NCBI GenBank assembly: GCA_031263015.1 | Contig: JAISGN010000002.1 | Span: 62,001-126,000 of the forward strand | Source of the DNA: Bacteroidales bacterium | GTDB taxonomy: Bacteria; Bacteroidota; Bacteroidia; Bacteroidales; P3 | Length of the DNA: 64,000 nucleotides | Direction of reading: 5' to 3' | Shown here: positions 1-64,000 of the stretch, one piece after another | How positions within the stretch are numbered: position 1 is the stretch's first letter | Layout of the letters: each line of letters opens with the position of its first letter | Program-made: the position numbers and the translations under genes | Notes under the pieces: model-generated | Databases searched by the model: none | Told to the model about the DNA's origin: nothing | Seen by the model: only the letters and a program-made list of their open reading frames with translations

Positions 1-790
1 TATTCGGTTCTACTTCCGCAAATACTTTTCCGCTGTTCGTATCAAGGAGATTCTTACTAAAAGTTCGGATTTTATCCTTTTCCATCACCATAATCGTCCC
101 TTTGCCATGATTAAAGGCTGTTTGAAGAGATTGTTGTAAGCGTTGCTCGTTATGTTCGCTGATAATAAAACTGTCAATCAGCACTTCAATATCGTGAATC
201 TTGTATCTGTCCAAATGCAAACCTCGTGTGATGTTGGTAATAGTGCCGTCTATCCGAACTTTAAGAAAGCCTTTCTTAGCTGTCTGCTCAAATAATTCCC
301 TGTAATGACCTTTTCGTCCCTTTACTACAGGAGAAAGCAGAATTATTGTCTTGTTTTCATATTCCTTTTTAATGGTTTGCAAAATTTCTGTGTCGGATAA
401 CTGCACTATAAGCTCGCCTGTTTCGGAGTAAGCATCGGCTATGCGGGCGTAAAGCAAGCGCAGCAAATCGTAAATCTCGGTTACCGTTCCTACTGTTGAG
501 CGAGGATTTTTATTTGTGGTCTTTTGTTCTATTGCAATGACAGGACTTAAGCCTGTAATCTTTTCCACATCGGGCTTTTCCAAGTTACCGATAAAATTTC
601 TGACGTATGCCGAAAATGTTTCCAAATATCGCCGCTGTCCTTCGGCATAAATGGTATCAAAAGCCAACGATGATTTTCCGCTTCCGCTCAATCCTGTGAT
701 TGTAACTAAACTATTACGTGGTATTTTAAGCGATATATTTTGTAGGTTATGAGAATGAGCGCCAATTATTTCCAATTGTTCTTCCGACAT
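1..790 (-). CDS. uvrA: UvrA excinuclease ABC subunit A (first paralogue, 5' part only)
   Basis: Reading the minus strand from the ATG at 788-790 gives a UvrA N-terminus that runs off the left edge, so about 263 residues are visible. UvrA is the cytoplasmic damage-sensing ATPase of nucleotide excision repair, acting with UvrB. The first Walker A (GLSGSGKSS, about residues 33-41), then YAEGQRRYLET, and the family stretch KNPRSTVGTVTEIYD are clear. The remainder is the insert following the first ATPase half. This copy differs throughout from the complete UvrA at 28094-30871, so the genome has two paralogues, as is common in Bacteroidota. It is divergent from the GH2 gene across 105 bp. A weak minus-strand box TATTATTG lies near 812-819. 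Identity is firm; which paralogue does the main repair work is not decidable here. Confidence 0.93.
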   Translation of the reverse strand, partial: MSEEQLEIIGAHSHNLQNISLKIPRNSLVTITGLSGSGKSSLAFDTIYAEGQRRYLETFSAYVRNFIGNLEKPDVEKITGLSPVIAIEQKTTNKNPRSTVGTVTEIYDLLRLLYARIADAYSETGELIVQLSDTEILQTIKKEYENKTIILLSPVVKGRKGHYRELFEQTAKKGFLKVRIDGTITNITRGLHLDRYKIHDIEVLIDSFIISEHNEQRLQQSLQTAFNHGKGTIMVMEKDKIRTFSKNLLDTNSGKVFAEVEPN

Positions 791-862
791 TTCTTTTCGT
801 TTTTTGAAACTGCAATAATACTCTTTTTTTCTCACATTATCTTTATGTTAAATAAGATTTCA

Positions 863-870
863 TATCTTTG
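863..870 (+). promoter_or_regulatory. -7 box of the GH2 gene promoter
   Basis: TATCTTTG matches the Bacteroidota -7 consensus TAnnTTTG. It ends 25 bases before the chosen ATG at 896, a usual distance in this window, and shows that the longer open frame from 749 starts upstream of the transcript. Confidence 0.7.
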
Positions 871-895
871 TAATCTTAATTTATTATTATGTAAT

Positions 896-2977
896 ATGAA
901 AAAACTTTTTTCTTTTTTGATTTGCATACTGCTTTTAGGGCGTATATCCGCACAAACATCTCATTACGACACAATATTTGTAAGTTCGCAAAATATGGAT
1001 TCAAGCACGGCTGTATTCCTGCAAGCGGAAAGCATCAGAGGGCTTGCCAAGATATTTATCAATGGTCAATTTGCCGCCATGTCTTCAAATGAATTCATTC
1101 CGTTATCTCAAAACATCACTTCTCTTATCAAGCAAGACACGAATGTTATCAGATTTGAATTTATTAATATTTGGTTTGATACTACGCAAATGAGCAAAGA
1201 ACGGCAGGATTTCTTCAATAGCATAGCCGCAAAGACTGATACAAAACGTTCAATCTTCAGAATGGCTCAATATAACTTCGGATGGGATTTCTGCAGAGCA
1301 AATTTAACGCCGAATATAGTTAATTTAAAAATCACCAAACGCCAATATCCTAACTCAAAACCAGACAACATAGCAACGGATTACTGGTTGGGAGACACAT
1401 TGGCTTATTCCGTATCAACGGACAGCATAAAAAACGATACTGCTTTTATGCTTCTGTCGCTTGAAACAGGAAAATATCCTTTCAAAATAGCCAATCCGCG
1501 CCTTTGGTATCCGAATACAATGGGCGAAAGCGTCATTTACACATTGCCGATTGAGCAAATATTAAATCCAAATCAAATCACCGACTGCCGAAACTTCATA
1601 GCAGCACACAAGATACTGCCTTCAACAATACGTTTTGCGATAAGAACCATACGATTAGTTGAAGATACGGATTCCATAGGGCGTTCTTTTTATTTTGAAG
1701 TTAATTCCGTTCCGATGTTTGCAAGAGGCAGCAATGTGATAATGACCGAAGATTTTGACACAACGCTGCTTCGTTATGCCAAAGAGGCGAATTGCAATAT
1801 GCTTCGCTTATGGGGCGGCGGCAGATATGCGGATGAACGTTTTCTTACTTGGTGTGATGAGAATGGAATCTTGGTTTGGCAGGATTTTCCTTTTGCCTGC
1901 GCCCCCTACCCTGCTGATTCGGCATTTTTAAATGAGATAAAAACAGAGGTTAAATCTAATTTGGAAAGAATGAAACGCCATCCTTGTCTTGCATTGCTTT
2001 GCGGCAACAACGAGAATTGGGAAGGCATCAATCAGTGGGGCTGGAAGACGGCAGTCAATGACTCAAATAAACTGACGGAAGACTATAATATTTTATTCAA
2101 ACAAATTCTTGCCGACCTTGCAAAGGCATATTGTCCCGATGTTTCTTACATTCATACTTCTCCTCTTTACGGTTGGGGCAGGCAGGAGTCATATCGTTAC
2201 GGCGATTCGCACTATTGGGGAGTGTGGTGGGCGGATAGCAATGCCGAAACCTACACTCGCAAAGTCGGACGCTTCGTTAGTGAATACGGATTCCAATCTC
2301 CGCCCACCGGATTAAGAATAGAAAACGACACAATCAAGACTGATTTGGAGGAAATCAAGAATCGTTTTAAGGAAATCCAGTTTCATCCTCGCGGTTTTGA
2401 GATTATAGCCAAGCAGATTAAGGATACGTACGGTTCTTTTCAAACAATAAACGACTTCTTATCAAAGAACGATTCGGTTGCAATGAAGGCTTATCGCATT
2501 GCAATAGAGGCTCATCGCCGCAAGAAGCCATATTGTATGGGCAGCCTGACGTGGCAGTGGAACGAACCCGAATATGCTTATTCTTGGGCAGCGATTGACG
2601 GCAGCGGAACGCCGAAAGCGGTTTATCAAACGATAAAAGAAAGTTTTAAACCTTTGATTCTGAGTGTTGATGTTTGGTCTCAAAAGGATAAAATCGCCAT
2701 TTGGTATTGTAATGACTTGCTTTATGATTTGCTAATGCCGTCTGTGGATATTATTGTCAGCGATAACAACGGCAAAACATTGTATAAACACAGCATTGCC
2801 AACGTTAAAGCAGAATCCAACAAGTCTCATTGCATAGCAACGATACCTAATCGTTTCAAACTTTCAAAAAAACGCAATCAAATCAAAATCAAGGTTGTTG
2901 CAACGGCTTTTGACTGCAAGACCAACAAGATTTATGACATTCTTGCAGCCTCCGAAACCATCACCAAATCACATTAA
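896..2977 (+). CDS. Secreted GH2 glycoside hydrolase, beta-mannosidase-like
   Basis: A 693-residue protein with a signal peptide (residues 1 to about 19, ending SAQ). It resembles retaining GH2 beta-mannosidases, which remove terminal beta-mannose from glycans, probably in the periplasm or at the cell surface. The catalytic barrel is plain: RLWGGGRY near residue 305, the acid/base Glu at about 373 in GNNENWEG, and the nucleophile Glu at about 463 in FVSEYGFQS. The start at 896 is chosen because it begins the signal peptide and follows a -7 box; an in-frame ATG at 749 lies inside the divergent uvrA. The N-terminal sugar-binding jelly roll looks short: the usual opening tryptophan-rich strand is absent, and the family is usually 800-900 residues. 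The exact substrate (mannoside or another hexoside) is inferred from motifs only. Confidence 0.85.
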   Translation: MKKLFSFLICILLLGRISAQTSHYDTIFVSSQNMDSSTAVFLQAESIRGLAKIFINGQFAAMSSNEFIPLSQNITSLIKQDTNVIRFEFINIWFDTTQMSKERQDFFNSIAAKTDTKRSIFRMAQYNFGWDFCRANLTPNIVNLKITKRQYPNSKPDNIATDYWLGDTLAYSVSTDSIKNDTAFMLLSLETGKYPFKIANPRLWYPNTMGESVIYTLPIEQILNPNQITDCRNFIAAHKILPSTIRFAIRTIRLVEDTDSIGRSFYFEVNSVPMFARGSNVIMTEDFDTTLLRYAKEANCNMLRLWGGGRYADERFLTWCDENGILVWQDFPFACAPYPADSAFLNEIKTEVKSNLERMKRHPCLALLCGNNENWEGINQWGWKTAVNDSNKLTEDYNILFKQILADLAKAYCPDVSYIHTSPLYGWGRQESYRYGDSHYWGVWWADSNAETYTRKVGRFVSEYGFQSPPTGLRIENDTIKTDLEEIKNRFKEIQFHPRGFEIIAKQIKDTYGSFQTINDFLSKNDSVAMKAYRIAIEAHRRKKPYCMGSLTWQWNEPEYAYSWAAIDGSGTPKAVYQTIKESFKPLILSVDVWSQKDKIAIWYCNDLLYDLLMPSVDIIVSDNNGKTLYKHSIANVKAESNKSHCIATIPNRFKLSKKRNQIKIKVVATAFDCKTNKIYDILAASETITKSH

Positions 2978-3040
2978 CACAAAACAATCCCCATTCATCA
3001 ACCCCAAAACAATCATCCGATAAATGTTCTTTGATTTGCC

Positions 3041-3145
3041 GAAAACGAAAGGCTGTGTCGTTCCAATGAAATCAAGGAATATTTTAACGAAAGGCTGTTT
3101 GGTAAAAATAAAACAGCCTTTCACAAAATGGAAAGGCTGAAAAAA
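3041..3145. repeat. 21-bp lattice array A (five units)
   Basis: Five consecutive 21-bp units start at 3041, 3062, 3083, 3104 and 3125 between two convergent genes. Units 1 and 3 carry the core GAAAGGCTGT, unit 4 carries the reverse-oriented core AAACAGCCTTTC, unit 5 has GAAAGGCTG, and unit 2 is unrelated in sequence but keeps the spacing. The same core recurs in arrays at 13.6, 17.3, 33.6, 47.0, 54.6, 57.8 and 60.5 kb. Confidence 0.85.
3089..3122. terminator. Hairpin from two inverted lattice units
   Basis: GAAAGGCTGTTT (3089-3100) pairs perfectly over 12 bp with AAACAGCCTTTC (3111-3122) across a 10-base A-rich loop. It lies between convergent gene ends and could stop transcription in both directions. 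There is no long T tract on either side, so a terminator role is an inference. Confidence 0.5.
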
Positions 3146-3171
3146 TCAATCAAAATCTATAAATATATGAA

Positions 3172-4755
3172 TTATTTCAAATCAAATTGCCCGAAGACAT
3201 TGTTTTCGCCGTAGCGAGCAAAGAATAAAATCTTTTTTGTGGTGGTTAAAAACATTGTTTTGAAGAACGGCATCTTATTTTTCTTGGTATCGTATGCTTT
3301 ATGCCAATGATAACTGCCGTCATTGTAGATTTGGATGAAATTAACCTGCGTACGCAATTTGTCGGAGTTGTAATTGCGGTTAGGTTCAAAGCGATTGCCG
3401 TCATAATTGCCGATATGGTCGTTAAACATGATGTAAATGCCAAATCTATCTCTTGCCATAGCATAAGAATTGTAGTCATTATTGCCATCAATGTCCTTTT
3501 GTCTCTTAGGCAAATAGGCGTTCCCGCTGACAAAACCATCTTTGTCGACATTGGTTACAATCAAATCGCGATAGAACATAGCCTCTTCTCCTGTCGGTTT
3601 CTCATTTCGGCGGCGTGCGGGGATGATATGTGATTCAAATTCCTGCTCTCCTATCATTATAACATTGCCTCCTACCATTGGTATCAACTTATCTATCCGT
3701 GAAGACATCTGTGAAGGCAAGGGTAAGCCGTCTTTAATCATTTCGTCAGTCTCATAATCTTTAAATTCAGCCTTTGAGAAATTTTTAAGGAAGCCTCTGC
3801 GGTCGTCATACAGATAAGAAAACGACCCAATAGCAAGAGCAGGATTTCCGGATTGAGTTCCATAATATCCTGCGACCATATAATCGCCGAACATATTGAA
3901 TGCGCATTTCAAATCGGTAGCCCATGCTTTTTCTATTTGTTCATTGTGCTGGCGTTGCTCATATTCCGTTAGCCATATCAGATGTAACTTTCCTTCGGTA
4001 GGCTTTGATTTTTTCCCTGTAGCCTTAGAAATAATTCCTATCAACGCTTTGTTGCCGTCATTATTAACTGCGACATCTTTTACGTCATAAGCATCGTTTT
4101 CTATATTCAAAGGATAGTTTCTACTCCACATCAATCGCATGTGATCGTCATATACTTCAACTTCTGCGGTCTTTCGTCCTGTTGTATCCGACGAAAGGAA
4201 ACAGAATGCGAGCTTTGTCTTATTTTCACTGAAATTAAATAAATACGGTTCTTCCTTTTGTTTTACCGAATAGTTGTAAGTCTTAAATTTAACAGGCTTA
4301 TCCATCAGTCGCATATCTTTTAAGTGGAAGAATTGGGTGTATAATGCTATCGTTCCTGTCTTATTCGGCTCTTCTTTCTTATTTCGGCTATTCGTTTTCT
4401 TTTCAACAGGCTTGTTTTCTTTCTTTCTGCTGAGAATAAACCCTACAAGGTCTCCACAACGCCAGGTTTGCTCAATTTTATATGATTGATTGCCGAAATC
4501 TATCTTTACAATCTTGTCCGGATTGCCTCGCATATCGGTATGAACTACGTAATAATTGAACGCAAACTCTCCCTTGCCGGCATATTCCTCCATAGAATAA
4601 TACATGTAATAGCCACTCATATCTTCGGCAATAATTTCCGCCGACTTGCAACCATCTTTTATATCATAAAAACGCTCTCCCCATTTTATATCAAGTTGAG
4701 CCGTTGCAACGAAGCTTAAACATAAAGCCATTATACCTAAACCTATTCTTTTCAT
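3172..4755 (-). CDS. Secreted protein of unknown function
   Basis: I do not recognise a family in this 527-residue protein. It opens with a signal peptide (MKRIGLGIMALCLSFVATAQ), so it is exported, probably to the periplasm or outer membrane. There is no lipobox cysteine and no further membrane segment. A lysine-rich low-complexity linker sits near residues 110-130 (ENKPVEKKTNSRNKKEEPNK). The rest is rich in aromatic residues and in YD/ND/WR strand-like segments with a recurring -7 to -9 residue beta rhythm, which suggests a beta-propeller or other all-beta fold, but no diagnostic motif was seen. It faces the GH2 gene convergently and the OmpH-like gene divergently. Each of the divergent genes has its own -7 box in the 106-bp gap. 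Confidence 0.8.
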   Translation of the reverse strand: MKRIGLGIMALCLSFVATAQLDIKWGERFYDIKDGCKSAEIIAEDMSGYYMYYSMEEYAGKGEFAFNYYVVHTDMRGNPDKIVKIDFGNQSYKIEQTWRCGDLVGFILSRKKENKPVEKKTNSRNKKEEPNKTGTIALYTQFFHLKDMRLMDKPVKFKTYNYSVKQKEEPYLFNFSENKTKLAFCFLSSDTTGRKTAEVEVYDDHMRLMWSRNYPLNIENDAYDVKDVAVNNDGNKALIGIISKATGKKSKPTEGKLHLIWLTEYEQRQHNEQIEKAWATDLKCAFNMFGDYMVAGYYGTQSGNPALAIGSFSYLYDDRRGFLKNFSKAEFKDYETDEMIKDGLPLPSQMSSRIDKLIPMVGGNVIMIGEQEFESHIIPARRRNEKPTGEEAMFYRDLIVTNVDKDGFVSGNAYLPKRQKDIDGNNDYNSYAMARDRFGIYIMFNDHIGNYDGNRFEPNRNYNSDKLRTQVNFIQIYNDGSYHWHKAYDTKKNKMPFFKTMFLTTTKKILFFARYGENNVFGQFDLK

Positions 4756-4782
4756 TTACTAATACGGTGTTAAATAGAGTGG

Positions 4783-4790
4783 CAAAGATA
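4783..4790 (-). promoter_or_regulatory. -7 box for the secreted unknown gene
   Basis: CAAAGATA on the plus strand reads TATCTTTG on the minus strand, matching TAnnTTTG, 27 bases upstream of the start codon at 4755. Confidence 0.65.
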
Positions 4791-4820
4791 AGTTTTTTTT
4801 TTTAATTAAAAGTAAAATAG

Positions 4821-4828
4821 TATCTTTG
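4821..4828 (+). promoter_or_regulatory. -7 box for the OmpH-like gene
   Basis: TATCTTTG matches TAnnTTTG and ends 33 bases before the ATG at 4862. An in-frame ATG at 4826 falls inside this box and is therefore not the start. Confidence 0.7.
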
Positions 4829-4861
4829 CAACTTCTTAATATAATAAAAGGATATAAGATT

Positions 4862-5572
4862 ATGGACGAAAACATAGAACAAAAAGACATTCAACAAAAC
4901 ATAATGCAAGAAACAGGTTGTGGAAACACCAAAGAAGCAATAACCAAACTGCATAAAAAAACAAGATACGCAAGTATTATCGCCATAATATCTCTTTTGG
5001 TTTCTGTGGTATTAATTATTGGTGTGATGTTTTGCCACAAAGACAAGACCAATTCTGATAATCAAAGTAAAGTTGTTGCAAAAACGATACAGAACGGAAG
5101 TTTGAAAATTGCATACATTAACACTGACACCATTATGGCAAAGTATGAATATGCCAAAGATATGGAAGCATCTCTCAAAGCTTATCAACAGCAGATTGAA
5201 AACCAATTGCGTTCAGCAGGACAGCAGTTTCAAAAAGATTATGAGGACTATATGAAGAACGGAGCCAATCTTACTTTAACCAAACAAAAAGAAAAAGAAA
5301 AGGAATTAACGCAAAGACAGCAAGAATTGCCTGCTTTACAACAGGAAATGGCTGTAAAATTACAGGAAAGGCAGTTTAACGACAACAAGAAATTAGTAGA
5401 TGCCATCTATGCATTCATAGATGAATACAACAAAACGCACGATAAATTCAACGTAATTTTGAGAAAAGAATACATGAACTCACCTGTGCTTTACATAGAC
5501 AAAGGTTTTGATATTACAGATGAGATTATCAAGGGGTTAAACGAAGAATACAAGAAAGTGAAACAGCAATAA
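4862..5572 (+). CDS. Membrane-anchored OmpH/Skp-like protein
   Basis: A 236-residue protein. Residues about 37-57 form one membrane helix (YASIIAIISLLVSVVLIIGVMF) after a short, charged cytoplasmic head, so the C-terminal part is periplasmic. From about residue 80 it follows the OmpH/Skp pattern: a strand KIAYINTDTIMAKYEYAKD, then a long Gln/Lys/Glu-rich coiled coil, then a strand ending in SPVLYIDKGFDIT. Skp proteins are periplasmic holdase chaperones for outer-membrane proteins. Classic Skp is soluble after signal cleavage; here the helix lies 37 residues in, so this copy is probably tethered to the inner membrane. The start was set at 4862 from the promoter position. The molecular role is inferred from the fold pattern. 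Confidence 0.8.
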   Translation: MDENIEQKDIQQNIMQETGCGNTKEAITKLHKKTRYASIIAIISLLVSVVLIIGVMFCHKDKTNSDNQSKVVAKTIQNGSLKIAYINTDTIMAKYEYAKDMEASLKAYQQQIENQLRSAGQQFQKDYEDYMKNGANLTLTKQKEKEKELTQRQQELPALQQEMAVKLQERQFNDNKKLVDAIYAFIDEYNKTHDKFNVILRKEYMNSPVLYIDKGFDITDEIIKGLNEEYKKVKQQ

Positions 5573-5619
5573 AGCAAATGAAAATAAGGTTGCGTTTTGG
5601 TATTATCAAAAAAAAGTAC

Positions 5620-5627
5620 TACTTTTG
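5620..5627 (+). promoter_or_regulatory. Promoter of the tRNA-Met gene
   Basis: TACTTTTG matches TAnnTTTG. A -33 element TTTG lies at 5596-5599, 20 bases upstream. The tRNA begins 17 bases after the box. Confidence 0.7.
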
Positions 5628-5643
5628 CAGCCTTAAAAACAAT

Positions 5644-5717
5644 GGCGGGGTAGCTCAGTTGGTTAGAGCGTCGGATTCATAACCCGGAGGTCACGAGTTC
5701 AACTCTCGTCTCCGCTA
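5644..5717 (+). tRNA. tRNA-Met (CAU anticodon)
   Basis: The cloverleaf folds by hand. The acceptor stem GGCGGGG pairs with CTCCGCT including two G-U pairs. The D arm starts GCTC and closes GAGC, the anticodon loop is TTCATAA, and the T arm is ACGAG/CTCGT with loop TTCAACT. The anticodon is CAT (CAU). The discriminator base is A and the next bases are CTA, so CCA is not encoded. The base pair 31-39 is an A-C mismatch. It is called elongator Met rather than initiator because position 1 is G paired (by wobble) with U72 and the anticodon stem lacks the three G-C pairs of initiators. A CAU tRNA modified to read Ile (AUA) cannot be excluded by sequence alone. Confidence 0.92.
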
Positions 5718-5756
5718 CTAAAAGTTAATTTATTAGAGATTATAAAATTATACGTT

Positions 5757-6401
5757 ATGAAAACCTTTATTATTTCAAGAAAACTTTTAATGACATTTGC
5801 TTTTATGGTTCTTTTAGGAGGACTTACGGCTCAGAATGCTCATCATGACAACGATACATCTGCGAACAGCGAGATGAATGCTCAAAATTTTAGAGCAGCA
5901 GCAGAAAGCGGAAATGCGGAAGCTCAATTCAATTTAGGTAATTGCTATTATGACGGATTAGGTGTTGAGGTCAATGTTGTAGATGCAATATCCTGGTACA
6001 GCAGAGCAGCAGACCAAAACTATGCTCCTGCACAAAACGCACTTGGAAAGGCGTATGAAAACGGCGATATGGGCACTCCCGACCTTAAATTAGCCAAAAA
6101 ATTCTACACATTGGCTGCAAACCAAGGCAATTTGCAAGCAATGTACAATTTAGGTCGCAATAGCGTTGATGGCTTTTATAATTATACGACCGATGCTGTC
6201 AGATGGTTCGCAAAGTCAGCGGGCGGAGGCTACGCTCCTGCGATGTTTGAACTTGGCTTTTGCTACGAACACGGTTACGGAGTGAAGGTCAATCGCGCCA
6301 TAGCCTTAGAATGGTACATCAAAAGCCAGCAAGGCGGTTATGAAGAGGCGAAAGAAGCCGTTGCTCGCTTAGGAGAAGGTTCGCAAAGCGACAGCGAGTA
6401 A
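5757..6401 (+). CDS. Secreted Sel1-repeat protein
   Basis: A 214-residue protein with a signal peptide (about residues 1-25, ending LTAQ) and four Sel1-like repeats from about residue 45 to 200. The repeats show the family pattern AxxGNAxAQxNLGxxYxxGxGV followed by A..WY..AA. Sel1 repeats are paired helices of the TPR superfamily that mediate protein contacts, so this is likely a periplasmic adaptor; no enzyme motif is present. The third repeat is irregular (NLGRNSVDGFYNYTTDA), with no glycine-rich turn. The stop is 6 bases before the start of the HD phosphohydrolase, so the two genes are probably cotranscribed. The C-terminus is polar (GEGSQSDSE). Confidence 0.85.
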   Translation: MKTFIISRKLLMTFAFMVLLGGLTAQNAHHDNDTSANSEMNAQNFRAAAESGNAEAQFNLGNCYYDGLGVEVNVVDAISWYSRAADQNYAPAQNALGKAYENGDMGTPDLKLAKKFYTLAANQGNLQAMYNLGRNSVDGFYNYTTDAVRWFAKSAGGGYAPAMFELGFCYEHGYGVKVNRAIALEWYIKSQQGGYEEAKEAVARLGEGSQSDSE

Positions 6402-6407
6402 TATTAA

Positions 6408-7583
6408 ATGAGCAAAGCAAACAAGAAAAAGATAATTAACGACCCCGTTTATGGCTTTATAAACATCAGAAACGAGGAAATATACGATTTAATTCAACAT
6501 CCGTATTTCCAACGTTTGAGAAGAATAAAACAATTAGGGCTTACAAACCTCGTATATCCCGGTGCGGAACATACGAGGTTTGCTCATAGTATCGGGGCAA
6601 TGCATTTGATGACTCAGGCTCTTGATGTGCTGCGGGCAAAAGGAGTTTCTATTGACGAGGAAGAATACAACGCCGCTCTGATAGCAATACTCCTGCACGA
6701 CATTGGGCACTCTCCGCTCTCGCATTCTTTGGAACACTGCTTTTTTACCTCAAAACACGAGGACATTTCGTTGGCTTTGATGCGTCAGATGAACGTTTCG
6801 CCGACAGCAATAGCCATTTTCACCAACCGATATCATAAAGCATTCCTCCATCATTTGGTTTCATCGCAGGTGGATTGCGACAGGCTTGATTACTTAACAA
6901 GAGACAGTTTCTTCACAGGAGTTTCCGAAGGCGTAATAGGAACGGAGCGCATTCTGAATATGTATTCCGTAACGCCAAAAGGAGAATTGGTGATAGATGA
7001 AAAGGGCATTTATTCCATTGAAAAGTTCATTATATCGCGGCGATTGATGTATTGGCAGGTCTATATGCACAAAACGGTGGTGGCAGCGGACAATCTGTTA
7101 AAATCCATCTTCAGTCGCGTGCGTGATATGCTCGCTATGGGGCTGCCTGTCGGGCAATCGAAACTCAATTCCTCGCTTTTGTATTTTTTAAAGCACAATC
7201 CGCAGACATATAACGAAGAATCCCTTGCATACTTTGTTGATTTGGACGACACGGATGTTGTTTCTGCCGTCAAAATATGGAGCAAGAACGATGACAAAAT
7301 ACTGAAATATCTCGCTCAAAGCCTGTTAGACCACAATCTTGGCAAGATTCACTTCACCGATAGCCTGCAACAAACGCCCATAAACAGCGATTGGGACAAA
7401 TATTGCAAGCGTTCGGCGGAATTAGAGAACAAAGCGTACTCGTTTAACGACGAAAGCATCAACATAATCTTCAAAAGCGGAGACGTAAAGGAGATTTGCA
7501 ATGCGTCAGACCAATTAGACAGGGCGTTTTTATCAAAGGACATCCGCAAGTTCTTTGCTTACAACCTGCCCATCCCTGATTAG
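6408..7583 (+). CDS. HD-domain phosphohydrolase (COG1078 type)
   Basis: A 391-residue cytoplasmic HD-superfamily protein of the SAMHD1/dGTPase-related COG1078 type. The metal-binding set is visible: His60 in HTRFAHSIGAMH, His97-Asp98 in LLHDIGHSPLSH, and a late Asp in SSQVDCDRLDYLTRD. N-terminal DPVYGFI...HPYFQRLRRIKQLG is typical of the family. Members act on nucleoside triphosphates or other phosphorylated nucleotides; the substrate of this subgroup in Bacteroidota is not established, and I do not assign one. It follows the Sel1 gene by 6 bases. Length is normal for the subgroup. Downstream lies an 810-bp gap filled with lattice repeats. Confidence 0.88.
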   Translation: MSKANKKKIINDPVYGFINIRNEEIYDLIQHPYFQRLRRIKQLGLTNLVYPGAEHTRFAHSIGAMHLMTQALDVLRAKGVSIDEEEYNAALIAILLHDIGHSPLSHSLEHCFFTSKHEDISLALMRQMNVSPTAIAIFTNRYHKAFLHHLVSSQVDCDRLDYLTRDSFFTGVSEGVIGTERILNMYSVTPKGELVIDEKGIYSIEKFIISRRLMYWQVYMHKTVVAADNLLKSIFSRVRDMLAMGLPVGQSKLNSSLLYFLKHNPQTYNEESLAYFVDLDDTDVVSAVKIWSKNDDKILKYLAQSLLDHNLGKIHFTDSLQQTPINSDWDKYCKRSAELENKAYSFNDESINIIFKSGDVKEICNASDQLDRAFLSKDIRKFFAYNLPIPD

Positions 7584-7612
7584 AACCCCACTACTCTTTG
7601 CTTCCGCACGGG

Positions 7613-7717
7613 CATAATTTGGTTATATCGCTCTAAAATCAAATAATATCGGTACAAAACGCACTTTCTTTTCGGCGGAAGCAAATAATATCAGTGCGAT
7701 TCGCACCTTATATTGCC
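7613..7717. repeat. 21-bp lattice array B1 (five units)
   Basis: This opens the 810-bp gap 7584-8393. Units start at 7613, 7634, 7655, 7676 and 7697. The word CAAATAATATCrGTrC occurs at 7640 and 7682, exactly 42 bp apart, and again at 42429 in front of nadE. The dyad GTGCG-ATT-CGCAC lies at 7694-7706. The stretch 7718-7889 holds no repeat I can phase; a short hairpin CAACTT/AAGTTG followed by GTTTTT near 7831 may end the HD-gene transcript. Confidence 0.75.
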
Positions 7718-7889
7718 GTAAAATTACAGAAAAAACTCACAAAAGCAACTTACAGAAAAAATTCAACCTCATTTCAACGCCTCAAAACGCCGTTTTTCAA
7801 AAATAAGGGCTTAAAAAAGGGGGTTTTTTAGCAACTTTGAAGTTGGTTTTTCGCCGTTTTGCCAAAATATTCCTTCCTTTCATTCCCAC

Positions 7890-8036
7890 GAAATCAAGCT
7901 TTAGAACTCTGAAATCAAGTTTTAGAATTCTATAATCAAATTCCAGCGTTCTGAAGTCAAGTTTCAGCGTTCCGAAAGCAAGTTTCGTGATTTTGAAGTC
8001 AAATTTCGAGGTTTTTAAAGCAAATTCCCTGTGAAT
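7890..8036. repeat. 21-bp lattice array B2 (seven units, locus-specific sequence)
   Basis: Seven units start at 7890, 7911, 7932, 7953, 7974, 7995 and 8016. The shared pattern is (G/A/T)AAnnCAA(G/A)(T/C)TT followed by a more variable half such as TAGAACTCT or CAGCGTTCT. The sequence is unrelated to the AAACAGCCTTTC family but the period is the same. Between 8037 and 8284 two more units are in phase with each other (ATGGCGTTTTTGGAA at 8152 and ATGGCGATTTTGGAA at 8173); the rest of that stretch has no clear feature. Confidence 0.85.
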
Positions 8037-8284
8037 AAAGCATTTGATTGGGATTGCGGATGTTGATTATGCTCCGAAAAAACGTCTCTTCAAATTTTCA
8101 AGACGGCACTTTTGTCCAACCGAAGGGCGTTCGTGGCTCTACGGGCTTCGTATGGCGTTTTTGGAATTTGAAATGGCGATTTTGGAAACTTATACAAAAA
8201 ATTGTAAAGTTCATTTGCGGGGGGTCTTGCAAGGAATCTGTAATTTTAAAGGGCGTATCATTCGGACGTTATTTGCTTCCGCCG

Positions 8285-8389
8285 CAATGAAAGCAAATAT
8301 TGTTGCTGCGGAAGCAAAAAATCCTGCAATGAAATCAAACATTGCAGGATTAAAGTCAGAGCGGCACGCACTAATGTCAGTGCGACACG
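8285..8389. repeat. 21-bp lattice array B3 (five units)
   Basis: Units start at 8285, 8306, 8327, 8348 and 8369, ending four bases short of the last base of the DUF4139 gene's stop codon. The units alternate CAATGAAAGCAAATATTG-like words with CGGAAGCAAAAAATC and end in GAGCGGCACGCAC and GTGCGACACGCAC. The CGGAAGCAAnnAAT word recurs in array B1 and in the nadE array. Confidence 0.8.
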
Positions 8390-8393
8390 CACC

Positions 8394-10133
8394 CTAATTA
8401 AGATTTAGTTTCGCTTCTTTTGGATAGCGGACGCTGTAAGAAAACTTTATGGTCTTGGTTTCGCCTTTTGCCAGCGTCAAAGCCCATTTGAGTTTGCCCG
8501 TTCCCTTATCGTATTCCGCCGAAGCAATGTCTAACGGCTTCACAACGATGTCTTTGGATTGCGAAACAGGTATTTGGTCTTCCAGATTGAGATTGACGGA
8601 GTATGAATTGGCGTTGCGAACCGACAAAGTAACCTCCACATTTACCGAAAGGTCGGAAGAAAGCATTGAAGACTTGTCGGGTTTGGAGCGAACGACCTTT
8701 CTCTCGGTTGAAACGCGGTTATCCTGCCCTATAGGCAAAGAAAGAGTGTCGTCTGTTGAGGTTTGAGAGAGATAAGTGTTGCCCACAAAGCGATTATCCG
8801 AATAAATGGAGGCTTCGGATGCGATAATGTCAAGGTCTTCCCAAGCAGCAATGTCGGCAGAGAGGAATACGGAGCCCGATAACTTCGGAACGGCGTAATG
8901 CTTATAAGCACTCATCGCAGTCTTTGTTTCCAACGGAATCGTCTTAGGCTTATCGCCGGAAAGGATAGTATGTTTTGTGCCGACCGAATATTCTTTGCCG
9001 AGCATAGTTGTTGCTGTTGCGGTCATAGAAGTATATTTGAAAGCGGCGTCAGTTGGAGTCTCTTCTACAATTTCAAATTCCGTAGGCTCGGCTTCTTGAT
9101 ACATTAGGACGGTTTCCTCGCTCGTGGTTTCATCTTGAACTCCTGCTGTCATTACAGCTAATTCCTTTACGCTGCTACCTGTTAACCGGTTGATGTTTCC
9201 TGTTTTTCGTAGCGGCAAAAGATAATACGGCGAGAGTTCTCCTAATTCCATGTTGGTATTAGGTGTTTCCGATGACACGATAAGGCTAACGCCGTTCCAG
9301 TCTTCTGATGTTGATTGACTGATTTGGGCTTTGAGGACGAATTTTACGGGCTTTGACGGGTCTGAAACCTTAACATCATAGAGCGGAGTCCAGCCTGCGT
9401 CCGTTGTATTGTAGTTATAGGTCAGCGTTATGTCGCATTCCTTTTCCGAATAGAGGTTCATAGTTACTATTGCTTGCCTGTCGTCCGGCAGAGCCTTAAT
9501 TGCATCACTTGTAACAACGTTTAGAGCGGCTTTAAACTTCGCTATGGAATCTTGAAGTGCGGCATAAATTTTCCCTTCGCTTTGAATAAGGTCGTTAATC
9601 TCGGTTATCTTCGGGCGATAGTAAGTAAGAGCGTCCTGAATCTTCGGAAGGCTGTCAATGGATTGAGAATTGGAGATAGCCTTCATATTGTTCAGTGCAT
9701 CCTTCTCTTTCCTTAATTCTTCGGCACGATATTTTGATGCAGCGGAAAGATACTCCAAAGAATCTATGCTTGCTCTCAACGACTTGATATGGCGATAAAC
9801 ATCGGGCGAATACCAATCCGACTCATTCTTATGCTCAACATAACGAATTGAAGGCGTGAAATCGGTAACCATAACATCGTTATCGGTCTCAAATTGCAAA
9901 GAAGGCTCAATCATAAAGGGCGAATTGCCGACCAGAATCAGATTATTATCCCCTGATGTCAAATGAATTTTTGTTGTTTTCTCAATTAACGCCTGCGTTG
10001 GGAAGACTACGACTTTGGTAATCTTGCCTTCAATCTCGCGAGGCTTGGTTTTGGTTTGGGCAAACATCGTATCAGCAACCGCAAGGCTCATAACAACTGC
10101 CGCAAAGGTCATAATCTTATTGTAAATAGCCAT
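8394..10133 (-). CDS. Secreted DUF4139 protein, mucoidy inhibitor MuiA family
   Basis: A 579-residue exported protein (signal peptide to about residue 25, ending MFAQ). It has the architecture of the MuiA-like family: an N-terminal DUF4140 domain (about 35-135, with KITKVVVFPTQALIEKTTKI), a helical, charged segment (about 110-200), and a C-terminal DUF4139 domain (about 220-579) that ends in the typical GETKTIKFSYSVRYPKE. Biochemical function is unknown; the family name comes from an effect on mucoid growth in another bacterium and should not be read as a proven role here. A minus-strand -7 box lies at 10166-10173. The gene is convergent with the HD gene across the large repeat gap. Confidence 0.85.
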   Translation of the reverse strand: MAIYNKIMTFAAVVMSLAVADTMFAQTKTKPREIEGKITKVVVFPTQALIEKTTKIHLTSGDNNLILVGNSPFMIEPSLQFETDNDVMVTDFTPSIRYVEHKNESDWYSPDVYRHIKSLRASIDSLEYLSAASKYRAEELRKEKDALNNMKAISNSQSIDSLPKIQDALTYYRPKITEINDLIQSEGKIYAALQDSIAKFKAALNVVTSDAIKALPDDRQAIVTMNLYSEKECDITLTYNYNTTDAGWTPLYDVKVSDPSKPVKFVLKAQISQSTSEDWNGVSLIVSSETPNTNMELGELSPYYLLPLRKTGNINRLTGSSVKELAVMTAGVQDETTSEETVLMYQEAEPTEFEIVEETPTDAAFKYTSMTATATTMLGKEYSVGTKHTILSGDKPKTIPLETKTAMSAYKHYAVPKLSGSVFLSADIAAWEDLDIIASEASIYSDNRFVGNTYLSQTSTDDTLSLPIGQDNRVSTERKVVRSKPDKSSMLSSDLSVNVEVTLSVRNANSYSVNLNLEDQIPVSQSKDIVVKPLDIASAEYDKGTGKLKWALTLAKGETKTIKFSYSVRYPKEAKLNLN

Positions 10134-10165
10134 AATATTATAGTTTTATTTGGTTTTAGAAGTTA

Positions 10166-10173
10166 CAAAAATA
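10166..10173 (-). promoter_or_regulatory. -7 box for the DUF4139 gene
   Basis: CAAAAATA on the plus strand reads TATTTTTG on the minus strand, matching TAnnTTTG, 32 bases upstream of the start codon. Confidence 0.65.
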
Positions 10174-10265
10174 CGAATATTATTTTAAAATAAGGTTTTG
10201 ATGTCGTTTTATCAGAAAAAAATTTCGTATTATTGCATTCTCAAACCCTAAAACAAAGTTATAAT

Positions 10266-10751
10266 ATGGCAGACACAAAGAACATAGAACTAAAAGCAGG
10301 TCTTGGAGATGTGAAATTCGGTATGGATGTTGAGCAGGTGAAGACTCTGCTGGGCGAACCTTCGCATCGGGAAGTTATTGGCAAGGATGTGGAGATGCCT
10401 ACCACGCTTTTGATTTACGAAGACTTGGGATTGTCGCTCTTTTTTGACTTTCCGCTGCAATTTAATAAGGATTTGGGAATGCCATGGGACAATACGGCGG
10501 ATTTTGAGCAGATAAGCGATAAGGCTATCCTTGCTTGTATTGACGTCAATGCGGAAGATGTGATGCTGTTAGGACATAAAATCATCGGCAAATCCTCAAA
10601 AGAAATCAGCGAAATGATGGATGGCAACGGCATAACCGACTTAACGACCGACCAGGAGACGTGGGGCGAAACCAGAATCTCATCTGAGGCTTACGCTATT
10701 GACTTTTTCTTTGAGCAAGACAAGTTAGTGTCGGTTAATCTGGGCTTATAA
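10266..10751 (+). CDS. Small conserved cytoplasmic protein of unknown function
   Basis: A 161-residue soluble protein with no signal peptide or membrane segment. The start at 10266 is preferred to the in-frame ATG at 10233, because 10233 lies inside the probable -7 element (TATTATTG at 10228-10235, one mismatch to TAnnTTTG). The opening LKAGLGDVKFGMDVEQVKTLLGEP resembles SmpA/BamE-like two-repeat folds, in which a helix follows an (I/V)xxGMxxxxVxxLLGxP motif. The second half repeats that layout with GKSSKEISEMMDGNGI. I infer that fold only; the BamE family itself is lipidated and this protein is not. It is followed after 22 bases by the WbqC-like gene, probably in one operon. Confidence 0.75.
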   Translation: MADTKNIELKAGLGDVKFGMDVEQVKTLLGEPSHREVIGKDVEMPTTLLIYEDLGLSLFFDFPLQFNKDLGMPWDNTADFEQISDKAILACIDVNAEDVMLLGHKIIGKSSKEISEMMDGNGITDLTTDQETWGETRISSEAYAIDFFFEQDKLVSVNLGL

Positions 10752-10773
10752 TTATAATGTAGTCTGTTTTCGG

Positions 10774-11409
10774 ATGGTTCAAAGCAAATTCGGCGTCTTT
10801 CCTACCTCGTTTTTCCCTTCTGTGGCTTACCTTTCGCTGCTTGCAAGCTGCGATAAGGCGGCTATTGAGGGCTATGAAACTTTTGAAAAGCAGACCTACC
10901 GCAACCGTACCTACATTCAGTCCGCCAATGGCTTGCAAGCGTTAATCGTTCCTTTGAAACGCAATCATCTTGCCAAACAAACCACCAACCAAATGAGGAT
11001 TTCATACGCCGAAAACTGGAATGCAAAGCATTGGAGGGCTATTTTCTCCGCCTACGGCAAGAGTCCGTTTTTTGAACACTTCGCTTCGGAGGTGGAAGTC
11101 TTCTTTACACGGCGTTATGACTTGCTTTTAGACCTGAATAATGAGATTTTGGCGTTTTGCAATAAGCATTTTGCATTGCAGACCCAAGTCGTATCAACTC
11201 AAAACTATCTTGCCGAGCATCAGAACGACTATCGGCAGGCGTTTAAAGTTCAAAATCAGGGAACAGAACAAGGTTTCTTTCCTCCGTATTACCAATGTTT
11301 CGGTGATAAACTGGGCTTTTATCAAAATCTTTCTTGCCTTGACCTGCTTTTTTGCTTGGGTTATGACAGCCGAACCTACTTACGGAACGTTATTTATACA
11401 TTTCGCTAA
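10774..11409 (+). CDS. WbqC-like family protein
   Basis: A 211-residue protein of the WbqC-like family: FPTSFFPSVAYLSLLASCDKAAIEGYETFEKQTYRNRTYIQSANG at the N-terminus, then LIVPLKR and the ENWNAKHWRAIFSAYGKSPFFEHF segment are typical. Family members occur in O-antigen and glycolipid gene clusters and in Bacteroidota housekeeping loci; their reaction is not established. No signal peptide, so cytoplasmic. It is the second gene after the small conserved protein. Its 3' end overlaps the 3' end of the convergent recR by 20 bases (11390-11409), so the two stop regions share DNA. Confidence 0.8.
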   Translation: MVQSKFGVFPTSFFPSVAYLSLLASCDKAAIEGYETFEKQTYRNRTYIQSANGLQALIVPLKRNHLAKQTTNQMRISYAENWNAKHWRAIFSAYGKSPFFEHFASEVEVFFTRRYDLLLDLNNEILAFCNKHFALQTQVVSTQNYLAEHQNDYRQAFKVQNQGTEQGFFPPYYQCFGDKLGFYQNLSCLDLLFCLGYDSRTYLRNVIYTFR

Positions 11410-12004
11410 ACGGAAGTCTGTTTGCAATCGAGCGACCTAAGGTTACCTCGTCCGCAAACTCTATATTGTCGCCCACAGACACGCCTCTGGCGATGGCAGA
11501 GACCCTTACGCCGCAGCCGATTAGCATTTTGTTGATGTAGAATGAGGTTGTGTCGCCCTCAATGGTCGTCGGCAGAGCCATAATTATCTCTTCAATGCCG
11601 CCTTCCCTCACTCTGCTAATCAGATGCTCAATATCAATGTCCTTAGCCCCTATTCCCTCAATGGGAGAGATGATTCCGCCGAGCACATGGTAGGTTCCGT
11701 TGTACTGATGTGTGTTTTCAATCGCCATAACGTCCCTTACATTTTCCACAACGCAAACAATGCCGTGGTTACGCTTCATATCGTTGCAGACAAAGCAGGT
11801 TTCGTGGTCGGAAATTGAGTTACAAATGCGGCAGAATTTGATTTCGCTTCTTAGTTTGGTGATACTGTCGGCGAGTTGTGAGGTTACAATCGGGTCATTC
11901 TTCAGAAGATGGAGAGCAAACCTCAATGCGGTGCGGCGTCCTATGCCCGGAAGTTTTGATAATTCGCTTACAGCGTTTTCTAATAGCAAAGAAGGGTAGT
12001 CCAT
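11390..12004 (-). CDS. recR: Recombination mediator RecR
   Basis: A 204-residue RecR, normal length. RecR with RecO loads RecA onto SSB-coated gaps in recombinational repair. The helix-hairpin-helix (LSKLPGIGRRTALRFALHLL), the zinc knuckle of four cysteines (CRICNSISDHETCFVC), the Toprim strand (VCVVENVRDVMAIE) and the C-terminal Walker-like segment (SIANRLPF) all appear in order. The start at 12004 is chosen over an in-frame ATG at 12034 because 12034 lies within the minus-strand -7 box (12032-12039) and MDYPSLLLE is the normal family opening. The box would then be 27 bases upstream. Confidence 0.96.
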   Translation of the reverse strand: MDYPSLLLENAVSELSKLPGIGRRTALRFALHLLKNDPIVTSQLADSITKLRSEIKFCRICNSISDHETCFVCNDMKRNHGIVCVVENVRDVMAIENTHQYNGTYHVLGGIISPIEGIGAKDIDIEHLISRVREGGIEEIIMALPTTIEGDTTSFYINKMLIGCGVRVSAIARGVSVGDNIEFADEVTLGRSIANRLPFSEMYK

Positions 12005-12031
12005 GTTGATTTCAGGTTGATAAAACAGCGG

Positions 12032-12039
12032 CAAAATTA
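12032..12039 (-). promoter_or_regulatory. -7 box for recR
   Basis: CAAAATTA on the plus strand reads TAATTTTG on the minus strand, matching TAnnTTTG. It is back to back with the symporter box at 12060-12067. Confidence 0.6.
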
Positions 12040-12059
12040 GTCAAAATAACAAAAAAGCG

Positions 12060-12067
12060 TATTTTTG
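12060..12067 (+). promoter_or_regulatory. -7 box for the sodium:solute symporter gene
   Basis: TATTTTTG matches TAnnTTTG and ends 23 bases before the ATG at 12091. Confidence 0.65.
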
Positions 12068-12090
12068 CGGCGTTAAAACAGGTCGGAATA

Positions 12091-13542
12091 ATGGATAAAA
12101 TCATTTTTATAGCCTTTGTGGCTTACACTTTGCTGCTTTTCGTCATCACTTACTTCACTTCGCGCAAGGCAGACAGCAAAGCATTCTTTTCAGGCAACCG
12201 AAAAAGCCCGTGGTTTGTCGTTGCATACGGCATGATTGGGGCTTCGCTCTCGGGAGTTACCTTTATGTCGGTGCCGGGCTGGGTTGCAGACCGCGGATTC
12301 TCGTATATGCTGACGGTTTTCGGCTTTTTCCTCGGCTATTTGGTCATTTCGCTGATTTTAATGCCCACTTACTACAAGCATAACCTCATCTCCATCTATC
12401 AATATCTTGATACCCGCTTCGGGAAACGTTCTCACAAAACCGGCTCCTTTTATTTCATTCTCTCAAGAACTCTTGGTGCGAGCCTAAGGATGTTTATCGT
12501 CATCTTCTTCCTTCATCAGTTCGTCTTCAAACAATGGAATCTGAGCTTTGAAGCTTCGGTCGGCATCTTTCTTGTGCTGATTCTGCTCTTTACAATCAGA
12601 GGCGGCGTCAAGACAATAGTATGGACGGACACTATTCAGACGACTTTTATGCTTGGGGCTTTGATTCTGTGTTTTGTTATGGTGGCTAACGCCATGGATG
12701 TGTCGTTCGGCGGTATGCTTACCAAGGTTTGGCAGAGCGATTTCAACTATTTCATCGTTACTGACAGCCAATCGCGCCTCTGTTGGTGGAAACAAATTCT
12801 CGGAGGTATGTTTATATCAATCTCAATGACCGGTTTAGACCAGGAAATGATGCAAAAAAATCTCTCTTGTAAGAATATACGTTCGGCACAAAAGAATATG
12901 ATAACTTTTTCGCTCACTTTGTTTGTGGTCAATTTTCTTTTCCTTGTGCTGGGTGCTGCTTTGTACATCTACGCTGCAGATAACAATATAGCCGTTAGCG
13001 GAGACAGCCTGTTCGCAACAATAGCCATTGATTATTTAAGTCCTTTGGCGGGATTGGTCTTTGTTATCGGGCTGATATCTGCTCTTTATCCGAGTGCGGA
13101 CGGGGCTTTGACATCGCTGACAACAGCAGTCAGCATTGACTTCCTTAACATAGAGGAACGCAATGACTGGTCGGCAAAACGCAAAACTCATATCCGTCAT
13201 CTGATACATACTTTGTTTGCGGTGATATTTGTTCTTGTCATCATCTTTTACTATTACCACCAAAACAAACATCTTATCGATATTCTGTATCAGGTTGCCA
13301 GCATCACCTACGGACCTTTGCTCGGTTTGTTTGCCTTTGGGCTGCTGACCAAACGAAGAGTCAATGACCGATATGTGCCTTACATCTGCCTCTTGTCGCC
13401 GATAATCTGCTTCATATTAAGTCAAAATTCACTCAAATGGTTTAATTATTCCTTTGACTTTGAATTGCTGGTACTGAACGGCTTACTCACTTATCTCGGA
13501 CTGCTTTCCATCAGTTTCAAACAGGCTTCCGACCGACAATAA
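12091..13542 (+). CDS. Sodium:solute symporter (SSS family)
   Basis: A 483-residue inner-membrane protein with about 13 hydrophobic helices. The N-terminal RKADSKAFFSGNRKSPWFVVAYGMIGASLSGVTFMSVPG and the central MTGLDQEMMQKNLSCKN are hallmarks of the SSS/SLC5 family, which couples sodium entry to uptake of a solute. The GASLSGVTF helix contributes to the sodium and substrate site in known members. The substrate cannot be read from the sequence; family members carry sugars, amino acids, pantothenate, urea and others. No substrate-specific genes are adjacent. A 21-bp repeat array begins on the base immediately after the stop codon. Confidence 0.9.
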   Translation: MDKIIFIAFVAYTLLLFVITYFTSRKADSKAFFSGNRKSPWFVVAYGMIGASLSGVTFMSVPGWVADRGFSYMLTVFGFFLGYLVISLILMPTYYKHNLISIYQYLDTRFGKRSHKTGSFYFILSRTLGASLRMFIVIFFLHQFVFKQWNLSFEASVGIFLVLILLFTIRGGVKTIVWTDTIQTTFMLGALILCFVMVANAMDVSFGGMLTKVWQSDFNYFIVTDSQSRLCWWKQILGGMFISISMTGLDQEMMQKNLSCKNIRSAQKNMITFSLTLFVVNFLFLVLGAALYIYAADNNIAVSGDSLFATIAIDYLSPLAGLVFVIGLISALYPSADGALTSLTTAVSIDFLNIEERNDWSAKRKTHIRHLIHTLFAVIFVLVIIFYYYHQNKHLIDILYQVASITYGPLLGLFAFGLLTKRRVNDRYVPYICLLSPIICFILSQNSLKWFNYSFDFELLVLNGLLTYLGLLSISFKQASDRQ

Positions 13543-13731
13543 GTGCGTGTCGCACCGACATTATCTCATTTGCTCAAAATATAATGCTGTTTTAGGAAAA
13601 TGAAACAGCCTTTCGTCAAAATATTCCTTGATTTCATTTTAACGAAACAGCCTCTTAGAAAAATATAATGTAAGTCCGACACGGACAAACAGCGTTTGGT
13701 TGGAATATAACGTCAGTCCGACACGCTCAAA
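13543..13731. repeat. 21-bp lattice array C (nine uninterrupted units)
   Basis: Nine units start at 13543, 13564, 13585, 13606, 13627, 13648, 13669, 13690 and 13711 with no slip. The first begins at the base after the symporter stop codon. Units 1, 7 and 9 carry dyad-type words (GTGCG-TGT-CGCAC, GTCCG-ACA-CGGAC, GTCCG-ACA-CGCTC). Units 4, 6 and 8 carry CAGCCTTTC, CAGCCTCTT and CAGCGTTTG. Units 2, 6 and 8 end in the shared AATATAA. The clpC promoter follows directly. Confidence 0.9.
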
Positions 13732-13753
13732 CGACACATATAAAAATTTTTAG

Positions 13754-13761
13754 TACTTTTG
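13754..13761 (+). promoter_or_regulatory. -7 box for clpC
   Basis: TACTTTTG matches TAnnTTTG, ends 38 bases before the ATG, and sits 22 bases beyond the last unit of array C. No CIRCE or other heat-shock operator was seen. Confidence 0.65.
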
Positions 13762-13799
13762 GCTGGATTAAAAACTCATTTTTTTACAGGGAAATAAGG

Positions 13800-16367
13800 A
13801 TGGAGATAAAATATACGCCTCATGCACAAAATGTTATCAACAATGCGAAGGATGAGGCAATAAGATTAAATAATTCAAACGTAGCCGTAGAACATCTTTT
13901 CTTGGCTATGCTCCGCGAAAAGGACTGTCGGGCGATGGAAATTCTCAAACAAGCCCGAATAGACACTGATTGGCTAAAATCAAAGTTGGAATACTATTGT
14001 ACAAATGTCGCTTCGGATTTGGGAATCGCCGTTAGAGACCCTCAATATGAGGCTCAATTGCGCGAAATCTTGGGAAATGCAAGTCTGGAAGCTTTTGAAG
14101 GACGCGACGAAGTAGTAGGTACGGAACATTTGCTGCTGAGTATTCTTGCACAAGCAAAGAACAGTCAAATTGCAATGCTGCTTGGTGAATACGAATTAAC
14201 GTATGATAAGGCTAAAACAACGCTTTATCAGTTAAAGAAGTCAAATGCCGAGAATAAAAGCAACGATAATCGGACTATAAACATAGGTGATGTGAGCGCA
14301 ATGATATTCGGTGTTATTTCTGAGGCTGGAAAAAATATCAAGGAGTTGGATTTGAACGACCTTAAAAAGCATGCATCAACACGATTCGGCAATAAGAAAG
14401 ATTATGGTGAGACTCCGTTTTTGGATAACTTCGCAAAAAATCTGTCAAAAGCCGCTGCAAACGGTTCTATTGATATGGTAGTCGGACGAGATAAGGAGAT
14501 AGAACGCATTACGCAAATATTAAGCCGCCGAAAGAAGAACAACCCCGTATTAATAGGCGAACCGGGCGTTGGAAAGTCGGCTATCGTGGAGGGATTGGCT
14601 CTTCGCATCAACGCAGGCGACATTCCCAATACGCTAATCGGCAAAAAGATTTACACATTAGACCTAACGTCATTAGTAGCGGGCACAAAATATCGCGGAG
14701 AGTTTGAAGAAAGAATCAAAAGGCTTATTAACGAAGTACGGAATCACCAAGATATTATCATTTTTATTGATGAGATGCATACAATCGTTGGTGCCGGCAA
14801 TGCGGAAGGAAGCCTTGATGCATCAAACATTATTAAACCGGCGTTGGCACGAGGAGAGATTCAATGTATAGGGGCTACCACTTTGACGGAATACCGAAAA
14901 CACATAGAGAGTGATGGTGCGCTGGAACGCAGGTTTCAAAAGGTGCAAATAGAAGCAACATCGGAAGACGAAACTCTTTACATCCTGCAAAATATTAAGG
15001 AGAAATACGAGATTTTTCACAAGGTTAAATATTCCGAGAAGGCACTCGAAGCCTGTGTAAGGCTGACCAATCGCTATATTACCGACAGACTGCTGCCCGA
15101 TAAGGCTATTGATGCTATGGATGAGGCGGGTGCGATGGCTCATGTGAAGGATACGAGAATCAATCCGCGATTAAAGCAGATTGAAGAGCAGATTCATCAG
15201 GCTGATAAAGCGATTAACAATCTTATGATTGCTCATAAATATGCCGAAGCAGACACATTGCGAAATACAAAGACACAACTTGCGAGCGATTTGACAAAAG
15301 AAAATATGCTTTGGGAGGAAGAGTTGCGTCTTAACCCGATTGTTATCACCGAAGAAGACATTGCTGCCGTTGTTTCTTCGTCAAGCGGTGTCAGCATAAA
15401 GAAAATGACCGACAGTGAAGCGTCTCGTATTATTAAAATGGACTCTGCCTTAAAGCAAATAGTAATTGGGCAGGATGAAGCAATAGAAAAAGTTACCAAA
15501 ACCATAAGACGCTCCAAAGCAGGCTTAAAAGACCCCAACAGACCAGTGGGTTCGTTTATTTTTGTAGGCTCAACCGGCGTTGGAAAGACGTTATTGGCTA
15601 AGAGTTTGGCAAAATATCTTTTTGATTCCGACAATAATCTCATCCGATTGGACATGAGTGAATATATGGAGAAGCATAGCATTTCGCGATTGATAGGTTC
15701 TCCTCCCGGATACGTGGGTTATGAAGAGGCAGGGCAGCTTACGGAGAAAGTTAGGAACTATCCTTATTCCATAGTCCTATTCGATGAGATTGAAAAGGCA
15801 CATGCCGATATTTATAATATACTTCTGCAAATTCTTGACGAAGGACATTTGACCGATAGCCTGGGTAGAAAAGTTGATTTCAAAAACACAATTATTATTA
15901 TGACCTCTAATGTCGGCAGCAGAAACCTTAAAGATTTCGGGGCGGGCATAGGATTTTCCGCAACGAACGATAAGGAAAGTCAGGCTTTGTTAGAGAAGAA
16001 TATTATTGACAAAGATTTAAAGAGGACTTTCTCTCCTGAATTTCTTAACAGAATTGACGATGTTATTTTCTTCAATAATATTGGTGAAAAGGAGATTCTT
16101 AAAATTATTGATATAGAATTTCAGTCGCTTAAAAAGAAAATCGCCGCCATTGGCTACTCTCTTGACATTGATGAGAAGGTTAAACACTTTATCATCAACA
16201 AAGGATGCGACCTTCAATACGGAGCGCGTCCTCTTAAAAGAACTATTGAACGTGAGATTGAGGATTGTTTATCCGAAAGCATAATTGCCAACAAAAGGAA
16301 GAAGAAACGCCACATCATAATCTCAACCGACAAAGATAAAACAACACTTAACATCAATATTGAGTAG
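13800..16367 (+). CDS. clpC: Clp protease ATPase subunit ClpC
   Basis: An 855-residue Hsp100 unfoldase that feeds proteins to the ClpP peptidase. Order of domains: double Clp-N repeat (about 1-145), AAA module D1 with Walker A GEPGVGKS at 253-260 and Walker B IIFIDEMHTIVGAG, a mid-domain with a UVR-like coiled segment (HKYAEADTLRNTKTQL, about 475-495), and D2 with Walker A GSTGVGKT at 590-597 and Walker B IVLFDEIEKAH. The presence of the UVR-type middle and the full double Clp-N domain favours ClpC over ClpA or ClpB. The stop is 5 bases before the GTG of the MlaE-like permease, so the two are likely cotranscribed. Length and motifs are intact. Confidence 0.95.
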   Translation: MEIKYTPHAQNVINNAKDEAIRLNNSNVAVEHLFLAMLREKDCRAMEILKQARIDTDWLKSKLEYYCTNVASDLGIAVRDPQYEAQLREILGNASLEAFEGRDEVVGTEHLLLSILAQAKNSQIAMLLGEYELTYDKAKTTLYQLKKSNAENKSNDNRTINIGDVSAMIFGVISEAGKNIKELDLNDLKKHASTRFGNKKDYGETPFLDNFAKNLSKAAANGSIDMVVGRDKEIERITQILSRRKKNNPVLIGEPGVGKSAIVEGLALRINAGDIPNTLIGKKIYTLDLTSLVAGTKYRGEFEERIKRLINEVRNHQDIIIFIDEMHTIVGAGNAEGSLDASNIIKPALARGEIQCIGATTLTEYRKHIESDGALERRFQKVQIEATSEDETLYILQNIKEKYEIFHKVKYSEKALEACVRLTNRYITDRLLPDKAIDAMDEAGAMAHVKDTRINPRLKQIEEQIHQADKAINNLMIAHKYAEADTLRNTKTQLASDLTKENMLWEEELRLNPIVITEEDIAAVVSSSSGVSIKKMTDSEASRIIKMDSALKQIVIGQDEAIEKVTKTIRRSKAGLKDPNRPVGSFIFVGSTGVGKTLLAKSLAKYLFDSDNNLIRLDMSEYMEKHSISRLIGSPPGYVGYEEAGQLTEKVRNYPYSIVLFDEIEKAHADIYNILLQILDEGHLTDSLGRKVDFKNTIIIMTSNVGSRNLKDFGAGIGFSATNDKESQALLEKNIIDKDLKRTFSPEFLNRIDDVIFFNNIGEKEILKIIDIEFQSLKKKIAAIGYSLDIDEKVKHFIINKGCDLQYGARPLKRTIEREIEDCLSESIIANKRKKKRHIIISTDKDKTTLNINIE

Positions 16368-16372
16368 AAAGA

Positions 16373-17134
16373 GTGAATACTTTAACAACAAGAATAAAAG
16401 CATCTCTCATTGAACTCGGCTCTTATATCCTTTTAATGAGAGATGCCTTTAAAAAACCGCAAAATTCGTACCTTTTCCGTCAAAAAACGCTCTTCGAATT
16501 TAAAGCATTAGGGATAGACTCAATCGCAATCGTCTTATTGATATCTCTTTTCATAGGAGCGGCGGTCGTAATGCAAATGTTATATAATTTAGAGAACCCT
16601 TTATATCCGCGATGGGTCTTCGGATTCGCATCACGCAAAGCAATAATATTAGAATTCTCGCCTACGGTAATCAGTCTCATCCTTGCAGGGAAATGTGCCT
16701 CGCGAATAGCATCGGAAATCGGCACTCAACGGCTCACGGAGCAAATAGACGCATTGGAAGTTATGGGAGTAAATTCCGCATCCTACCTTATATTGCCCAA
16801 AATCATCGCTTGCGTTTGCTTTTTTCCCATTTTAATCATCTTCAGCATTGCTGTGGCGTTGATAGGAGGCGGATTGGGAGCATTGATGGTTGGTTCCATC
16901 ACAATCTTTAATTACATTGAGGGTTTGAGATTGGAATTTAGCAGTGCGGATGTTGTTTATGCCATCGTGAAGACAGCAATCAACGCCTTCCTTATATCAT
17001 CCATCGCCTCATACAGAGGTTATAACGTTACGGGAACAACTGTTGATGTGGGGCATCAAAGCACCAACGCCGTAGTGCAAAGCAGCATTTTCATAATCAT
17101 TTTTAATATGATTATAACTAAACTTTTCGTCTGA
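16373..17134 (+). CDS. mlaE: MlaE/YrbE-type ABC transporter permease
   Basis: A 253-residue inner-membrane protein of the MlaE permease family, which moves phospholipids between membranes with the ATPase MlaF and the lipid-binding MlaD. Typical features are five to six hydrophobic segments, LISLFIGAAVVMQMLYNL near residues 58-75, and the conserved EIGTQRLTEQIDALEVMGVN segment near 114-135, which contacts the ATPase. The start codon is GTG, 5 bases after the clpC stop. In many Bacteroidota the ATPase gene follows directly; here it does not, so the partner must be encoded outside this window. Function in lipid transport is inferred from the family. Confidence 0.9.
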   Translation: MNTLTTRIKASLIELGSYILLMRDAFKKPQNSYLFRQKTLFEFKALGIDSIAIVLLISLFIGAAVVMQMLYNLENPLYPRWVFGFASRKAIILEFSPTVISLILAGKCASRIASEIGTQRLTEQIDALEVMGVNSASYLILPKIIACVCFFPILIIFSIAVALIGGGLGALMVGSITIFNYIEGLRLEFSSADVVYAIVKTAINAFLISSIASYRGYNVTGTTVDVGHQSTNAVVQSSIFIIIFNMIITKLFV

Positions 17135-17254
17135 ATAATCGCAACATCCCCCGCCCTCTTACTTAATTTCCTGTTTCCGAAATCCCTTTTTATCATAAGG
17201 AAAAGAGATTTCGGCACAACGGATTAGTCATTGATAATCATAATGTTTGATATG

Positions 17255-17338
17255 GTCAAAATGAAAGGCTGTTTGGTAAAAATGAAACGGCGTTTGGTGC
17301 GAACCAAACAGCCTTTGGGAAAATTGAAACAGCCTTTT
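17255..17338. repeat. 21-bp lattice array D (four units)
   Basis: Units start at 17255, 17276, 17297 and 17318 in the 267-bp gap 17135-17401. The cores are GGCTGTTTG, CGGCGTTTG, CAGCCTTTG and CAGCCTTTT after AAAATGAAA-like leaders, so forward and reversed cores share one lattice position. The array ends 23 bases before the next -7 box. Upstream, 17135-17254 holds only a weak hairpin (AAATCCCTTTTTATC / AAGGAAAAGAGATTT near 17180-17212) that may end the mlaE transcript. Confidence 0.88.
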
Positions 17339-17361
17339 GGGAAAGTTATACGGAATTTTAG

Positions 17362-17369
17362 TACATTTG
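17362..17369 (+). promoter_or_regulatory. -7 box for the aminotransferase gene
   Basis: TACATTTG matches TAnnTTTG and ends 32 bases before the ATG at 17402. This rules out the in-frame upstream start at 17231, whose extra 57 codons are lattice repeat. Confidence 0.7.
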
Positions 17370-17401
17370 CAAGACAATTCAATAAAATAAAAAGAAAAAA
17401 T

Positions 17402-18718
17402 ATGTCAAAAATACCTTTTAACAAACAAATAGTTGATGATATTATCGCTAAAAACAATATAAAGAATTTCGGGGCAGCATCAATCCGTGAAGTAAAAAAA
17501 GTGATTGATGATGTGGAAGCGGCAACGGGCGAAAAATTCGTAAGGATGGAAATGGGCATACCCGGTTTGCCTGCTGCTCAAATCGGCGTTGATGCCGAAA
17601 TAAAGGCTCTGCAAGACGGCGTTGCTGCAATTTATCCCGATATTTACGGCACAAAGGAGTTGAAAAGCGAGACTGCCAAATTTGTAAAGAACTTTCTGGA
17701 TATTGATGTCAAGGATGATTGTTGTGTTCCTACCGTTGGCTCTATGCAGGCAGGATTTGCAGCCTTTATGACCATATCCCGCCTGTATGAAAAGAAGAAT
17801 AAGATTCTTTTTATAGACCCCGGTTTCCCTGTTCAGAAGCAACAATGCCGTATTTTGGGAATTGAAACCGATAGATTTGACGTTTATGATTACAGAGGCG
17901 AGAAATTAAGAAATAAATTAGAGGAATATCTCTCCAAAGGCGACATTGCCGCTCTTATTTATTCGTCTCCTAACAATCCTGCCTGGTTTTGTTTCAACGA
18001 TGCTGAGTTGCGGATAATCGGAGAGACGGCTAATAAATATGATGTCATTGTTATAGAAGATTTAGCCTACTTTGCGATGGACTTTCGCAGCGATTACTCT
18101 CAGCCGGGCATTGCTCCGTTTCAGCCGACGGTCGCAAAATATGCGTCTAAGTATATTTTGATGATTTCAGGCTCAAAAGCATTCTCGTATGCGGGGCAAA
18201 GAATAGCGGTAATGATTATTTCCGAGCCGTTATTTGAACTAAAAAGCGAATATATGCTCAAATATTTTACACAGGATTCATTCGGCAGAGCAATAATATT
18301 TGGTTCTCTTTACGCCTTAACAAGCGGCACGGCTCATTCTTCGCAGTATGCGCTGGCGGCAATATTCAAAGCGTGCAACGAAGGCAAATATAATTTTGTT
18401 GAAGACTTGAAACTATATGAGAGAAAGGCGAATTTTATGAAGAATGCTTTGACTGCCAACGGCTTTAAGATAGTTTATGATAAAGATTTGGACGTTCCGG
18501 TGGCAGATGGCTTCTATTTCACCTTCGGTTATCCGGGTTTCACAGGCGAAGAGTTGCTTTCGGAATTAGTTTATTACGGAATAAGTGCCATTTCCTTGTC
18601 AATAACCGGTTCAACCCGCATTGAAGGAGTGAGAGCCTGCGTTTCGCTTGTACCGTTTGAGATGCTGGACGAATTTGCTCGGCGTTTGAAACTTTTTAAC
18701 GAGCAACACAAACAATAA
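17402..18718 (+). CDS. PLP-dependent aminotransferase, class I/II
   Basis: A 438-residue fold-type I aminotransferase. The PLP lysine is Lys259 in MISGSKAFSYAGQRIAVM, the pyridine-binding Asp lies in VIEDLAYFAM, and the SPNNPAWF segment corresponds to the usual NPxNP(T/S) loop. Such enzymes move an amino group between an amino acid and a 2-oxo acid; the specificity (aspartate, aromatic, alanine or diaminopimelate type) cannot be set by eye. The loop here is NNPAW rather than NPTG, which is a known variation in a Bacteroidota branch. The start at 17402 is fixed by the promoter. Convergent with queG across a strong shared hairpin. Confidence 0.88.
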   Translation: MSKIPFNKQIVDDIIAKNNIKNFGAASIREVKKVIDDVEAATGEKFVRMEMGIPGLPAAQIGVDAEIKALQDGVAAIYPDIYGTKELKSETAKFVKNFLDIDVKDDCCVPTVGSMQAGFAAFMTISRLYEKKNKILFIDPGFPVQKQQCRILGIETDRFDVYDYRGEKLRNKLEEYLSKGDIAALIYSSPNNPAWFCFNDAELRIIGETANKYDVIVIEDLAYFAMDFRSDYSQPGIAPFQPTVAKYASKYILMISGSKAFSYAGQRIAVMIISEPLFELKSEYMLKYFTQDSFGRAIIFGSLYALTSGTAHSSQYALAAIFKACNEGKYNFVEDLKLYERKANFMKNALTANGFKIVYDKDLDVPVADGFYFTFGYPGFTGEELLSELVYYGISAISLSITGSTRIEGVRACVSLVPFEMLDEFARRLKLFNEQHKQ

Positions 18719-18726
18719 CTCAAAAC

Positions 18727-18764
18727 AAAAAATCATTGATATTTAGTCGTATCAATGATTTTTT
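18727..18764. terminator. Bidirectional terminator between the aminotransferase gene and queG
   Basis: AAAAAATCATTGATA (18727-18741) pairs perfectly over 15 bp with TATCAATGATTTTTT (18750-18764) around an 8-base loop. T runs follow on both strands, so it can end transcripts from both sides. The queG stop codon (18752-18754, minus) is inside the stem. Confidence 0.9.
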
Positions 18765-19666
18765 GCTTTTTGTATATTGGAAAGCAGTTTCTCAAATTTT
18801 ATATTCTCCAAACCGCTGCATTTTTTAGCCTTTCGTAAATCGGAATCAGTCATTGAATTTTCCGAAACCTTGTTTAATAAATCTAAAACGGCTTTCTGTG
18901 GCTGTATATCTGCGTTTGTATTCACGAAAGTTTTGTAATTGTGCGGGCAAACGTCCAAACATATATCGCAACCAAAGATATAATTCCACAAATCAATGTT
19001 GTCGGGTATTGAATCCTTGTTTATTTTCGTATGATAGGCTATACATTTTGAGGAATCAATGGTTTTGTCGGGCAGAATGGCGTTGTTGGGACAGGAATCA
19101 ATGCAAAGAGTGCAATCATTGCAAAGATTAATATCATCTTGCTGCGTATAATCGGTGGAAAAGTTGCAGATAATCTCGCCAAGCAGCACTTTGCTGCCGA
19201 AATCTTTGCTAATAAATAAAGAATTCTTGCCTATTGAACCGCTAAGAGCCTTGTTTGCCCAAATTTTCTCAAATATCGGCACACTATCTACGCATATCTT
19301 AAACTTAAAATCGGGATATTTTTCACAAATACGGCTTGCTATCGTATAAAGTTTTGATTTTATTAGTTTATGATAGTCGTTCAAAAGTGCATAAGAGGCT
19401 ATCTTCAGAGGGAAATCAGGTTTTAAATCGGTATTATAAGATAAGAGAAATACGAAAACGCTCTTTGCCGATGGTAAAAGCAAAGAAGGATTCAATCTTA
19501 TATCAATATTTCTTTGCAAAAAGGACATTGAAGCATAGTAATTGTGATTTAAATAGGAGGAAAAGAAGTCTGATGGCAATTTTTCGGCTTTTGCAGCCCC
19601 GCTATCTTGAAATCCTTCTAAAAAAGCAAGATGTTGTACGTATGAAAACGGAATATATTCTTCCAT
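18752..19666 (-). CDS. queG: Epoxyqueuosine reductase QueG
   Basis: A 304-residue cytoplasmic enzyme of the last step of queuosine tRNA-modification synthesis, reducing epoxyqueuosine with cobalamin and two 4Fe-4S clusters. The DUF1730 part contains VDSVPIFEKIWANKALSGSIGKNS (the family's VDTxPxxEr and GxxGKN elements). Cluster ligands are CNDCTLCIDSCP near residue 185, a lone Cys in SSKCIAYHT, and CDICLDVCPHN near 238-248. The stop codon is embedded in the terminator stem. It lies 20 bases downstream of dnaE on the same strand, so the two are probably cotranscribed. The protein is at the short end of the family and lacks any C-terminal HEAT-like extension. Confidence 0.93.
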   Translation of the reverse strand: MEEYIPFSYVQHLAFLEGFQDSGAAKAEKLPSDFFSSYLNHNYYASMSFLQRNIDIRLNPSLLLPSAKSVFVFLLSYNTDLKPDFPLKIASYALLNDYHKLIKSKLYTIASRICEKYPDFKFKICVDSVPIFEKIWANKALSGSIGKNSLFISKDFGSKVLLGEIICNFSTDYTQQDDINLCNDCTLCIDSCPNNAILPDKTIDSSKCIAYHTKINKDSIPDNIDLWNYIFGCDICLDVCPHNYKTFVNTNADIQPQKAVLDLLNKVSENSMTDSDLRKAKKCSGLENIKFEKLLSNIQKAKNH

Positions 19667-19686
19667 TTAGAACGATAGTGTTAATT

Positions 19687-22600
19687 TTATAATGGTTTAG
19701 TGTTTAGTTTCCAACTTTCTATGAGTTCTTGTCCTATTAACGGCTGAATTTTCTCCAAAAAATTCTCCGTATTCACCAAATGCTTTTTTGATTGCAAGGT
19801 TAGCGAAACTTCATTCTTTGTATCTATAATCAGAAAGTTGATTTTGACGTCGCCTTTTGAAGATTTAGCAGCATTTTCTATCATATCGTAAAGTTGATTA
19901 TTCATCTTCTCAATTTTTATCGTCAAAGATATGGAAGTAGTGTAGGTAGGCAAGAGTTCTTGTATGAGTTCCATTTTAGTAATCCTTAATTCCAATTCTT
20001 TTTTTTGAGTTTCATCTGCCGTCCATTTTGGTTTGGCACAGGCTTTCAGTATTATATGATAGCCTTCGTGGAGATATTTTTCATAATTCAGGTAATCCCT
20101 GCCGAATAATGTGATTTCCATTGTACCTGTCTGGTCTTCAAATCTAAAAGAGCAGAAAGGCTTATTGTTTTTAGAGAACCTTTTATTGACGGATTGAACA
20201 ATCCCGGCTACAATCGCTTCATTCTTTCCCAATGCTTCAAGGTCTGATAAATCTTCTACGTGATTTGTGGTAAATTGTTTGAGAATATCTTTGTATGCAT
20301 CAAGGGGATGTCCCGAAATATAGAAGCCTATGATTTCTTTTTCATATGCTAATTTTATCAAATCTTCCCATTCCGCACATTGAGGTATGGTTGGGTTTTC
20401 TATTGTTTGCTCTGCGTTTTCTCCGAACAATGATGCCTGCGACGAATCTCGTATTTCTTTAAATTTTGTGCCGTATCTGATGAGTTTCTCAATGAATGAT
20501 TGTTCGTCTTTGCCCTCTCTGCAATAGAAGTATTGCGAGCGGTTGATGCCGAAGCAGTCAAATGCACCGCTTTTAACCAATGCTTCAATGCAACGTTTAT
20601 TTACTATTTGCTGATCAACTCTTTGTATGAAATCAAAGCAGGATGAAAATTCTCCGTCTTTCTCTCTTGAATGTATTATTTCTTCTGCAGCTTTTTCTCC
20701 TACACCTTTGATTGCCGCAAGCCCAAAAAGAATATCTCCTTTCTTATTTACCATAAAGTAAAGGTCGGATTCATTTACCGAAGGTGCCAAAACATTAATT
20801 TTTTGTCTTAAACACTCTTCTATATAGAAAGAAATAGTACTAATATCCTTCAAATTATGAGTTAGAACCGAAGACATATATTCACCGGGGTAGTGAGCCT
20901 TCAAATATCCTGTCTGAAATGCAATGTATGAATAGCAAGTGGCGTGCGATTTGTTGAAAGCATACTCGGCAAAATTACCCCAATCATCCCATATCTTTAA
21001 TACTTTTTGCTCATCGTATCCATTACTTAAACAACCTTTGACAAACTTGTCTTTAAGTTGCTCCATAACATCTTTTTGCTTCTTTCCCATAGCCTTTCTC
21101 AGTTTATCAGCCTGACCGGGTGTGAAGTTAGCCAACGCTTGTGAGAGTTGCATAACCTGTTCCTGATAAACAGTAATACCATACGTCTCCGCAAGATACT
21201 TTTCCATTATATCAAAGGTATATTCAATCTTTTCATCACCATGTTTTCGTTTTATAAAAGACGGAATGTATTGCATAGGACCGGGTCTGTAAAGAGCATT
21301 CATGGCTATTAAATCTTCAAAGCAATCGGGCTTGAGATTCTGTAAATGACTTCGCATTCCATCCGATTCAAATTGAAATGTAGCGATGCTGTCTCCTCGT
21401 TGGTAGAGTTCCAAAGTTTGTTTGTCGTCAAGAGGAATATTATCTATATCTATCCTCTCTCCATGCGTCTTCCTTATATTCTCACAAGCGTCTTTTACAA
21501 TGGAGAGATTTTTTAGTCCGAGAAAGTCCATCTTTATCATACCGACACTTTCAATCAATGTACCTTCAAATTGAGATACCATCATATTGTCAAACGCATT
21601 TTCTTCTTTTTCTGTCGGTTTGGCAACAGGGACATATTTTGATATATCGTCAGGTCCGATAATTACTCCGCAGGCATGAACTCCTGTGTTACGAATAGAA
21701 CCTTCAAGTTTGAGGGCTAAATTCAATGTACGTTTAACTAATTCGTTGCCATGCTCCAATTCATATTTCAATTCTTCGCTTTTGTAGGCGTCTTCCAACT
21801 TTGTGCCGGGTTTATCGGACACTAATTTTGCTAAACGATTAGATTCGTTAAGTGGTAATTCCAATACTCGGGCTACATCTTTGATTGCCATCTTTGCAGC
21901 CATAGATCCAAAAGTTACTATTTGAGCAACGTGGTCTTTTCCATACTTTTTGCGCACATACTTCAACGTTTGTTCCCTACCTATATCATCAAAATCAACA
22001 TCTATATCAGGTAAAGAAATTCTATCCGGGTTTAGAAATCGTTCAAAGAGCAATCCGTATTTTAAAGGTTCTATCGTTGTTATTCCTAAACAGTATGCCA
22101 CAACCGAACCCGCAGCTGAGCCTCTTCCTGCCCCAACTATAACGTTTAGAGTCTCACGTGAATAATTTATAAAGTCCTGTACGATTAAGAAATAGCCAGG
22201 AAATCCCATCCATTCTATGGTTGCCAATTCAGAAGACAATCTTTGCTCCACGTTTTCAGGCAATGGCTCCCCATATTTCTTTTTTGCTCCTTCATAAGTC
22301 AGATATTTCAGATATGCACACTCAAATTTAGTCCTAACAACCTTATCATATCCTCCTTTTTCATTGAGTTTTCGCTCTATTAAATCTTTTTGCTCTTTGT
22401 AATCCTTTTCTTCGGCTGCAATTTCGCCCTTTTTGAGCGATTCTTCATAAATATCATTTAATATTGTTTCTTTCGGATATTTCAGATAGTACTCTTGTAT
22501 GTTTCCGAAATCACTCGGTATATCAAAAATAGGCAATACCGGATCTCGTGTCATCTTATATATTTCTACTTTGTCAGCTACTTCCTGCGTATTGAGTATT

Positions 22601-23376
22601 GCTTCGGGGGCTTCTTGAAATAGTTCTTCCATTTCGGCTTCCGATTTTAAGTATTCCTGACCTGTGTACATCATTTTATTCTCATCGCTCAGTTTTTTGC
22701 CCGTATTTAAGCACACAAGCACGGTATGAGCCTCAAAATCGTCCTTTTCCACGAAATGAACATCGTTTGTGGCAATCAGTTTCACGTTTAATTTGCGGCT
22801 TAGTTCAATTAATTTCGCTCTAACAGTGTTTTCTTCGGGCAATCCGTGATTTTGTATCTCCAAATAAAAGTCTTCACCAAATACATCCTTATATCGGTTA
22901 ATTGCTTTTTCGGCAGCATTCATATCTCCGTTGAGAATAAGTTGCGGAATTAAGCCTGCAACACAAGCAGTAGCACAAATCAATCCTTCACTATACTCAA
23001 ATAATAATTCCTCATCAACTCTCGGTTTGCTGTAATAGGCTTCGCGTTGAAAGGAAAGAGAACTTAATTTCATCAAATTACTATATCCTTTTGCGTTTTT
23101 TGCCAATAATACCAAGTGATCGCCACCCGGTTGCAGTCTGTCTTTATCAAAACGGCTGCCTCGTGCAACATACACCTCCGAACCCAAGATAGGCTTAATT
23201 CCTTCTTCTCTTGCAGTATTGTAAAACTCCAAAACGCCATACAGATTGCCGTGATCGGTAATCGCAAGAGCCTCCATACGTAACTCTTTTGCTTTTTTAA
23301 TAATCTTTTTTACCGAAGCGGCGCCGTCAAGAATAGAATACTGAGTATGGACGTGAAGATGTGTAAATTTAGACAT
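19687..23376 (-). CDS. dnaE: DNA polymerase III alpha subunit DnaE
   Basis: A 1229-residue replicative polymerase. The PHP domain opens with FTHLHVHTQYSILDG, the catalytic palm carries the aspartates in PDIDVDFDD (about residue 455) with a further Asp-rich segment in the thumb-palm region, and the fingers include HATCYSYIAFQTGYLKAHYP. A helix-hairpin-helix (LAAIKGVGEKAAEEI, about 875) and an OB fold (VAGIVQSVNKRFSKNNKPFCSF, about 1045) follow. Domain order and length fit the DnaE1 type. The ATG at 23374-23376 has a -7 box 36 bases upstream. The downstream queG is probably in the same transcript. Confidence 0.97.
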   Translation of the reverse strand: MSKFTHLHVHTQYSILDGAASVKKIIKKAKELRMEALAITDHGNLYGVLEFYNTAREEGIKPILGSEVYVARGSRFDKDRLQPGGDHLVLLAKNAKGYSNLMKLSSLSFQREAYYSKPRVDEELLFEYSEGLICATACVAGLIPQLILNGDMNAAEKAINRYKDVFGEDFYLEIQNHGLPEENTVRAKLIELSRKLNVKLIATNDVHFVEKDDFEAHTVLVCLNTGKKLSDENKMMYTGQEYLKSEAEMEELFQEAPEAILNTQEVADKVEIYKMTRDPVLPIFDIPSDFGNIQEYYLKYPKETILNDIYEESLKKGEIAAEEKDYKEQKDLIERKLNEKGGYDKVVRTKFECAYLKYLTYEGAKKKYGEPLPENVEQRLSSELATIEWMGFPGYFLIVQDFINYSRETLNVIVGAGRGSAAGSVVAYCLGITTIEPLKYGLLFERFLNPDRISLPDIDVDFDDIGREQTLKYVRKKYGKDHVAQIVTFGSMAAKMAIKDVARVLELPLNESNRLAKLVSDKPGTKLEDAYKSEELKYELEHGNELVKRTLNLALKLEGSIRNTGVHACGVIIGPDDISKYVPVAKPTEKEENAFDNMMVSQFEGTLIESVGMIKMDFLGLKNLSIVKDACENIRKTHGERIDIDNIPLDDKQTLELYQRGDSIATFQFESDGMRSHLQNLKPDCFEDLIAMNALYRPGPMQYIPSFIKRKHGDEKIEYTFDIMEKYLAETYGITVYQEQVMQLSQALANFTPGQADKLRKAMGKKQKDVMEQLKDKFVKGCLSNGYDEQKVLKIWDDWGNFAEYAFNKSHATCYSYIAFQTGYLKAHYPGEYMSSVLTHNLKDISTISFYIEECLRQKINVLAPSVNESDLYFMVNKKGDILFGLAAIKGVGEKAAEEIIHSREKDGEFSSCFDFIQRVDQQIVNKRCIEALVKSGAFDCFGINRSQYFYCREGKDEQSFIEKLIRYGTKFKEIRDSSQASLFGENAEQTIENPTIPQCAEWEDLIKLAYEKEIIGFYISGHPLDAYKDILKQFTTNHVEDLSDLEALGKNEAIVAGIVQSVNKRFSKNNKPFCSFRFEDQTGTMEITLFGRDYLNYEKYLHEGYHIILKACAKPKWTADETQKKELELRITKMELIQELLPTYTTSISLTIKIEKMNNQLYDMIENAAKSSKGDVKINFLIIDTKNEVSLTLQSKKHLVNTENFLEKIQPLIGQELIESWKLNTKPL

Positions 23377-23412
23377 AGGTTTAATGAAATCTTATTGTGA
23401 ATTTAATTTTGG

Positions 23413-23420
23413 CAAATATA
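23413..23420 (-). promoter_or_regulatory. -7 box for dnaE
   Basis: CAAATATA on the plus strand reads TATATTTG on the minus strand, matching TAnnTTTG. Confidence 0.65.
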
Positions 23421-23480
23421 CGAAAAATTCTGCGAGCAGCCGATTCGCCTAACCAAAAGGGGCATTTACAGGAAATATTG

Positions 23481-23488
23481 TACCTTTG
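23481..23488 (+). promoter_or_regulatory. -7 box for the panD operon
   Basis: TACCTTTG matches TAnnTTTG and ends 24 bases before the panD ATG at 23513. An in-frame ATG at 23486 lies inside the box. Confidence 0.7.
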
Positions 23489-23512
23489 CAGCCGATAAAC
23501 ACAACATTTGCA

Positions 23513-23857
23513 ATGAGATTAGAAGTCTTAAAATCAAAGATACACCGAGTTAGCGTAACAGAAGCAGACCTTAGTTACATAGGAAGCATAACTATTGACG
23601 AGGAACTAATGAATGCGGCTGAGATTATTGAGAATGAGCGCGTGTATGTAGTAAATATCAACAATGGAGAGAGGTTTGATACTTATGCAATCAAGGGTGA
23701 GCGCGGCAGTGGCAAGATTTGTCTCAACGGAGCGGCGGCTCGTCTGGCTCAAATCGGCGATATGGTGATTATAATGACGTTTGCTTCAATGGAAGAGGCG
23801 GAAGCAAAGCAATACAAGCCCATTGTACTTTTTCCAAAGGACAACAAACTAAAATAA
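23513..23857 (+). CDS. panD: Aspartate 1-decarboxylase PanD
   Basis: A 114-residue proenzyme that makes beta-alanine from aspartate for pantothenate and coenzyme A. The self-cleavage site Gly24-Ser25 in YIGSITID generates the pyruvoyl group; His11 and Arg12 and the later Tyr of the family ([15 protein letters not shown]) are present. The later [11 protein letters not shown] matches the family's conserved loop. Start set at 23513 ([11 protein letters not shown]), the normal family opening. The stop codon abuts the GTG of the next gene with no spacing, so translation is likely coupled. Confidence 0.97.
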
Positions 23858-24859
23858 GTGAAGGGAAGAATTAAGCAAGGCTTACAAATAGCATTTTTCT
23901 TTGCTCTTGGCATCGGATTTATATGGTGGTTCGCTTCAAAATTATCCGATAACGAGGTTGCGGAACTTTTTCTTAGCCTGCGGAAAGCAAATTATTTTTG
24001 GATAATCGTTGCTTTTGTCATTTCGGTATCAAGTTGTTTTGTACGTGCATTGAGATGGCGGCAACTGCTAACGCCCATCGGATACGGCAAAGTGTCGTTA
24101 GGGCGATTGTTTTTTGCGGTTATGAGCGGATATTTGACCAATCTGGCAGTGCCTCGTTTGGGAGAAGTGGTGCGATGTGCGATGCTGAAAAAATCCGATG
24201 ACGTTCCCGTACAGAAAACGCTCGGAACAGTTATCACCGAACGCCTTATAGACCTTCTGCTCTTTGGCATCATCCTCCTCATAGCCTTTTTCGTTGCCTT
24301 TGATGTTGTTTCCGATTACATAAAAGCAAATACCGATGCGGCAATGTTTGACAAAATCACAACAATGGCTTATATCGCTGTTGTCATTGCTGCTTTGGGT
24401 GTTATTTTTTTTGCTTTTGTGCGGCGGAAATCAAGCAAGAACAAAATTTTATCAAAGATTAACGCCGTCTTGCTTGATTTGTGGCAAGGCATAAAAAGCA
24501 TCCTTCATCTCAAAAAGCCGCTTGTGTTTGTTTTTTATTCGTTTCTGATTTGGGGACTTTGGATTGGCGGCACTTATGCCGTGTTTCAGGGCATTGAAAC
24601 GACATCTCATTTGAGCATAACGACCTCTCTGGTGGTTACAATCCTGTCTGCCTTCGGTCCGATGATTACTCCGGGCGGCATAGGCTTGTATCCCGCTATT
24701 TTTGCCGAGACTTTGGCGGTCTATTCCATCGCAAAACCAATCGGATACGCCGCAGGATGGTTATCATGGCTCGTTTCGCAGGTCGCAAGTGCTGTTTTCG
24801 GCTTATGGGGCTTCGTTTATTTCTCTCAAAAGCACAAAACATCCGAACAAAATCATTGA
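23858..24859 (+). CDS. Flippase-like integral membrane protein (LPG_synthase_TM/AglD family)
   Basis: A 333-residue inner-membrane protein with about eight hydrophobic helices of the lysylphosphatidylglycerol-synthase transmembrane family. Typical motifs are RALRWRQLL near residue 62, SGYLTNLAVPRLGEVVRCAMLKK near 90-112, the TERLIDLLLFGI helix, and the late GPMITPGGIGLYPA. There is no soluble aminoacyl-transferase domain, so it is not a full MprF. Relatives without that domain are thought to move lipid-linked groups across the membrane, but the substrate here is unknown. It starts with GTG on the base after panD and ends two bases before rfaE2, which hints at a link to envelope glycolipid building. 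Confidence 0.85.
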   Translation: MKGRIKQGLQIAFFFALGIGFIWWFASKLSDNEVAELFLSLRKANYFWIIVAFVISVSSCFVRALRWRQLLTPIGYGKVSLGRLFFAVMSGYLTNLAVPRLGEVVRCAMLKKSDDVPVQKTLGTVITERLIDLLLFGIILLIAFFVAFDVVSDYIKANTDAAMFDKITTMAYIAVVIAALGVIFFAFVRRKSSKNKILSKINAVLLDLWQGIKSILHLKKPLVFVFYSFLIWGLWIGGTYAVFQGIETTSHLSITTSLVVTILSAFGPMITPGGIGLYPAIFAETLAVYSIAKPIGYAAGWLSWLVSQVASAVFGLWGFVYFSQKHKTSEQNH

Positions 24860-24861
24860 TT

Positions 24862-25368
24862 ATGACACCAATAGAAAGAATCAACAGCAAGATATTTGAT
24901 ATCCGAACTCTGAAAGCGGAAGTTGCCCGATGGAAACAAAACAATATGAAGATTGTTTTCAGCAATGGCTGTTTTGATATCCTGCATCGCGGGCATATTG
25001 ATTACTTAGCGAAAGCCAAAGCATTAGGAGACAAGATGATAATAGGCGTTAATAGCGACCAATCGGTCAAAAGACTTAAAGGAAACGGGCGTCCGTTGCA
25101 GGATGAGCAAAGTCGGCTGATGCTTTTGGCTGCAATGGAGTTTGTAGATGCGGTTGTGCTCTTTGATGACGACACTCCATACGATTTGATTAAGACTTTG
25201 TTGCCCGATGTTTTGGTAAAAGGGGCGGATTATCAGCCTTCGCAAATTGCAGGCTATGATATCGTTACGGCAAACGGCGGTAAGGTTGAGACAATAGCCT
25301 TTTTGGACGGATTCTCTACTTCTAATATCGTCCGCAAAGCCCAATCCCTTGCCAATACAATCAAATAA
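24862..25368 (+). CDS. rfaE2: ADP-heptose-type adenylyltransferase RfaE2
   Basis: A 168-residue nucleotidyltransferase of the cytidylyltransferase-like fold. FSNGCFDILHRGHIDYL at residues 31-47 holds the HxGH catalytic motif (HRGH), and the end part has TSNIVRKAQ in place of the usual STS(I/V)I(E/D)RI. It matches the RfaE domain II family, which adenylates heptose 1-phosphate on the way to the LPS inner core; in Bacteroidota a stand-alone domain II is usual. The start at 24862 is chosen over an in-frame ATG at 24757, which lies within the upstream gene. It is the last gene of the panD operon and is followed by repeat array E. Confidence 0.9.
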   Translation: MTPIERINSKIFDIRTLKAEVARWKQNNMKIVFSNGCFDILHRGHIDYLAKAKALGDKMIIGVNSDQSVKRLKGNGRPLQDEQSRLMLLAAMEFVDAVVLFDDDTPYDLIKTLLPDVLVKGADYQPSQIAGYDIVTANGGKVETIAFLDGFSTSNIVRKAQSLANTIK

Positions 25369-25503
25369 ATAGCATTTACATTTATTTCACGCAAAGAAAA
25401 AATGACTGACGAATACCAGTATTCTTGTAATGCAAAAGAAATTATATGTTTAATATTAATAAATTTAATGAATCCCAATTACTCAACAACAATGCGTGTT
25501 TCC

Positions 25504-25810
25504 CGAAGGTCTCAAATAACCTGTGGGAAGGTTTCGGGAAATTCCGAAAGTCCCAAATTACTTGTGGGAAGTCTTCATGTGTTACACGAAGGTCTCAAAT
25601 AACCTGTGGGAAGACTTCGGGAAAATCCGAAGGTCTCAAATCACTTCCGGGAAGGTTTCGGGTGGCATACATTATCGCCAAATAGTTCGTGGGAAGAGAA
25701 TGTATGGCGTACAAAAGTCCCAAAAGACTTCGTGGGAAGACAATGTATGACGTACATTGCAGCAAAATAGTTCGTGGGAAGACAATGTATGGCGTACATT
25801 GGAACAAACA
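25504..25810. repeat. Array E: 41-43-bp units, two sub-families
   Basis: This fills most of the 503-bp gap 25369-25871. CGAAGGTC-type units start at 25504, 25545, 25587 and 25628 (steps 41, 42, 41) and contain TCTCAAAT..CC(T/G)GTGGGAAG. TTCGTGGGAAG-type units start at 25686, 25729 and 25771 (steps 43, 42). The step is twice the 21-bp lattice used elsewhere. Each unit holds a dyad: TTTCGG..CCGAAA, CTTCGG..CCGAAG, or CAATGTA..TACATTG. Bases 25369-25503 show only AT-rich sequence. Three overlapping open frames here are by-products of the repeat. Confidence 0.85.
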
Positions 25811-25842
25811 AAAGTCCGTTCATTGATTTAAACGGACTTTTG
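25809..25842. terminator. Strong hairpin terminator after array E
   Basis: CAAAAGTCCGTT (25809-25820) pairs perfectly over 12 bp with AACGGACTTTTG (25831-25842) around a 10-base loop. A/T runs within the stem serve as U tracts in both directions. It separates the rfaE2 side from the convergent lipoprotein gene. Confidence 0.85.
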
Positions 25843-25871
25843 TGTTTATATAATTAATAATATGATGCACA

Positions 25872-26567
25872 TTACCAAACTACAACCCAATAAATAATTT
25901 CTTTTTGTTTATCACTTAAAGCATAGCCTCTTGAATATCCATGTTTCCAATTATCAGGCATAAGAGATATTGTTGTATCTGTATCATAATATACTTTATC
26001 TACAAATTTACCTCGTTTTGAGTCAATAAAATAAATTTTATAATCATCTGATAAGCCTATATCACTCAAATCATTTTGTTCAAATATCGGTAAAATTACA
26101 TCTGTATTATTCATACGTAGGTTTCTTGCTATAACTTCTTTCTCCTTTACACTATCTTCATAGTTTTCATAATAAACAGACCCACCACCTTCTGGTTTAA
26201 ATGGAACTTCTAATGCTATTAAATAATTAGTATCTTTAACACTAATTGCTTTATATCCATTTGTATCTAATAATTTGTTCTTTGTTAAGTAGTATAATGT
26301 GTCTTGCTTATAACCTATTCCCAAAAATAAGTGAAATGGAAATGGATTATGCGTTTTAATAAATTCTTTATTTACAGACTTAAAACCTACTGAAACTACA
26401 TTAACATCAGTAGCAGTAGGAATATCTTTCCACTTTGGAAAATGCTCAACTATTGCATGAGGGAAAAAACCTAATTTTTGGGTATAATCATTTTCTCTAT
26501 TATAGTTATTATGAGAACAACTAATCAATAACAAGCATATGCTAATTAAAACTATTATATTTTTCAT
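25872..26567 (-). CDS. Putative lipoprotein of unknown function
   Basis: A 231-residue protein with a lipoprotein signal (MKNIIVLISICLLLISC, with Cys17 as the likely lipidated residue). I do not recognise a family. The mature part is polar, with aromatic residues in a beta-like rhythm and several Asp-Thr pairs (YYDTDTT, SVKDTNY). Its third codon positions are noticeably more A/T-rich than the neighbours (many AAT, ATT, TTA codons), which may mean recent acquisition. The start lies 29 bases after the rpoN stop on the same strand with no -7 box in the gap, so it may be read from the rpoN transcript. Confidence 0.8.
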   Translation of the reverse strand: MKNIIVLISICLLLISCSHNNYNRENDYTQKLGFFPHAIVEHFPKWKDIPTATDVNVVSVGFKSVNKEFIKTHNPFPFHLFLGIGYKQDTLYYLTKNKLLDTNGYKAISVKDTNYLIALEVPFKPEGGGSVYYENYEDSVKEKEVIARNLRMNNTDVILPIFEQNDLSDIGLSDDYKIYFIDSKRGKFVDKVYYDTDTTISLMPDNWKHGYSRGYALSDKQKEIIYWVVVW

Positions 26568-26596
26568 TTCTTTGGCTCTTTTGTAAAGATTTTATT

Positions 26597-28012
26597 CTAT
26601 AAAGTACGGCGAAGACGGGCAACGGGAATATTAAGTTTTTCTCTGTATTTGGCAATAGTGCGCCTGGCAAGTGTGAAACCTTGATTTTTAAGTACCAAAA
26701 CCAACTGTTCATCATTCAAAGGGTGCATTTTATCCTCGTTTTCTATGGCTTCTATCATTATAGACTTGATATGCTCGGCGGAAATAGCCTCTGCCTTGTC
26801 GCTAATGATTGCATTGGAGAAAAAATCTTTTAACAGAAATATGCCAAATGGTGTTTGCACGTATTTATTGGTTACAACACGAGAAACGGTTGAGATGTCC
26901 ATATTGATTTTTTGAGCAACGTCAGCCAGTCTCATCGGTTTCAATTTGGTAATATCTCCATCTATGAAATAAACATACTGCATGGACACAATAGCCTGCA
27001 TTGTCCTCATCAAAGTATTTGCTCTTTGCTCTATGGAGTCAATGAAAACCTTGGCAGATTCTATTTTGGTTTTAATGAACTTTATGCTCTCGTCGTTGTT
27101 CTTTAATTTGTTGTTATTAAGGTCGGCGAGCATATTTTGATAAAAAGGACTTAAATGCAAAGAATGGCTTTTGAATTTATTGAGAGTAAATTCTATTCTG
27201 CCGTTTTGCTGCCAGAGAATAAAATCAGGCACTATCGTTATTTTGTCTGCTATTTCTGCTTGTGAGGATGCAGGTTTTGGATTCAGAGAAACAATCTTAT
27301 CTATTGCCGATTGCAGGAGAGATTCATCGCAATTGAGTTTATGCATAATTGTTTCATATTGTTTGTTTGAGAAAGCCAAGAAACATTTTTCTAATATTTG
27401 CTTTGCCAATATTATACTCTGCTCTTGCTGATTCATTCGCTCAATTTGTAACAACAAGCACTCTCTTAAATCTCTTGCTGCAATGCCTGCCGGTTCAAAA
27501 GACTGAATAACCGATAACACATACTCTATTTCATTGTTTGAGGTCTCCACATTGTATCTGAAAAGCATATCATCGGCAATTGCATCTATACTTCGTGCCA
27601 AATAACCCGAGACATCAATATTGCCAATGATTTCTTCACCTATTTTATATTGCTCCTCCGATAAATTTTGCATATCCAATTGAAATATTAAATCATCTCT
27701 GAAGCCGTTATAAGCAATAAATAGGCTGTCTTCTTTTCTTTCCCCATTTCTATAATTACGCACCACAACATCATCGTCTCTAAAAAACGTATCAATATCA
27801 TTTACTGCGTCTTCTTCTTTGAACTCCACTTGTTCAAGACTTTCTTCCATGCTTTGCGAATCATCTTCCAGCACAGGATTTGCCTCCAATTCCTCTTTGA
27901 TACGCTGTTCCAATGCAATTGCAGGCAGATGTATCAACTGCATAAGTTGAATCTGCGATGCGGTTAGGCGTTGTTGCTGTTTCAAAAGGAGGCTATTGGA
28001 AAGTTTTGGCAT
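26597..28012 (-). CDS. rpoN: RNA polymerase sigma-54 factor RpoN
   Basis: A 471-residue sigma-54. The Gln/Leu-rich activator-interacting region opens the protein (SLLLKQQQRLTASQIQLMQLIHLP), an acidic linker follows (about 55-100), then the core-binding domain with IAARDLRECLLLQI, the DNA-binding helix-turn-helix (LADVAQKINMDISTVSRVVTNKYVQTP is typical), and the RpoN box, here ARRTIAKYREKLNIP near the end. Sigma-54 needs an AAA+ activator to open promoters; none is in the window, and I did not see convincing GG-N10-GC promoters. The start at 28012 (MPKLSNSLLLKQQQ) is chosen over 28078, which lies upstream of the -7 box at 28047-28054. Confidence 0.95.
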   Translation of the reverse strand: MPKLSNSLLLKQQQRLTASQIQLMQLIHLPAIALEQRIKEELEANPVLEDDSQSMEESLEQVEFKEEDAVNDIDTFFRDDDVVVRNYRNGERKEDSLFIAYNGFRDDLIFQLDMQNLSEEQYKIGEEIIGNIDVSGYLARSIDAIADDMLFRYNVETSNNEIEYVLSVIQSFEPAGIAARDLRECLLLQIERMNQQEQSIILAKQILEKCFLAFSNKQYETIMHKLNCDESLLQSAIDKIVSLNPKPASSQAEIADKITIVPDFILWQQNGRIEFTLNKFKSHSLHLSPFYQNMLADLNNNKLKNNDESIKFIKTKIESAKVFIDSIEQRANTLMRTMQAIVSMQYVYFIDGDITKLKPMRLADVAQKINMDISTVSRVVTNKYVQTPFGIFLLKDFFSNAIISDKAEAISAEHIKSIMIEAIENEDKMHPLNDEQLVLVLKNQGFTLARRTIAKYREKLNIPVARLRRTL

Positions 28013-28046
28013 AATTCTACTTATTTCAATCTGGCATTGTGAATTG

Positions 28047-28054
28047 CAAAGATA
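28047..28054 (-). promoter_or_regulatory. -7 box for rpoN
   Basis: CAAAGATA on the plus strand reads TATCTTTG on the minus strand, 34 bases upstream of the ATG at 28012. Confidence 0.65.
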
Positions 28055-28093
28055 CGAAAAGTTAAATGTAAGCAGCAATGATTAGTATATATC

Positions 28094-30871
28094 TTACAAA
28101 TATTGTGCTGTTAAGGTTTTTGGTTCTGTTGAAATAAGTTCTTCATAAGTCCCTTCAAAGATTATTTCTCCGCCATGTTTGCCTCCGTCTTTGCCGAGTT
28201 CTATTATCCAGTCGGAAGTCTTGATTATATCCGCATTATGTTCAATGACAACAATTGTATGCCCCATTTCCACCAAAGCATCAAAACATCTATTGAGTTT
28301 TTTTATATCATCAAAATGCAGACCTGTCGTAGGCTCATCAAAAATAAAGAGAGTCTTGCTATTAGTATTGCCTTTGGAAAGAAAAAATGCCAGTTTAATG
28401 CGTTGAGCCTCACCTCCGCTTAATGTGGAAGAACTTTGACCAAGTTTAAGATAGCCAAGCCCAACATCAATTAAGGATTGTAACTTACCAACTATTCTAT
28501 TATTAATTACGTTTGTCTCTTTGCCGAAAAATTCCTTTGCCTCTTCTATACTCATATCAAGAACATCGGCAATAGTTCTTCCTTTGTATTTTATCTCTAA
28601 GGCTTCCGCCTCATATCTTGTGCCGTTACAATATTCGCAAGGCAAGATTACGTCAGCCATAAACTGCATTGAAACTGTTATTGTCCCCTCTCCTTTGCAA
28701 TGTTTGCACCTTCCACCACCATCGGAGTTAAAAGAAAAATAGCCGGCTGTCAATCTGCGTTGTATTGCCAAAGGTTGATTGGCATAAAGCGAACGAATAT
28801 CATCAAAAGCACCGAGATAAGTAACGGGATTTGAACGAGAAGAACGACCAATCGGGTCTTGATTGACCATTTCTACCGAATGAATAAGTTTTGTTGAACC
28901 ATAAACCTTACTGCATTTGGGAATAACATCAACAGAAGAACCAAGATGCAACGACAAGGCATTATAGAAAGTGTTTTTTATTAGAGTCGTTTTACCGGAA
29001 CCTGACACCCCACAAACAGTAGTTCGTATGCCGAGCGGTATTTTTAAAGATACATTTTTCAAATTATGCTCACATGCATTATCTATCTGTAAAAATTCTT
29101 TCCATTTTAGTCTTTGTTTTCGGGATTCTATCCCTAATTCATTGCGGATGTACTTTGCCGTAAGCGATTTCTTATCCGACAGCAATTGTCCATACGTTCC
29201 ACTAAATACAACCTCACCTCCATTAACCCCTGCTCCCAATCCTATATCAATAATGTAATCCGCAGCCTCTATTACCTGCCTGTCATGCTCTACAACAATA
29301 ACAGTATTATTCGCATCCCGCAGTTGCTTCAACACTTTAATCAAATTGTTGGTATCACGGCTATGAAGTCCGATTGTAGGCTCATCAAGAATATACATAG
29401 ACCCAATAAGAGGATTTCCAAGTGAGGTTGCAAGACTAATGCGTTGTGCTTCCCCGCCCGAGAGAGTTGAACTGTTCCTGTTAAGAGTGAGGTATGACAA
29501 GCCTACATCCTGTAAATACGAAAGCCTTGTTCGTATTTCCTCAATAATCCTTTGAGAGACTTCCGCTTCATGAGGTGTTAATTTTATGTTTGCAAAGAAT
29601 GTCTGCAATTCATCAACAGGCATAAGCACCAAATCAGTTATTGATTTACCTGAAACCTTAACATACGATGCGTCTTGCCTCAAACGCGTTCCGTGACACT
29701 CAGGACATGTTGTGCGACCTGTATAACGAGATAGCATAACTCTGAATTGAATCTTGTATATCTCCTTTTTAAGCATATCAAAGAAAGGATAAATGCCCAT
29801 AATCCTCTTATCACCATACCACAATAAATGCTTCTGCTCATCATTCAGTTGAGAATAAGGTTTATGTATCGGAAATTTATCGTGAGCCTTGCTTATAAAA
29901 TCATCTTTGAATTTCTTCATAACCTCACCCTTCCAACAATTAACCGCATCTTCATAAACAGAAAGAGACGGATTGGTTACAACCAAGTCCTCCGCAATAT
30001 CCTCTATTTGTCCCGAACCTTTGCATCTCTGACACGCCCCATAAGGATTATTAAAAGAAAAAAAGTTCTCGGAAGTCTTGGTAAATATCATGCCATCAGC
30101 CTCAAAACGATTGGAAAACTTCATCAACTTGTCCCCAACCAATACTTCACAATAACCATTCCCTTCATTAAAGGCGGTATGCACGGAATCACTCAATCGC
30201 AAATACGTTTCTTCATTATCATGCTTGACAATAAGTCGGTCAATTACCAGAAAAATATTTTCAACGTTTGTATAATTGCCTTGATTAATATAATCCTCAA
30301 TATCAATCATATTATCATCAACATAAAGCCTCACATAACCGAGTTGCAACAATAATTCAAGCCGTTGATGCAATGTTTCGTCATGACATAATGTAACAGG
30401 ACAAAGAACATTCACCTTTGCCCCTTCTTCTTCCTTCAAAATAGCATCAACAACATTAGTAACCGTATGACGAACAACCTCTTTACCTGAAACAGGAGAA
30501 TATGTCCGTCCTATTTTCGCAAATAACAATTTTATATATTCATATATTTCCGTTGTTGTGCCAACAGTTGAGCGAGGATTTCTATTAGATGTTCTTTGCT
30601 CAACAGCAATGGCAGGAGCAATACCGCTAATGGAATCCACCTCAGGCTTATTCATCTTACCAAGAAATTGCCTTGCATAAGACGATAAACTTTCCGCATA
30701 GCGTCTTTGCCCTTCCGCAAACAATGTATCAAAAGCCAATGACGTTTTACCCGAACCCGATACACCGGTAATAACTATTAACTTCCCAGTAGGAAGCTCT
30801 ACATTAATATTTTTTAGATTATTGACTCTCGCACCTTTTATTATAATTGGCTTGTTTCCCTTGACAGACAT
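28094..30871 (-). CDS. uvrA: UvrA excinuclease ABC subunit A (second paralogue, complete)
   Basis: A 925-residue UvrA, the damage-recognition ATPase of nucleotide excision repair. Both ABC halves are complete: Walker A GVSGSGKTS (about 34) and GVSGSGKTT (about 625), signature LSGGEAQRI twice, and Walker B ILDEPT and FDEPT. Zinc modules are CQRCKGSG with CPECHGTRL in the first half and CKHCKGEG with CEYCNGTRY in the second. TSNRNPRSTVGTTTEIYEYIKLLFAKIG parallels the partial UvrA at the left edge but the two are clearly diverged. A minus-strand -7 box lies at 30897-30904. Nothing is missing. The rpoN gene follows on the same strand with its own promoter. Confidence 0.97.
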   Translation of the reverse strand: MSVKGNKPIIIKGARVNNLKNINVELPTGKLIVITGVSGSGKTSLAFDTLFAEGQRRYAESLSSYARQFLGKMNKPEVDSISGIAPAIAVEQRTSNRNPRSTVGTTTEIYEYIKLLFAKIGRTYSPVSGKEVVRHTVTNVVDAILKEEEGAKVNVLCPVTLCHDETLHQRLELLLQLGYVRLYVDDNMIDIEDYINQGNYTNVENIFLVIDRLIVKHDNEETYLRLSDSVHTAFNEGNGYCEVLVGDKLMKFSNRFEADGMIFTKTSENFFSFNNPYGACQRCKGSGQIEDIAEDLVVTNPSLSVYEDAVNCWKGEVMKKFKDDFISKAHDKFPIHKPYSQLNDEQKHLLWYGDKRIMGIYPFFDMLKKEIYKIQFRVMLSRYTGRTTCPECHGTRLRQDASYVKVSGKSITDLVLMPVDELQTFFANIKLTPHEAEVSQRIIEEIRTRLSYLQDVGLSYLTLNRNSSTLSGGEAQRISLATSLGNPLIGSMYILDEPTIGLHSRDTNNLIKVLKQLRDANNTVIVVEHDRQVIEAADYIIDIGLGAGVNGGEVVFSGTYGQLLSDKKSLTAKYIRNELGIESRKQRLKWKEFLQIDNACEHNLKNVSLKIPLGIRTTVCGVSGSGKTTLIKNTFYNALSLHLGSSVDVIPKCSKVYGSTKLIHSVEMVNQDPIGRSSRSNPVTYLGAFDDIRSLYANQPLAIQRRLTAGYFSFNSDGGGRCKHCKGEGTITVSMQFMADVILPCEYCNGTRYEAEALEIKYKGRTIADVLDMSIEEAKEFFGKETNVINNRIVGKLQSLIDVGLGYLKLGQSSSTLSGGEAQRIKLAFFLSKGNTNSKTLFIFDEPTTGLHFDDIKKLNRCFDALVEMGHTIVVIEHNADIIKTSDWIIELGKDGGKHGGEIIFEGTYEELISTEPKTLTAQYL

Positions 30872-30896
30872 TCTATTTTATTATATTGAACGCTTG

Positions 30897-30904
30897 CAAA
30901 GGTA
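30897..30904 (-). promoter_or_regulatory. -7 box for the complete uvrA
   Basis: CAAAGGTA on the plus strand reads TACCTTTG on the minus strand, 25 bases upstream of the start. Confidence 0.65.
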
Positions 30905-30980
30905 TCAAATTTCCTCAAATGATATTATAGTCTATTACTTTGCGAAATCAGTTTCGCTATTCTGATATAAGAAAGCAAAT

Positions 30981-31006
30981 CCTACATTTAAAATTATAAA
31001 TGTAGG
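30981..31006 (-). terminator. Hairpin downstream of gmk
   Basis: CCTACATTTA (30981-30990) pairs with TAAATGTAGG (30997-31006) over 10 bp, 10 bases after the gmk stop. The U tract is weak, so termination strength is uncertain. Confidence 0.55.
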
Positions 31007-31016
31007 TATTTCAAGG

Positions 31017-31586
31017 TTATTTCAGTTCCTTTTCAATTATTTCCTTCGCTTTGGCGACGGCAAGGTTTATATCGTCATTCAGAATCGTGTAATCAAACTT
31101 ATCACTCATTGAAAGCTCCATAGCAGACCTCTCAATACGCTTAGCTATGCTTTCTTTGCTTTCCGTACCTCTGAATTCAAGTCTTCTTTGCAATTCTTCA
31201 ATAGACGGAGGCATAACAAAAATAGATACGGCACTTGACTTAAAAAGTTTCTTAATACTTATACCGCCATTAACATCAACATCGAATGCTATAATCTTGC
31301 CGTTTGCACGTATGCGGTCTATTTCCGATTTAAGCGTACCATACAATATTCCGTTATAAACCTCTTCCCATTCAAGGAAATCACCATTTGCTATTTTTGT
31401 TCTAAACTCTTGCTCTGTTAAAAAGTAGTAATCTTTGCCTTCAACCTCATTACTACGTTTGGGACGTGAGGTTGCAGAAACGGAAAAGGTCAATAAATCG
31501 GGATAAATAGCGAACAAACGTTTTAGAATAGTCGTTTTACCGGAACCGGACGGGGCAGAAAATATGATAATGTCTTTTTTATGCAT
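31017..31586 (-). CDS. gmk: Guanylate kinase
   Basis: A 189-residue cytoplasmic kinase that phosphorylates GMP or dGMP to the diphosphate. The P-loop APSGSGKTTIL (about residues 11-21) starts the protein, followed by the GMP-binding stretch SVSATSRPKRSNEVEGKDYYFLTEQEF (Ser, Arg and Tyr residues of the family) and EWEEVYNGILYGT. Length is normal. It is the last gene of a run pdxJ - acidic hypothetical - gmk on the minus strand with gaps of 43 and 11 bases, so probably one operon. Confidence 0.95.
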   Translation of the reverse strand: MHKKDIIIFSAPSGSGKTTILKRLFAIYPDLLTFSVSATSRPKRSNEVEGKDYYFLTEQEFRTKIANGDFLEWEEVYNGILYGTLKSEIDRIRANGKIIAFDVDVNGGISIKKLFKSSAVSIFVMPPSIEELQRRLEFRGTESKESIAKRIERSAMELSMSDKFDYTILNDDINLAVAKAKEIIEKELK

Positions 31587-31597
31587 ATAAAAGATGG

Positions 31598-32506
31598 CTA
31601 TGTGCGTTTTCTAAATCGTTTCTCTATAATATCAAGCAGAGTCGTGAAAGCCAAAGATGTTTCCGACCACTGATTTTCTTGTTTATACCTATCTATTATA
31701 AGCAATGCGTTTCCCTTATCTTCGCTTGCATTAAGTTCTTGGATAAAATCAGTATATTTTTTCATATTTCCTTCAAACAGATTGTTGATAAACAAAAATT
31801 TATCATTCACTCCGATATTTGTTCTCAAATCTCCGAAATTTCTTCCTCCGACTTTATCATTTATTGTCTGCGTATCGGCAAATTTATCGGCTACTGTGGT
31901 CTGCTGTTGTGAGAAAAGGTCAAATGCTGATGGGGTTTTAAGTTCATTATCTATCTCATCCATCAGGCTATTACGAAGATAATTCAATACGGAAGGCGTA
32001 TTCTCTATTATATTATTTATTTCCGTCTCGCCGTAAGGCTCTTTCTCCTGTTTTAATTCTGATTCCAAATGCGTGTCATTGGCTTCTGCTATCTCCTCTT
32101 CCGAATAAAAATCAAATTCTTCGCCGTCAATCGGCAATTCATCCTCAACAGACGGCAAGGCTTCTTCTTCTAAATTATTAGGAATGTCTTTCTGCGGCTC
32201 GGAAACCTCAATCTCCTTTGGCGAATCATCTTCCGATTGTTCAAAAATAACCGTTTGCTGAGGCAGAATATCATCTTGCGAAATCTCTTCTTGACTTTCA
32301 ATCTGCGGCATCTCACTTGGCGAAGTCATATAGTGGTCTTGCGGAATTTTTTCTTCATAATCCATCAACAAAGAATACATCTCTCGCAATTTATCCTTTA
32401 AAATATCAACCTCAATCTGCGGCATATTTTCATCACTGCACATCTTGCTGCCAAGAGAGTTTATTTTGTCAAGCAAAGACCTTAATCTGTTTTTATCGGT
32501 ATTCAT
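31598..32506 (-). CDS. Acidic conserved protein of unknown function
   Basis: A 302-residue soluble protein without a signal peptide. The N-terminal 50 residues are helical and charged, residues about 60-160 are a very acidic, low-complexity linker rich in Glu, Asp, Ser and Pro, and the C-terminal 85 residues form a compact helical domain (NIGVNDKFLFINNLFEGNMKKYTDFIQELN and onward). This C-terminal module looks like one found in other Bacteroidota hypotheticals, where the function is unknown. It sits between pdxJ and gmk on the same strand, 11 bases before gmk. I assign no function. Confidence 0.8.
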   Translation of the reverse strand: MNTDKNRLRSLLDKINSLGSKMCSDENMPQIEVDILKDKLREMYSLLMDYEEKIPQDHYMTSPSEMPQIESQEEISQDDILPQQTVIFEQSEDDSPKEIEVSEPQKDIPNNLEEEALPSVEDELPIDGEEFDFYSEEEIAEANDTHLESELKQEKEPYGETEINNIIENTPSVLNYLRNSLMDEIDNELKTPSAFDLFSQQQTTVADKFADTQTINDKVGGRNFGDLRTNIGVNDKFLFINNLFEGNMKKYTDFIQELNASEDKGNALLIIDRYKQENQWSETSLAFTTLLDIIEKRFRKRT

Positions 32507-32549
32507 TTTAATGATTGTTTATCTCAAATAGTTTATATAAAATATTGTT

Positions 32550-33350
32550 TTAACCTTCCAAACTATCATTTAATTCGCTGTAAATCTCGTTTAATTCCTC
32601 CTGAGTCAAAAGACAATGCTTGTTTTGGTACTTTTGTGAGCGGTGAAGGCAACGTTTGTAAATCTGAATGGTCGCTCGCATTCCAAATTCCAAAGCATCA
32701 CAAATCAAAGCGTGCCCAATAGAAACCTCAAGCAAGTTAGGAATCTTTTTATTAAAGAAATTAAGATTATAATAGTTCAAATCGTGTCCGGCATTCACGC
32801 CCAAATCACATTCTTCTGCCGCTTTGGCAGCAACAATGAAAGGTTCAATGGCTTTATGCTTGTCTTCAGTGTAATGTTTAGCATAACTTTCGGTGTATAA
32901 CTCAACTCTGTCGGCTTCACAACGCTTTGCCCCTTCAATCATATTTGCATCCGCATTGACGAAAAGCGATACCCTGCCGACAGACTTTAATCTGGCTACA
33001 ATATCCCTAAGCATTGATTCATTTTTAACAGTATCCCAGCCGTTATTAGATGTTAAGGCGTCAGGCTTATCAGGCACAAGCGTAATCTGTGTTGGTTTTA
33101 CTTCCTCAACAAGCCGCATAAAATCTTCCGAAGGATAGCCTTCTATGTTGAATTCCTTAGTTAAAACCGCTTTTAGTTGCCTTACATCATCGTAACGTAT
33201 GTGTCGTCCGTCCGGACGCGGATGTACGGTTATTCCGTCAGCACCTAAATGTTCTATCTTCAAGGCTGATTTGACTACATCAGGCATATTACCGCCTCGT
33301 GCGTTGCGAAGAGTTGCTATTTTGTTGATATTGACACTCAGTTTAACCAT
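32550..33350 (-). CDS. pdxJ: Pyridoxine 5'-phosphate synthase PdxJ
   Basis: A 266-residue TIM-barrel enzyme that joins 1-deoxyxylulose 5-phosphate with 3-amino-2-oxopropyl phosphate to give pyridoxine 5'-phosphate. It has SVNINKIATLRNARGGNMPDVV at the start, GADGITVHPRPDGRHIR with substrate-binding His and Arg residues, TLVPDKP, and NAGHDLNYYN near 192-201. The INKIATLRNARGG variant and the 266-residue length are the Bacteroidota form, longer than the roughly 240 residues in E. coli because of a C-terminal tail of about 25 residues. Promoter box at 33371-33378. First gene of the probable pdxJ-hypothetical-gmk operon. Confidence 0.95.
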   Translation of the reverse strand: MVKLSVNINKIATLRNARGGNMPDVVKSALKIEHLGADGITVHPRPDGRHIRYDDVRQLKAVLTKEFNIEGYPSEDFMRLVEEVKPTQITLVPDKPDALTSNNGWDTVKNESMLRDIVARLKSVGRVSLFVNADANMIEGAKRCEADRVELYTESYAKHYTEDKHKAIEPFIVAAKAAEECDLGVNAGHDLNYYNLNFFNKKIPNLLEVSIGHALICDALEFGMRATIQIYKRCLHRSQKYQNKHCLLTQEELNEIYSELNDSLEG

Positions 33351-33370
33351 TTCGTTTGAGATTTTCCCAG

Positions 33371-33378
33371 CAAAAGTA
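33371..33378 (-). promoter_or_regulatory. -7 box for the pdxJ operon
   Basis: CAAAAGTA on the plus strand reads TACTTTTG on the minus strand, 20 bases upstream of the pdxJ start. Confidence 0.65.
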
Positions 33379-33563
33379 ATATTATTTTTTGTTTCCTGTT
33401 TATAATCGTTCGTATTGTGTTACCGATAACACTTATTAAGACTGCAAAAGTATAAAAAACATATATATTTCTTCATTTCAAAAATTTCAAACCTCGTATC
33501 GCCGCCGCAAAACAAAACAATATCGCCATCCTTACTGACATTGATATTCTGTGAGTTGGTTCG

Positions 33564-33668
33564 GTTAAAATGAAAGGCTGTTTCGTAAAAATAAAACGCT
33601 GTTTGGTTAAAATAAAACAGCCTTTCATTTTGATGGAACAGCCTTTTGTTAAAATAATGCAAAGGAAT
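33564..33668. repeat. 21-bp lattice array F (five units)
   Basis: Located in the divergent 381-bp gap 33351-33731 between pdxJ and the beta-barrel gene. Units start at 33564, 33585, 33606, 33627 and 33648. Cores in order are AAAGGCTGTTTC, AAACGCTGTTTG, AAACAGCCTTTC and GAACAGCCTTTT; the fifth unit keeps only the GTTAAAATAA leader. The remaining sequence 33379-33563 shows no clear feature. Confidence 0.85.
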
Positions 33669-33699
33669 GCCTTCCGAGAACGACATTGTAAAAAAATAT

Positions 33700-33707
33700 T
33701 ATCTTTG
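33700..33707 (+). promoter_or_regulatory. -7 box for the envelope operon 33732-37306
   Basis: TATCTTTG matches TAnnTTTG and ends 24 bases before the ATG at 33732, 31 bases beyond array F. Confidence 0.68.
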
Positions 33708-33731
33708 CCCAATATTTTTAATTAAGATTAT

Positions 33732-34493
33732 ATGAATAATAAAACGACCATTTATCTCCTTGTTGTTTGCTTTGTTTGCAGCCTGACGGCGTTTTCGCAG
33801 AATCAAACGGGCAATCAGGACAGTGTTTTGTACTATCCGATAAAAGATAACATCCTTTCAAAGGGACGAACCAATATTTCATTCAGCATAGGATTTGAGA
33901 ACAAGAAAATAGAAGATGATTTCCTGCTGACCATATTAAAGATTGATGAGATTAAAACCAACAAATATGATTTTTCTTTCGGCGGTTCGTATTTTGTAAA
34001 GGACAATGTGGCACTCGGAGGCAAGGTTTCATACGGATTTTCCGACCAAACATATCATTTAGACGCCAAAGTGCTGGAATTATTGATTGATGCGCAAAAT
34101 TATTCCACCTCAACAGCACAGACATCCTTCTCAATAGGAGGAGGAGTTAAGAATTTCGTGCCGATAGGCAGCGGTAGAAAATTATTTATCTTTAATGAGA
34201 CGAATTTATTGTATTCTTATAGCCGCACGCTTACAAGAGATGTGTATAACCAAACGAGGATTGAGAAAAATTTTTGGCAGGATAATACAATTGAAGTCAG
34301 GTTATCGCCGGGCGTAATGTACTTCCTCACCAAAGGATTTGCGTTTGAATTTGCTCTTACGCCTGTTGCACTCAGTTATAAGTGGGGAACGGTAACGCAT
34401 AACGAAGAATCAAAAGGTTCTTCTCACGATGCGGATTTGAATTTCAGCCTTTTCCCCTTCACAATCTACTTCGGATTTGCCTATTACTTCTAA
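33732..34493 (+). CDS. Probable outer-membrane beta-barrel protein
   Basis: A 253-residue protein with a signal peptide (to about residue 22, ending AFSQ). The mature part alternates polar and aromatic residues in strand-length segments with glycine-rich turns (SIGFENKK, YDFSFGGSYFVKDNVALGGKVSYGFSD) and ends in FPFTIYFGFAYYF, a C-terminal aromatic residue as in porin-type barrels. I infer a small outer-membrane barrel of unknown function. It is the first of three genes spaced by 12 and 20 bases (barrel, PCMD lipoprotein, OstA-like), suggesting an envelope operon. Confidence 0.8.
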   Translation: MNNKTTIYLLVVCFVCSLTAFSQNQTGNQDSVLYYPIKDNILSKGRTNISFSIGFENKKIEDDFLLTILKIDEIKTNKYDFSFGGSYFVKDNVALGGKVSYGFSDQTYHLDAKVLELLIDAQNYSTSTAQTSFSIGGGVKNFVPIGSGRKLFIFNETNLLYSYSRTLTRDVYNQTRIEKNFWQDNTIEVRLSPGVMYFLTKGFAFEFALTPVALSYKWGTVTHNEESKGSSHDADLNFSLFPFTIYFGFAYYF

Positions 34494-34505
34494 AAAAATA
34501 AATGT

Positions 34506-35738
34506 ATGAAAAGAATAATTTACGGATTTATCGTTTTATTATCGGCAATCTTTATAATATCCTGCGTAGATGAGGATTATTATCAGGAAAGCAGGCTTTG
34601 CAATGTTGTGGAACTTTCTCTCAAAGGGCAGATATCAAACACTATTGTTGCAGGAGCAGATAACGATACGGGCTTTGTTTATATCGGTATGCCCAATACG
34701 GTGGATTTAAAAAATATTGCTGTGAATAATGTTGTTTTTTCGCCGCTTTCAAAATGTGATAAGGACGTTAAGTCAATACGAAACTTCACTAACGATATTT
34801 GTTTCAAACTCACGGCGGAAGATAACGATGTTTCAAAGGTATGGATAGTGCGTGTCAGTTACGGAAATGCACCGAAGCAACTGCCGTTTTCAAATATGAA
34901 ACAATGGACTGTTGCATTAAATTCGCTTGGAGTGCCGATTACAACAATGGGAACGACCGCTTATTTTCCCGGAAACGGCATTGACTATTCTCCTTGGCAG
35001 CATGCGGCACGTGCAAACCAGATGAATTTCTTTTTTAGCGTCAATCCGCGTCCAGATGCTGCTGATGCCGATTACGCATGTATGGAAACAAAACTTTATA
35101 ACGGCGGAGCGGCGATGGGATACGGCATTGTAACGGGAGCAATCTATACTGCCGTCTTCCGATATGATGCAAAACATCTGCCGGGAATTGGTTCCGACCC
35201 CAACCCTCGCAAGATGGTTGATTTCGGAACGGCGTTTTATTACAAGCCAACGGCGATAAAATTTAAGATAAGGTACAAAGGCGGTGATACATTAAGAGAC
35301 GGACGCGGCAATGCGGTAGTCGGCGGTAAGGATTCTTGCGATATTTATGTTATTTTGCAGAACCGAACACAGGATACGAACATTTGGTATCGCGTAGGTG
35401 CGGCTTGGTTGCGTACAAGTGAGCCTATGGGCGATTTTAACAACAATAATGGGTTTCAGGAGGTTACTTTGCCGATTATTTACGGCGAACCATCCGCATC
35501 TGTCCTCAATCAAAAACCATATATGGCTATCGGAGGAATAAAAGGTGAGGTTGTGTTTTACAAATTCGTGCAAAACGGGGACGATTACGACAAATACGAG
35601 ATGCAGGAGCAATATGCAGACCCATCAATGCCTGTTGATAATATAATTGTTACCTTTTCGTCATCGGCTTATGGCGATATGTTTCTCGGAGCGCCCGATA
35701 GCCGACTTGATATTAAGGATATAGAATTTGTTTATTAG
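34506..35738 (+). CDS. PCMD-domain surface lipoprotein
   Basis: A 410-residue lipoprotein. The signal MKRIIYGFIVLLSAIFIISC ends in a lipobox with Cys20. Residues about 30-115 form an N-terminal beta domain. Residues about 125-410 fit the putative carbohydrate metabolism domain (PCMD, PF13201): NMKQWTVALNSLGVPI near the start, a jelly-roll-like middle, and the typical ending SSSAYGDMFLGAPDSRLDIKDIEFVY. PCMD proteins in Bacteroidota are surface glycan-binding or glycan-handling lipoproteins, but few have measured activity. No SusC/SusD pair is adjacent, so a role in a polysaccharide utilisation locus is not indicated. Confidence 0.82.
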   Translation: MKRIIYGFIVLLSAIFIISCVDEDYYQESRLCNVVELSLKGQISNTIVAGADNDTGFVYIGMPNTVDLKNIAVNNVVFSPLSKCDKDVKSIRNFTNDICFKLTAEDNDVSKVWIVRVSYGNAPKQLPFSNMKQWTVALNSLGVPITTMGTTAYFPGNGIDYSPWQHAARANQMNFFFSVNPRPDAADADYACMETKLYNGGAAMGYGIVTGAIYTAVFRYDAKHLPGIGSDPNPRKMVDFGTAFYYKPTAIKFKIRYKGGDTLRDGRGNAVVGGKDSCDIYVILQNRTQDTNIWYRVGAAWLRTSEPMGDFNNNNGFQEVTLPIIYGEPSASVLNQKPYMAIGGIKGEVVFYKFVQNGDDYDKYEMQEQYADPSMPVDNIIVTFSSSAYGDMFLGAPDSRLDIKDIEFVY

Positions 35739-35758
35739 AGTTGCAATCGGCGGAATCT

Positions 35759-37306
35759 ATGAATATTGTCCTCAAAACAGCATTTCTCATCTCTTTTCTT
35801 GCAATCGGCACCTGTCTTACTGCACAAAAAGAAATTGAATACAAATCGGAATTCGGTAAAAAGATGCCTTCGTTGCCCGATGATTTGATTTTGACAAAGG
35901 ATGTGGTCTTTAAGCATGAAGGAATGATGATGTATTGCGATTCTGCGGTCTTTAACAAAACAGAAAACAGGTTTAGCGCCTACGGAATTATAGATATATT
36001 CATTGATGACACTATTCACCTGACGGGAGATGAGGTTTATTATGACGGAAATACCAAGATAGCCGAAATAATGGGCAAAACAGTTGTGTTGGAAGACGGA
36101 AAAACAACTCTGATATCCGATTATCTTGTTATGGAACGAATACCCAACACGGTAAGATATACAACCGGTGCTACGATTTATGACAACAAAGACACAATGA
36201 CAAGCATCACCGCAACGTATTTTATGAACGACAAGATTTTTAACTTCTTTGACCGGGTCAATATCAAGACTGCCGACTCGGATATCTTCGGAGATACTAT
36301 TAATTACAATTCCAAAACAAATATTGCTTGGTGTTACGGTGCTACAACAATCGTTCAGCGCAAGGATTCAAGCGTTATCTACACCGAAAACGGACTTTAC
36401 AACACCAAAACCAACTATTGCGAAAGTTATAAGGCTACAAGAATGAAGCAAAAAGGGCGTTTGACAACGGCGGATACTCTTTTCTACGATTCCAAACTTC
36501 GTAACGGCGATGCTTTCGGCAACATTTACATCAACGACAGCACAAATCGGATGATTGGAACAGGCGATTACGCCAATATGACCACTATTGATACGACAAC
36601 AACAACATTTCTGACGGGTAATGCTTTGATTAAACAGGTTGAGGACAAGGATACGCTCTATTTTCACGCCGATACGCTAACTACTATCAGCGATACGCTC
36701 AATCATTGTCAAGATATATTTGCCTATAATCAAGCAAAAATTTTCAGAAACGACTTTCAAGCGGCAGCGGAATTTGCTCATTACAACATAAATGATTCTT
36801 TGCTTACGATGTTACTGCAGCCTGTGATGTGGAACGAAGACAATCAGATGACGGCAGACACAATTCAGATGTATTTTGTAGGAAAAAAGATTGACCGATT
36901 GGCTCTTTATCCCAATGCTATGGTGATTCAGGATGCCGATACGCTGTCTGATAACAGATATAATCAGATGTACGGACGCCGATTGACCGCTTACTTTGAG
37001 AAAGGCAAGATAAAAGAGGCGGAAATTGAAGGAAACGCTCAATCAATCTACTATATGTGGGACGATAACAAAGATAAAACCCGCCGATTGATAGGTATTA
37101 ACATCGGTAATTCGTCAAAGATGAAAATATACTTTGAAAAGAGCAAAATCAAACGCCTTGTCGGAATAGATAAACCCGAATATACGCTTGACGATGAGGC
37201 AAGAGTTGCAAATGAAAAGCGATTTCTGCAAGGTTTTTCTTGGCAAGACGCCGACAGACCGAAGACTCCGTCTGACGTTTTCTCACCTCGTAACATTAAA
37301 AACTAA
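35759..37306 (+). CDS. OstA-like LPS-transport-related protein
   Basis: A 515-residue exported protein with a signal peptide (MNIVLKTAFLISFLAIGTCLTAQ). It is built of repeating short beta strands with the OstA/LptA pattern, for example GMMMYCDSAVFNKTENRFSAYG, LTGDEVYYDGNTKIAEIMGKTVVLEDGKTTLISDYLV and FGDTINYNSKTNIAWCYGATTI. This is the beta-jelly-roll of periplasmic LPS-bridge proteins. Bacteroidota encode such OstA-like proteins, longer than E. coli LptA (185 residues), presumably carrying lipopolysaccharide to the outer membrane. The start at 35759 is used because it begins the signal peptide; the frame also opens with a TTG at 35741. Third gene of the envelope operon. Confidence 0.85.
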   Translation: MNIVLKTAFLISFLAIGTCLTAQKEIEYKSEFGKKMPSLPDDLILTKDVVFKHEGMMMYCDSAVFNKTENRFSAYGIIDIFIDDTIHLTGDEVYYDGNTKIAEIMGKTVVLEDGKTTLISDYLVMERIPNTVRYTTGATIYDNKDTMTSITATYFMNDKIFNFFDRVNIKTADSDIFGDTINYNSKTNIAWCYGATTIVQRKDSSVIYTENGLYNTKTNYCESYKATRMKQKGRLTTADTLFYDSKLRNGDAFGNIYINDSTNRMIGTGDYANMTTIDTTTTTFLTGNALIKQVEDKDTLYFHADTLTTISDTLNHCQDIFAYNQAKIFRNDFQAAAEFAHYNINDSLLTMLLQPVMWNEDNQMTADTIQMYFVGKKIDRLALYPNAMVIQDADTLSDNRYNQMYGRRLTAYFEKGKIKEAEIEGNAQSIYYMWDDNKDKTRRLIGINIGNSSKMKIYFEKSKIKRLVGIDKPEYTLDDEARVANEKRFLQGFSWQDADRPKTPSDVFSPRNIKN

Positions 37307-37352
37307 GAACCATCAGCCGAAAACTTACATCAATTTTTTCAAACAAAAAAAC

Positions 37353-37376
37353 AGGGAGATGTTTCTTCCTCCCTGA
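37353..37376. terminator. Hairpin between convergent genes
   Basis: CAGGGAG (37353-37359) pairs with CTCCCTG (37370-37376) around a 10-base loop, flanked by A7 upstream and AAATTTT downstream. It lies between the OstA-like gene and the convergent phosphofructokinase gene. Confidence 0.6.
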
Positions 37377-37422
37377 AATTTTAAATCTGAAATAATAAAA
37401 ATATTATTTGTTCTTAACAATG

Positions 37423-38661
37423 CTATTCTTCGGGAATAACAACCGGAAAGTCGTAATCAAAATCATCATAGCAAGGTTCGCCGATTATTCTTTTGAGAAA
37501 ATCCATATACATCGGCGTAAAGCGGAACGTATTCTCATCAAAGTATTCGGCAGGAAGAGGTCTGTTGCCTATAGAACCCATATCTATGGAAGAACAATTA
37601 AATTCCTCTAATTCCTGATAAGTACATACCTTATTCAAAACAGGCATCTGCCCATACTGCTCTCGTAACAACAAATCAACAACTTTATCGGCAAGCGTCT
37701 GAGTAAGTCTGCGGTCATATTCACAGCACATGCCGCCACGCGGATAATAACCTGTGATTTGGGAACGGGCATCTATCTTCAGCTTATTTGCTATCTCGGA
37801 CGCAATAAGACCACTTATTCCGCCCAAACGTGCATGTCCGTACTCATCAAGTTCATTTGACGCATTAATAACTTCACTCATGCCCGTCTGGTCATTATAC
37901 CACCTGACGCCTTCCGATACCGGAATGATTAATGTTTTTTTCGGGCTGCTGAGATATGTTTCCCGCACACGCTCAAGAAAGAAGTCTTTTCTCTGTTTTG
38001 TCATCTCTACCTCAGGCACAAGACATATATCTCCCGAACCAAACACCCCTGCTCCGGTAAGCCATCCCGCATCTCTGCCCATTACCTCCATCACCATAAT
38101 CCTTGAATGGCTCTCGGCAGTTGTTTTTAAACGTGAAGCAAACTCTGCTATCCCTTTGGCAGCTGTTGGAAAGCCCGGACAGATAACAGCATCTATCGTT
38201 TTGTTTTCAAATGTGTGCCATGTCTTTGTGCGTAAATCGTTGTCTATTGTCTTAGGAAAACCTATTACGGGTATGCCTTCCTGCTCGTAAAGCCTCTTTG
38301 CCGCTCCGTTTGTATCATCTCCGCCGATTGTAACCAACACATCTATCTTGTAACGTTGCAAATTGCGCAACACTTGCGGCACTCTGTCTTCGGGATTCTT
38401 CTGAGAAGGGAACGGATTGGTTCTCGATGACCTCAAAGCCGTACCTCCATACAATCCGTTATAAGTTTGTTCGGACAAATCCACAATATCGCCGTCTCCA
38501 AGCAAGCCTTTCCATCCCTGACGTATGCCATAGACTTTAAAACCCAACATTGAGGCACGATTTCTTACCGCTTCAATACTTGAATTGATTGCAGGAGTAT
38601 CACCTCCTCCGCTAAGGATTGCTATTGTCTTTCCTTTGAATAACTTATGTTCTCTCATCAT
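37423..38661 (-). CDS. pfp: 6-phosphofructokinase, pyrophosphate-dependent type
   Basis: A 412-residue phosphofructokinase. It phosphorylates fructose 6-phosphate in glycolysis. Family signatures are SGGGDTPAINSSI near residue 17, GGDDTN at 113-118 and PKTIDND at 136-142. In ATP enzymes the equivalents are GGDGS and PGTIDND; the Asp in GGDD and the Lys in PKTIDND are the recognised markers of pyrophosphate-dependent enzymes, so the phosphoryl donor is inferred to be PPi and the reaction reversible. MGRDAGWL and the PRGG substrate loop are also present. Promoter box at 38682-38689. No second PFK is in the window, so I cannot say whether an ATP-type partner exists elsewhere. Confidence 0.9.
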   Translation of the reverse strand: MMREHKLFKGKTIAILSGGGDTPAINSSIEAVRNRASMLGFKVYGIRQGWKGLLGDGDIVDLSEQTYNGLYGGTALRSSRTNPFPSQKNPEDRVPQVLRNLQRYKIDVLVTIGGDDTNGAAKRLYEQEGIPVIGFPKTIDNDLRTKTWHTFENKTIDAVICPGFPTAAKGIAEFASRLKTTAESHSRIMVMEVMGRDAGWLTGAGVFGSGDICLVPEVEMTKQRKDFFLERVRETYLSSPKKTLIIPVSEGVRWYNDQTGMSEVINASNELDEYGHARLGGISGLIASEIANKLKIDARSQITGYYPRGGMCCEYDRRLTQTLADKVVDLLLREQYGQMPVLNKVCTYQELEEFNCSSIDMGSIGNRPLPAEYFDENTFRFTPMYMDFLKRIIGEPCYDDFDYDFPVVIPEE

Positions 38662-38681
38662 TATTATGTATTTTGGAACTG

Positions 38682-38689
38682 CAAAAGTA
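38682..38689 (-). promoter_or_regulatory. -7 box for the phosphofructokinase gene
   Basis: CAAAAGTA on the plus strand reads TACTTTTG on the minus strand, 20 bases upstream of the start. Confidence 0.65.
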
Positions 38690-38756
38690 CAACTTTTCTA
38701 TGACACAGCCATACTTCCTATAAATTACGCAAAGACAAGCAAAAACGGCTTAATAT

Positions 38757-39587
38757 TTAGTTCGGAATAACATCAAAGTTATCAAACGGCTCATCATCCG
38801 TCAGAATATTGCCGCTATCGTAATCAATACCATAATAAGACTTGTCTTCGCCCTTTGTAGCGTTGAATACATATTTATTAAGCAGCAGATTATAGAAATA
38901 GATTGCCGAATTCTTAGCCGTAATGCAAGCAATGCTGTATGCATCGTTAGGATTGATGCGAGTGATATGATATTTCACAACAGCCTTATCATTATTGTAG
39001 GTTATGTTTCCCTGCAAGCCGTCCGTTATTACTTCATTTGAAAACAGCGTCAGCCTGTTTGCCGTATCTTTTTCATCATAAAAAAACCACGCATTGAAAC
39101 TTACGCCGTTCAAAGGCACACGATAACTATACGCTTTGCCGTTTTCATCACTCCAAATGCTATCCTGAGTAACAAATTCCTCCACTTCCAACTGGGCAAT
39201 GTTCAAAGTATGCCGTCCGGACGAAAGACTATCGGGCAATTCGCTCGCTTTGACGGGCACAACCTTCAATCCCATATTTTCCAATTCGGCAATCAATGTG
39301 CTCTTAAACTGACTTATTATAATGGAATCGGATATCTTGCCGTCAATACGCACATATCTCTCCATCAAACTATCATATACATGCGCATCATAGTCTTTCA
39401 GTTCATTAAGTTGAGCCATTGCATCATTGGAATAAAGCAACGTGTCGGTCGTTACCAGATAAACAACGTCCTGAGTAAGGGAATCATATTGTCTTAGTGC
39501 GAAATCTTTTGCTGCCTGTTGCGAAAGGGCACTGCCAACGCTCATTACACCGCATAAGAATAGTATAAAAAACTTTTTTGTGTTCAT
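38757..39587 (-). CDS. Secreted protein of unknown function
   Basis: A 276-residue exported protein with a signal peptide (MNTKKFFILFLCGVMSVGSALSQ). I recognise no family. The first half is helical (DALRQYDSLTQDV-like to KDYDAHVYDSLMERYVRID), the second half is strand-rich and polar. A serine-rich segment PDSLSSGRHTLNIAQLEVEEFV lies near residue 120. The start at 39587 is chosen over an in-frame ATG at 39743, which would add 52 residues running through the promoter (39610-39617) and into folA. It is downstream of folA but has its own -7 box, so it may be independently transcribed. Confidence 0.78.
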   Translation of the reverse strand: MNTKKFFILFLCGVMSVGSALSQQAAKDFALRQYDSLTQDVVYLVTTDTLLYSNDAMAQLNELKDYDAHVYDSLMERYVRIDGKISDSIIISQFKSTLIAELENMGLKVVPVKASELPDSLSSGRHTLNIAQLEVEEFVTQDSIWSDENGKAYSYRVPLNGVSFNAWFFYDEKDTANRLTLFSNEVITDGLQGNITYNNDKAVVKYHITRINPNDAYSIACITAKNSAIYFYNLLLNKYVFNATKGEDKSYYGIDYDSGNILTDDEPFDNFDVIPN

Positions 39588-39609
39588 AAAAGCATTGTTT
39601 TTCTTGATG

Positions 39610-39617
39610 CAAAGATA
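39610..39617 (-). promoter_or_regulatory. -7 box for the secreted unknown gene at 38757-39587
   Basis: CAAAGATA on the plus strand reads TATCTTTG on the minus strand, 22 bases upstream of the ATG at 39587. Confidence 0.65.
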
Positions 39618-39648
39618 GTCATTTATTTTTATGTCAATGCAAAATCTG

Positions 39649-40140
39649 CTAACGGCGTTTGTAAATCTCAAACCGATACCGCAAATTATTGTTTGCGTCC
39701 GTAAAAATCTCGCTTGACGACTCCAATTCAAAGTCCTGCTCATCTATAATGGGGAAAAACGTATCCGCATCAAAGTCCGCATACACCTTTGTCAAGTAAA
39801 TACGATTGCAAAACGGCATAAACTGCTCATAAACCTTGCCTCCGCCGATACAAAACGCTGTTTCGTCATCACCAATCATTGCAAGAGCAGCCTCAAATGA
39901 AGTTACAATTTGAGCATCTTTGGCTTCAAAATTTGCATTGCTCGTTATCACTATGTTGCGGCGATGTTTCAACGGCTTAAAAGGCAGACTCTCCCACGTC
40001 TTTCGTCCCATTATGACGGTGGAATTAAGGGTCGTTGCCTTGAAATAGCGTAAATCCTCGCCGATATGCCACAACAGATTGCCCTTATCCCCTATCGCTC
40101 CATTGTTTGCAACGGCTACTATGATGTTAATGCTTTTCAT
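39649..40140 (-). CDS. folA: Dihydrofolate reductase
   Basis: A 163-residue enzyme that reduces dihydrofolate to tetrahydrofolate with NADPH. The family features are INIIVAVANNGAIGDKGNLLWHIGEDLRYFKATT at the start (with GxxxxLLWH in place of the common NxLPWH), VIMGRKTWESLP with the cofactor-binding Arg and Thr, and IGGGKVYEQFMPFCNRIYLT near 105-125. The start at 40140 (MKSINIIVAV) is preferred over the in-frame ATG at 40182, which lies in thyA. It lies 5 bases after thyA. Pairing with thyA is logical, since thymidylate synthase produces dihydrofolate. Confidence 0.95.
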   Translation of the reverse strand: MKSINIIVAVANNGAIGDKGNLLWHIGEDLRYFKATTLNSTVIMGRKTWESLPFKPLKHRRNIVITSNANFEAKDAQIVTSFEAALAMIGDDETAFCIGGGKVYEQFMPFCNRIYLTKVYADFDADTFFPIIDEQDFELESSSEIFTDANNNLRYRFEIYKRR

Positions 40141-40145
40141 GAAAT

Positions 40146-40940
40146 TTATACTGCGACTTCGGCTTTTATATGCGGATGACACTGATAGTTTATCAACTCT
40201 ATGTCCTCAAATGTGAAGTCAAAAATGTTTGTTATCTCACTATTGAGTTTCAATTCGGGCAAAGGATAAGGCGTTCTGGTCAATTGCAGTTTTGCTTGCT
40301 CAATATGGTTGCTGTAAATGTGAGCATCGCCCAGCGTATGCACAAAATCGCCGACCGAAAGCCCGCAAACCTGTGCCATCATTTGAGTAAGCAGTGCGTA
40401 AGAGGCAATATTGAACGGCACTCCCAAGAAAATGTCCGCCGAACGTTGATATAACTGACACGAAAGTTTGCCTTGCGATACGTAAAACTGAAAAAGAATG
40501 TGGCAAGGGGGCAAAGCCATCCTGTCAATCTCTGCTACATTCCACGCATTTACCAAAAGGCGGCGGGAATCCGGCGTTTGCTTTATTGCCTGTATCACAT
40601 CGCTAATCTGGTCTATCGTTTTGCCGTCGGCAGAGCTCCAACTACGCCATTGTTTGCCGTAAATAGGACCCAGTTCGCCGCTTTCGTCCGCCCATTCGTC
40701 CCAAATACTGACGTTATGCTTGTGAAGATAATCCAGATTGGTCTCTCCGCGCAAGAACCATAAGAGTTCATAGAATATAGACCTCGTATGGAGTTTCTTT
40801 GTCGTCAGAAGAGGGAAACCTTTGCTCAAATCAAACCGCATTTGGTAACCAAAGATTGACTTAGTGCCTGTTCCCGTTCTGTCCTCTTTTTGATTGCCTT
40901 CGTCAAGGACTTTTTTCAGCAAATCCAAATATTGTTTCAT
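40146..40940 (-). CDS. thyA: Thymidylate synthase
   Basis: A 264-residue folate-dependent thymidylate synthase, which methylates dUMP using methylenetetrahydrofolate. The nucleophile Cys lies in [12 protein letters not shown] (about residue 146), with [21 protein letters not shown] before it, [20 protein letters not shown] after it, and [15 protein letters not shown] near 207-221. Length and motifs match the E. coli enzyme. Its ATG overlaps the purD stop in an ATGA (40937-40940), and folA follows 5 bases downstream, so purD-thyA-folA are translated as a coupled set. Confidence 0.97.
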
Positions 40941-42211
40941 AACAGGTCTTTCCCTATATCACGGCGATAATACGCCCCTTCAAATTTTATTCTTCCCACA
41001 TTACGGTAGCATTTGTCCATTGCATCGTACTGATTGTTGCCAAAACAGGTTACAGCTAAGACTCTGCCGCCGTTAGTCAGCACATCGCCGTCCTCATTCT
41101 CCATTGTGCCGGCGTGAAACAGCAAACAATCTTCCGTGTTTTCAAATCCCGTTATCACCTTACCTTTTTCATACGCCTGCGGATAGCCTTTGGACACCAT
41201 CATAACGCATACCGCATAGCGGGAATCTATTTCCAGTTCATATTTGTCAAGTTTCTGTTTGCTCACTGCTTCAAAGGCTTCAACAATATCCGACTTTATG
41301 CGGGGGAAAACAACTTCCGTCTCCGGATCTCCCATCCTTACGTTGTATTCAATGACGTAAGGCTCGCCGCCAACATTCATTAAACCGATGAAAATGAAGC
41401 CCCGATAGTCTATTTGCTCATTTCGCAAACCTTCTATGGTCGGTTTGATGATGCGTTGCTCCACTTTATCCCTAAATTCTTTGGTTACAAACTTCACAGG
41501 TGAGACACTGCCCATTCCTCCTGTGTTAAGACCGGTGTCTTGTTCGCCAATACGTTTATAATCTTTGGCTTCGGGAAGTATTTTGTAACTTTTGCCGTCC
41601 GTAAGCACAAACATACTGCATTCAATACCTTGCAAGAACTCCTCAATAACAACTTTCCCGCCCGCAGAACCAAACTTCCCGTCAAAGAGCATTGATTTCA
41701 ATTCAGCCTTTGCCTCTTCCAAATCATTAATAATAAGTACGCCTTTGCCGGAAGCAAGTCCGTCCGCCTTCAACACAAAGGGCGGCGTCATGGTCTGCAA
41801 GAACGCTGCTCCGTCATCAAATGTCGCTTTGGTAAAACTTTGATAGCGAGCCGTAGGAATATGATTGCGTTCCATGAAAGCCTTTGCAAAATCCTTACTG
41901 CCTTCCAACATCGCTCCCTTTTGAGAAGGGGCTATGACGATAACATCTTTCAGCGCCCTGTCATCAGCAAAGAAATCGGCAATACCATCAACCAGCGGCT
42001 GCTCAGGTCCTACTACGACCATCTTTACTTTGTTCGCTATGACGAAATCACGTATGGCTTCAAAACTATCTCCTATTGCCGCATTGTTAGCAAATTCCGC
42101 CGTCCCGCAATTGCCCGGAGAGACGAATAAACGCCCCGTTCGTTTGCTGCGAACAATCTTCTCTGCAATTGCATTCTCTCTTCCGCCTTGTCCAATGAGC
42201 AATATATTCAT
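40937..42211 (-). CDS. purD: Phosphoribosylamine-glycine ligase PurD
   Basis: A 424-residue ATP-grasp enzyme of purine synthesis that joins phosphoribosylamine and glycine. [16 protein letters not shown] opens the protein; most homologues read GGREHAL, so here an Asn replaces the usual His (residue 13). [41 protein letters not shown] and [15 protein letters not shown] (usual: NxRFGDPE) follow in order. Length is normal. First gene of the purD-thyA-folA set, with a -7 box at 42243-42250. The gap to the divergent nadE is a 719-bp repeat region. Confidence 0.95.
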
Positions 42212-42242
42212 AGAAATTAGGTTTTATCGGTCAATAAGCCTG

Positions 42243-42250
42243 CAAAATTA
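42243..42250 (-). promoter_or_regulatory. -7 box for the purD operon
   Basis: CAAAATTA on the plus strand reads TAATTTTG on the minus strand, 31 bases upstream of the purD start, just outside the repeat array. Confidence 0.65.
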
Positions 42251-42280
42251 CAACTTTTTTTTGACTCCGACAACGCAAAA

Positions 42281-42462
42281 GTGCGTATCGCACTGACATT
42301 ATTTGCTTCCGCACCGATATTATTTGCGCATACAGCAATAATATCAAGGCATACCACAACATTATCAAGGCATACCACAATAAAATCAAGGCATACAGCA
42401 GCAAAACTTGCTTTTATGGGCATACAACCAAATAATATCGGTGCGATACGCACTTTCATTCA
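42281..42462. repeat. 21-bp lattice array G, left arm
   Basis: After the dyad GTGCG-TAT-CGCAC (42281-42293), units start at 42295, 42316, 42337, 42358, 42379, 42400, 42421 and 42442. Three of them share ATCAAGGCATACCAC/ATACAGC. The dyad GTGCG-ATA-CGCAC recurs at 42441-42453. The words reappear as reverse complements in the right arm (42680 onward), making the whole purD-nadE gap one imperfect inverted structure. Confidence 0.88.
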
Positions 42463-42479
42463 TCCAAAATCAAGTAATA

Positions 42480-42616
42480 TTCATCTGTAATTTGATTTGG
42501 TTGGGTGAAACATCGTATGTTTTCGGTCAAAACATCGTATGTTTCGGGGCAAAACATCGTATGTTTCGGGCAGAAACATCGTATGTTTCACCCAACCTTA
42601 TTTGATTACAGATGAA
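42480..42616. repeat. Inverted repeat enclosing four 22-bp palindromic units
   Basis: Four copies of the near-palindrome AAACAT-CGT-ATGTTT start at 42508, 42530, 42552 and 42574, a strict 22-bp step. They are framed by two 32-base arms, 42480-42511 and 42585-42616, which are reverse complements at 27 of 32 positions (outer and inner blocks perfect, middle diverged). This is the centre of symmetry of the larger inverted array. Confidence 0.9.
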
Positions 42617-42679
42617 CCAAATCAAATTCTGCGGGAATAAAAGCAAGTTTTAGATGAATATTCCTTGCTTTTGCTGCCG

Positions 42680-42904
42680 TATGCCCTGCTTTTGATGTTG
42701 TATGCCCTGCTTTTGCTGTGGTATGCCCTGATAATGATGTGGTATTCGTTGGTGTTGGGGCGGTATTCGTTGATATTGGTAATTTTTTATCTAATTTTGC
42801 AATTGCGGAAGCAAGAAATATCAGTACGATACGTACTTTTGCAAATGCGGAAGCAAGTATTATCAGTGCGATACGCACTAATATCGGTGCGATACGTACT
42901 TTTG
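42680..42904. repeat. 21-bp lattice array G, right arm
   Basis: Units start at 42680, 42701, 42722, 42743 and 42764 (TATGCCCTG or TATTCGTTG words), then continue to the nadE promoter. TGCGGAAGCAAG words alternate with dyad words: GTACG-ATA-CGTAC at 42824, GTGCG-ATA-CGCAC at 42866 and GTGCG-ATA-CGTAC at 42887, steps 42 and 21. The TATGCCCTG words are reverse complements of CAAGGCATA words in the left arm. Confidence 0.88.
42792..42904 (+). promoter_or_regulatory. Three in-register -7 boxes upstream of nadE
   Basis: TAATTTTG (42792-42799), TACTTTTG (42834-42841) and TACTTTTG (42897-42904) all match TAnnTTTG. Their spacing is 42 and 63 bp, both multiples of 21. The last ends 26 bases before the nadE ATG and is the likely main promoter; the other two may be decoys or extra starts. 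Confidence 0.65.
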
Positions 42905-42930
42905 CATAATTAATATAAAGAAACAAAGAA

Positions 42931-44466
42931 ATGAAGGTAGCAATTGCTCAAACGAACTCAAAAATCGGTGATTTTAACGCTAATGTTGAAAAAATAAAAG
43001 GAGTTTTAAGCCAAGCCAATGCTGATGTTATAACCATATTCCCTGAGTTGGCGGTCAGCGGAGGTCCTTTGCTGGATATGGTGTCTTATAATGACGTGTG
43101 CAAAGGGGCTTCGCAGGCGGCGGAAAGGCTTTGTGAGGAAGGCAAATCCTGCATTGTGGGTATGCCTGTGAGCGATGGCGTGAATGTTTTCAACTCTCTG
43201 GCGTTTATTGTCAAAGGCAAACCGACGGATGTGGCGACTAAGAAGAACCTTACTTGCTTTGACCGCTCTTTTGCTTGCGGTAACGGCTTTGAAATCACGC
43301 AATATGAGGACAAAACGATTGCTTTCGGATTTGAAACCGACTTTGAGGACTTTGTTGCCAAAGGACAGAAGGCTGATGTGGTGATTTGCGTTGCCAATAG
43401 CGTGTTTGAAGTCAATAAACAGCAGCAAACGATTAACAGAATGATACCTCTGGTTCGCAAGGCAGGCATTAAATTTATTTATGTCAATCGTTGCGGCGGC
43501 GAAGGGAGGTTTGTGTTCAACGGAGGCTCGTTTGTACTTAATGAAAAGGGCATTCTGTGCGATGAACTCTCGTTGCTGGACGAGCAAACGAAGTTTTTGG
43601 ACACCGAAACCTTAAAAACCTTCACTCAAAACCCGCTCTGCAAAATTGAAAAGATGTATAAAGCCATCCAAATAGGCATCAGGGACTATTTTGCGAAGAA
43701 TGGCGTCGCCAAAGCAGTAATCGGCTTGAGCGGAGGCATAGATTCGGCTCTTGTTGCGGCTCTTGCTGTTGATGCTTTGGGCAAAGAGAACGTTATTGGC
43801 GTGCTTATGCCGAGCGAATTCTCAACAGACCACAGCGTAAAGGACGCTTTGGATTTGGCAAACAACCTTTGCATAAAACATTACCTCATTCCCATAAAGC
43901 CGTTGTACGATTCGGCGCTGCAATCGCTTGATGAAATTTTCGCAAACACCCAAAGAGGTTTGGCAGAAGAAAACATACAGGCACGCTTACGCTGTATGGT
44001 GCTGATGGGAGTTGCGAACAAAACCGGCAGTCTTCTTTTGAACACATCCAATAAGAGCGAAGCGGCTGTCGGATACGGCACTCTGTACGGCGATACGAGC
44101 GGTGGCATCGGTGCAATAGGCGATATGTTTAAGGAAGAGATATGGCAGATGGCTCGATGGATGAATCGCAACGGCGTTGTGATACCTGAAAACTCCATAA
44201 CCAAAGAACCCTCCGCCGAATTGAGCTACGGACAGAAGGATACGGACTCTCTGCCCGATTATGCGGTGTTGGATAAGATTCTTGCCTTGCATTTGGAGAG
44301 CAGAATGAGCAAAGAGCAGATTGTTGCTGCGGGTTATGACGACAAAACGACCGAAAAAGTGCTGCAAATGGTCAAAAGAAACGAATGGAAGAGGCATCAA
44401 TGCTGCCCTTGCATCAAATTATCGTCATCGACGTTCGGAATAGACCGCCTGATGCCGATTTCGTAA
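42931..44466 (+). CDS. nadE: NAD+ synthetase with a degenerate amidase domain
   Basis: A 511-residue NAD synthetase, last step of NAD synthesis. The C-terminal synthetase domain is intact: the ATP loop GLSGGIDSALVAAL near residue 265, NTSNKSEAAVGYGTLYGDTSG near 368-390, and KEPSAEL. The N-terminal nitrilase-like domain normally takes ammonia from glutamine with a Glu-Lys-Cys triad. Glu39 (FPELAVSG) and a Lys at 104 or 105 (KKNLTCF) remain, but the ICED(L/V)W strand with the nucleophilic Cys is replaced by AFGFETDFEDF (131-141), without cysteine. The enzyme is therefore predicted to depend on free ammonia. The frame is open throughout, so this is a domain change and not a pseudogene. Confidence 0.92.
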   Translation: MKVAIAQTNSKIGDFNANVEKIKGVLSQANADVITIFPELAVSGGPLLDMVSYNDVCKGASQAAERLCEEGKSCIVGMPVSDGVNVFNSLAFIVKGKPTDVATKKNLTCFDRSFACGNGFEITQYEDKTIAFGFETDFEDFVAKGQKADVVICVANSVFEVNKQQQTINRMIPLVRKAGIKFIYVNRCGGEGRFVFNGGSFVLNEKGILCDELSLLDEQTKFLDTETLKTFTQNPLCKIEKMYKAIQIGIRDYFAKNGVAKAVIGLSGGIDSALVAALAVDALGKENVIGVLMPSEFSTDHSVKDALDLANNLCIKHYLIPIKPLYDSALQSLDEIFANTQRGLAEENIQARLRCMVLMGVANKTGSLLLNTSNKSEAAVGYGTLYGDTSGGIGAIGDMFKEEIWQMARWMNRNGVVIPENSITKEPSAELSYGQKDTDSLPDYAVLDKILALHLESRMSKEQIVAAGYDDKTTEKVLQMVKRNEWKRHQCCPCIKLSSSTFGIDRLMPIS

Positions 44467-44486
44467 CCATATATTAAGGTATCAGT

Positions 44487-46913
44487 CTAAAATTCCAAAG
44501 AAAGCCTTGCGTTAAGTGTGCTTGGAGTGAGATAATTCGGCACTGCATACGAGCGGTTGTTCAGAGCAGAAACCCAAGTGTAGGATATGACGTTTTGATT
44601 TGAGAAGACGTTGAACCATTCTATGTTTAGCCAAATGCGTTTTATTACTTTCAGGAAATTATTCTTTGCCCATGAGGCGTTCTCGTCTTTTATGCGGAAG
44701 GTGAAAGCAATATCCGCTCTCATATAACTTGGCATCCGAGACGTGCGATAGTGCATCGGTGCATCGGGAGGACCATAAGGATAGCCTGTTCCGAAGTTAA
44801 AATTGAGGTAAATCCTAATAAACGGCATTCTTGGCAAGTAATCCTGAAAACTAATGTTCATATTAAACAACTGGTCGGTCGGTCTGGGAATATATCCCGC
44901 CCCATCGCCGTCAATATTCTCTCGTGTCTGCATCACCGACATTGTTATCCACGAATCTATACCTCGTATAAACTGACCGAAAAGACGCAAATCAATTCCC
45001 TGAGCATAGCCTACCGCATTGTTTTGGGCGGAATATCGTATCCGAACGTTGTCTAATGTGTATGGAATCAAATCCCAGAGGTATTTATAATAGATTGAGC
45101 CCAAGAAACGGAAGGGACGTCCCATCATTTTGAAGTTCCAGTCCGTTGAAAAGACCGCATGAACGGATTTTTGGCTCAAAATATTTTCGTTAATTGAGCC
45201 GTCAAAGCCACGATACTCCCTATAAAAAGGCGATTGTTGGTAAATACCGGCGGCAAACCTGAAAACGATGTCCTGTTTCCAATAAGGCTTGAAACTGATG
45301 CTTGCTCTCGGCGACACCAAAACTTCATTGTTGAACGTCCAAGCAGAGGAGCGGACGCCGGTATTAAGGAACATTAGCGTATGAGGAAGAAAGAATTTCC
45401 ACTCTCTTTGTATGTATGCCGCAAAACGATAAGATGAAAGGTCGTTATTTGATTTATATATATTTTGAAGAAGAGGCGATTGAGGCGGATTTGGTTGCCC
45501 TATAATAATAGGAGGTTGCGGAATGCTGTAACCTGATGAATCAACGAGCTTCCATTCATTCTGCCTGTCATTAATAAGTTCGTATTGAGCCTTCATTGAC
45601 CATTGCAGATTGCCATCGGCAAAGAGCAGCGTACCTTTATGTTCGGCATTAAATATTCTTGCTTGCAGACGATTGCGAGCGTGTTCTATGTATTTCCCTA
45701 TGCCTTTTTCCACCGCCAAATCCTCACCTGCGCTTATGTCATTCAACCAATATTCGCCCTGAATGTCATAATTCTCGCTTTCATCAGTAGAAAAAGCGGA
45801 TGTAATGAACTTTAAGGCGAGTCTTTCATTAGGATGGTGGCTCAAAACCAAAGAACCGAACATTGAATTAAAGACATCTTTTTCCTGTCCTTCAAAATAA
45901 ACATATAGTTTGTACATTTCCGAGATGCTTCCGAACTTTGTATCCTTATAAACGGGGATAAAACTATAGCGATTGGAAGCATAATTGCCGAGAAACGCCA
46001 ATGTAGTCTTCGGATTGAAGTCATAAGTCAGGTAAAGCTGCACATCATTAAACAGAGGCTTATAACTACCGGAATCATTGCCCGTTGTCAGCAAGCGTTC
46101 AACGTTTTTATTTCTGTAACCTATCTGAAAAGTCATTTTTTTGCCTATAACGCCTTCCAGATGTGCCGAACCGCCCATCAGACCCGCACTTACAGAACCG
46201 GCAAAGGTCTGCGGCTTGCGATATTTGATGTCTAAAACCGACGACATCTTGTCTCCGTACTTCGCATCGAAGCCTCCGGAGGAAAAACTTACGTCAGAAA
46301 CCATATCGGTATTAACGAAGCTCAACCCCTCTTGCTGAGCGGAGCGAATAAGGAATGGTCTGAATATCTCTATATCATTAACATATACCAGGTTTTCGTC
46401 ATAATTTCCTCCTCTTACCGAATATTGTGATGAGAGTTCATTGTTTGACGATGTTCCTTCGCCCAATGATTTTATCACATTCTCAATTCCGTTCGTTGGA
46501 CCTGCGGATGTTTTTGCCCAATCAGGGTTTATCTTTGTTATTCCCTCATTTCTGTATGTATCTGATTTGATTGTAGTTTGCGGAAGGTTGATTCTCTCGG
46601 GAGCAAGCGATATTCTAACCTCCTGCCTCTCTCCATTACGCAAATGAAACGTCTTAATAATTTTTTTATACCCCGAATAAGAAAATATCACATCAACATT
46701 GACATTAGCAGGTATTGATATGGTAAATTTCCCATGCTTATCCGTAACCACCCCTACTCTTTTGGTTGTATTGGAAGTATAGATATTTACCATATTCATA
46801 GGTTCGGTTGTTGCGGAATCGGCAATCACGCCAAAGACAACCGCATTCTGCTGAGCCTTAGCATAAAGCGACCCAACAAATGCAAGTAATATAAATATAT
46901 ATGTATGTTTCAC
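44487..46913 (-). CDS. TonB-dependent outer-membrane receptor
   Basis: An 808-residue receptor with a signal peptide (to about residue 20). Residues about 24-105 are a carboxypeptidase-regulatory-like beta domain (VVFGVIADSATTEPMNMVNIYTSNTTKRVGVVTDKHGKFTISI), then a plug (about 115-230, with QYSVRGGNYDENLVYVNDIEIFRP), then a 22-strand-type barrel ending in TLNARLSLEF with terminal Phe. These receptors import scarce compounds using TonB energy. There is no SusD partner and no substrate gene next to it, and it is shorter than SusC proteins, so the cargo is unknown. The Asn-rich barrel loops fit a receptor for a small substrate or siderophore-like compound, but that is a guess. Confidence 0.9.
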   Translation of the reverse strand: MKHTYIFILLAFVGSLYAKAQQNAVVFGVIADSATTEPMNMVNIYTSNTTKRVGVVTDKHGKFTISIPANVNVDVIFSYSGYKKIIKTFHLRNGERQEVRISLAPERINLPQTTIKSDTYRNEGITKINPDWAKTSAGPTNGIENVIKSLGEGTSSNNELSSQYSVRGGNYDENLVYVNDIEIFRPFLIRSAQQEGLSFVNTDMVSDVSFSSGGFDAKYGDKMSSVLDIKYRKPQTFAGSVSAGLMGGSAHLEGVIGKKMTFQIGYRNKNVERLLTTGNDSGSYKPLFNDVQLYLTYDFNPKTTLAFLGNYASNRYSFIPVYKDTKFGSISEMYKLYVYFEGQEKDVFNSMFGSLVLSHHPNERLALKFITSAFSTDESENYDIQGEYWLNDISAGEDLAVEKGIGKYIEHARNRLQARIFNAEHKGTLLFADGNLQWSMKAQYELINDRQNEWKLVDSSGYSIPQPPIIIGQPNPPQSPLLQNIYKSNNDLSSYRFAAYIQREWKFFLPHTLMFLNTGVRSSAWTFNNEVLVSPRASISFKPYWKQDIVFRFAAGIYQQSPFYREYRGFDGSINENILSQKSVHAVFSTDWNFKMMGRPFRFLGSIYYKYLWDLIPYTLDNVRIRYSAQNNAVGYAQGIDLRLFGQFIRGIDSWITMSVMQTRENIDGDGAGYIPRPTDQLFNMNISFQDYLPRMPFIRIYLNFNFGTGYPYGPPDAPMHYRTSRMPSYMRADIAFTFRIKDENASWAKNNFLKVIKRIWLNIEWFNVFSNQNVISYTWVSALNNRSYAVPNYLTPSTLNARLSLEF

Positions 46914-46933
46914 TCGTTACAAATTAGAAGCGG

Positions 46934-46941
46934 CAAATTTA
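46934..46941 (-). promoter_or_regulatory. -7 box for the TonB receptor gene
   Basis: CAAATTTA on the plus strand reads TAAATTTG on the minus strand, 20 bases upstream of the start. Confidence 0.6.
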
Positions 46942-47037
46942 ATACTTTTTCTCATAAAAACTCTATTTGCCTTTGTTTTATTGTATTAAACTTAAAACTT
47001 ACGAGCTTCATTCCATACGATTACCAAAGGCTGTTCG

Positions 47038-47184
47038 GTGAAAATGAAACAGCCTTTCGTTCGCACCAAACAGCCTTTCATTTTCATAAAACAGCCTTTG
47101 GTTGGGATATAATTTCGGTGCGGTATGGACAAACGGCATTTTATTATGATTAAGTCAAATACGATGTCGGTATGCGCAAACAAG
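47038..47184. repeat. 21-bp lattice array H (seven units)
   Basis: Located in the divergent 461-bp gap 46914-47374. Units start at 47038, 47059, 47080, 47101, 47122, 47143 and 47164. Units 1-3 carry AAACAGCCTTT; units 4-7 drift (AATTTCGGTGC, AAACGGCATTTT, TAAGTCAAATACG, ATGTCGGTATGCG) but keep the phase. Bases 47017-47037 hold one opposite-strand core (AAAGGCTGTTCG). The remaining 47185-47314 is AT-rich leader before the promoter. Confidence 0.85.
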
Positions 47185-47314
47185 AATACTTTCAAAAAAA
47201 ATAATATCCTTTATAGTGCTTATTTTCAGTAATTTTTCTAAGTTTTAAAATAAAAAAAATGAGGTTACAATGATAAAAAACAAGTTATTTTGCTTTTTAA
47301 AGAAAAAAATATTG

Positions 47315-47322
47315 TACCTTTG
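47315..47322 (+). promoter_or_regulatory. Promoter -7 box for the GLUG surface protein
   Basis: TACCTTTG matches TAnnTTTG; a TTTG at 47289-47292 could be the -33 element (22-base spacer). The box ends 52 bases before the ATG, a longer leader than for most genes here. Confidence 0.65.
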
Positions 47323-47374
47323 CCGCCTGATTTAAAATTATTATTATAAAGTTATAAAACAAATTCGTATTGTT

Positions 47375-50300
47375 ATGAAGTTAAGAAAACTTATTGTTTT
47401 GTCCTCGTTTGTCGGCTTTTTATTATCCGCAAACGGTAGTGTGGGGCAAGTCGTTTATGGCAATCTCAACGCCTATCTGAAAACGGCAAATGGCACAACG
47501 ACAAGTGCAGGCAGTGCTTCCAATCCATATCTTATAACAAGTGCAAGAGACCTTGACACATTATCATGGTATGTGCGTGGAGGGGCGCCTTCTTATACTA
47601 ATGTGGATTATTCCGCATTTTGCTCGGGAACATATTTCAAAATCACGCAGCATATTGATATGTCTGTAACATCCGGCACAGACCAGTTCGGAGGTGCTTA
47701 TACAAGAACGGAAAGAGCCTCCAACTTTATCCCTATCGGAGGAAGGCAGCAGAATGCTGATGGGTCTATTGTTGTAAATACAAACTATCAGTTTAGAGGC
47801 AGGATTAATTACAATGTAGGAGTTACGGATACGATGGAAATTTCAAACTTGAACATCACAGGAACGAACACCTACACCGGATTAATCGGATATCTATATG
47901 GGAATCAAATATCTTATACCCCTTATGTATACTATATTAAATTAATAAATCCTCATATTACAGGAGGTCAATACACAGGAGGTATTGTAGCATATACTGA
48001 TTATAGCTATTCTACTTCTTATGCCCCTAGTATTTATTATTGTTTTATTGAGGGAGGAAGTATTGCAGGTGCGTCTTATGTCGGAGGAGTGGTAGGTTAT
48101 CTGAATAGTTATTCCTATTTTTATTATTCGGGAGCAAAAAATACTACTATTACAGGGACAAGTAATAGCAACTATTATGGAGGAGTTTTGGGTTATCGTA
48201 GCAGTGGCTATTCTTATGTTTATTATTTAACATCGGATAATGTTAATGTCAGTGGTTATGCTTACGTAGGAGGAATAGCAGGCAATAGTTATTATCTTTA
48301 TTATTGCAAAAGTAATAATGATACTGTTATTGCCTCAAACAATTATGCAGGTGGAATCGCAGGAAGCAGTTCTTCTAATCTCTACTCTCAATCTACAAAT
48401 TGTTATGTTAAAGGCTTAAATTATGTAGGAGGCATATCAGGTAATGGAACTTCTCAAGGTAGTAATAGTAGTAGTACTAATACTTTTGCTACAAATTGCC
48501 ACATTGAAGGACAAAATTACGTTGGTGGTATAACTGGTAGTGGAAGTATATCTGGCGGCGCTTATGCAATAAATGATACAATAATAGGCACAAGCTACGT
48601 AGGCGGACTTGCAGGTAGCGGTAGTGCATCTTCTGCTTATGCTAAAAATCTGTACATTCAGGGAGCATCTTATGTTGGCGGTATGGTAGGACAATCTTCC
48701 GGTTACTCTACAAACAGTTACACTATGAATTGTAAAGTTAGAGGTGTTTCTTATGTCGGAGGTTTTCAGGGAACAGGTAGTTCTTACGGCGGAGCCAATT
48801 GTTATGCTACAAACAAGGTTGATAGAATTTCAGGTACAAGCGCCACCTTTGGAGGCTTCACTGGTAATCAGACAGGAGATACCAGAAACTTTTCAGGCTA
48901 TTATGCCGATACTTGGGCAGGCACTGACGGCGGAGGCTTGAACTGGAGCGACACAATGCAATACGACTACACAAAAAAAGCACAAATGGGTGTTGAAATG
49001 ACAGAGGCAGATATGCAAACAGATTGCTTTGTGCATCTTTTGGCAAAAAGCTCTTCTGCCGGATATGCTAGCGTTAGTTATAACATTTGGCAAAAAGACG
49101 ACGGGTCGCCCGGCAATGGCGGTTTCCCTACTCTTACATGGACAGGCTGGGGAACAAACCCAGCAACCTACGACCCTGCAACAACAGATTGTATGCCTGT
49201 CCTCGGCAGGAGCAATGCTTGCGGAGACTATCAATTGACCAATCATACAAATAGCAACTATACTTCAACACTCGGCACATCTTCCAATCCTTACATCATT
49301 GCAAACAAAGAAGACCTTGCTGTTTTGTCAAGATTTGTTAGAAACGACCTTACTCCTTACAACAGTGGTAACAACACATACAACTGTTATTTCTCACTTA
49401 CGGCAGACCTTGATTTGAGTTCTTACACCAATTGGACTCCAATAGGAGGAAGATTTTTGGATAGCGTACATTTTGCTCCTGCTCCGGAGTGGTTTCGGTT
49501 CGGAGGAATATTTGACGGACAAAATCATTTGATTTCTAATCTTAAAGTAAATTATGCCGGTCAATTCAATGGTTTATTTGGTAATTCATACTCCCCCAAC
49601 TTCTCATCTACTAATATCTCAAACCTTAGGTTCTTCAAGCCTAATGTCCGTGGAACAGGCTATACTGCTGCATTAAGCGGATATTCTTACGGTACATATA
49701 ACAACATAAGAATAGATAGTGCTACTATTGTTGGATCAGGTGGTGATTACGTCGGAGGTATTATTGGCTACAGAGGGATTCTGAATAACGATACAATAAC
49801 CAATTCTTCCATTACAGGAGGCAGGAACTACGTTGGAAGTATGGCAGGATATGGGTATGGAAATGTATCATATTGCTTTGTTAATAATTGTAATATCTCA
49901 GGTAGCGGTTCTTATACCGGCGGCATATCTGGTACTAACTCATCTTACACGTTCACAGATTGTGCAGTTAAAAACTCAAATATTAGCGGAAATTCTGATG
50001 TCGGAGGGATAGCGGGACAAGGATATAATTTTTCTAATTGTATTGTACATAAAATTTCAGTTACCGGAACATCTAGTGAAGTTGGAGGTATGTCCGGATA
50101 TAACAGTAATGGTAGTATTTCAAATTGTACTGCCGATAGTATTTCTGTTACAGGAGCAAATTATGTTGGAGGTTTAAACGGAAATAATTATTACGGTTCT
50201 ATTACTAACAGCCAAATAACCAACTCCTCCGTTAAAGGAACAAGTAACAATGTAGGTGGTATGATAGGTTATTCATCATATAATAGCTCAATTAATACAA

Positions 50301-53300
50301 GTTATGCCCTAATGGTAAAAGTTGAAGGTAACCAGTATGTAGGAGGACTTTACGGGTATGGGTATTACGGAACTATAACTAACTCTTATGCTATGGGTGA
50401 TACTGTTAAAGGTGTTTCTAATGTAGGAGGTCTTAAAGGTTACGCATACCCAAGTAATGGTTCATATATGACCAGCAACTCTTACTCTACTATGAAGATA
50501 AGCAGGAAGTCAGGCAATAATACTACTTTCGGCGGCTTGGCAGGCAACTCTGCTCCTTCTTACGCAAATTCTTACTACGCTACAAACTGGCGTGGCATTG
50601 ATGCTTCCGGTAACGATTGGGCTAATGTTCCTGATGGGGCTGACTTTGGCGACCCTGTAACCATACTTGATATGAGAACCAACTGCTTTGTGTTGTATTT
50701 GCTCGGCACTAATTCCAAAACAACCGGAGCATGGCAAAGAGCTCAATCGGGCGAGAACGATGATACTCCTGTTCTCAGAAGAGAAGCAAGAGGTTCCGAT
50801 GCGGTTGATGAGCAGGCAATGGGATTATGTTTCCCTGTGCTTGGCTATGGTAATTACAGACTTACTACTTCTCCTCCCGACTCTCTTTTTGATGCAAACA
50901 TAGGTGCAAGTGCCGATAACCCTTATCTTTTGGCAGCACCTGCAGACTTTACTACTCTTTCCCGTTTTGTAAAAGACGACTACCATAATATTGCTAACGG
51001 CAACACATACCAAAAATATTTCTTTGTAACAACTGACGTAAATATGTCTTCCGTTCCTAACTTCACTCCTATCGGAGGCAGAAACCGCTCAGGCAAGCTG
51101 GCTTATGATCAAAACTCTTTCTGTGGTATAATGGACGGCAACAACAAAGTTATCAGCAACTACACTATCAACAGTTCTACAGATTATACGGGTTTCTTTG
51201 GCATTATGTCCAATGATGCGGGTGTGGGCTTAGTCAGAAACTTCAACCTTGCTGCCCCTAACATTACCAGTTCGGGTCAATATACCGGAGGCTTTTGCGG
51301 AATGTATGGACGCTTTACCAATTGTAATGTTGTCGGAGGAATAGTTAGAGGCAACAATAGTTATACAGGAGGTTTCTCAGGTGCTTACGGTACTTTCGCT
51401 AACTGCATAGTTGACGGCACAAGCGTAACAGGTCGCAATTATACGGGAGGTTTTTCAGGATACACTCAATATACTACTACTACGACTTTCCTTAACTGTG
51501 CTGCAAATAATGTTAATGTTAGTGCTTCCGGTTATCAGTATGTCGGAGGTTTCATAGGATATATGATGAAATACAATGCTTCTAATACAAATATTACCAA
51601 TTGCTTTACTCGTAATACAAATGTTACAGGCTATTCTTATGTTGGTGGCTTTATAGGACAGTTGGCTCTTTATTCCACCGGCAGTCCTACTTACTGGAAT
51701 TATGTTCCTCCAATCCATAACGCTTTTGCCAGCGGCGGAAAAGTTACAGGCTCTTCTACTAATGTTGGTGGGTTTGCAGGCGCTGTTCCTATTGAAGAGG
51801 GACGCACTGACAACTTCCTTTTCAATATATATTCTACCGATACGGTATATGGAAGTACTTCTTCAACCGGCTATGCGGGCGGACTTATCGGACGAGGTGG
51901 TTATAATAGTACATGGATAAATCAACCTGCGGTAGGTCATTATTTCAACCAATGGCGAGGAGGCTCTACTTATAACCCTTCTTGGCAGGCAGGCACACAA
52001 CAAACACCTGCAACTATGCAAGCTGCTGCTTTTGTAAATACTATAAATGCAGGCTCTAATCCTGCCAATCCGTTTATGCAAGACCCTGCCGATCATAACT
52101 ACGGCTACCCTGTTTTCAAATGGGATGAGATAAAAGTCAATAACATTGCAGCGACCAATTTTGTTGCCGACACAAATGGTTCGGGACAAATTGTATGCAG
52201 TGCAAGACTAAATGCCTATATTCTTAATGCCGGCTTTATTGACAGCGTAGGTACATATTTCTTCCGCTATCGTATGAAATTAGCAGGAAACACTTACTCT
52301 GCATGGACAATAGCTCCTGCCGTGAAGCGTCATCCAGATACTATCAACTTTTACAAAGCTGACTTAACTAACTTAGTATTTGATACGACATACCAATTCC
52401 AAGCCTTCGTATTAACAGGGAACTTGTCTAATCCATTGCCGGGTGATACAATCTTCGCTCCCGACACGCTTTCTTTCTACACAAAAGACTATCTGGTATT
52501 AGCACTTGTGCCTACGGATATTGCTTATTCCAATTTCACTATGAACGGTTTGGTTGATGTATGGACAGGTTATGCAGCAATATCGTCTCTTCAATTCCAA
52601 TATTGGAAAGGAGCACCTACCATAACTTCTCCTACTATCACAACAATACCTATATCTCCTGCTTCCCTCGCTGTGAGCGACTCAATATCTTATGCTATTG
52701 CTCCTCATACCCTTGACCACTCCTCTCAATACTCTTATCGTGTTGTTGTAATTCGTGGTGGAGACACAATACGTTCGGTAATTCAGACAACATGGACAAA
52801 AATGTTCACTCTGCAAACACTGCAACCAAGCACTTCAATAGGCGAAGCCGACATCAATGCTTCGGTTGTATTCAATGGTGCTAAACCGTCTAACATTAAC
52901 TTTGAATGGTGGGAATACGATTCTGCCGTTACTAATCGCGTGGGCAGCTCACATATTGTCAGTGTAGGCGATGACTCTACGTCAGGAAATCGTACTGCAA
53001 ATATTCAAAACCTTACCACTCTCCATACTTATGCTTATCGTATTTATGCAACCTTTGACGGCTCTGTGCGCAATAGTGATACAATGAAATTCGTCAGCAA
53101 ACTTTTCAATTATCCTATTACTACTATCCGTACAGGTAAAACAATAACAATTACAGACGCTATTATTGCCGACACAACTATTACCATCAACGGTGTCTTG
53201 CCGCGTTTCAGAATAGAAGACGGAGGTAGTCTTATTAATCTTACTACTTCTCCGTTTATGCCGATTAACAACAATCCTGTTATAGAAAGAAAACTGCTCA

Positions 53301-54589
53301 ACGAAAGGTATCTCTTCGTCAGCTCACCTCGCGACACTATGTCCGCAAAAACTTATCTCGGTATTACAGGTGGTTTGGATAATCCTATATACGGCAATCC
53401 TGAAAACGGCTATGGAGTGTCTATACTTTACTTTATGTACGATTACAACGCTTGGAACGACAATTTCTCTTACATGACTTACTTAGGACGTAACAGCAAG
53501 ATGTATCCCGGTGAAGGTTATTTCGCTTATATGCTCGATGCCGACTTCGAAAGCAACGGTACGTCTTATGCAACTCCACAAGGTACGGAAGTGAAAAACA
53601 TTACAACAGGCGGTAATCTATATTACAGAGATACTACCATTACTTTGACTAATGAGGGTCCCGTTCATACTTATTACAGCCAGATTGATGCTATGTGGTA
53701 CTCGCTCGGCAATCCCTATCCTGCTAATATGTGGGCTAAAAACTTTATTGACACTAATGCAAACGAACTTAGCACACAATACATATATCGTTTCAAACCA
53801 GACCAGACTTGGCAACCACTCGGTGCAAATGCTTCCGACAGTATAAAAATGGGTGAGGGATTCTTCGTCAGCGGTAAGGACGGTGTAAATAGCAGAACGC
53901 ACTCCTTCGCTTTCAAAAACTCGCATACCGTTCATCCTGCCAAGAAGTCCTCAGTCATTGACTCTAAAATAAGCATTAACGTCATTGCCAACGGAAACAA
54001 TGCCAACGCTACGATGTTCATTAACCAAAATGCTCAAAACGGATTTGACCAATATGACGCTTATAAGATTTTAGGTTGGAATTATGATATATGCGAACCG
54101 TACTTTATAATAGATGACAATGCCGCTGCATTCAATTCTATCGCTACTATCCCGTATGAATGTCCTCTTAACATCAATGCATACAAGGACAACAGGATTG
54201 AAATAAGATTCGCAGACATTCCCGAAGGTTTAGACGTCTTTCTAATAGACAACGGACTTGAAACAAAAGTTTATAACGGCTACTCTTACAACACCGAGAT
54301 TGATGCCGGCAGCAACGACAACAGGTTTAAGATTCGTATCAAAGGTAATGCGCTAAACGATGTAGCTTCTAATGACATAAGTATGTGGATTGCCGAAGAC
54401 AGACTTAATATTAACGGAGAGAACCTTAAAGATGTGGTAATATACAATGCTCTCGGGCAGGTGGTGTATGGCAAAAACATATCAGGAAACGCTTTCTCCG
54501 ATATGCTTGCCATTCCTGACGGAACTTACACCGCTAAGACAACAAGCAAAAAGGCTTCCAAAACCATTAAATTTGTTATCGTTCATTAA
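47375..54589 (+). CDS. Giant GLUG-repeat surface protein with type IX secretion signal
   Basis: A 2404-residue exported protein with a signal peptide (MKLRKLIVLSSFVGFLLSANGSVGQ). Three large modules begin near residues 49, 637 and 1181, each opening with a SNPY(L/I)-(A/T)..DL..LS.(F/Y)VR-like line and then many GLUG-type repeats, roughly YVGG(I/L)xGxx every 25-35 residues, with Asn, Ser and Tyr rich linkers. GLUG repeats form a beta-solenoid seen in adhesins and peptidases. After about 1590 come fibronectin-like beta domains. The last 75 residues (from about 2329) match a T9SS type A sorting domain (LKDVVIYNALGQVVYGK, then GTYTAK and a final IKFVIVH), so the protein should be exported by T9SS and anchored outside. 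It is probably an adhesin; no catalytic motif was seen. Confidence 0.88.
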   Translation: MKLRKLIVLSSFVGFLLSANGSVGQVVYGNLNAYLKTANGTTTSAGSASNPYLITSARDLDTLSWYVRGGAPSYTNVDYSAFCSGTYFKITQHIDMSVTSGTDQFGGAYTRTERASNFIPIGGRQQNADGSIVVNTNYQFRGRINYNVGVTDTMEISNLNITGTNTYTGLIGYLYGNQISYTPYVYYIKLINPHITGGQYTGGIVAYTDYSYSTSYAPSIYYCFIEGGSIAGASYVGGVVGYLNSYSYFYYSGAKNTTITGTSNSNYYGGVLGYRSSGYSYVYYLTSDNVNVSGYAYVGGIAGNSYYLYYCKSNNDTVIASNNYAGGIAGSSSSNLYSQSTNCYVKGLNYVGGISGNGTSQGSNSSSTNTFATNCHIEGQNYVGGITGSGSISGGAYAINDTIIGTSYVGGLAGSGSASSAYAKNLYIQGASYVGGMVGQSSGYSTNSYTMNCKVRGVSYVGGFQGTGSSYGGANCYATNKVDRISGTSATFGGFTGNQTGDTRNFSGYYADTWAGTDGGGLNWSDTMQYDYTKKAQMGVEMTEADMQTDCFVHLLAKSSSAGYASVSYNIWQKDDGSPGNGGFPTLTWTGWGTNPATYDPATTDCMPVLGRSNACGDYQLTNHTNSNYTSTLGTSSNPYIIANKEDLAVLSRFVRNDLTPYNSGNNTYNCYFSLTADLDLSSYTNWTPIGGRFLDSVHFAPAPEWFRFGGIFDGQNHLISNLKVNYAGQFNGLFGNSYSPNFSSTNISNLRFFKPNVRGTGYTAALSGYSYGTYNNIRIDSATIVGSGGDYVGGIIGYRGILNNDTITNSSITGGRNYVGSMAGYGYGNVSYCFVNNCNISGSGSYTGGISGTNSSYTFTDCAVKNSNISGNSDVGGIAGQGYNFSNCIVHKISVTGTSSEVGGMSGYNSNGSISNCTADSISVTGANYVGGLNGNNYYGSITNSQITNSSVKGTSNNVGGMIGYSSYNSSINTSYALMVKVEGNQYVGGLYGYGYYGTITNSYAMGDTVKGVSNVGGLKGYAYPSNGSYMTSNSYSTMKISRKSGNNTTFGGLAGNSAPSYANSYYATNWRGIDASGNDWANVPDGADFGDPVTILDMRTNCFVLYLLGTNSKTTGAWQRAQSGENDDTPVLRREARGSDAVDEQAMGLCFPVLGYGNYRLTTSPPDSLFDANIGASADNPYLLAAPADFTTLSRFVKDDYHNIANGNTYQKYFFVTTDVNMSSVPNFTPIGGRNRSGKLAYDQNSFCGIMDGNNKVISNYTINSSTDYTGFFGIMSNDAGVGLVRNFNLAAPNITSSGQYTGGFCGMYGRFTNCNVVGGIVRGNNSYTGGFSGAYGTFANCIVDGTSVTGRNYTGGFSGYTQYTTTTTFLNCAANNVNVSASGYQYVGGFIGYMMKYNASNTNITNCFTRNTNVTGYSYVGGFIGQLALYSTGSPTYWNYVPPIHNAFASGGKVTGSSTNVGGFAGAVPIEEGRTDNFLFNIYSTDTVYGSTSSTGYAGGLIGRGGYNSTWINQPAVGHYFNQWRGGSTYNPSWQAGTQQTPATMQAAAFVNTINAGSNPANPFMQDPADHNYGYPVFKWDEIKVNNIAATNFVADTNGSGQIVCSARLNAYILNAGFIDSVGTYFFRYRMKLAGNTYSAWTIAPAVKRHPDTINFYKADLTNLVFDTTYQFQAFVLTGNLSNPLPGDTIFAPDTLSFYTKDYLVLALVPTDIAYSNFTMNGLVDVWTGYAAISSLQFQYWKGAPTITSPTITTIPISPASLAVSDSISYAIAPHTLDHSSQYSYRVVVIRGGDTIRSVIQTTWTKMFTLQTLQPSTSIGEADINASVVFNGAKPSNINFEWWEYDSAVTNRVGSSHIVSVGDDSTSGNRTANIQNLTTLHTYAYRIYATFDGSVRNSDTMKFVSKLFNYPITTIRTGKTITITDAIIADTTITINGVLPRFRIEDGGSLINLTTSPFMPINNNPVIERKLLNERYLFVSSPRDTMSAKTYLGITGGLDNPIYGNPENGYGVSILYFMYDYNAWNDNFSYMTYLGRNSKMYPGEGYFAYMLDADFESNGTSYATPQGTEVKNITTGGNLYYRDTTITLTNEGPVHTYYSQIDAMWYSLGNPYPANMWAKNFIDTNANELSTQYIYRFKPDQTWQPLGANASDSIKMGEGFFVSGKDGVNSRTHSFAFKNSHTVHPAKKSSVIDSKISINVIANGNNANATMFINQNAQNGFDQYDAYKILGWNYDICEPYFIIDDNAAAFNSIATIPYECPLNINAYKDNRIEIRFADIPEGLDVFLIDNGLETKVYNGYSYNTEIDAGSNDNRFKIRIKGNALNDVASNDISMWIAEDRLNINGENLKDVVIYNALGQVVYGKNISGNAFSDMLAIPDGTYTAKTTSKKASKTIKFVIVH

Positions 54590-54602
54590 GACTTTAACAA
54601 TA

Positions 54603-54770
54603 GTCCGTGTCGGACTGACATTACTTCTTATAAAAGGCTGTTGTGCGTGTCGCACTAACATTACATTCTGATAAAAGGCTGTTTCGTAAAAATGAAACAG
54701 CCTTTTATTTTTATGAAACGCCGTTTCGTGCGAGCGAAAGGCTGTTTCATTTTTGCCAAACAGCGTTTTA
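54603..54770. repeat. 21-bp lattice array I (eight units)
   Basis: Begins 14 bases after the GLUG stop codon. Units start at 54603, 54624, 54645, 54666, 54687, 54708, 54729 and 54750. Unit 1 has GTCCG-TGT-CGGAC and the next dyad (54644-54656) GTGCG-TGT-CGCAC, each followed by the arm ACTrACATTA. Other units carry AAAGGCTGTTTC, AAACAGCCTTTT, AAACGCCGTTTCG and AAACAGCGTTTT. Bases 54771-54867 show no further phasing. Confidence 0.9.
54673..54706. terminator. Hairpin from inverted lattice units after the GLUG gene
   Basis: AAAAGGCTGTTTC (54673-54685) pairs perfectly over 13 bp with GAAACAGCCTTTT (54694-54706) around an 8-base loop, followed by ATTTTT. This is a credible intrinsic terminator made from two neighbouring repeat units. 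Confidence 0.7.
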
Positions 54771-54867
54771 TTTTGAGCAAATGGGAAATGGCGACAACAA
54801 TAGCCGATAAGGCAACGATGAATGCCGATATTGCGAGTGTTAAAAGAAGAAAGAAAGGGCGGGAAGG

Positions 54868-56259
54868 CTACTTTGAAAACTGCTTAAGGCTTTCCTCTAT
54901 CTGCGAATAAAGGACGGTTTTGTTGAGAATGCGTTTGTTGCTGTCCAAAATATACAATTCGGGCGTCAATTCTATGTCTAAACCATATTTTTGCCCAATT
55001 TCTTCCGGTAAAGCCTTCAATACAATCCAATCAAAGGGGTGTTCGGAATGGTATTTGCGGCTTTGCTCCATATCTCTTGACAAATCAATTGAAAATATCT
55101 CAACATCATAAAGGTCTTTCTTCTGTTTGTAGAAATCTTTCAGGACATCCAAATCTTTTTCGCAGGATTCGCAACCCGCAGCCCAGAAATAAACTATGGT
55201 GAATTTATGTTTCAAATCGTATAAAGAATGCTTCTGCAAACCAAAATCAACAGCCGTTATGTTCGGCATCTTGTTTCCGGGCAGGAAGGGCTTGATTTTC
55301 TCCACTAAGTTTTGATGATATTCCAATTCGGAAGGCGGAATAGAATAATATTTTGCGGTCTTGGAGACAAAATCCGTCAAAAGGACATAGGTTCTTTCAT
55401 AGAAAGAAAACGGCATACGGCTATAATGATTAAGATAATAGTTGATGATGTAGTTGGCATAAAGTTTGCCGCCTTTTGAAATGGCTTTTTCACAAAATTC
55501 TTTAAGCGATATGAATATGCTATCGGAGTTTTGCATTGTTATTTTGTTCAAATAAGTTTCAAAACGCTGAAAAAAGAATGGTGTATATAGGATTCGCGAG
55601 TCATTAAAGGCGAAATCATCCCAATAATGTGTGCGAAAATAATAAGCATATTCCAATTCCTTGCCTTGTTTTAAGTTTCCGTTTTCCAGAAATGAGGCAG
55701 GAACATCGGGAGCTTTGAGACTGCCTACAAGAACACTCATTAGATTATGGGGATATTTGCTATAAAATTCATCAGAGAAGCGATTCCAATGAGAACGCAG
55801 CGAATCATAAACATGTTGCACAGAATCCTTGTCGGCAATCTTGTCATCCTTCATCTGCAACTTGTAATTGTATTCGGCAAGTCTCACTTGGCGGTTTTCC
55901 TCTTGATATTTCAGATAATTCTCATTTGCTTTGCAACCTTCCACCCAATAGAATCCCGATGGTTCTATGCCGATTGAGAATTTTGTTGCAGTATCCAATA
56001 CAAATGAAAACATATTTTCCATCTGCCAAGAGACGGTTATTAATCGCTCGGGCTGATTAACGGCGTGCCATTTGAAAGAATAATCCGGGCTTCTTTTGAT
56101 GCTGTCCAGCACAACTATGTCTTTGCCGTATGCACCTTTAATATATATAACCGAATCCTCAAAATCTCTTATCCAAAACGTTATATCATAATTGCGTTGT
56201 GCCGTAAGAAAACTCGGAAACAAAGCAAGAACAATCAATATTAGTCTTTTTATTTTCAT
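54868..56259 (-). CDS. Exported thioredoxin-like protein, TlpA type (second of a pair)
   Basis: A 463-residue exported protein (signal peptide to about 20, ending LTAQ). An N-terminal DUF4369-like beta domain (about 22-110) and a helical middle of the DUF5106 kind (about 120-320) precede a C-terminal thioredoxin fold (about 325-463). The active site is CESC in WAAGCESCEKDL, and the cis-Pro lies in IELTPELYILDSN. Proteins with this layout are periplasmic thiol-disulfide proteins, common in Bacteroidota, of uncertain substrate. The ATG overlaps the stop of the upstream paralogue (56256-56259, ATGA), so both are cotranslated. Confidence 0.87.
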   Translation of the reverse strand: MKIKRLILIVLALFPSFLTAQRNYDITFWIRDFEDSVIYIKGAYGKDIVVLDSIKRSPDYSFKWHAVNQPERLITVSWQMENMFSFVLDTATKFSIGIEPSGFYWVEGCKANENYLKYQEENRQVRLAEYNYKLQMKDDKIADKDSVQHVYDSLRSHWNRFSDEFYSKYPHNLMSVLVGSLKAPDVPASFLENGNLKQGKELEYAYYFRTHYWDDFAFNDSRILYTPFFFQRFETYLNKITMQNSDSIFISLKEFCEKAISKGGKLYANYIINYYLNHYSRMPFSFYERTYVLLTDFVSKTAKYYSIPPSELEYHQNLVEKIKPFLPGNKMPNITAVDFGLQKHSLYDLKHKFTIVYFWAAGCESCEKDLDVLKDFYKQKKDLYDVEIFSIDLSRDMEQSRKYHSEHPFDWIVLKALPEEIGQKYGLDIELTPELYILDSNKRILNKTVLYSQIEESLKQFSK

Positions 56260-57662
56260 GGTTTGAACCTTCCTTCATCTATTGCCTGCAAATATCCCTC
56301 CAGATTATCCCCTGATATTTTCTTTCCGATGATTGCATTATCGGAATTGAGGATAAACACCTGCGGAGTGGTCTCTATATCAAAATAATCCCTCCAATCC
56401 ATACTTGATTCCATACCATAAACGTCAATCCATGTCGTTTTGTATTGAGCAATCTTCTTTTTCCATTCCTCTTGTGAGCCTTCGGTGCATATAGCCAGCA
56501 CTTCAAAGTTTAATTTTGCCTTATTGTCATTATAAAACTTTATTATTTTAGGCATTTCGGTCGCACAATGACCACATTCGGGCGACCAGAAGACAAGAAT
56601 CTTGTATTTGGTTTTCAGAGAATACACATCGTGCCACACTCCGTTCGTATCGGGGCAGGCAAAGTTAGGAACATTTTTACCAAGCAAGATTTTCTCCCAT
56701 TTAGTAGCCCTTTCAACTTCCTGAGATGTTGCAGAAGGAGGCATCCACCAAGCCTTACCGGTCTGATAGTAGCGTTTAATCATCTCAACATAGACTTTAT
56801 CCTGCCCCATCACGCTACTCTTCAAATATCTCTCGGCAATATTATGAACAACAAAGCGAAACATTGTGCTGTCTGTGCATTTGGCAATAACTTTCTCTGC
56901 ATATAATAATATTGTATCCTCTCTTTCGTATTTCATAACCTCATTCCAATATCTCTCATAGGTATCATAAAACACTCCTTTGGGCGTTCGCAACAGCCCT
57001 CCGCAAGAAAAATCTACGTTATCAAAGTAATGCTCCTTATACCACAAGAATTGTTCCTCCCGATATTGATTGCTGTCATTCTTAAACTCAATCGGCGGAA
57101 TTACAACAGGCTTTGTGCAATTGAGAACCTTTGTCAAAAGATGATTAGGGTATGTTTGGGTAAAATGCTCCTTGACACTGTCGTTCATATTCCGCAGTAA
57201 CTGATATTGCTTATTGTATTCTGTTTCGCCGATGCTGTCTCTGCGTTTCATTAAAGCCTTTACCCTGTCGCCCAAATCAGAGGTGGATTTCAGGTAATCA
57301 AAGTAAATAATATTTGCATCAGAACCTTTCACCTTCATATTGCGACTCCAATTGCTGTCATCTGTTTCCATTGAGAAATTACGGCTTTTTTCAATAATAA
57401 ACTCGCAGAATTTTCCTGCCGTATTGGTGAAAAAATAAATTCCGTCAGGCAAAGGTTTATCTTTTCTCTCAAAAACGAAGCCTTTTTTTGAAGGATAAGC
57501 GGTATCTAATGCGTAAGTTTTGTCAAGATAGTAGTTTCCGAGCAGCAGTATCGTATCTTTGTTGCCGTCAATCTTAACAACAATTTTATATTGTGCCGTT
57601 GCCGTGCCTGCAAAGCACATCCCAAACAGCATAAACCATATATAAATTGCATATTTCTTCAT
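56256..57662 (-). CDS. Exported thioredoxin-like protein, TlpA type (first of a pair)
   Basis: A 468-residue exported protein, same architecture as the downstream gene: signal peptide (to about residue 22, ending ATAQ), DUF4369-like N-domain (about 24-110), DUF5106-like helical middle, and a C-terminal thioredoxin domain (about 330-468). The active site is CGHC in PECGHCATEMP, and the cis-Pro is in TTPQVFILNSDN. CGHC is the motif of oxidising PDI-type proteins, in contrast to CESC in the partner, so the two may differ in redox potential. The pair likely arose by duplication. A -7 box (57682-57689) lies 19 bases upstream. Confidence 0.87.
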   Translation of the reverse strand: MKKYAIYIWFMLFGMCFAGTATAQYKIVVKIDGNKDTILLLGNYYLDKTYALDTAYPSKKGFVFERKDKPLPDGIYFFTNTAGKFCEFIIEKSRNFSMETDDSNWSRNMKVKGSDANIIYFDYLKSTSDLGDRVKALMKRRDSIGETEYNKQYQLLRNMNDSVKEHFTQTYPNHLLTKVLNCTKPVVIPPIEFKNDSNQYREEQFLWYKEHYFDNVDFSCGGLLRTPKGVFYDTYERYWNEVMKYEREDTILLYAEKVIAKCTDSTMFRFVVHNIAERYLKSSVMGQDKVYVEMIKRYYQTGKAWWMPPSATSQEVERATKWEKILLGKNVPNFACPDTNGVWHDVYSLKTKYKILVFWSPECGHCATEMPKIIKFYNDNKAKLNFEVLAICTEGSQEEWKKKIAQYKTTWIDVYGMESSMDWRDYFDIETTPQVFILNSDNAIIGKKISGDNLEGYLQAIDEGRFKP

Positions 57663-57681
57663 AATCTGTCGTCTTTTTCAG

Positions 57682-57689
57682 CAAATATA
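57682..57689 (-). promoter_or_regulatory. -7 box for the TlpA-like pair
   Basis: CAAATATA on the plus strand reads TATATTTG on the minus strand. A second minus-strand match, TATCTTTG, lies at 57778-57785, about 96 bp further upstream and beside the repeat array. Confidence 0.62.
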
Positions 57690-57795
57690 ACAGCAAAAAC
57701 GCATTCCAAGTAACTTTTATTGTGAATAAACGCCATATTGTTTGCATTTAAGTTGCCGTTGCCCCGTTTTATTATTGCAAAGATATGAAAAACTT

Positions 57796-57963
57796 CATCA
57801 AAACGCTGTTTGTGCGTGTCGCACTGACATTACATTCTGATAAAACGCTGTTTCATTTTTATGAAAGGCTGTTTCATTCGCACGAAAGGCTGTTTCATTT
57901 TAACCAAACAGCCTTTTGTAAAAATGCTCTTTATGCTTGGCACAGCAATACGCACTTTTGTTG
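57796..57963. repeat. 21-bp lattice array J (eight units)
   Basis: Located in the divergent 412-bp gap 57663-58074. Units start at 57796, 57817, 57838, 57859, 57880, 57901, 57922 and 57943. Cores are AAACGCTGTTTG, then a dyad word (GTGCG-TGT-CGCAC at 57812-57824), AAACGCTGTTTC, AAAGGCTGTTTC twice, AAACAGCCTTTT and two diverged units. The rest of the gap before glnS holds only its promoter. Confidence 0.88.
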
Positions 57964-58036
57964 CAGCCAAATGAGCCGAAGACAGATTTAAACGATTATG
58001 TATTAAAATAAAGTGGGCTGATTTGTAAAAAAAATG

Positions 58037-58044
58037 TATTTTTG
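58037..58044 (+). promoter_or_regulatory. -7 box for glnS
   Basis: TATTTTTG matches TAnnTTTG and ends 30 bases before the ATG. Confidence 0.65.
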
Positions 58045-58074
58045 CAAATCATAAACTTAGGATGACATAATTAA

Positions 58075-59736
58075 ATGGACAATACGCAAAATCTTAACTT
58101 CTTAGAGGAGATAATAGAAAGCGACCTTAAAAGCGGCAAATGCGAATCTATTATTACCAGATTTCCTCCCGAACCCAACGGATATCTTCATATCGGACAC
58201 GCAAAAAGTATCTGCCTTAATTTCGGCTTAGCCAAAAAGTATAAAGGAAGAACTAATTTGAGATTTGATGATACCAATCCGGTGAAAGAGGATATTGAGT
58301 ACGTAGATTCAATTAAGGAAGATATAAAATGGCTTGGCTTTGAATGGGCATCGGAGAATTATGCATCGGATTACTTTGAGCAACTTTACGAATGGGCTTT
58401 GGTTCTTATAAAAAAAGGGTTGGCTTACGTGGATGACCAATCGCTGGAAGAGATTCGCCTTAACAGAGGAACAATTCAAAGTCCCGGCAAAGATTCTCCT
58501 TATAGAAACAGAAGCATTGAGGAAAATACGGATTTGTTTCAGCGTATGCGGGCAGGGGAATTTGAAGACGGGGAAAAGATATTGCGTGCCAAGATAAATA
58601 TGGCTCATTCCAATATGCACATGCGAGACCCTATACTATATAGAATCGTACATGCGGAGCATCATCGCACAGGAAATAAATGGTGTATCTACCCTATGTA
58701 TGATTATGCGCACGGACAGAGCGATTCTATTGAGAAAATAACACATTCAATCTGCACTTTGGAGTTTGATATTCATCGTCCGCTTTATGATTGGTTCATT
58801 GAGCAGTTAGGAATCTTCCCTTCACATCAATATGAGTTTGCAAGGCTGAATTTATCTTATACCGTGATGAGCAAAAGGAAGCTTTTGCAATTGGTAAAAG
58901 AAGGATACGTGCGTTCATGGGACGACCCGCGAATGCCAACCATAAGCGGATTTCGCCGAAGAGGCTATACGCCGGAATCCATCCGCAATTTCTGTGATAA
59001 TATCGGCGTTGCAAAGCGAGATAATTTGATAGACTATTCACGATTGGAGTTTGCATTAAGAGAAGACTTGAATAAACGTGCCGATAGAGTGATGGCAGTG
59101 TTAAATCCCGTCAAATTAATAATAGATAACTATGAAGGCGAGGAATTATTGGACGCTATCAACAATCCTGAGGACGAATCCAAAGGCTCACGTCAAATAT
59201 CATTTTCCGATACCTTGTTTATAGAGCGGGAAGACTTTATGGAAAATCCGCCAAACAAGTTTTTCCGTCTCGCAATTGGGAAAGAAGTGAGGTTAAGATA
59301 TGCTTATTTTGTAACCTGTACTCATATTGAAAAAGACGAACAAGGTAACATCACAGCTATTCACTGCACTTACGACCCCCTTTCAAAGGGTGGCAATTCT
59401 CCTGACGGACGTAAGGTGAAGGGAACGATACATTGGGTTAATGCAAAGAACTGTCTTGATGCGGAAGTGCGACTTTTTGACAGGCTTTTCACGGAAGAGA
59501 CGCCCGACAAGACGGATGAGGAGGGTAAAACATTCTTAGATTATATCAATCCCTACTCTCTGCAAATTCTTACCGAATGTAAATTAGAGAAATCCCTATC
59601 GCAGGCAAAGCATTTGAACAAATATCAGTTTGAACGCTTGGGATATTTTAGCGTTGATTACGATTCTACTCCCGAAAGGCTCGTTTTCAATCGTGCTTGC
59701 ACATTAAAAGACTCTTGGACGAAACAACAATCATAA
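58075..59736 (+). CDS. glnS: Glutaminyl-tRNA synthetase
   Basis: A 553-residue class I synthetase charging tRNA-Gln with glutamine. The HIGH motif is in [16 protein letters not shown] (about residues 30-45), RFDDTNP follows, and the KMSKS equivalent is VMSKRKL near residue 263. The beta-barrel anticodon-binding domain fills the C-terminal half, with RIHWV-type GTIHWVNA near 450. The direct enzyme implies that this organism need not rely on the GatCAB route for Gln-tRNA. Length and motifs match the E. coli protein. It is followed after 6 bases by a small barrel protein. Confidence 0.96.
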
Positions 59737-59742
59737 AAATGT

Positions 59743-60381
59743 ATGAAAAAAATACTTATAACATTATTTTTAACCAGCGTTAGCCTTTTTGGCTTCGCTC
59801 AAAGCCATCGTCTTGCAAACGGAGAGCCGTATGACATATTTATAAGCCTGCGTCCTTCATTTATTATGACGCAAGCAGACGTGGCAAAGAACTATCAATG
59901 GGGTGTTGGCACAAATCTTTTACTGGAATACCAGTTTCAGGAAATTAAACTGAGCGCCGGCATTGAGATTGGCTACAATTATCTTAATCCTAAAACGTAT
60001 AAACTTTCTTTTTTGCCGCGTAAGCATCTTTGGACAGGCACTCAAATTCCTCTAACTTTATTCGGCAACTATTATTTCACAAAAAACGAGAAGTTAAAGC
60101 CGTATATAGGACTCGGATTAAGTGCAATGTGGGGCAAATACGACTATTCGCTGTCGTCAGACGCTAACAAAAATATTGATCGCGGCTATTACTTGCGTGA
60201 ATATGAAGGAATATCAGGTTGGCACTTTGGTATAGTGCCGCGATGTGGCTTTATGTTTTCGTTAGACCACCAAAATGCATTCGGATTTGAGGTTGGATAC
60301 CAATATTATCTGAAAAACGGGTTATTAGAGCCTGTTCAAAATCTCACAATTGCCTTTAACTACACGTTTATCATTGATTAA
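59743..60381 (+). CDS. Outer-membrane beta-barrel protein
   Basis: A 212-residue exported protein with a signal peptide (MKKILITLFLTSVSLFGFAQ). The mature part has about eight strand-length segments with alternating aromatics and glycine turns (NYQWGVGTNLLLEYQFQEIKLSAGIEIGYNYL, LKPYIGLGLSAMWGKYDYSL, FGFEVGYQYYLKNGLL) and ends in LTIAFNYTFIID. This pattern fits small OmpA/OprF-type barrels of the outer membrane. Function is unknown. Six bases after glnS, so read from its promoter; the pairing has no obvious functional logic. Confidence 0.8.
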   Translation: MKKILITLFLTSVSLFGFAQSHRLANGEPYDIFISLRPSFIMTQADVAKNYQWGVGTNLLLEYQFQEIKLSAGIEIGYNYLNPKTYKLSFLPRKHLWTGTQIPLTLFGNYYFTKNEKLKPYIGLGLSAMWGKYDYSLSSDANKNIDRGYYLREYEGISGWHFGIVPRCGFMFSLDHQNAFGFEVGYQYYLKNGLLEPVQNLTIAFNYTFIID

Positions 60382-60405
60382 AAACATTGTTATCGGACAT
60401 TATAA

Positions 60406-60434
60406 AAAGGGGAAGCAGAATCTGTTTCCCTTTT
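60406..60434 (+). terminator. Hairpin terminator after the glnS unit
   Basis: A 13-bp helix with two G-U pairs closes a 3-base loop (AAT). The 5' side reads AAAGGGGAAGCAG and the 3' side CTGTTTCCCTTTT, followed by CTTTATTT. It lies 24 bases after the barrel-gene stop. Confidence 0.8.
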
Positions 60435-60485
60435 CTTTATTTGCTAAAACCAAGAGCCTGTGTGAAATAGATATTATTCCGTTTG

Positions 60486-60674
60486 GTGAAAATGAAACAG
60501 CCTTTGGTAAAATTAAAACAACCTTTCATTCGGATGAAACAGCCTTTTAGAAAATTTAAACAGCCTTTCGTTCGCACAAAACAACCTCTTATAAAAAAAT
60601 AATGTCAGTGCGACACGCACAAACAGCCTTTCATTCGCACAAAGCAGCCTTTCATTTTTACCGAAGGCTGTTTC
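60486..60674. repeat. 21-bp lattice array K (nine units)
   Basis: Occupies most of the convergent gap 60382-60687. Units start at 60486, 60507, 60528, 60549, 60570, 60591, 60612, 60633 and 60654. Most carry A(A/G)(A/C)CA(G/A)CCTTT after a variable 9-10-base leader (GTGAAAATG, ATTCGGATG, GTTCGCAC). A dyad word GTGCG-ACA-CGCAC (60608-60620) interrupts the series without shifting the phase. The last unit is flipped (AAGGCTGTTTC). The array ends 14 bases before the NUDIX stop. Confidence 0.9.
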
Positions 60675-60687
60675 ATTTTGAGCATCG

Positions 60688-61326
60688 CTAATAAGAGGAT
60701 TTTTTTAGTTGCTCATAGAGCATTGCTTTAATGGAAGGATACGTTGAATCAATGATTTGCAAAAATGAATCGGGCTTTATCCATTTCAAATCAGTGATTC
60801 CTTCTTCGGTTTGCGGCGTAAGGCTGTCGCCGAAAGAGCCTTGCATATTATACCACGCCGTTTGCTTTAACTCCCAACGACCGTTCATTTGATAGGTATG
60901 ATATGTGTAGTCGGCGAAAGAGGCTATGCGCAAATTTTTAAGCCCTGTCTCCTCCCTAACCTCTCGTAAAGCCGCCCGCTTACTGCATTCGCCCGCTTCT
61001 ATATGCCCTTTGGGTAAATCCCAAACGCCGTTTCGGAAAATGAAAAGCGTGTCTTGGTTCTCGTTTTTGACAATTCCGCCGGCTGCTTTAATGAATGCAA
61101 ATTTTGGAAAGAGATGTGAGAAAAATTTTTCGGTCATTTTGCCATTTATTATGAGGTAAATGTCCTCTTTTGCTTCTTTTTTTGCCCATAAAACATCCAT
61201 ATCCGACATTTTTATCTCTCTTTTATCACATTCTATTACAATTGATTTCTCGGATATTTCGTCCTCCGGAAGCAAATCGGCGATTACAAACTTGTTGTGT
61301 TTATTAAAAATTATGTACTTTTGCAT
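60688..61326 (-). CDS. NUDIX hydrolase
   Basis: A 212-residue cytoplasmic protein with a complete Nudix box, GHIEAGECSKRAALREVREETGL (about residues 104-126; GX5EX7REUXEEXGU). Nudix enzymes cleave nucleoside diphosphates linked to another group; the substrate is not predictable here. The N-terminal 80 residues form a separate small domain (IIFNKHNKFVIADLLPEDEI and on) of unknown role. In several Bacteroidota this gene lies next to pyrE as it does here. Its start codon is only two bases from that of the divergent pyrE, so the two promoters overlap the coding regions of the opposite gene. Confidence 0.9.
   Translation of the reverse strand: MQKYIIFNKHNKFVIADLLPEDEISEKSIVIECDKREIKMSDMDVLWAKKEAKEDIYLIINGKMTEKFFSHLFPKFAFIKAAGGIVKNENQDTLFIFRNGVWDLPKGHIEAGECSKRAALREVREETGLKNLRIASFADYTYHTYQMNGRWELKQTAWYNMQGSFGDSLTPQTEEGITDLKWIKPDSFLQIIDSTYPSIKAMLYEQLKKSSY
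61316..61323 (+). promoter_or_regulatory. -7 box for pyrE, inside the NUDIX coding start
   Basis: TACTTTTG matches TAnnTTTG; TTG at 61295-61297 could be the -33 element (18-base spacer). The box ends only 5 bases before the pyrE ATG, whereas the other promoters here lie 19 to 52 bases upstream. Transcription would start at or next to the start codon. Confidence 0.6.
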
Positions 61327-61328
61327 TT

Positions 61329-61979
61329 ATGATTACTAATGTAGATACTGCTATACAAACTGCTAAATTTCTTTTGCAAATTAAAGCAATTAAGTTGAAT
61401 AATGCAAATCCCTTCACGTGGGCATCAGGAAGAAAATCTCCTATTTATTGCGATAATAGAATTACATTGTCATATCCGGACATTAGAACCTTCCTTCGCC
61501 AACAGTTTGTCTCAATTGTTAATTATATATTCCCCGATGTAGATGTTATTGCAGGGGTTGCAACCGGTGCGATAGCACAAGGAGTTCTTGTTGCACAGGA
61601 TTTGGGCAAGCCTTTTGTATATGTGCGTCCTGAAGAAAAGAAACACGGATTGCATAACAGAATTGAAGGCGAGGTTAAGGAAGGACAAAGTGTTATTGTG
61701 ATTGAAGATTTGATTTCTACGGGCAAAAGTAGTCTTATGGCTGTTGAGGCTTTGCGTGAAAAGAAGTGTGATGTAAAAGGAATGGCGGCTATTTTTACTT
61801 ATGGCTTGGAAGTTGCCGACAAAGCATTCAATGATGCACATATTGGGCTGACAACAATAACGGATTACGACACTCTTATCACTACTGCAATAAAAGAACA
61901 CTACATAAGCGACCAAGATATAGATTCTTTGCGTCTTTGGAGTTTGAATCCCGAAAAATGGTCGGAAGATAGAATGTAG
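61329..61979 (+). CDS. pyrE: Orotate phosphoribosyltransferase PyrE
   Basis: A 216-residue type I phosphoribosyltransferase that makes orotidine 5'-phosphate in pyrimidine synthesis. ALKLNNANPFTWASGRKSPIYCDNR-like opening (residues about 20-43), VIAGVATGAIAQGVLVA, and the PRPP loop VIVIEDLISTGKSS near 119-132 are diagnostic. The start is placed at 61329 because homologues begin about 12 residues before FLLQIKAIKL; no later ATG fits. The promoter box sits 5 bases upstream, so the mRNA is probably leaderless. The SRPBCC gene follows after 7 bases. Confidence 0.96.
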   Translation: MITNVDTAIQTAKFLLQIKAIKLNNANPFTWASGRKSPIYCDNRITLSYPDIRTFLRQQFVSIVNYIFPDVDVIAGVATGAIAQGVLVAQDLGKPFVYVRPEEKKHGLHNRIEGEVKEGQSVIVIEDLISTGKSSLMAVEALREKKCDVKGMAAIFTYGLEVADKAFNDAHIGLTTITDYDTLITTAIKEHYISDQDIDSLRLWSLNPEKWSEDRM

Positions 61980-61986
61980 TTTTTAT

Positions 61987-62394
61987 ATGAAGGTTGAAAG
62001 CAAAACTGTAGATATAAAGAAATCATCAAAGGAAATCTTTGAATTTTTAACTGACTTCAATCATTTTTCTCTTCTTTTACCAGATAAAGTAGAGAATTGG
62101 AAAGCAACAAAAGATAGTTGCAGCTTTACAATCAAGGGACTTACAGATTTCGGAATGAAGATAAGCGAAACAAAACCTTATTCCTTTATTGTTATTAGTA
62201 ATGATGAGCAAATACCAATGCCGATTAAGTTTTTATTTACATGGAATTTGATTGAAAATGCATCATCGTGCAAAGTAAAAGCATGTTTTGATGTTGATGT
62301 AAATGCAATGATGGCAATGATGATAAAGAAGCCTCTATCTCAATTCGTAGATATATTAGTAGAAAAATTAAAAGAAAAAATGGAAGCCGTTTAG
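61987..62394 (+). CDS. SRPBCC-fold protein
   Basis: A 135-residue soluble protein with the START/Bet v1-like (SRPBCC) pattern: a first strand MKVESKTVDIKKSSKEIFEFLTDFNHFSLLLPDKVENW, strands in the middle, and a long C-terminal helix (MIKKPLSQFVDILVEKLKEKM). These folds bind hydrophobic ligands; no ligand can be named. It lies 7 bases after pyrE and is probably cotranscribed with it, an association common in Bacteroidota. Its last four bases overlap the stop end of the convergent FAD oxidoreductase (62391-62394). Confidence 0.82.
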   Translation: MKVESKTVDIKKSSKEIFEFLTDFNHFSLLLPDKVENWKATKDSCSFTIKGLTDFGMKISETKPYSFIVISNDEQIPMPIKFLFTWNLIENASSCKVKACFDVDVNAMMAMMIKKPLSQFVDILVEKLKEKMEAV

Positions 62395-63926
62395 CGAGCA
62401 ATGTTGTCGGCAACGTTTATTCCATCAATAGCAGATGAGGTAATGCCGCCCGCATAACCCGCTCCTTCACCGCAAGGATACAATCCCTTTATTTGTAAAT
62501 GCTGTAATGTTAATGGGTCTCTTGGTATGCGAACAGGGGATGAAGTTCTGCTTTCTATACTAATTAATGTAGCCTGTTCCGTTATAAACCCTCTCATTTT
62601 TTTATCAAATCGCATAAATCCGTCTCTTAACCTTGTTGAAATAAAGTGAGGTAATAAATCATTAAGATTTGATGATACTAATCCGCCAAGATAAGATGAT
62701 TTATTAAGTATTGATGATGGTTTATTGTTAATAAAATCCGTCAATCGCTGACCAAATGCTTGCACATTGCCTGCATAAACGGATGCTTCGGATGCCTGTT
62801 GAAATTCCATCAATAGAAGAGATGTATCTTGTTTTGCTTTGAATCCTGACTTTATTACATCTTTTTCATTTACCGAAACGACAATACCTGCATTGGCAAA
62901 GGGCGATAAGCGTGATGAATTACTCATTCCATTGACGACAGAGATATTATATTCCGTTGAAGCAGGGATCACAATTCCGCCGGGGCACATACAAAACGAG
63001 AAAACGCCACCTTCATCATTTGTATAAGCCAATCTATATGACGCTGGGGGCAATAACGAATTGTAATTACTACTATGATATTGTATGCTGTTAATATGGT
63101 GTTGCGGATGCTCAATACGCACCCCCATTGCGAAAGGTTTTGTCTCTATAAGCCAACCTTTGGCACAGAACATACTATATACATCTCTTGCACTATGACC
63201 ACACGCCAATATAAGATTATTACAATCAAATATATCTCCGCTTTGTGTCTTTATTCCTACAACATGATTATTCCTTACAATTATATCAGTCATTGTTGTA
63301 TTGAAATGATACTCTCCTCCATAGTTTTCTATCGTTGTTCTGATGTTTTTGATTATGCGAGAAAGATTATCTGTTCCTATATGCGGATTACTATCATATA
63401 AAATGGCTTCATCGGCTCCGTGAGCGACAAATGTTTCTAATACTTTGGTAATATTTCCTCTTTTATTGGAGCGCGTATATAGTTTTCCATCGGAAAAAGT
63501 GCCTGCTCCACCTTCTCCATAGCACCAATTAGAATTTGTATTTATCGTTCCGCTCTTTATAATATTTGCAATGTCTATCTTTCGCTGTGTTACGTTATTT
63601 CCCTTCTCTATAATCACCGGTTTGAAACCGCATTCTATCAATCTTAAAGCAGCAAATAAACCGGCAGGACCTGCTCCTATTATAAGAACAGGCTCACTCT
63701 TTGATACGTCTTTGTAATGTGGAATATGCAAAGCGGATTGTGGCATCATTCTATCACTGATAGCAACTTTCAACCGCCAACAAGGTGTTTTACGAGCATC
63801 GATTGAGCGCCGTAAAATTCTATAATCTGCAATATCTTTATAACCCGCTTTTGCTATTTCGGCTTTAACCGACTCTTTATCTCCAAAATCAACAAGGGCA
63901 ATGCTTATCTCTATTTCTTTGTACAT
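62391..63926 (-). CDS. FAD-dependent oxidoreductase (COG2509 type)
   Basis: A 511-residue flavoprotein. The dinucleotide-binding motif is IIGAGPAGLFAALRLIECG near residues 82-100 with EKG closing the second strand, preceded by an 80-residue N-terminal domain typical of this uncharacterised dehydrogenase family. Further hallmarks are NSNWCYGEGGAGTFSDGKLYTRSNKRG near 151-177, LACGHSARDVY, GVRIEHPQ, and the final LYPCGEGAGYAGGITSSAIDG. The reaction is unknown; relatives are annotated as FAD-dependent dehydrogenases. The last four coding bases overlap the SRPBCC gene. Upstream, 63927-64000 shows no clear feature. Confidence 0.9.
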   Translation of the reverse strand: MYKEIEISIALVDFGDKESVKAEIAKAGYKDIADYRILRRSIDARKTPCWRLKVAISDRMMPQSALHIPHYKDVSKSEPVLIIGAGPAGLFAALRLIECGFKPVIIEKGNNVTQRKIDIANIIKSGTINTNSNWCYGEGGAGTFSDGKLYTRSNKRGNITKVLETFVAHGADEAILYDSNPHIGTDNLSRIIKNIRTTIENYGGEYHFNTTMTDIIVRNNHVVGIKTQSGDIFDCNNLILACGHSARDVYSMFCAKGWLIETKPFAMGVRIEHPQHHINSIQYHSSNYNSLLPPASYRLAYTNDEGGVFSFCMCPGGIVIPASTEYNISVVNGMSNSSRLSPFANAGIVVSVNEKDVIKSGFKAKQDTSLLLMEFQQASEASVYAGNVQAFGQRLTDFINNKPSSILNKSSYLGGLVSSNLNDLLPHFISTRLRDGFMRFDKKMRGFITEQATLISIESRTSSPVRIPRDPLTLQHLQIKGLYPCGEGAGYAGGITSSAIDGINVADNIAR

Positions 63927-64000
63927 TATTCTTATGATTTAATCTTTTTTGTGTTTCATAAACAACAAATCACAAATAATAATAACAATTATTGTAGTAA

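What the first reader, a model, noticed from the sequence alone, without database searches (positions are those of the whole stretch)
42281..42899. Dyad word changes by paired substitutions, keeping its symmetry
A 13-base dyad recurs at many loci on the lattice. Its stem varies in a compensated way: GTGCG/CGCAC (7694, 8374, 13543, 42281, 42441, 42866, 54644, 57812, 60608), GTCCG/CGGAC (13673, 54603) and GTACG/CGTAC (42824). In the second and third forms both stem positions changed together. Central triplets are TGT, ACA, TAT, ATA or ATT. Unpaired forms also exist (13715, 42887), so the constraint is not absolute. Paired change suggests selection on an RNA hairpin or on a symmetric site for a dimeric protein.
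Basis: partly seen in the sequence, partly recalled or inferred. Interest (0 to 1): 0.78.

Follow-up and report, generated by a model that had tools for sequence, protein, structure and literature searches.

The report
Genome written on 21-bp lattice
The repeated palindromes sit on a 21-base rhythm that runs through spacers and most genes of this bacterium, written into silent codon positions, as if most of the chromosome were shaped by closely packed units of a DNA-coating protein that has not been identified.

Summary
The dyads are real: 147 genome-wide matches to GTNCGAYACGNAC against 0 for the reversed pattern. The "compensated" variation is essentially one double variant (GTCCG/CGGAC) that has spread. 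When copies are found by their flank only, 8 compensated cells, all this one variant, stand against 14 single changes. RNA-hairpin covariation is therefore not supported.

What lies underneath is much larger. The dyad belongs to an exact 21-bp unit locked onto a genome-wide lattice, N3-YR-WWW-Y-N3-R-WWW-YR-N3, which is its own reverse complement. The lattice runs through genes. With phase inferred only from codon positions 1-2 and spacers, 47,195 four-fold third positions follow the spacer profile (r=0.87; chi2 5600 versus 63 in the control). Steps are 21 or 22 bp, rarely 20, and register is kept for about 2 kb. It is absent from the ribosomal-protein operon and other apparently highly expressed genes. 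It occurs in some genera of one family and was not seen elsewhere in the order.

Best explanation: close-packed units of an abundant dyad-symmetric DNA-binding protein, about 21 bp each. The protein is unidentified.

The parts
42212..42930 (.). Divergent intergenic region (purD | nadE) made almost wholly of 21-bp lattice units of several word types, with 22-bp spacing in the central AAACATCGTATGTTT block; holds five dyads of the finding
42281..42293 (-). Dyad GTGCGATACGCAC (RC), lattice phase 14 = RC of phase 6
42441..42453 (+). Dyad GTGCGATACGCAC, phase 6
42824..42836 (+). Dyad variant GTACGATACGTAC, phase 6
42866..42878 (+). Dyad GTGCGATACGCAC, phase 6
42887..42899 (+). Uncompensated form GTGCGATACGTAC, phase 6
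7694..7706 (+). Dyad GTGCGATTCGCAC, phase 6
8380..8392 (+).
13543..13555 (-). Dyad GTGCGACACGCAC (RC), phase 14 = RC of phase 6
13674..13686 (+). Double variant GTCCGACACGGAC, phase 19
13716..13728 (+). Uncompensated GTCCGACACGCTC, phase 19
54603..54615 (-). Double variant GTCCGACACGGAC (RC)
54643..54655 (-). Dyad GTGCGACACGCAC (RC), phase 19 on its own strand
57812..57824 (-). Dyad GTGCGACACGCAC (RC), phase 1 = RC of 19
60608..60620 (+). Dyad GTGCGACACGCAC, phase 19, followed directly by AAACAGCCTTT
7584..8100 (.). Intergenic lattice array (GAAATCAAG-type words)
54590..54867 (.). Convergent intergenic lattice array, AAAGGCTGTTT / AAACAGCCTTT words
57663..58074 (.). Divergent intergenic lattice array
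60382..60687 (.). Convergent intergenic lattice array
42931..44466 (+). nadE-like gene with lattice in its codons (z=14.2 against synonymous shuffles)
19687..23376 (-). dnaE with lattice in its codons (z=9.5)
13800..16367 (+). clpB-type AAA+ gene with lattice in its codons (z=17.6)
58075..59736 (+). Glu/Gln-tRNA synthetase gene with lattice in its codons (z=21.9)
40937..42211 (-). purD with lattice in its codons (z=11.1)
47375..54589 (+). 2404-aa ORF without the lattice (z=1.5; random phase track): internal negative control

Best explanation
Shown: the dyads are word variants on a genome-wide 21-bp sequence lattice, consensus N3-Y-R-W-W-W-Y-N3-R-W-W-W-Y-R-N3. This amounts to RWWWY boxes spaced alternately 8 and 13 bp. 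The lattice is self-complementary, runs through spacers and most genes, steps by 21 or 22 bp, and is missing from genes that look highly expressed. Inferred: an abundant dyad-symmetric DNA-binding (chromatin) protein covers most of the chromosome as a close-packed array with a footprint of two helical turns. It reads DNA shape (pyrimidine-purine steps and narrow A/T minor grooves) rather than exact bases. Its footprint cannot overlap its neighbour, so steps of 20 are rare, while a 1-bp gap is tolerated, so 22 occurs. Either weak selection for binding or phase-dependent mutation and repair under the stable array has driven every tolerant site toward the preferred base. Spacers and synonymous sites therefore carry it most, amino-acid positions less. 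High transcription or codon selection erases it. In spacers, favourable units such as TAATGTCAGTGCGACACGCAC and AAACAGCCTTT have multiplied in register. The dyad and its double variant are two such units. The protein has not been identified.
For: Lattice: IGR autocorrelation at 21, 42 ... 126. Twelve random EM starts reach the same likelihood; the profile correlates 0.98 with its own reverse complement. Coding DNA: codon-position-3 identity at lag 21 is 0.327 against 0.267 and about 0.277 in synonymous shuffles; the IGR-trained model scores real CDS about 7500 nats above synonymous shuffles. Non-circular test: r=0.87, chi2 5600 against 63. Eight annotated genes have z=9.5-21.9 against synonymous shuffles. 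Close packing: 1807 +1 slips against 164 -1 slips and 23 jumps in 450 kb, while the reversed control is nearly even, 153 against 102 in 64 kb; model-free excess at +1 and none at -1 in CDS; phase coherence 0.52 at 168 bp, 0.37 at about 1.3 kb, 0.22 at about 2.7 kb, reversed control near 0. Shape-type readout: preferences are Y/R/W classes. Expression: ribosomal operon C1:15-34 kb scores -9 to 6 per kb between lattice-bearing flanks; rho=-0.69 with RP-like codon usage; spacers beside lattice-poor genes are also weaker, 29 against 59 per kb. Dyads locked to phases 6 and 19.
Against: No protein identified. HU-like copy number does not follow the lattice; archaeal-type histones and Lrp/AsnC proteins give no match at E<=0.001. 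The effect of expression was not separated from codon selection, and the RP-like codon correlation is partly mechanical because ribosomal genes are themselves lattice-free. Spacers have fewer 22-steps than genes (2.3 against 4.2 per kb), which simple packing does not predict. Lattice strength varies strongly among relatives, and in G013 the same profile is not detectable in coding DNA although its spacers show excess at lag 21. Whether register is conserved at orthologous codons was inconclusive. About 20% of 1-kb windows score 5 or less.
Confidence: 0.5

Rival explanations
1. No protein lattice: selection or mutation acts on intrinsic DNA shape phased with the helix (curvature, supercoiling, writhe); 21.08 bp is twice a helical repeat of 10.54 bp.
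For: Mean CDS period 21.08 is close to twice the B-DNA helical repeat (general knowledge); phased A/T tracts are involved; weaker 10-11 bp periodicities are widespread and argued to be selected (PMC7537859, PMC1242344).
Against: A/T boxes lie 8 and 13 bp apart, not 10.5; lag 10-11 shows little signal while 21 is strong; spacer period 21.04 differs from CDS 21.08; register kept for kilobases with almost only +1 slips needs neighbour contact, not only local bending.
Confidence: 0.17
2. The words are satellite-like or mobile repeats spread by tandem duplication, slippage and ectopic conversion; the lattice is only their fossil register.
For: Tandem arrays; identical words at many spacers, species-specific dictionaries; one double variant copied.
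Against: Cannot explain 21-bp phasing of synonymous sites in dnaE, clpB, purD, nadE and others, nor the base-class profile shared with other genera. It probably is how individual words multiply.
Confidence: 0.06
3. Phase-dependent mutation or repair, without selection on binding, is the driver (protein array present).
For: Amplitude falls with constraint: IGR 0.55, four-fold 0.41, position 1 0.18, position 2 0.14; amino-acid identity at lag 7 raised; genes with strong codon selection lack it.
Against: Weak selection predicts the same gradient; no polymorphism or mutation-accumulation data here.
Confidence: 0.2
4. The dyad is an RNA hairpin (terminator or processing signal) with compensatory evolution.
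For: The words fold as 5-bp stem/triloop hairpins, -4.9 to -8.6 kcal/mol; four terminator-like matches in 42212-42930 against 0.6 expected.
Against: Compensation is a single double variant, with 14 single changes against 8; copies lie in divergent, convergent and tandem spacers in both orientations; no long U tract follows; phase is locked to a DNA lattice that also runs through genes.
Confidence: 0.06
5. The dyads are operators of one dimeric transcription factor, independent of the lattice.
For: Perfect 13-bp inverted repeat, about 150 sites, mostly in spacers; TAATGTCA flank conserved.
Against: Copies sit nearly always at two lattice phases, 6 and 19, and the word is absent from congeners.
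Confidence: 0.1

Closest known systems
10-11 bp sequence periodicity of prokaryotic genomes / class A flexible patterns (Larsabal and Danchin 2005, PMC1242344; Atzinger and Lawrence 2020, PMC7537859)
   Same: Genome-wide, in coding and non-coding DNA, carried partly by third codon positions; proposed dense protein interaction sites
   Different: Here the period is 21 (21/22 steps), with a defined dyad-symmetric 21-bp profile and register kept for kilobases; the class A patterns are described as spanning up to 50 bp
Nucleosome-positioning sequence periodicity in eukaryotes and archaea (general knowledge)
   Same: Chromatin protein with shape readout written into sequence; weaker in strongly expressed genes
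   Different: No archaeal-type histone gene found; contiguous 21-bp units instead of about 10 bp within 147- or 30-bp particles; register runs through genes
Porphyromonas gingivalis and other Bacteroidota short intergenic direct repeats (genome repeats discussed in PMC5771137)
   Same: Short direct repeats of similar size in spacers of Bacteroidota
   Different: Not known to me to be in register with coding DNA (only the listing of that paper was seen); here spacers are the visible part of a genome-wide lattice
Lrp/FFRP dimers (15-bp palindromes, DNA wrapping; general knowledge)
   Same: A/T-rich dyad of about 15 bp, multimeric DNA coverage
   Different: No Lrp/AsnC family gene in any of 15 genomes

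Membership tests
10-11 bp helical periodicity (class A patterns / phased A-tracts) | Autocorrelation peak at 10-11 bp | tested here: not met
   Lag 10 and 11 are 0.279 and 0.281, like neighbours; lag 21 is 0.371
10-11 bp helical periodicity (class A patterns / phased A-tracts) | Present in both coding and non-coding DNA | tested here: met
10-11 bp helical periodicity (class A patterns / phased A-tracts) | Short range (occurrences up to about 50 bp) | tested here: not met
   Register correlation 0.37 at about 1.3 kb
RNA hairpin with compensatory evolution | Several independent paired changes exceeding single changes | tested here: not met
   8 compensated cells, all one variant, against 14 single changes
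RNA hairpin with compensatory evolution | Transcript ends at the hairpin | not testable with these tools
   No RNA-seq
Histone chromatin (archaeal type) | Histone-fold gene (PF00808) | tested here: not met
   0 of 21 genomes; control rings in 3 archaea
HU-based chromatin | HU-family genes present | tested here: met
   5 HU-HIG matches in G000, but also in every genome without the lattice
HU-based chromatin | HU occupancy in phase with the lattice | not testable with these tools
   Needs ChIP or footprinting
Lrp/FFRP array | Lrp/AsnC ligand domain gene (PF01037) | tested here: not met
   0 of 15 genomes
Tandem-repeat / satellite array | Explained by head-to-tail copies of one unit | tested here: inconclusive
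   True within spacers; not for synonymous sites of genes

The most novel reading that the evidence does not exclude
A bacterial chromatin with a 21-bp repeating unit: a near-contiguous, close-packed dyad-symmetric protein coat whose register is written into spacers, synonymous codons and even amino-acid choice over most of the genome, and which has evolved within one bacterial family and varies between sister species.
Probability: 0.42. Interest if true: 0.95.

Novelty: categorically new. Interest (0 to 1): 0.84.

Why it matters
If right, a chromosome carries a second, positional code: most of its bases sit at a definable phase of a protein-sized lattice, and genes pay for it in codon and amino-acid choice. 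Nucleoid architecture could then be read from sequence alone. Lattice-bearing and lattice-free species within one genus (for example G028 and G007) give a natural comparison for finding the responsible gene and for asking whether chromatin shapes genomes through selection or mutation. Phase maps could also help to date foreign genes and predict expression. Even without the protein, the phenomenon is a strong, testable departure from the weak 10-11 bp periodicities described for bacteria.

Tried and rejected
Known RNA families: only a tRNA in the window. Candidate proteins: HU-HIG counts (5 in G000, 39-50 in lattice-free g2) do not track the lattice; histone and Lrp/AsnC give no match. Exact-word search in relatives first suggested a species-only feature; this was wrong, since the lattice is shared but the words are not. 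EM training on relatives' whole DNA was swamped by codon periodicity, so the masked-position test was used instead. Distances between perfect 15-mer cores are too sparse in CDS to be informative. Register conservation at orthologous codons is inconclusive: all-position inference agrees within the genus (R 0.65 and 0.54), third-position-only inference does not (R 0.04 and 0.10), with few genes. Literature: six searches, no description of a 21-bp bacterial lattice.

Full report
The observation. All 14 dyads exist, four with small coordinate errors. GTNCGAYACGNAC has 147 matches in the 1.87-Mb genome and none when the pattern is read backwards. Of the 100 places printed I count 78 G..C, 15 C..G, 1 A..T and 6 uncompensated. 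That list already demands the other arm positions, so it cannot test covariation fairly. Anchoring copies only on the flank TAAYRTMN and the AYA centre gives 49 recognisable copies. There are 8 compensated cells, all GTCCG/CGGAC, and 14 single changes; pairs 1 and 2 show only single changes, and pairs 4 and 5 never vary. Eight exceeds permutation (mean 2.4, maximum 6), but it is one double variant inherited by copying. The dyad word is absent from three congeners. The unit is exactly 21 bp, TAATGTCA+GTGCGAYACGCAC, found nearly always at lattice phase 6 or 19, that is two registers 8 bp apart. It can fold as RNA, but orientation, position and the lattice make an RNA role unlikely.

The lattice. 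Spacers in a 450-kb sample of this genome show autocorrelation 0.371 at lag 21 and 0.333 at lag 126, with most other lags near 0.28. A cyclic 21-state model trained on spacers from 12 random starts always reaches the same likelihood. The profile is N3 YR WWW Y N3 R WWW YR N3 and correlates 0.98 with its own reverse complement. It can be seen as RWWWY boxes 8 and 13 bp apart in alternation. The commonest spacer cores are AAACAGCCTTT, AAACGCCGTTT and AAACAGCGTTT.

Coding DNA. Codon position 3 shows identity 0.327 at lag 21 against 0.267 at neighbours, still 0.299 at lag 147. Synonymous shuffles give about 0.277, and the spacer-trained model prefers real genes to shuffled ones by about 7500 nats. 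In the decisive test, phase was inferred with all third positions masked. The 47,195 four-fold sites then follow the spacer profile with r=0.87 and chi2 5600 on 60 degrees of freedom; the control gives 63. Codon positions 1 and 2, with phase from position 3, follow it too, more weakly. Amplitude falls with constraint: 0.55 spacers, 0.41 four-fold, 0.18 and 0.14 at positions 1 and 2. Eight window genes with Pfam annotation, dnaE and clpB among them, have z of 9.5 to 21.9 against synonymous shuffles; the 2404-aa ORF has 1.5. The same procedure on lattice-free relatives gives nothing, which excludes a codon-structure artefact.

Register. Independent 147-bp windows across 64 kb give a phase track that drifts in one direction. 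Decoding 450 kb finds 1807 steps of +1, 164 of -1 and 23 jumps; the reversed control is nearly even. Model-free autocorrelation in genes shows excess at +1 and none at -1. Phase agreement decays from 0.52 at 168 bp to 0.22 at about 2.7 kb and 0.05 at about 5.4 kb, against near 0 in the control. Units that may not overlap but may leave a 1-bp gap would give this.

Where it is missing. About 80% of 1-kb windows score above 5 nats over the reversed control. The ribosomal-protein superoperon is blank for about 19 kb between lattice-rich flanks. Other blank genes are glutamate dehydrogenase, gyrB, purA, floA, gcvP, nuoF and a T9SS-secreted protein. The richest are glycosyltransferase, histidine kinase, phosphoesterase and unknown proteins. 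Lattice score correlates -0.69 with ribosomal-type codon usage, partly by construction. That these genes are highly expressed is inferred, not measured. Spacers beside blank genes are weaker too, 29 against 59 per kb, which hints at exclusion by transcription in addition to codon selection.

Distribution. The two-unit pattern exceeds its reversed control in all four genomes of the genus and in several species of three further genera of the family; six other genera have next to none. Among 146 other genomes of the order (112 families sampled) none shows a comparable excess; the largest is G280 with 26 to 2. The same profile is found in coding DNA of G003, G027, G006 and G028, not in G007, G011, G037 or G044. 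Words differ between species while the 21-bp step stays. The analysed genome is the strongest of those examined.

Mechanism. Base classes rather than exact bases, symmetry, close packing and loss in apparently active genes point to an abundant chromatin protein with a 21-bp footprint. That step is inference. Histone-fold and Lrp proteins give no match and HU copy number does not follow the lattice. Selection for binding and phase-dependent mutation make the same predictions here. Pure helix-phase curvature is disfavoured by the 8/13 spacing and by the long register, but not excluded.

Known work. Weak 10-11 bp periodicities cover prokaryotic genomes (PMC1242344) and are argued to be selected (PMC7537859). 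A defined 21-bp dyad lattice with kilobase register was not found in six literature searches of an open-access library, so a description in a subscription journal cannot be excluded.

Noticed in passing
window 42212-42930: The whole spacer is also a large imperfect palindrome about position 42548: arms 42327-42406/42690-42769 and 42480-42544/42552-42616, 75-79% complementary.
   Followed up: no
window 25496-25808: A different tandem array with 41/42-bp period (GGTCTCAAATAACCTGTGGGAAG type, then AATGTATGGCGTACATT); several of the window's rare -1 slips lie in and just after it.
   Followed up: partly
window 47375-54589: 2404-aa ORF with no Pfam match and no lattice; its phase track is random although both flanks are in register.
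   Followed up: partly
G004 and G034 (genus g2 of the same family): 39 and 50 HU-HIG domain matches against 5 in the window's genome; large HU-family expansion in genomes without the lattice.
   Followed up: no
G235:C132:9111-9251: Another family of the order holds a local 21-bp tandem array (CGAATCTCTGTTATATCAGAA) that fits the lattice pattern, without genome-wide excess.
   Followed up: no
own-genome sample, genes: Lattice score of genes rises with GC3 (rho 0.62); lattice-poor genes have low GC3.
   Followed up: no
own-genome sample: 22-bp steps are about twice as frequent in genes (4.2/kb) as in spacers (2.3/kb), perhaps because they let the lattice change codon register.
   Followed up: partly
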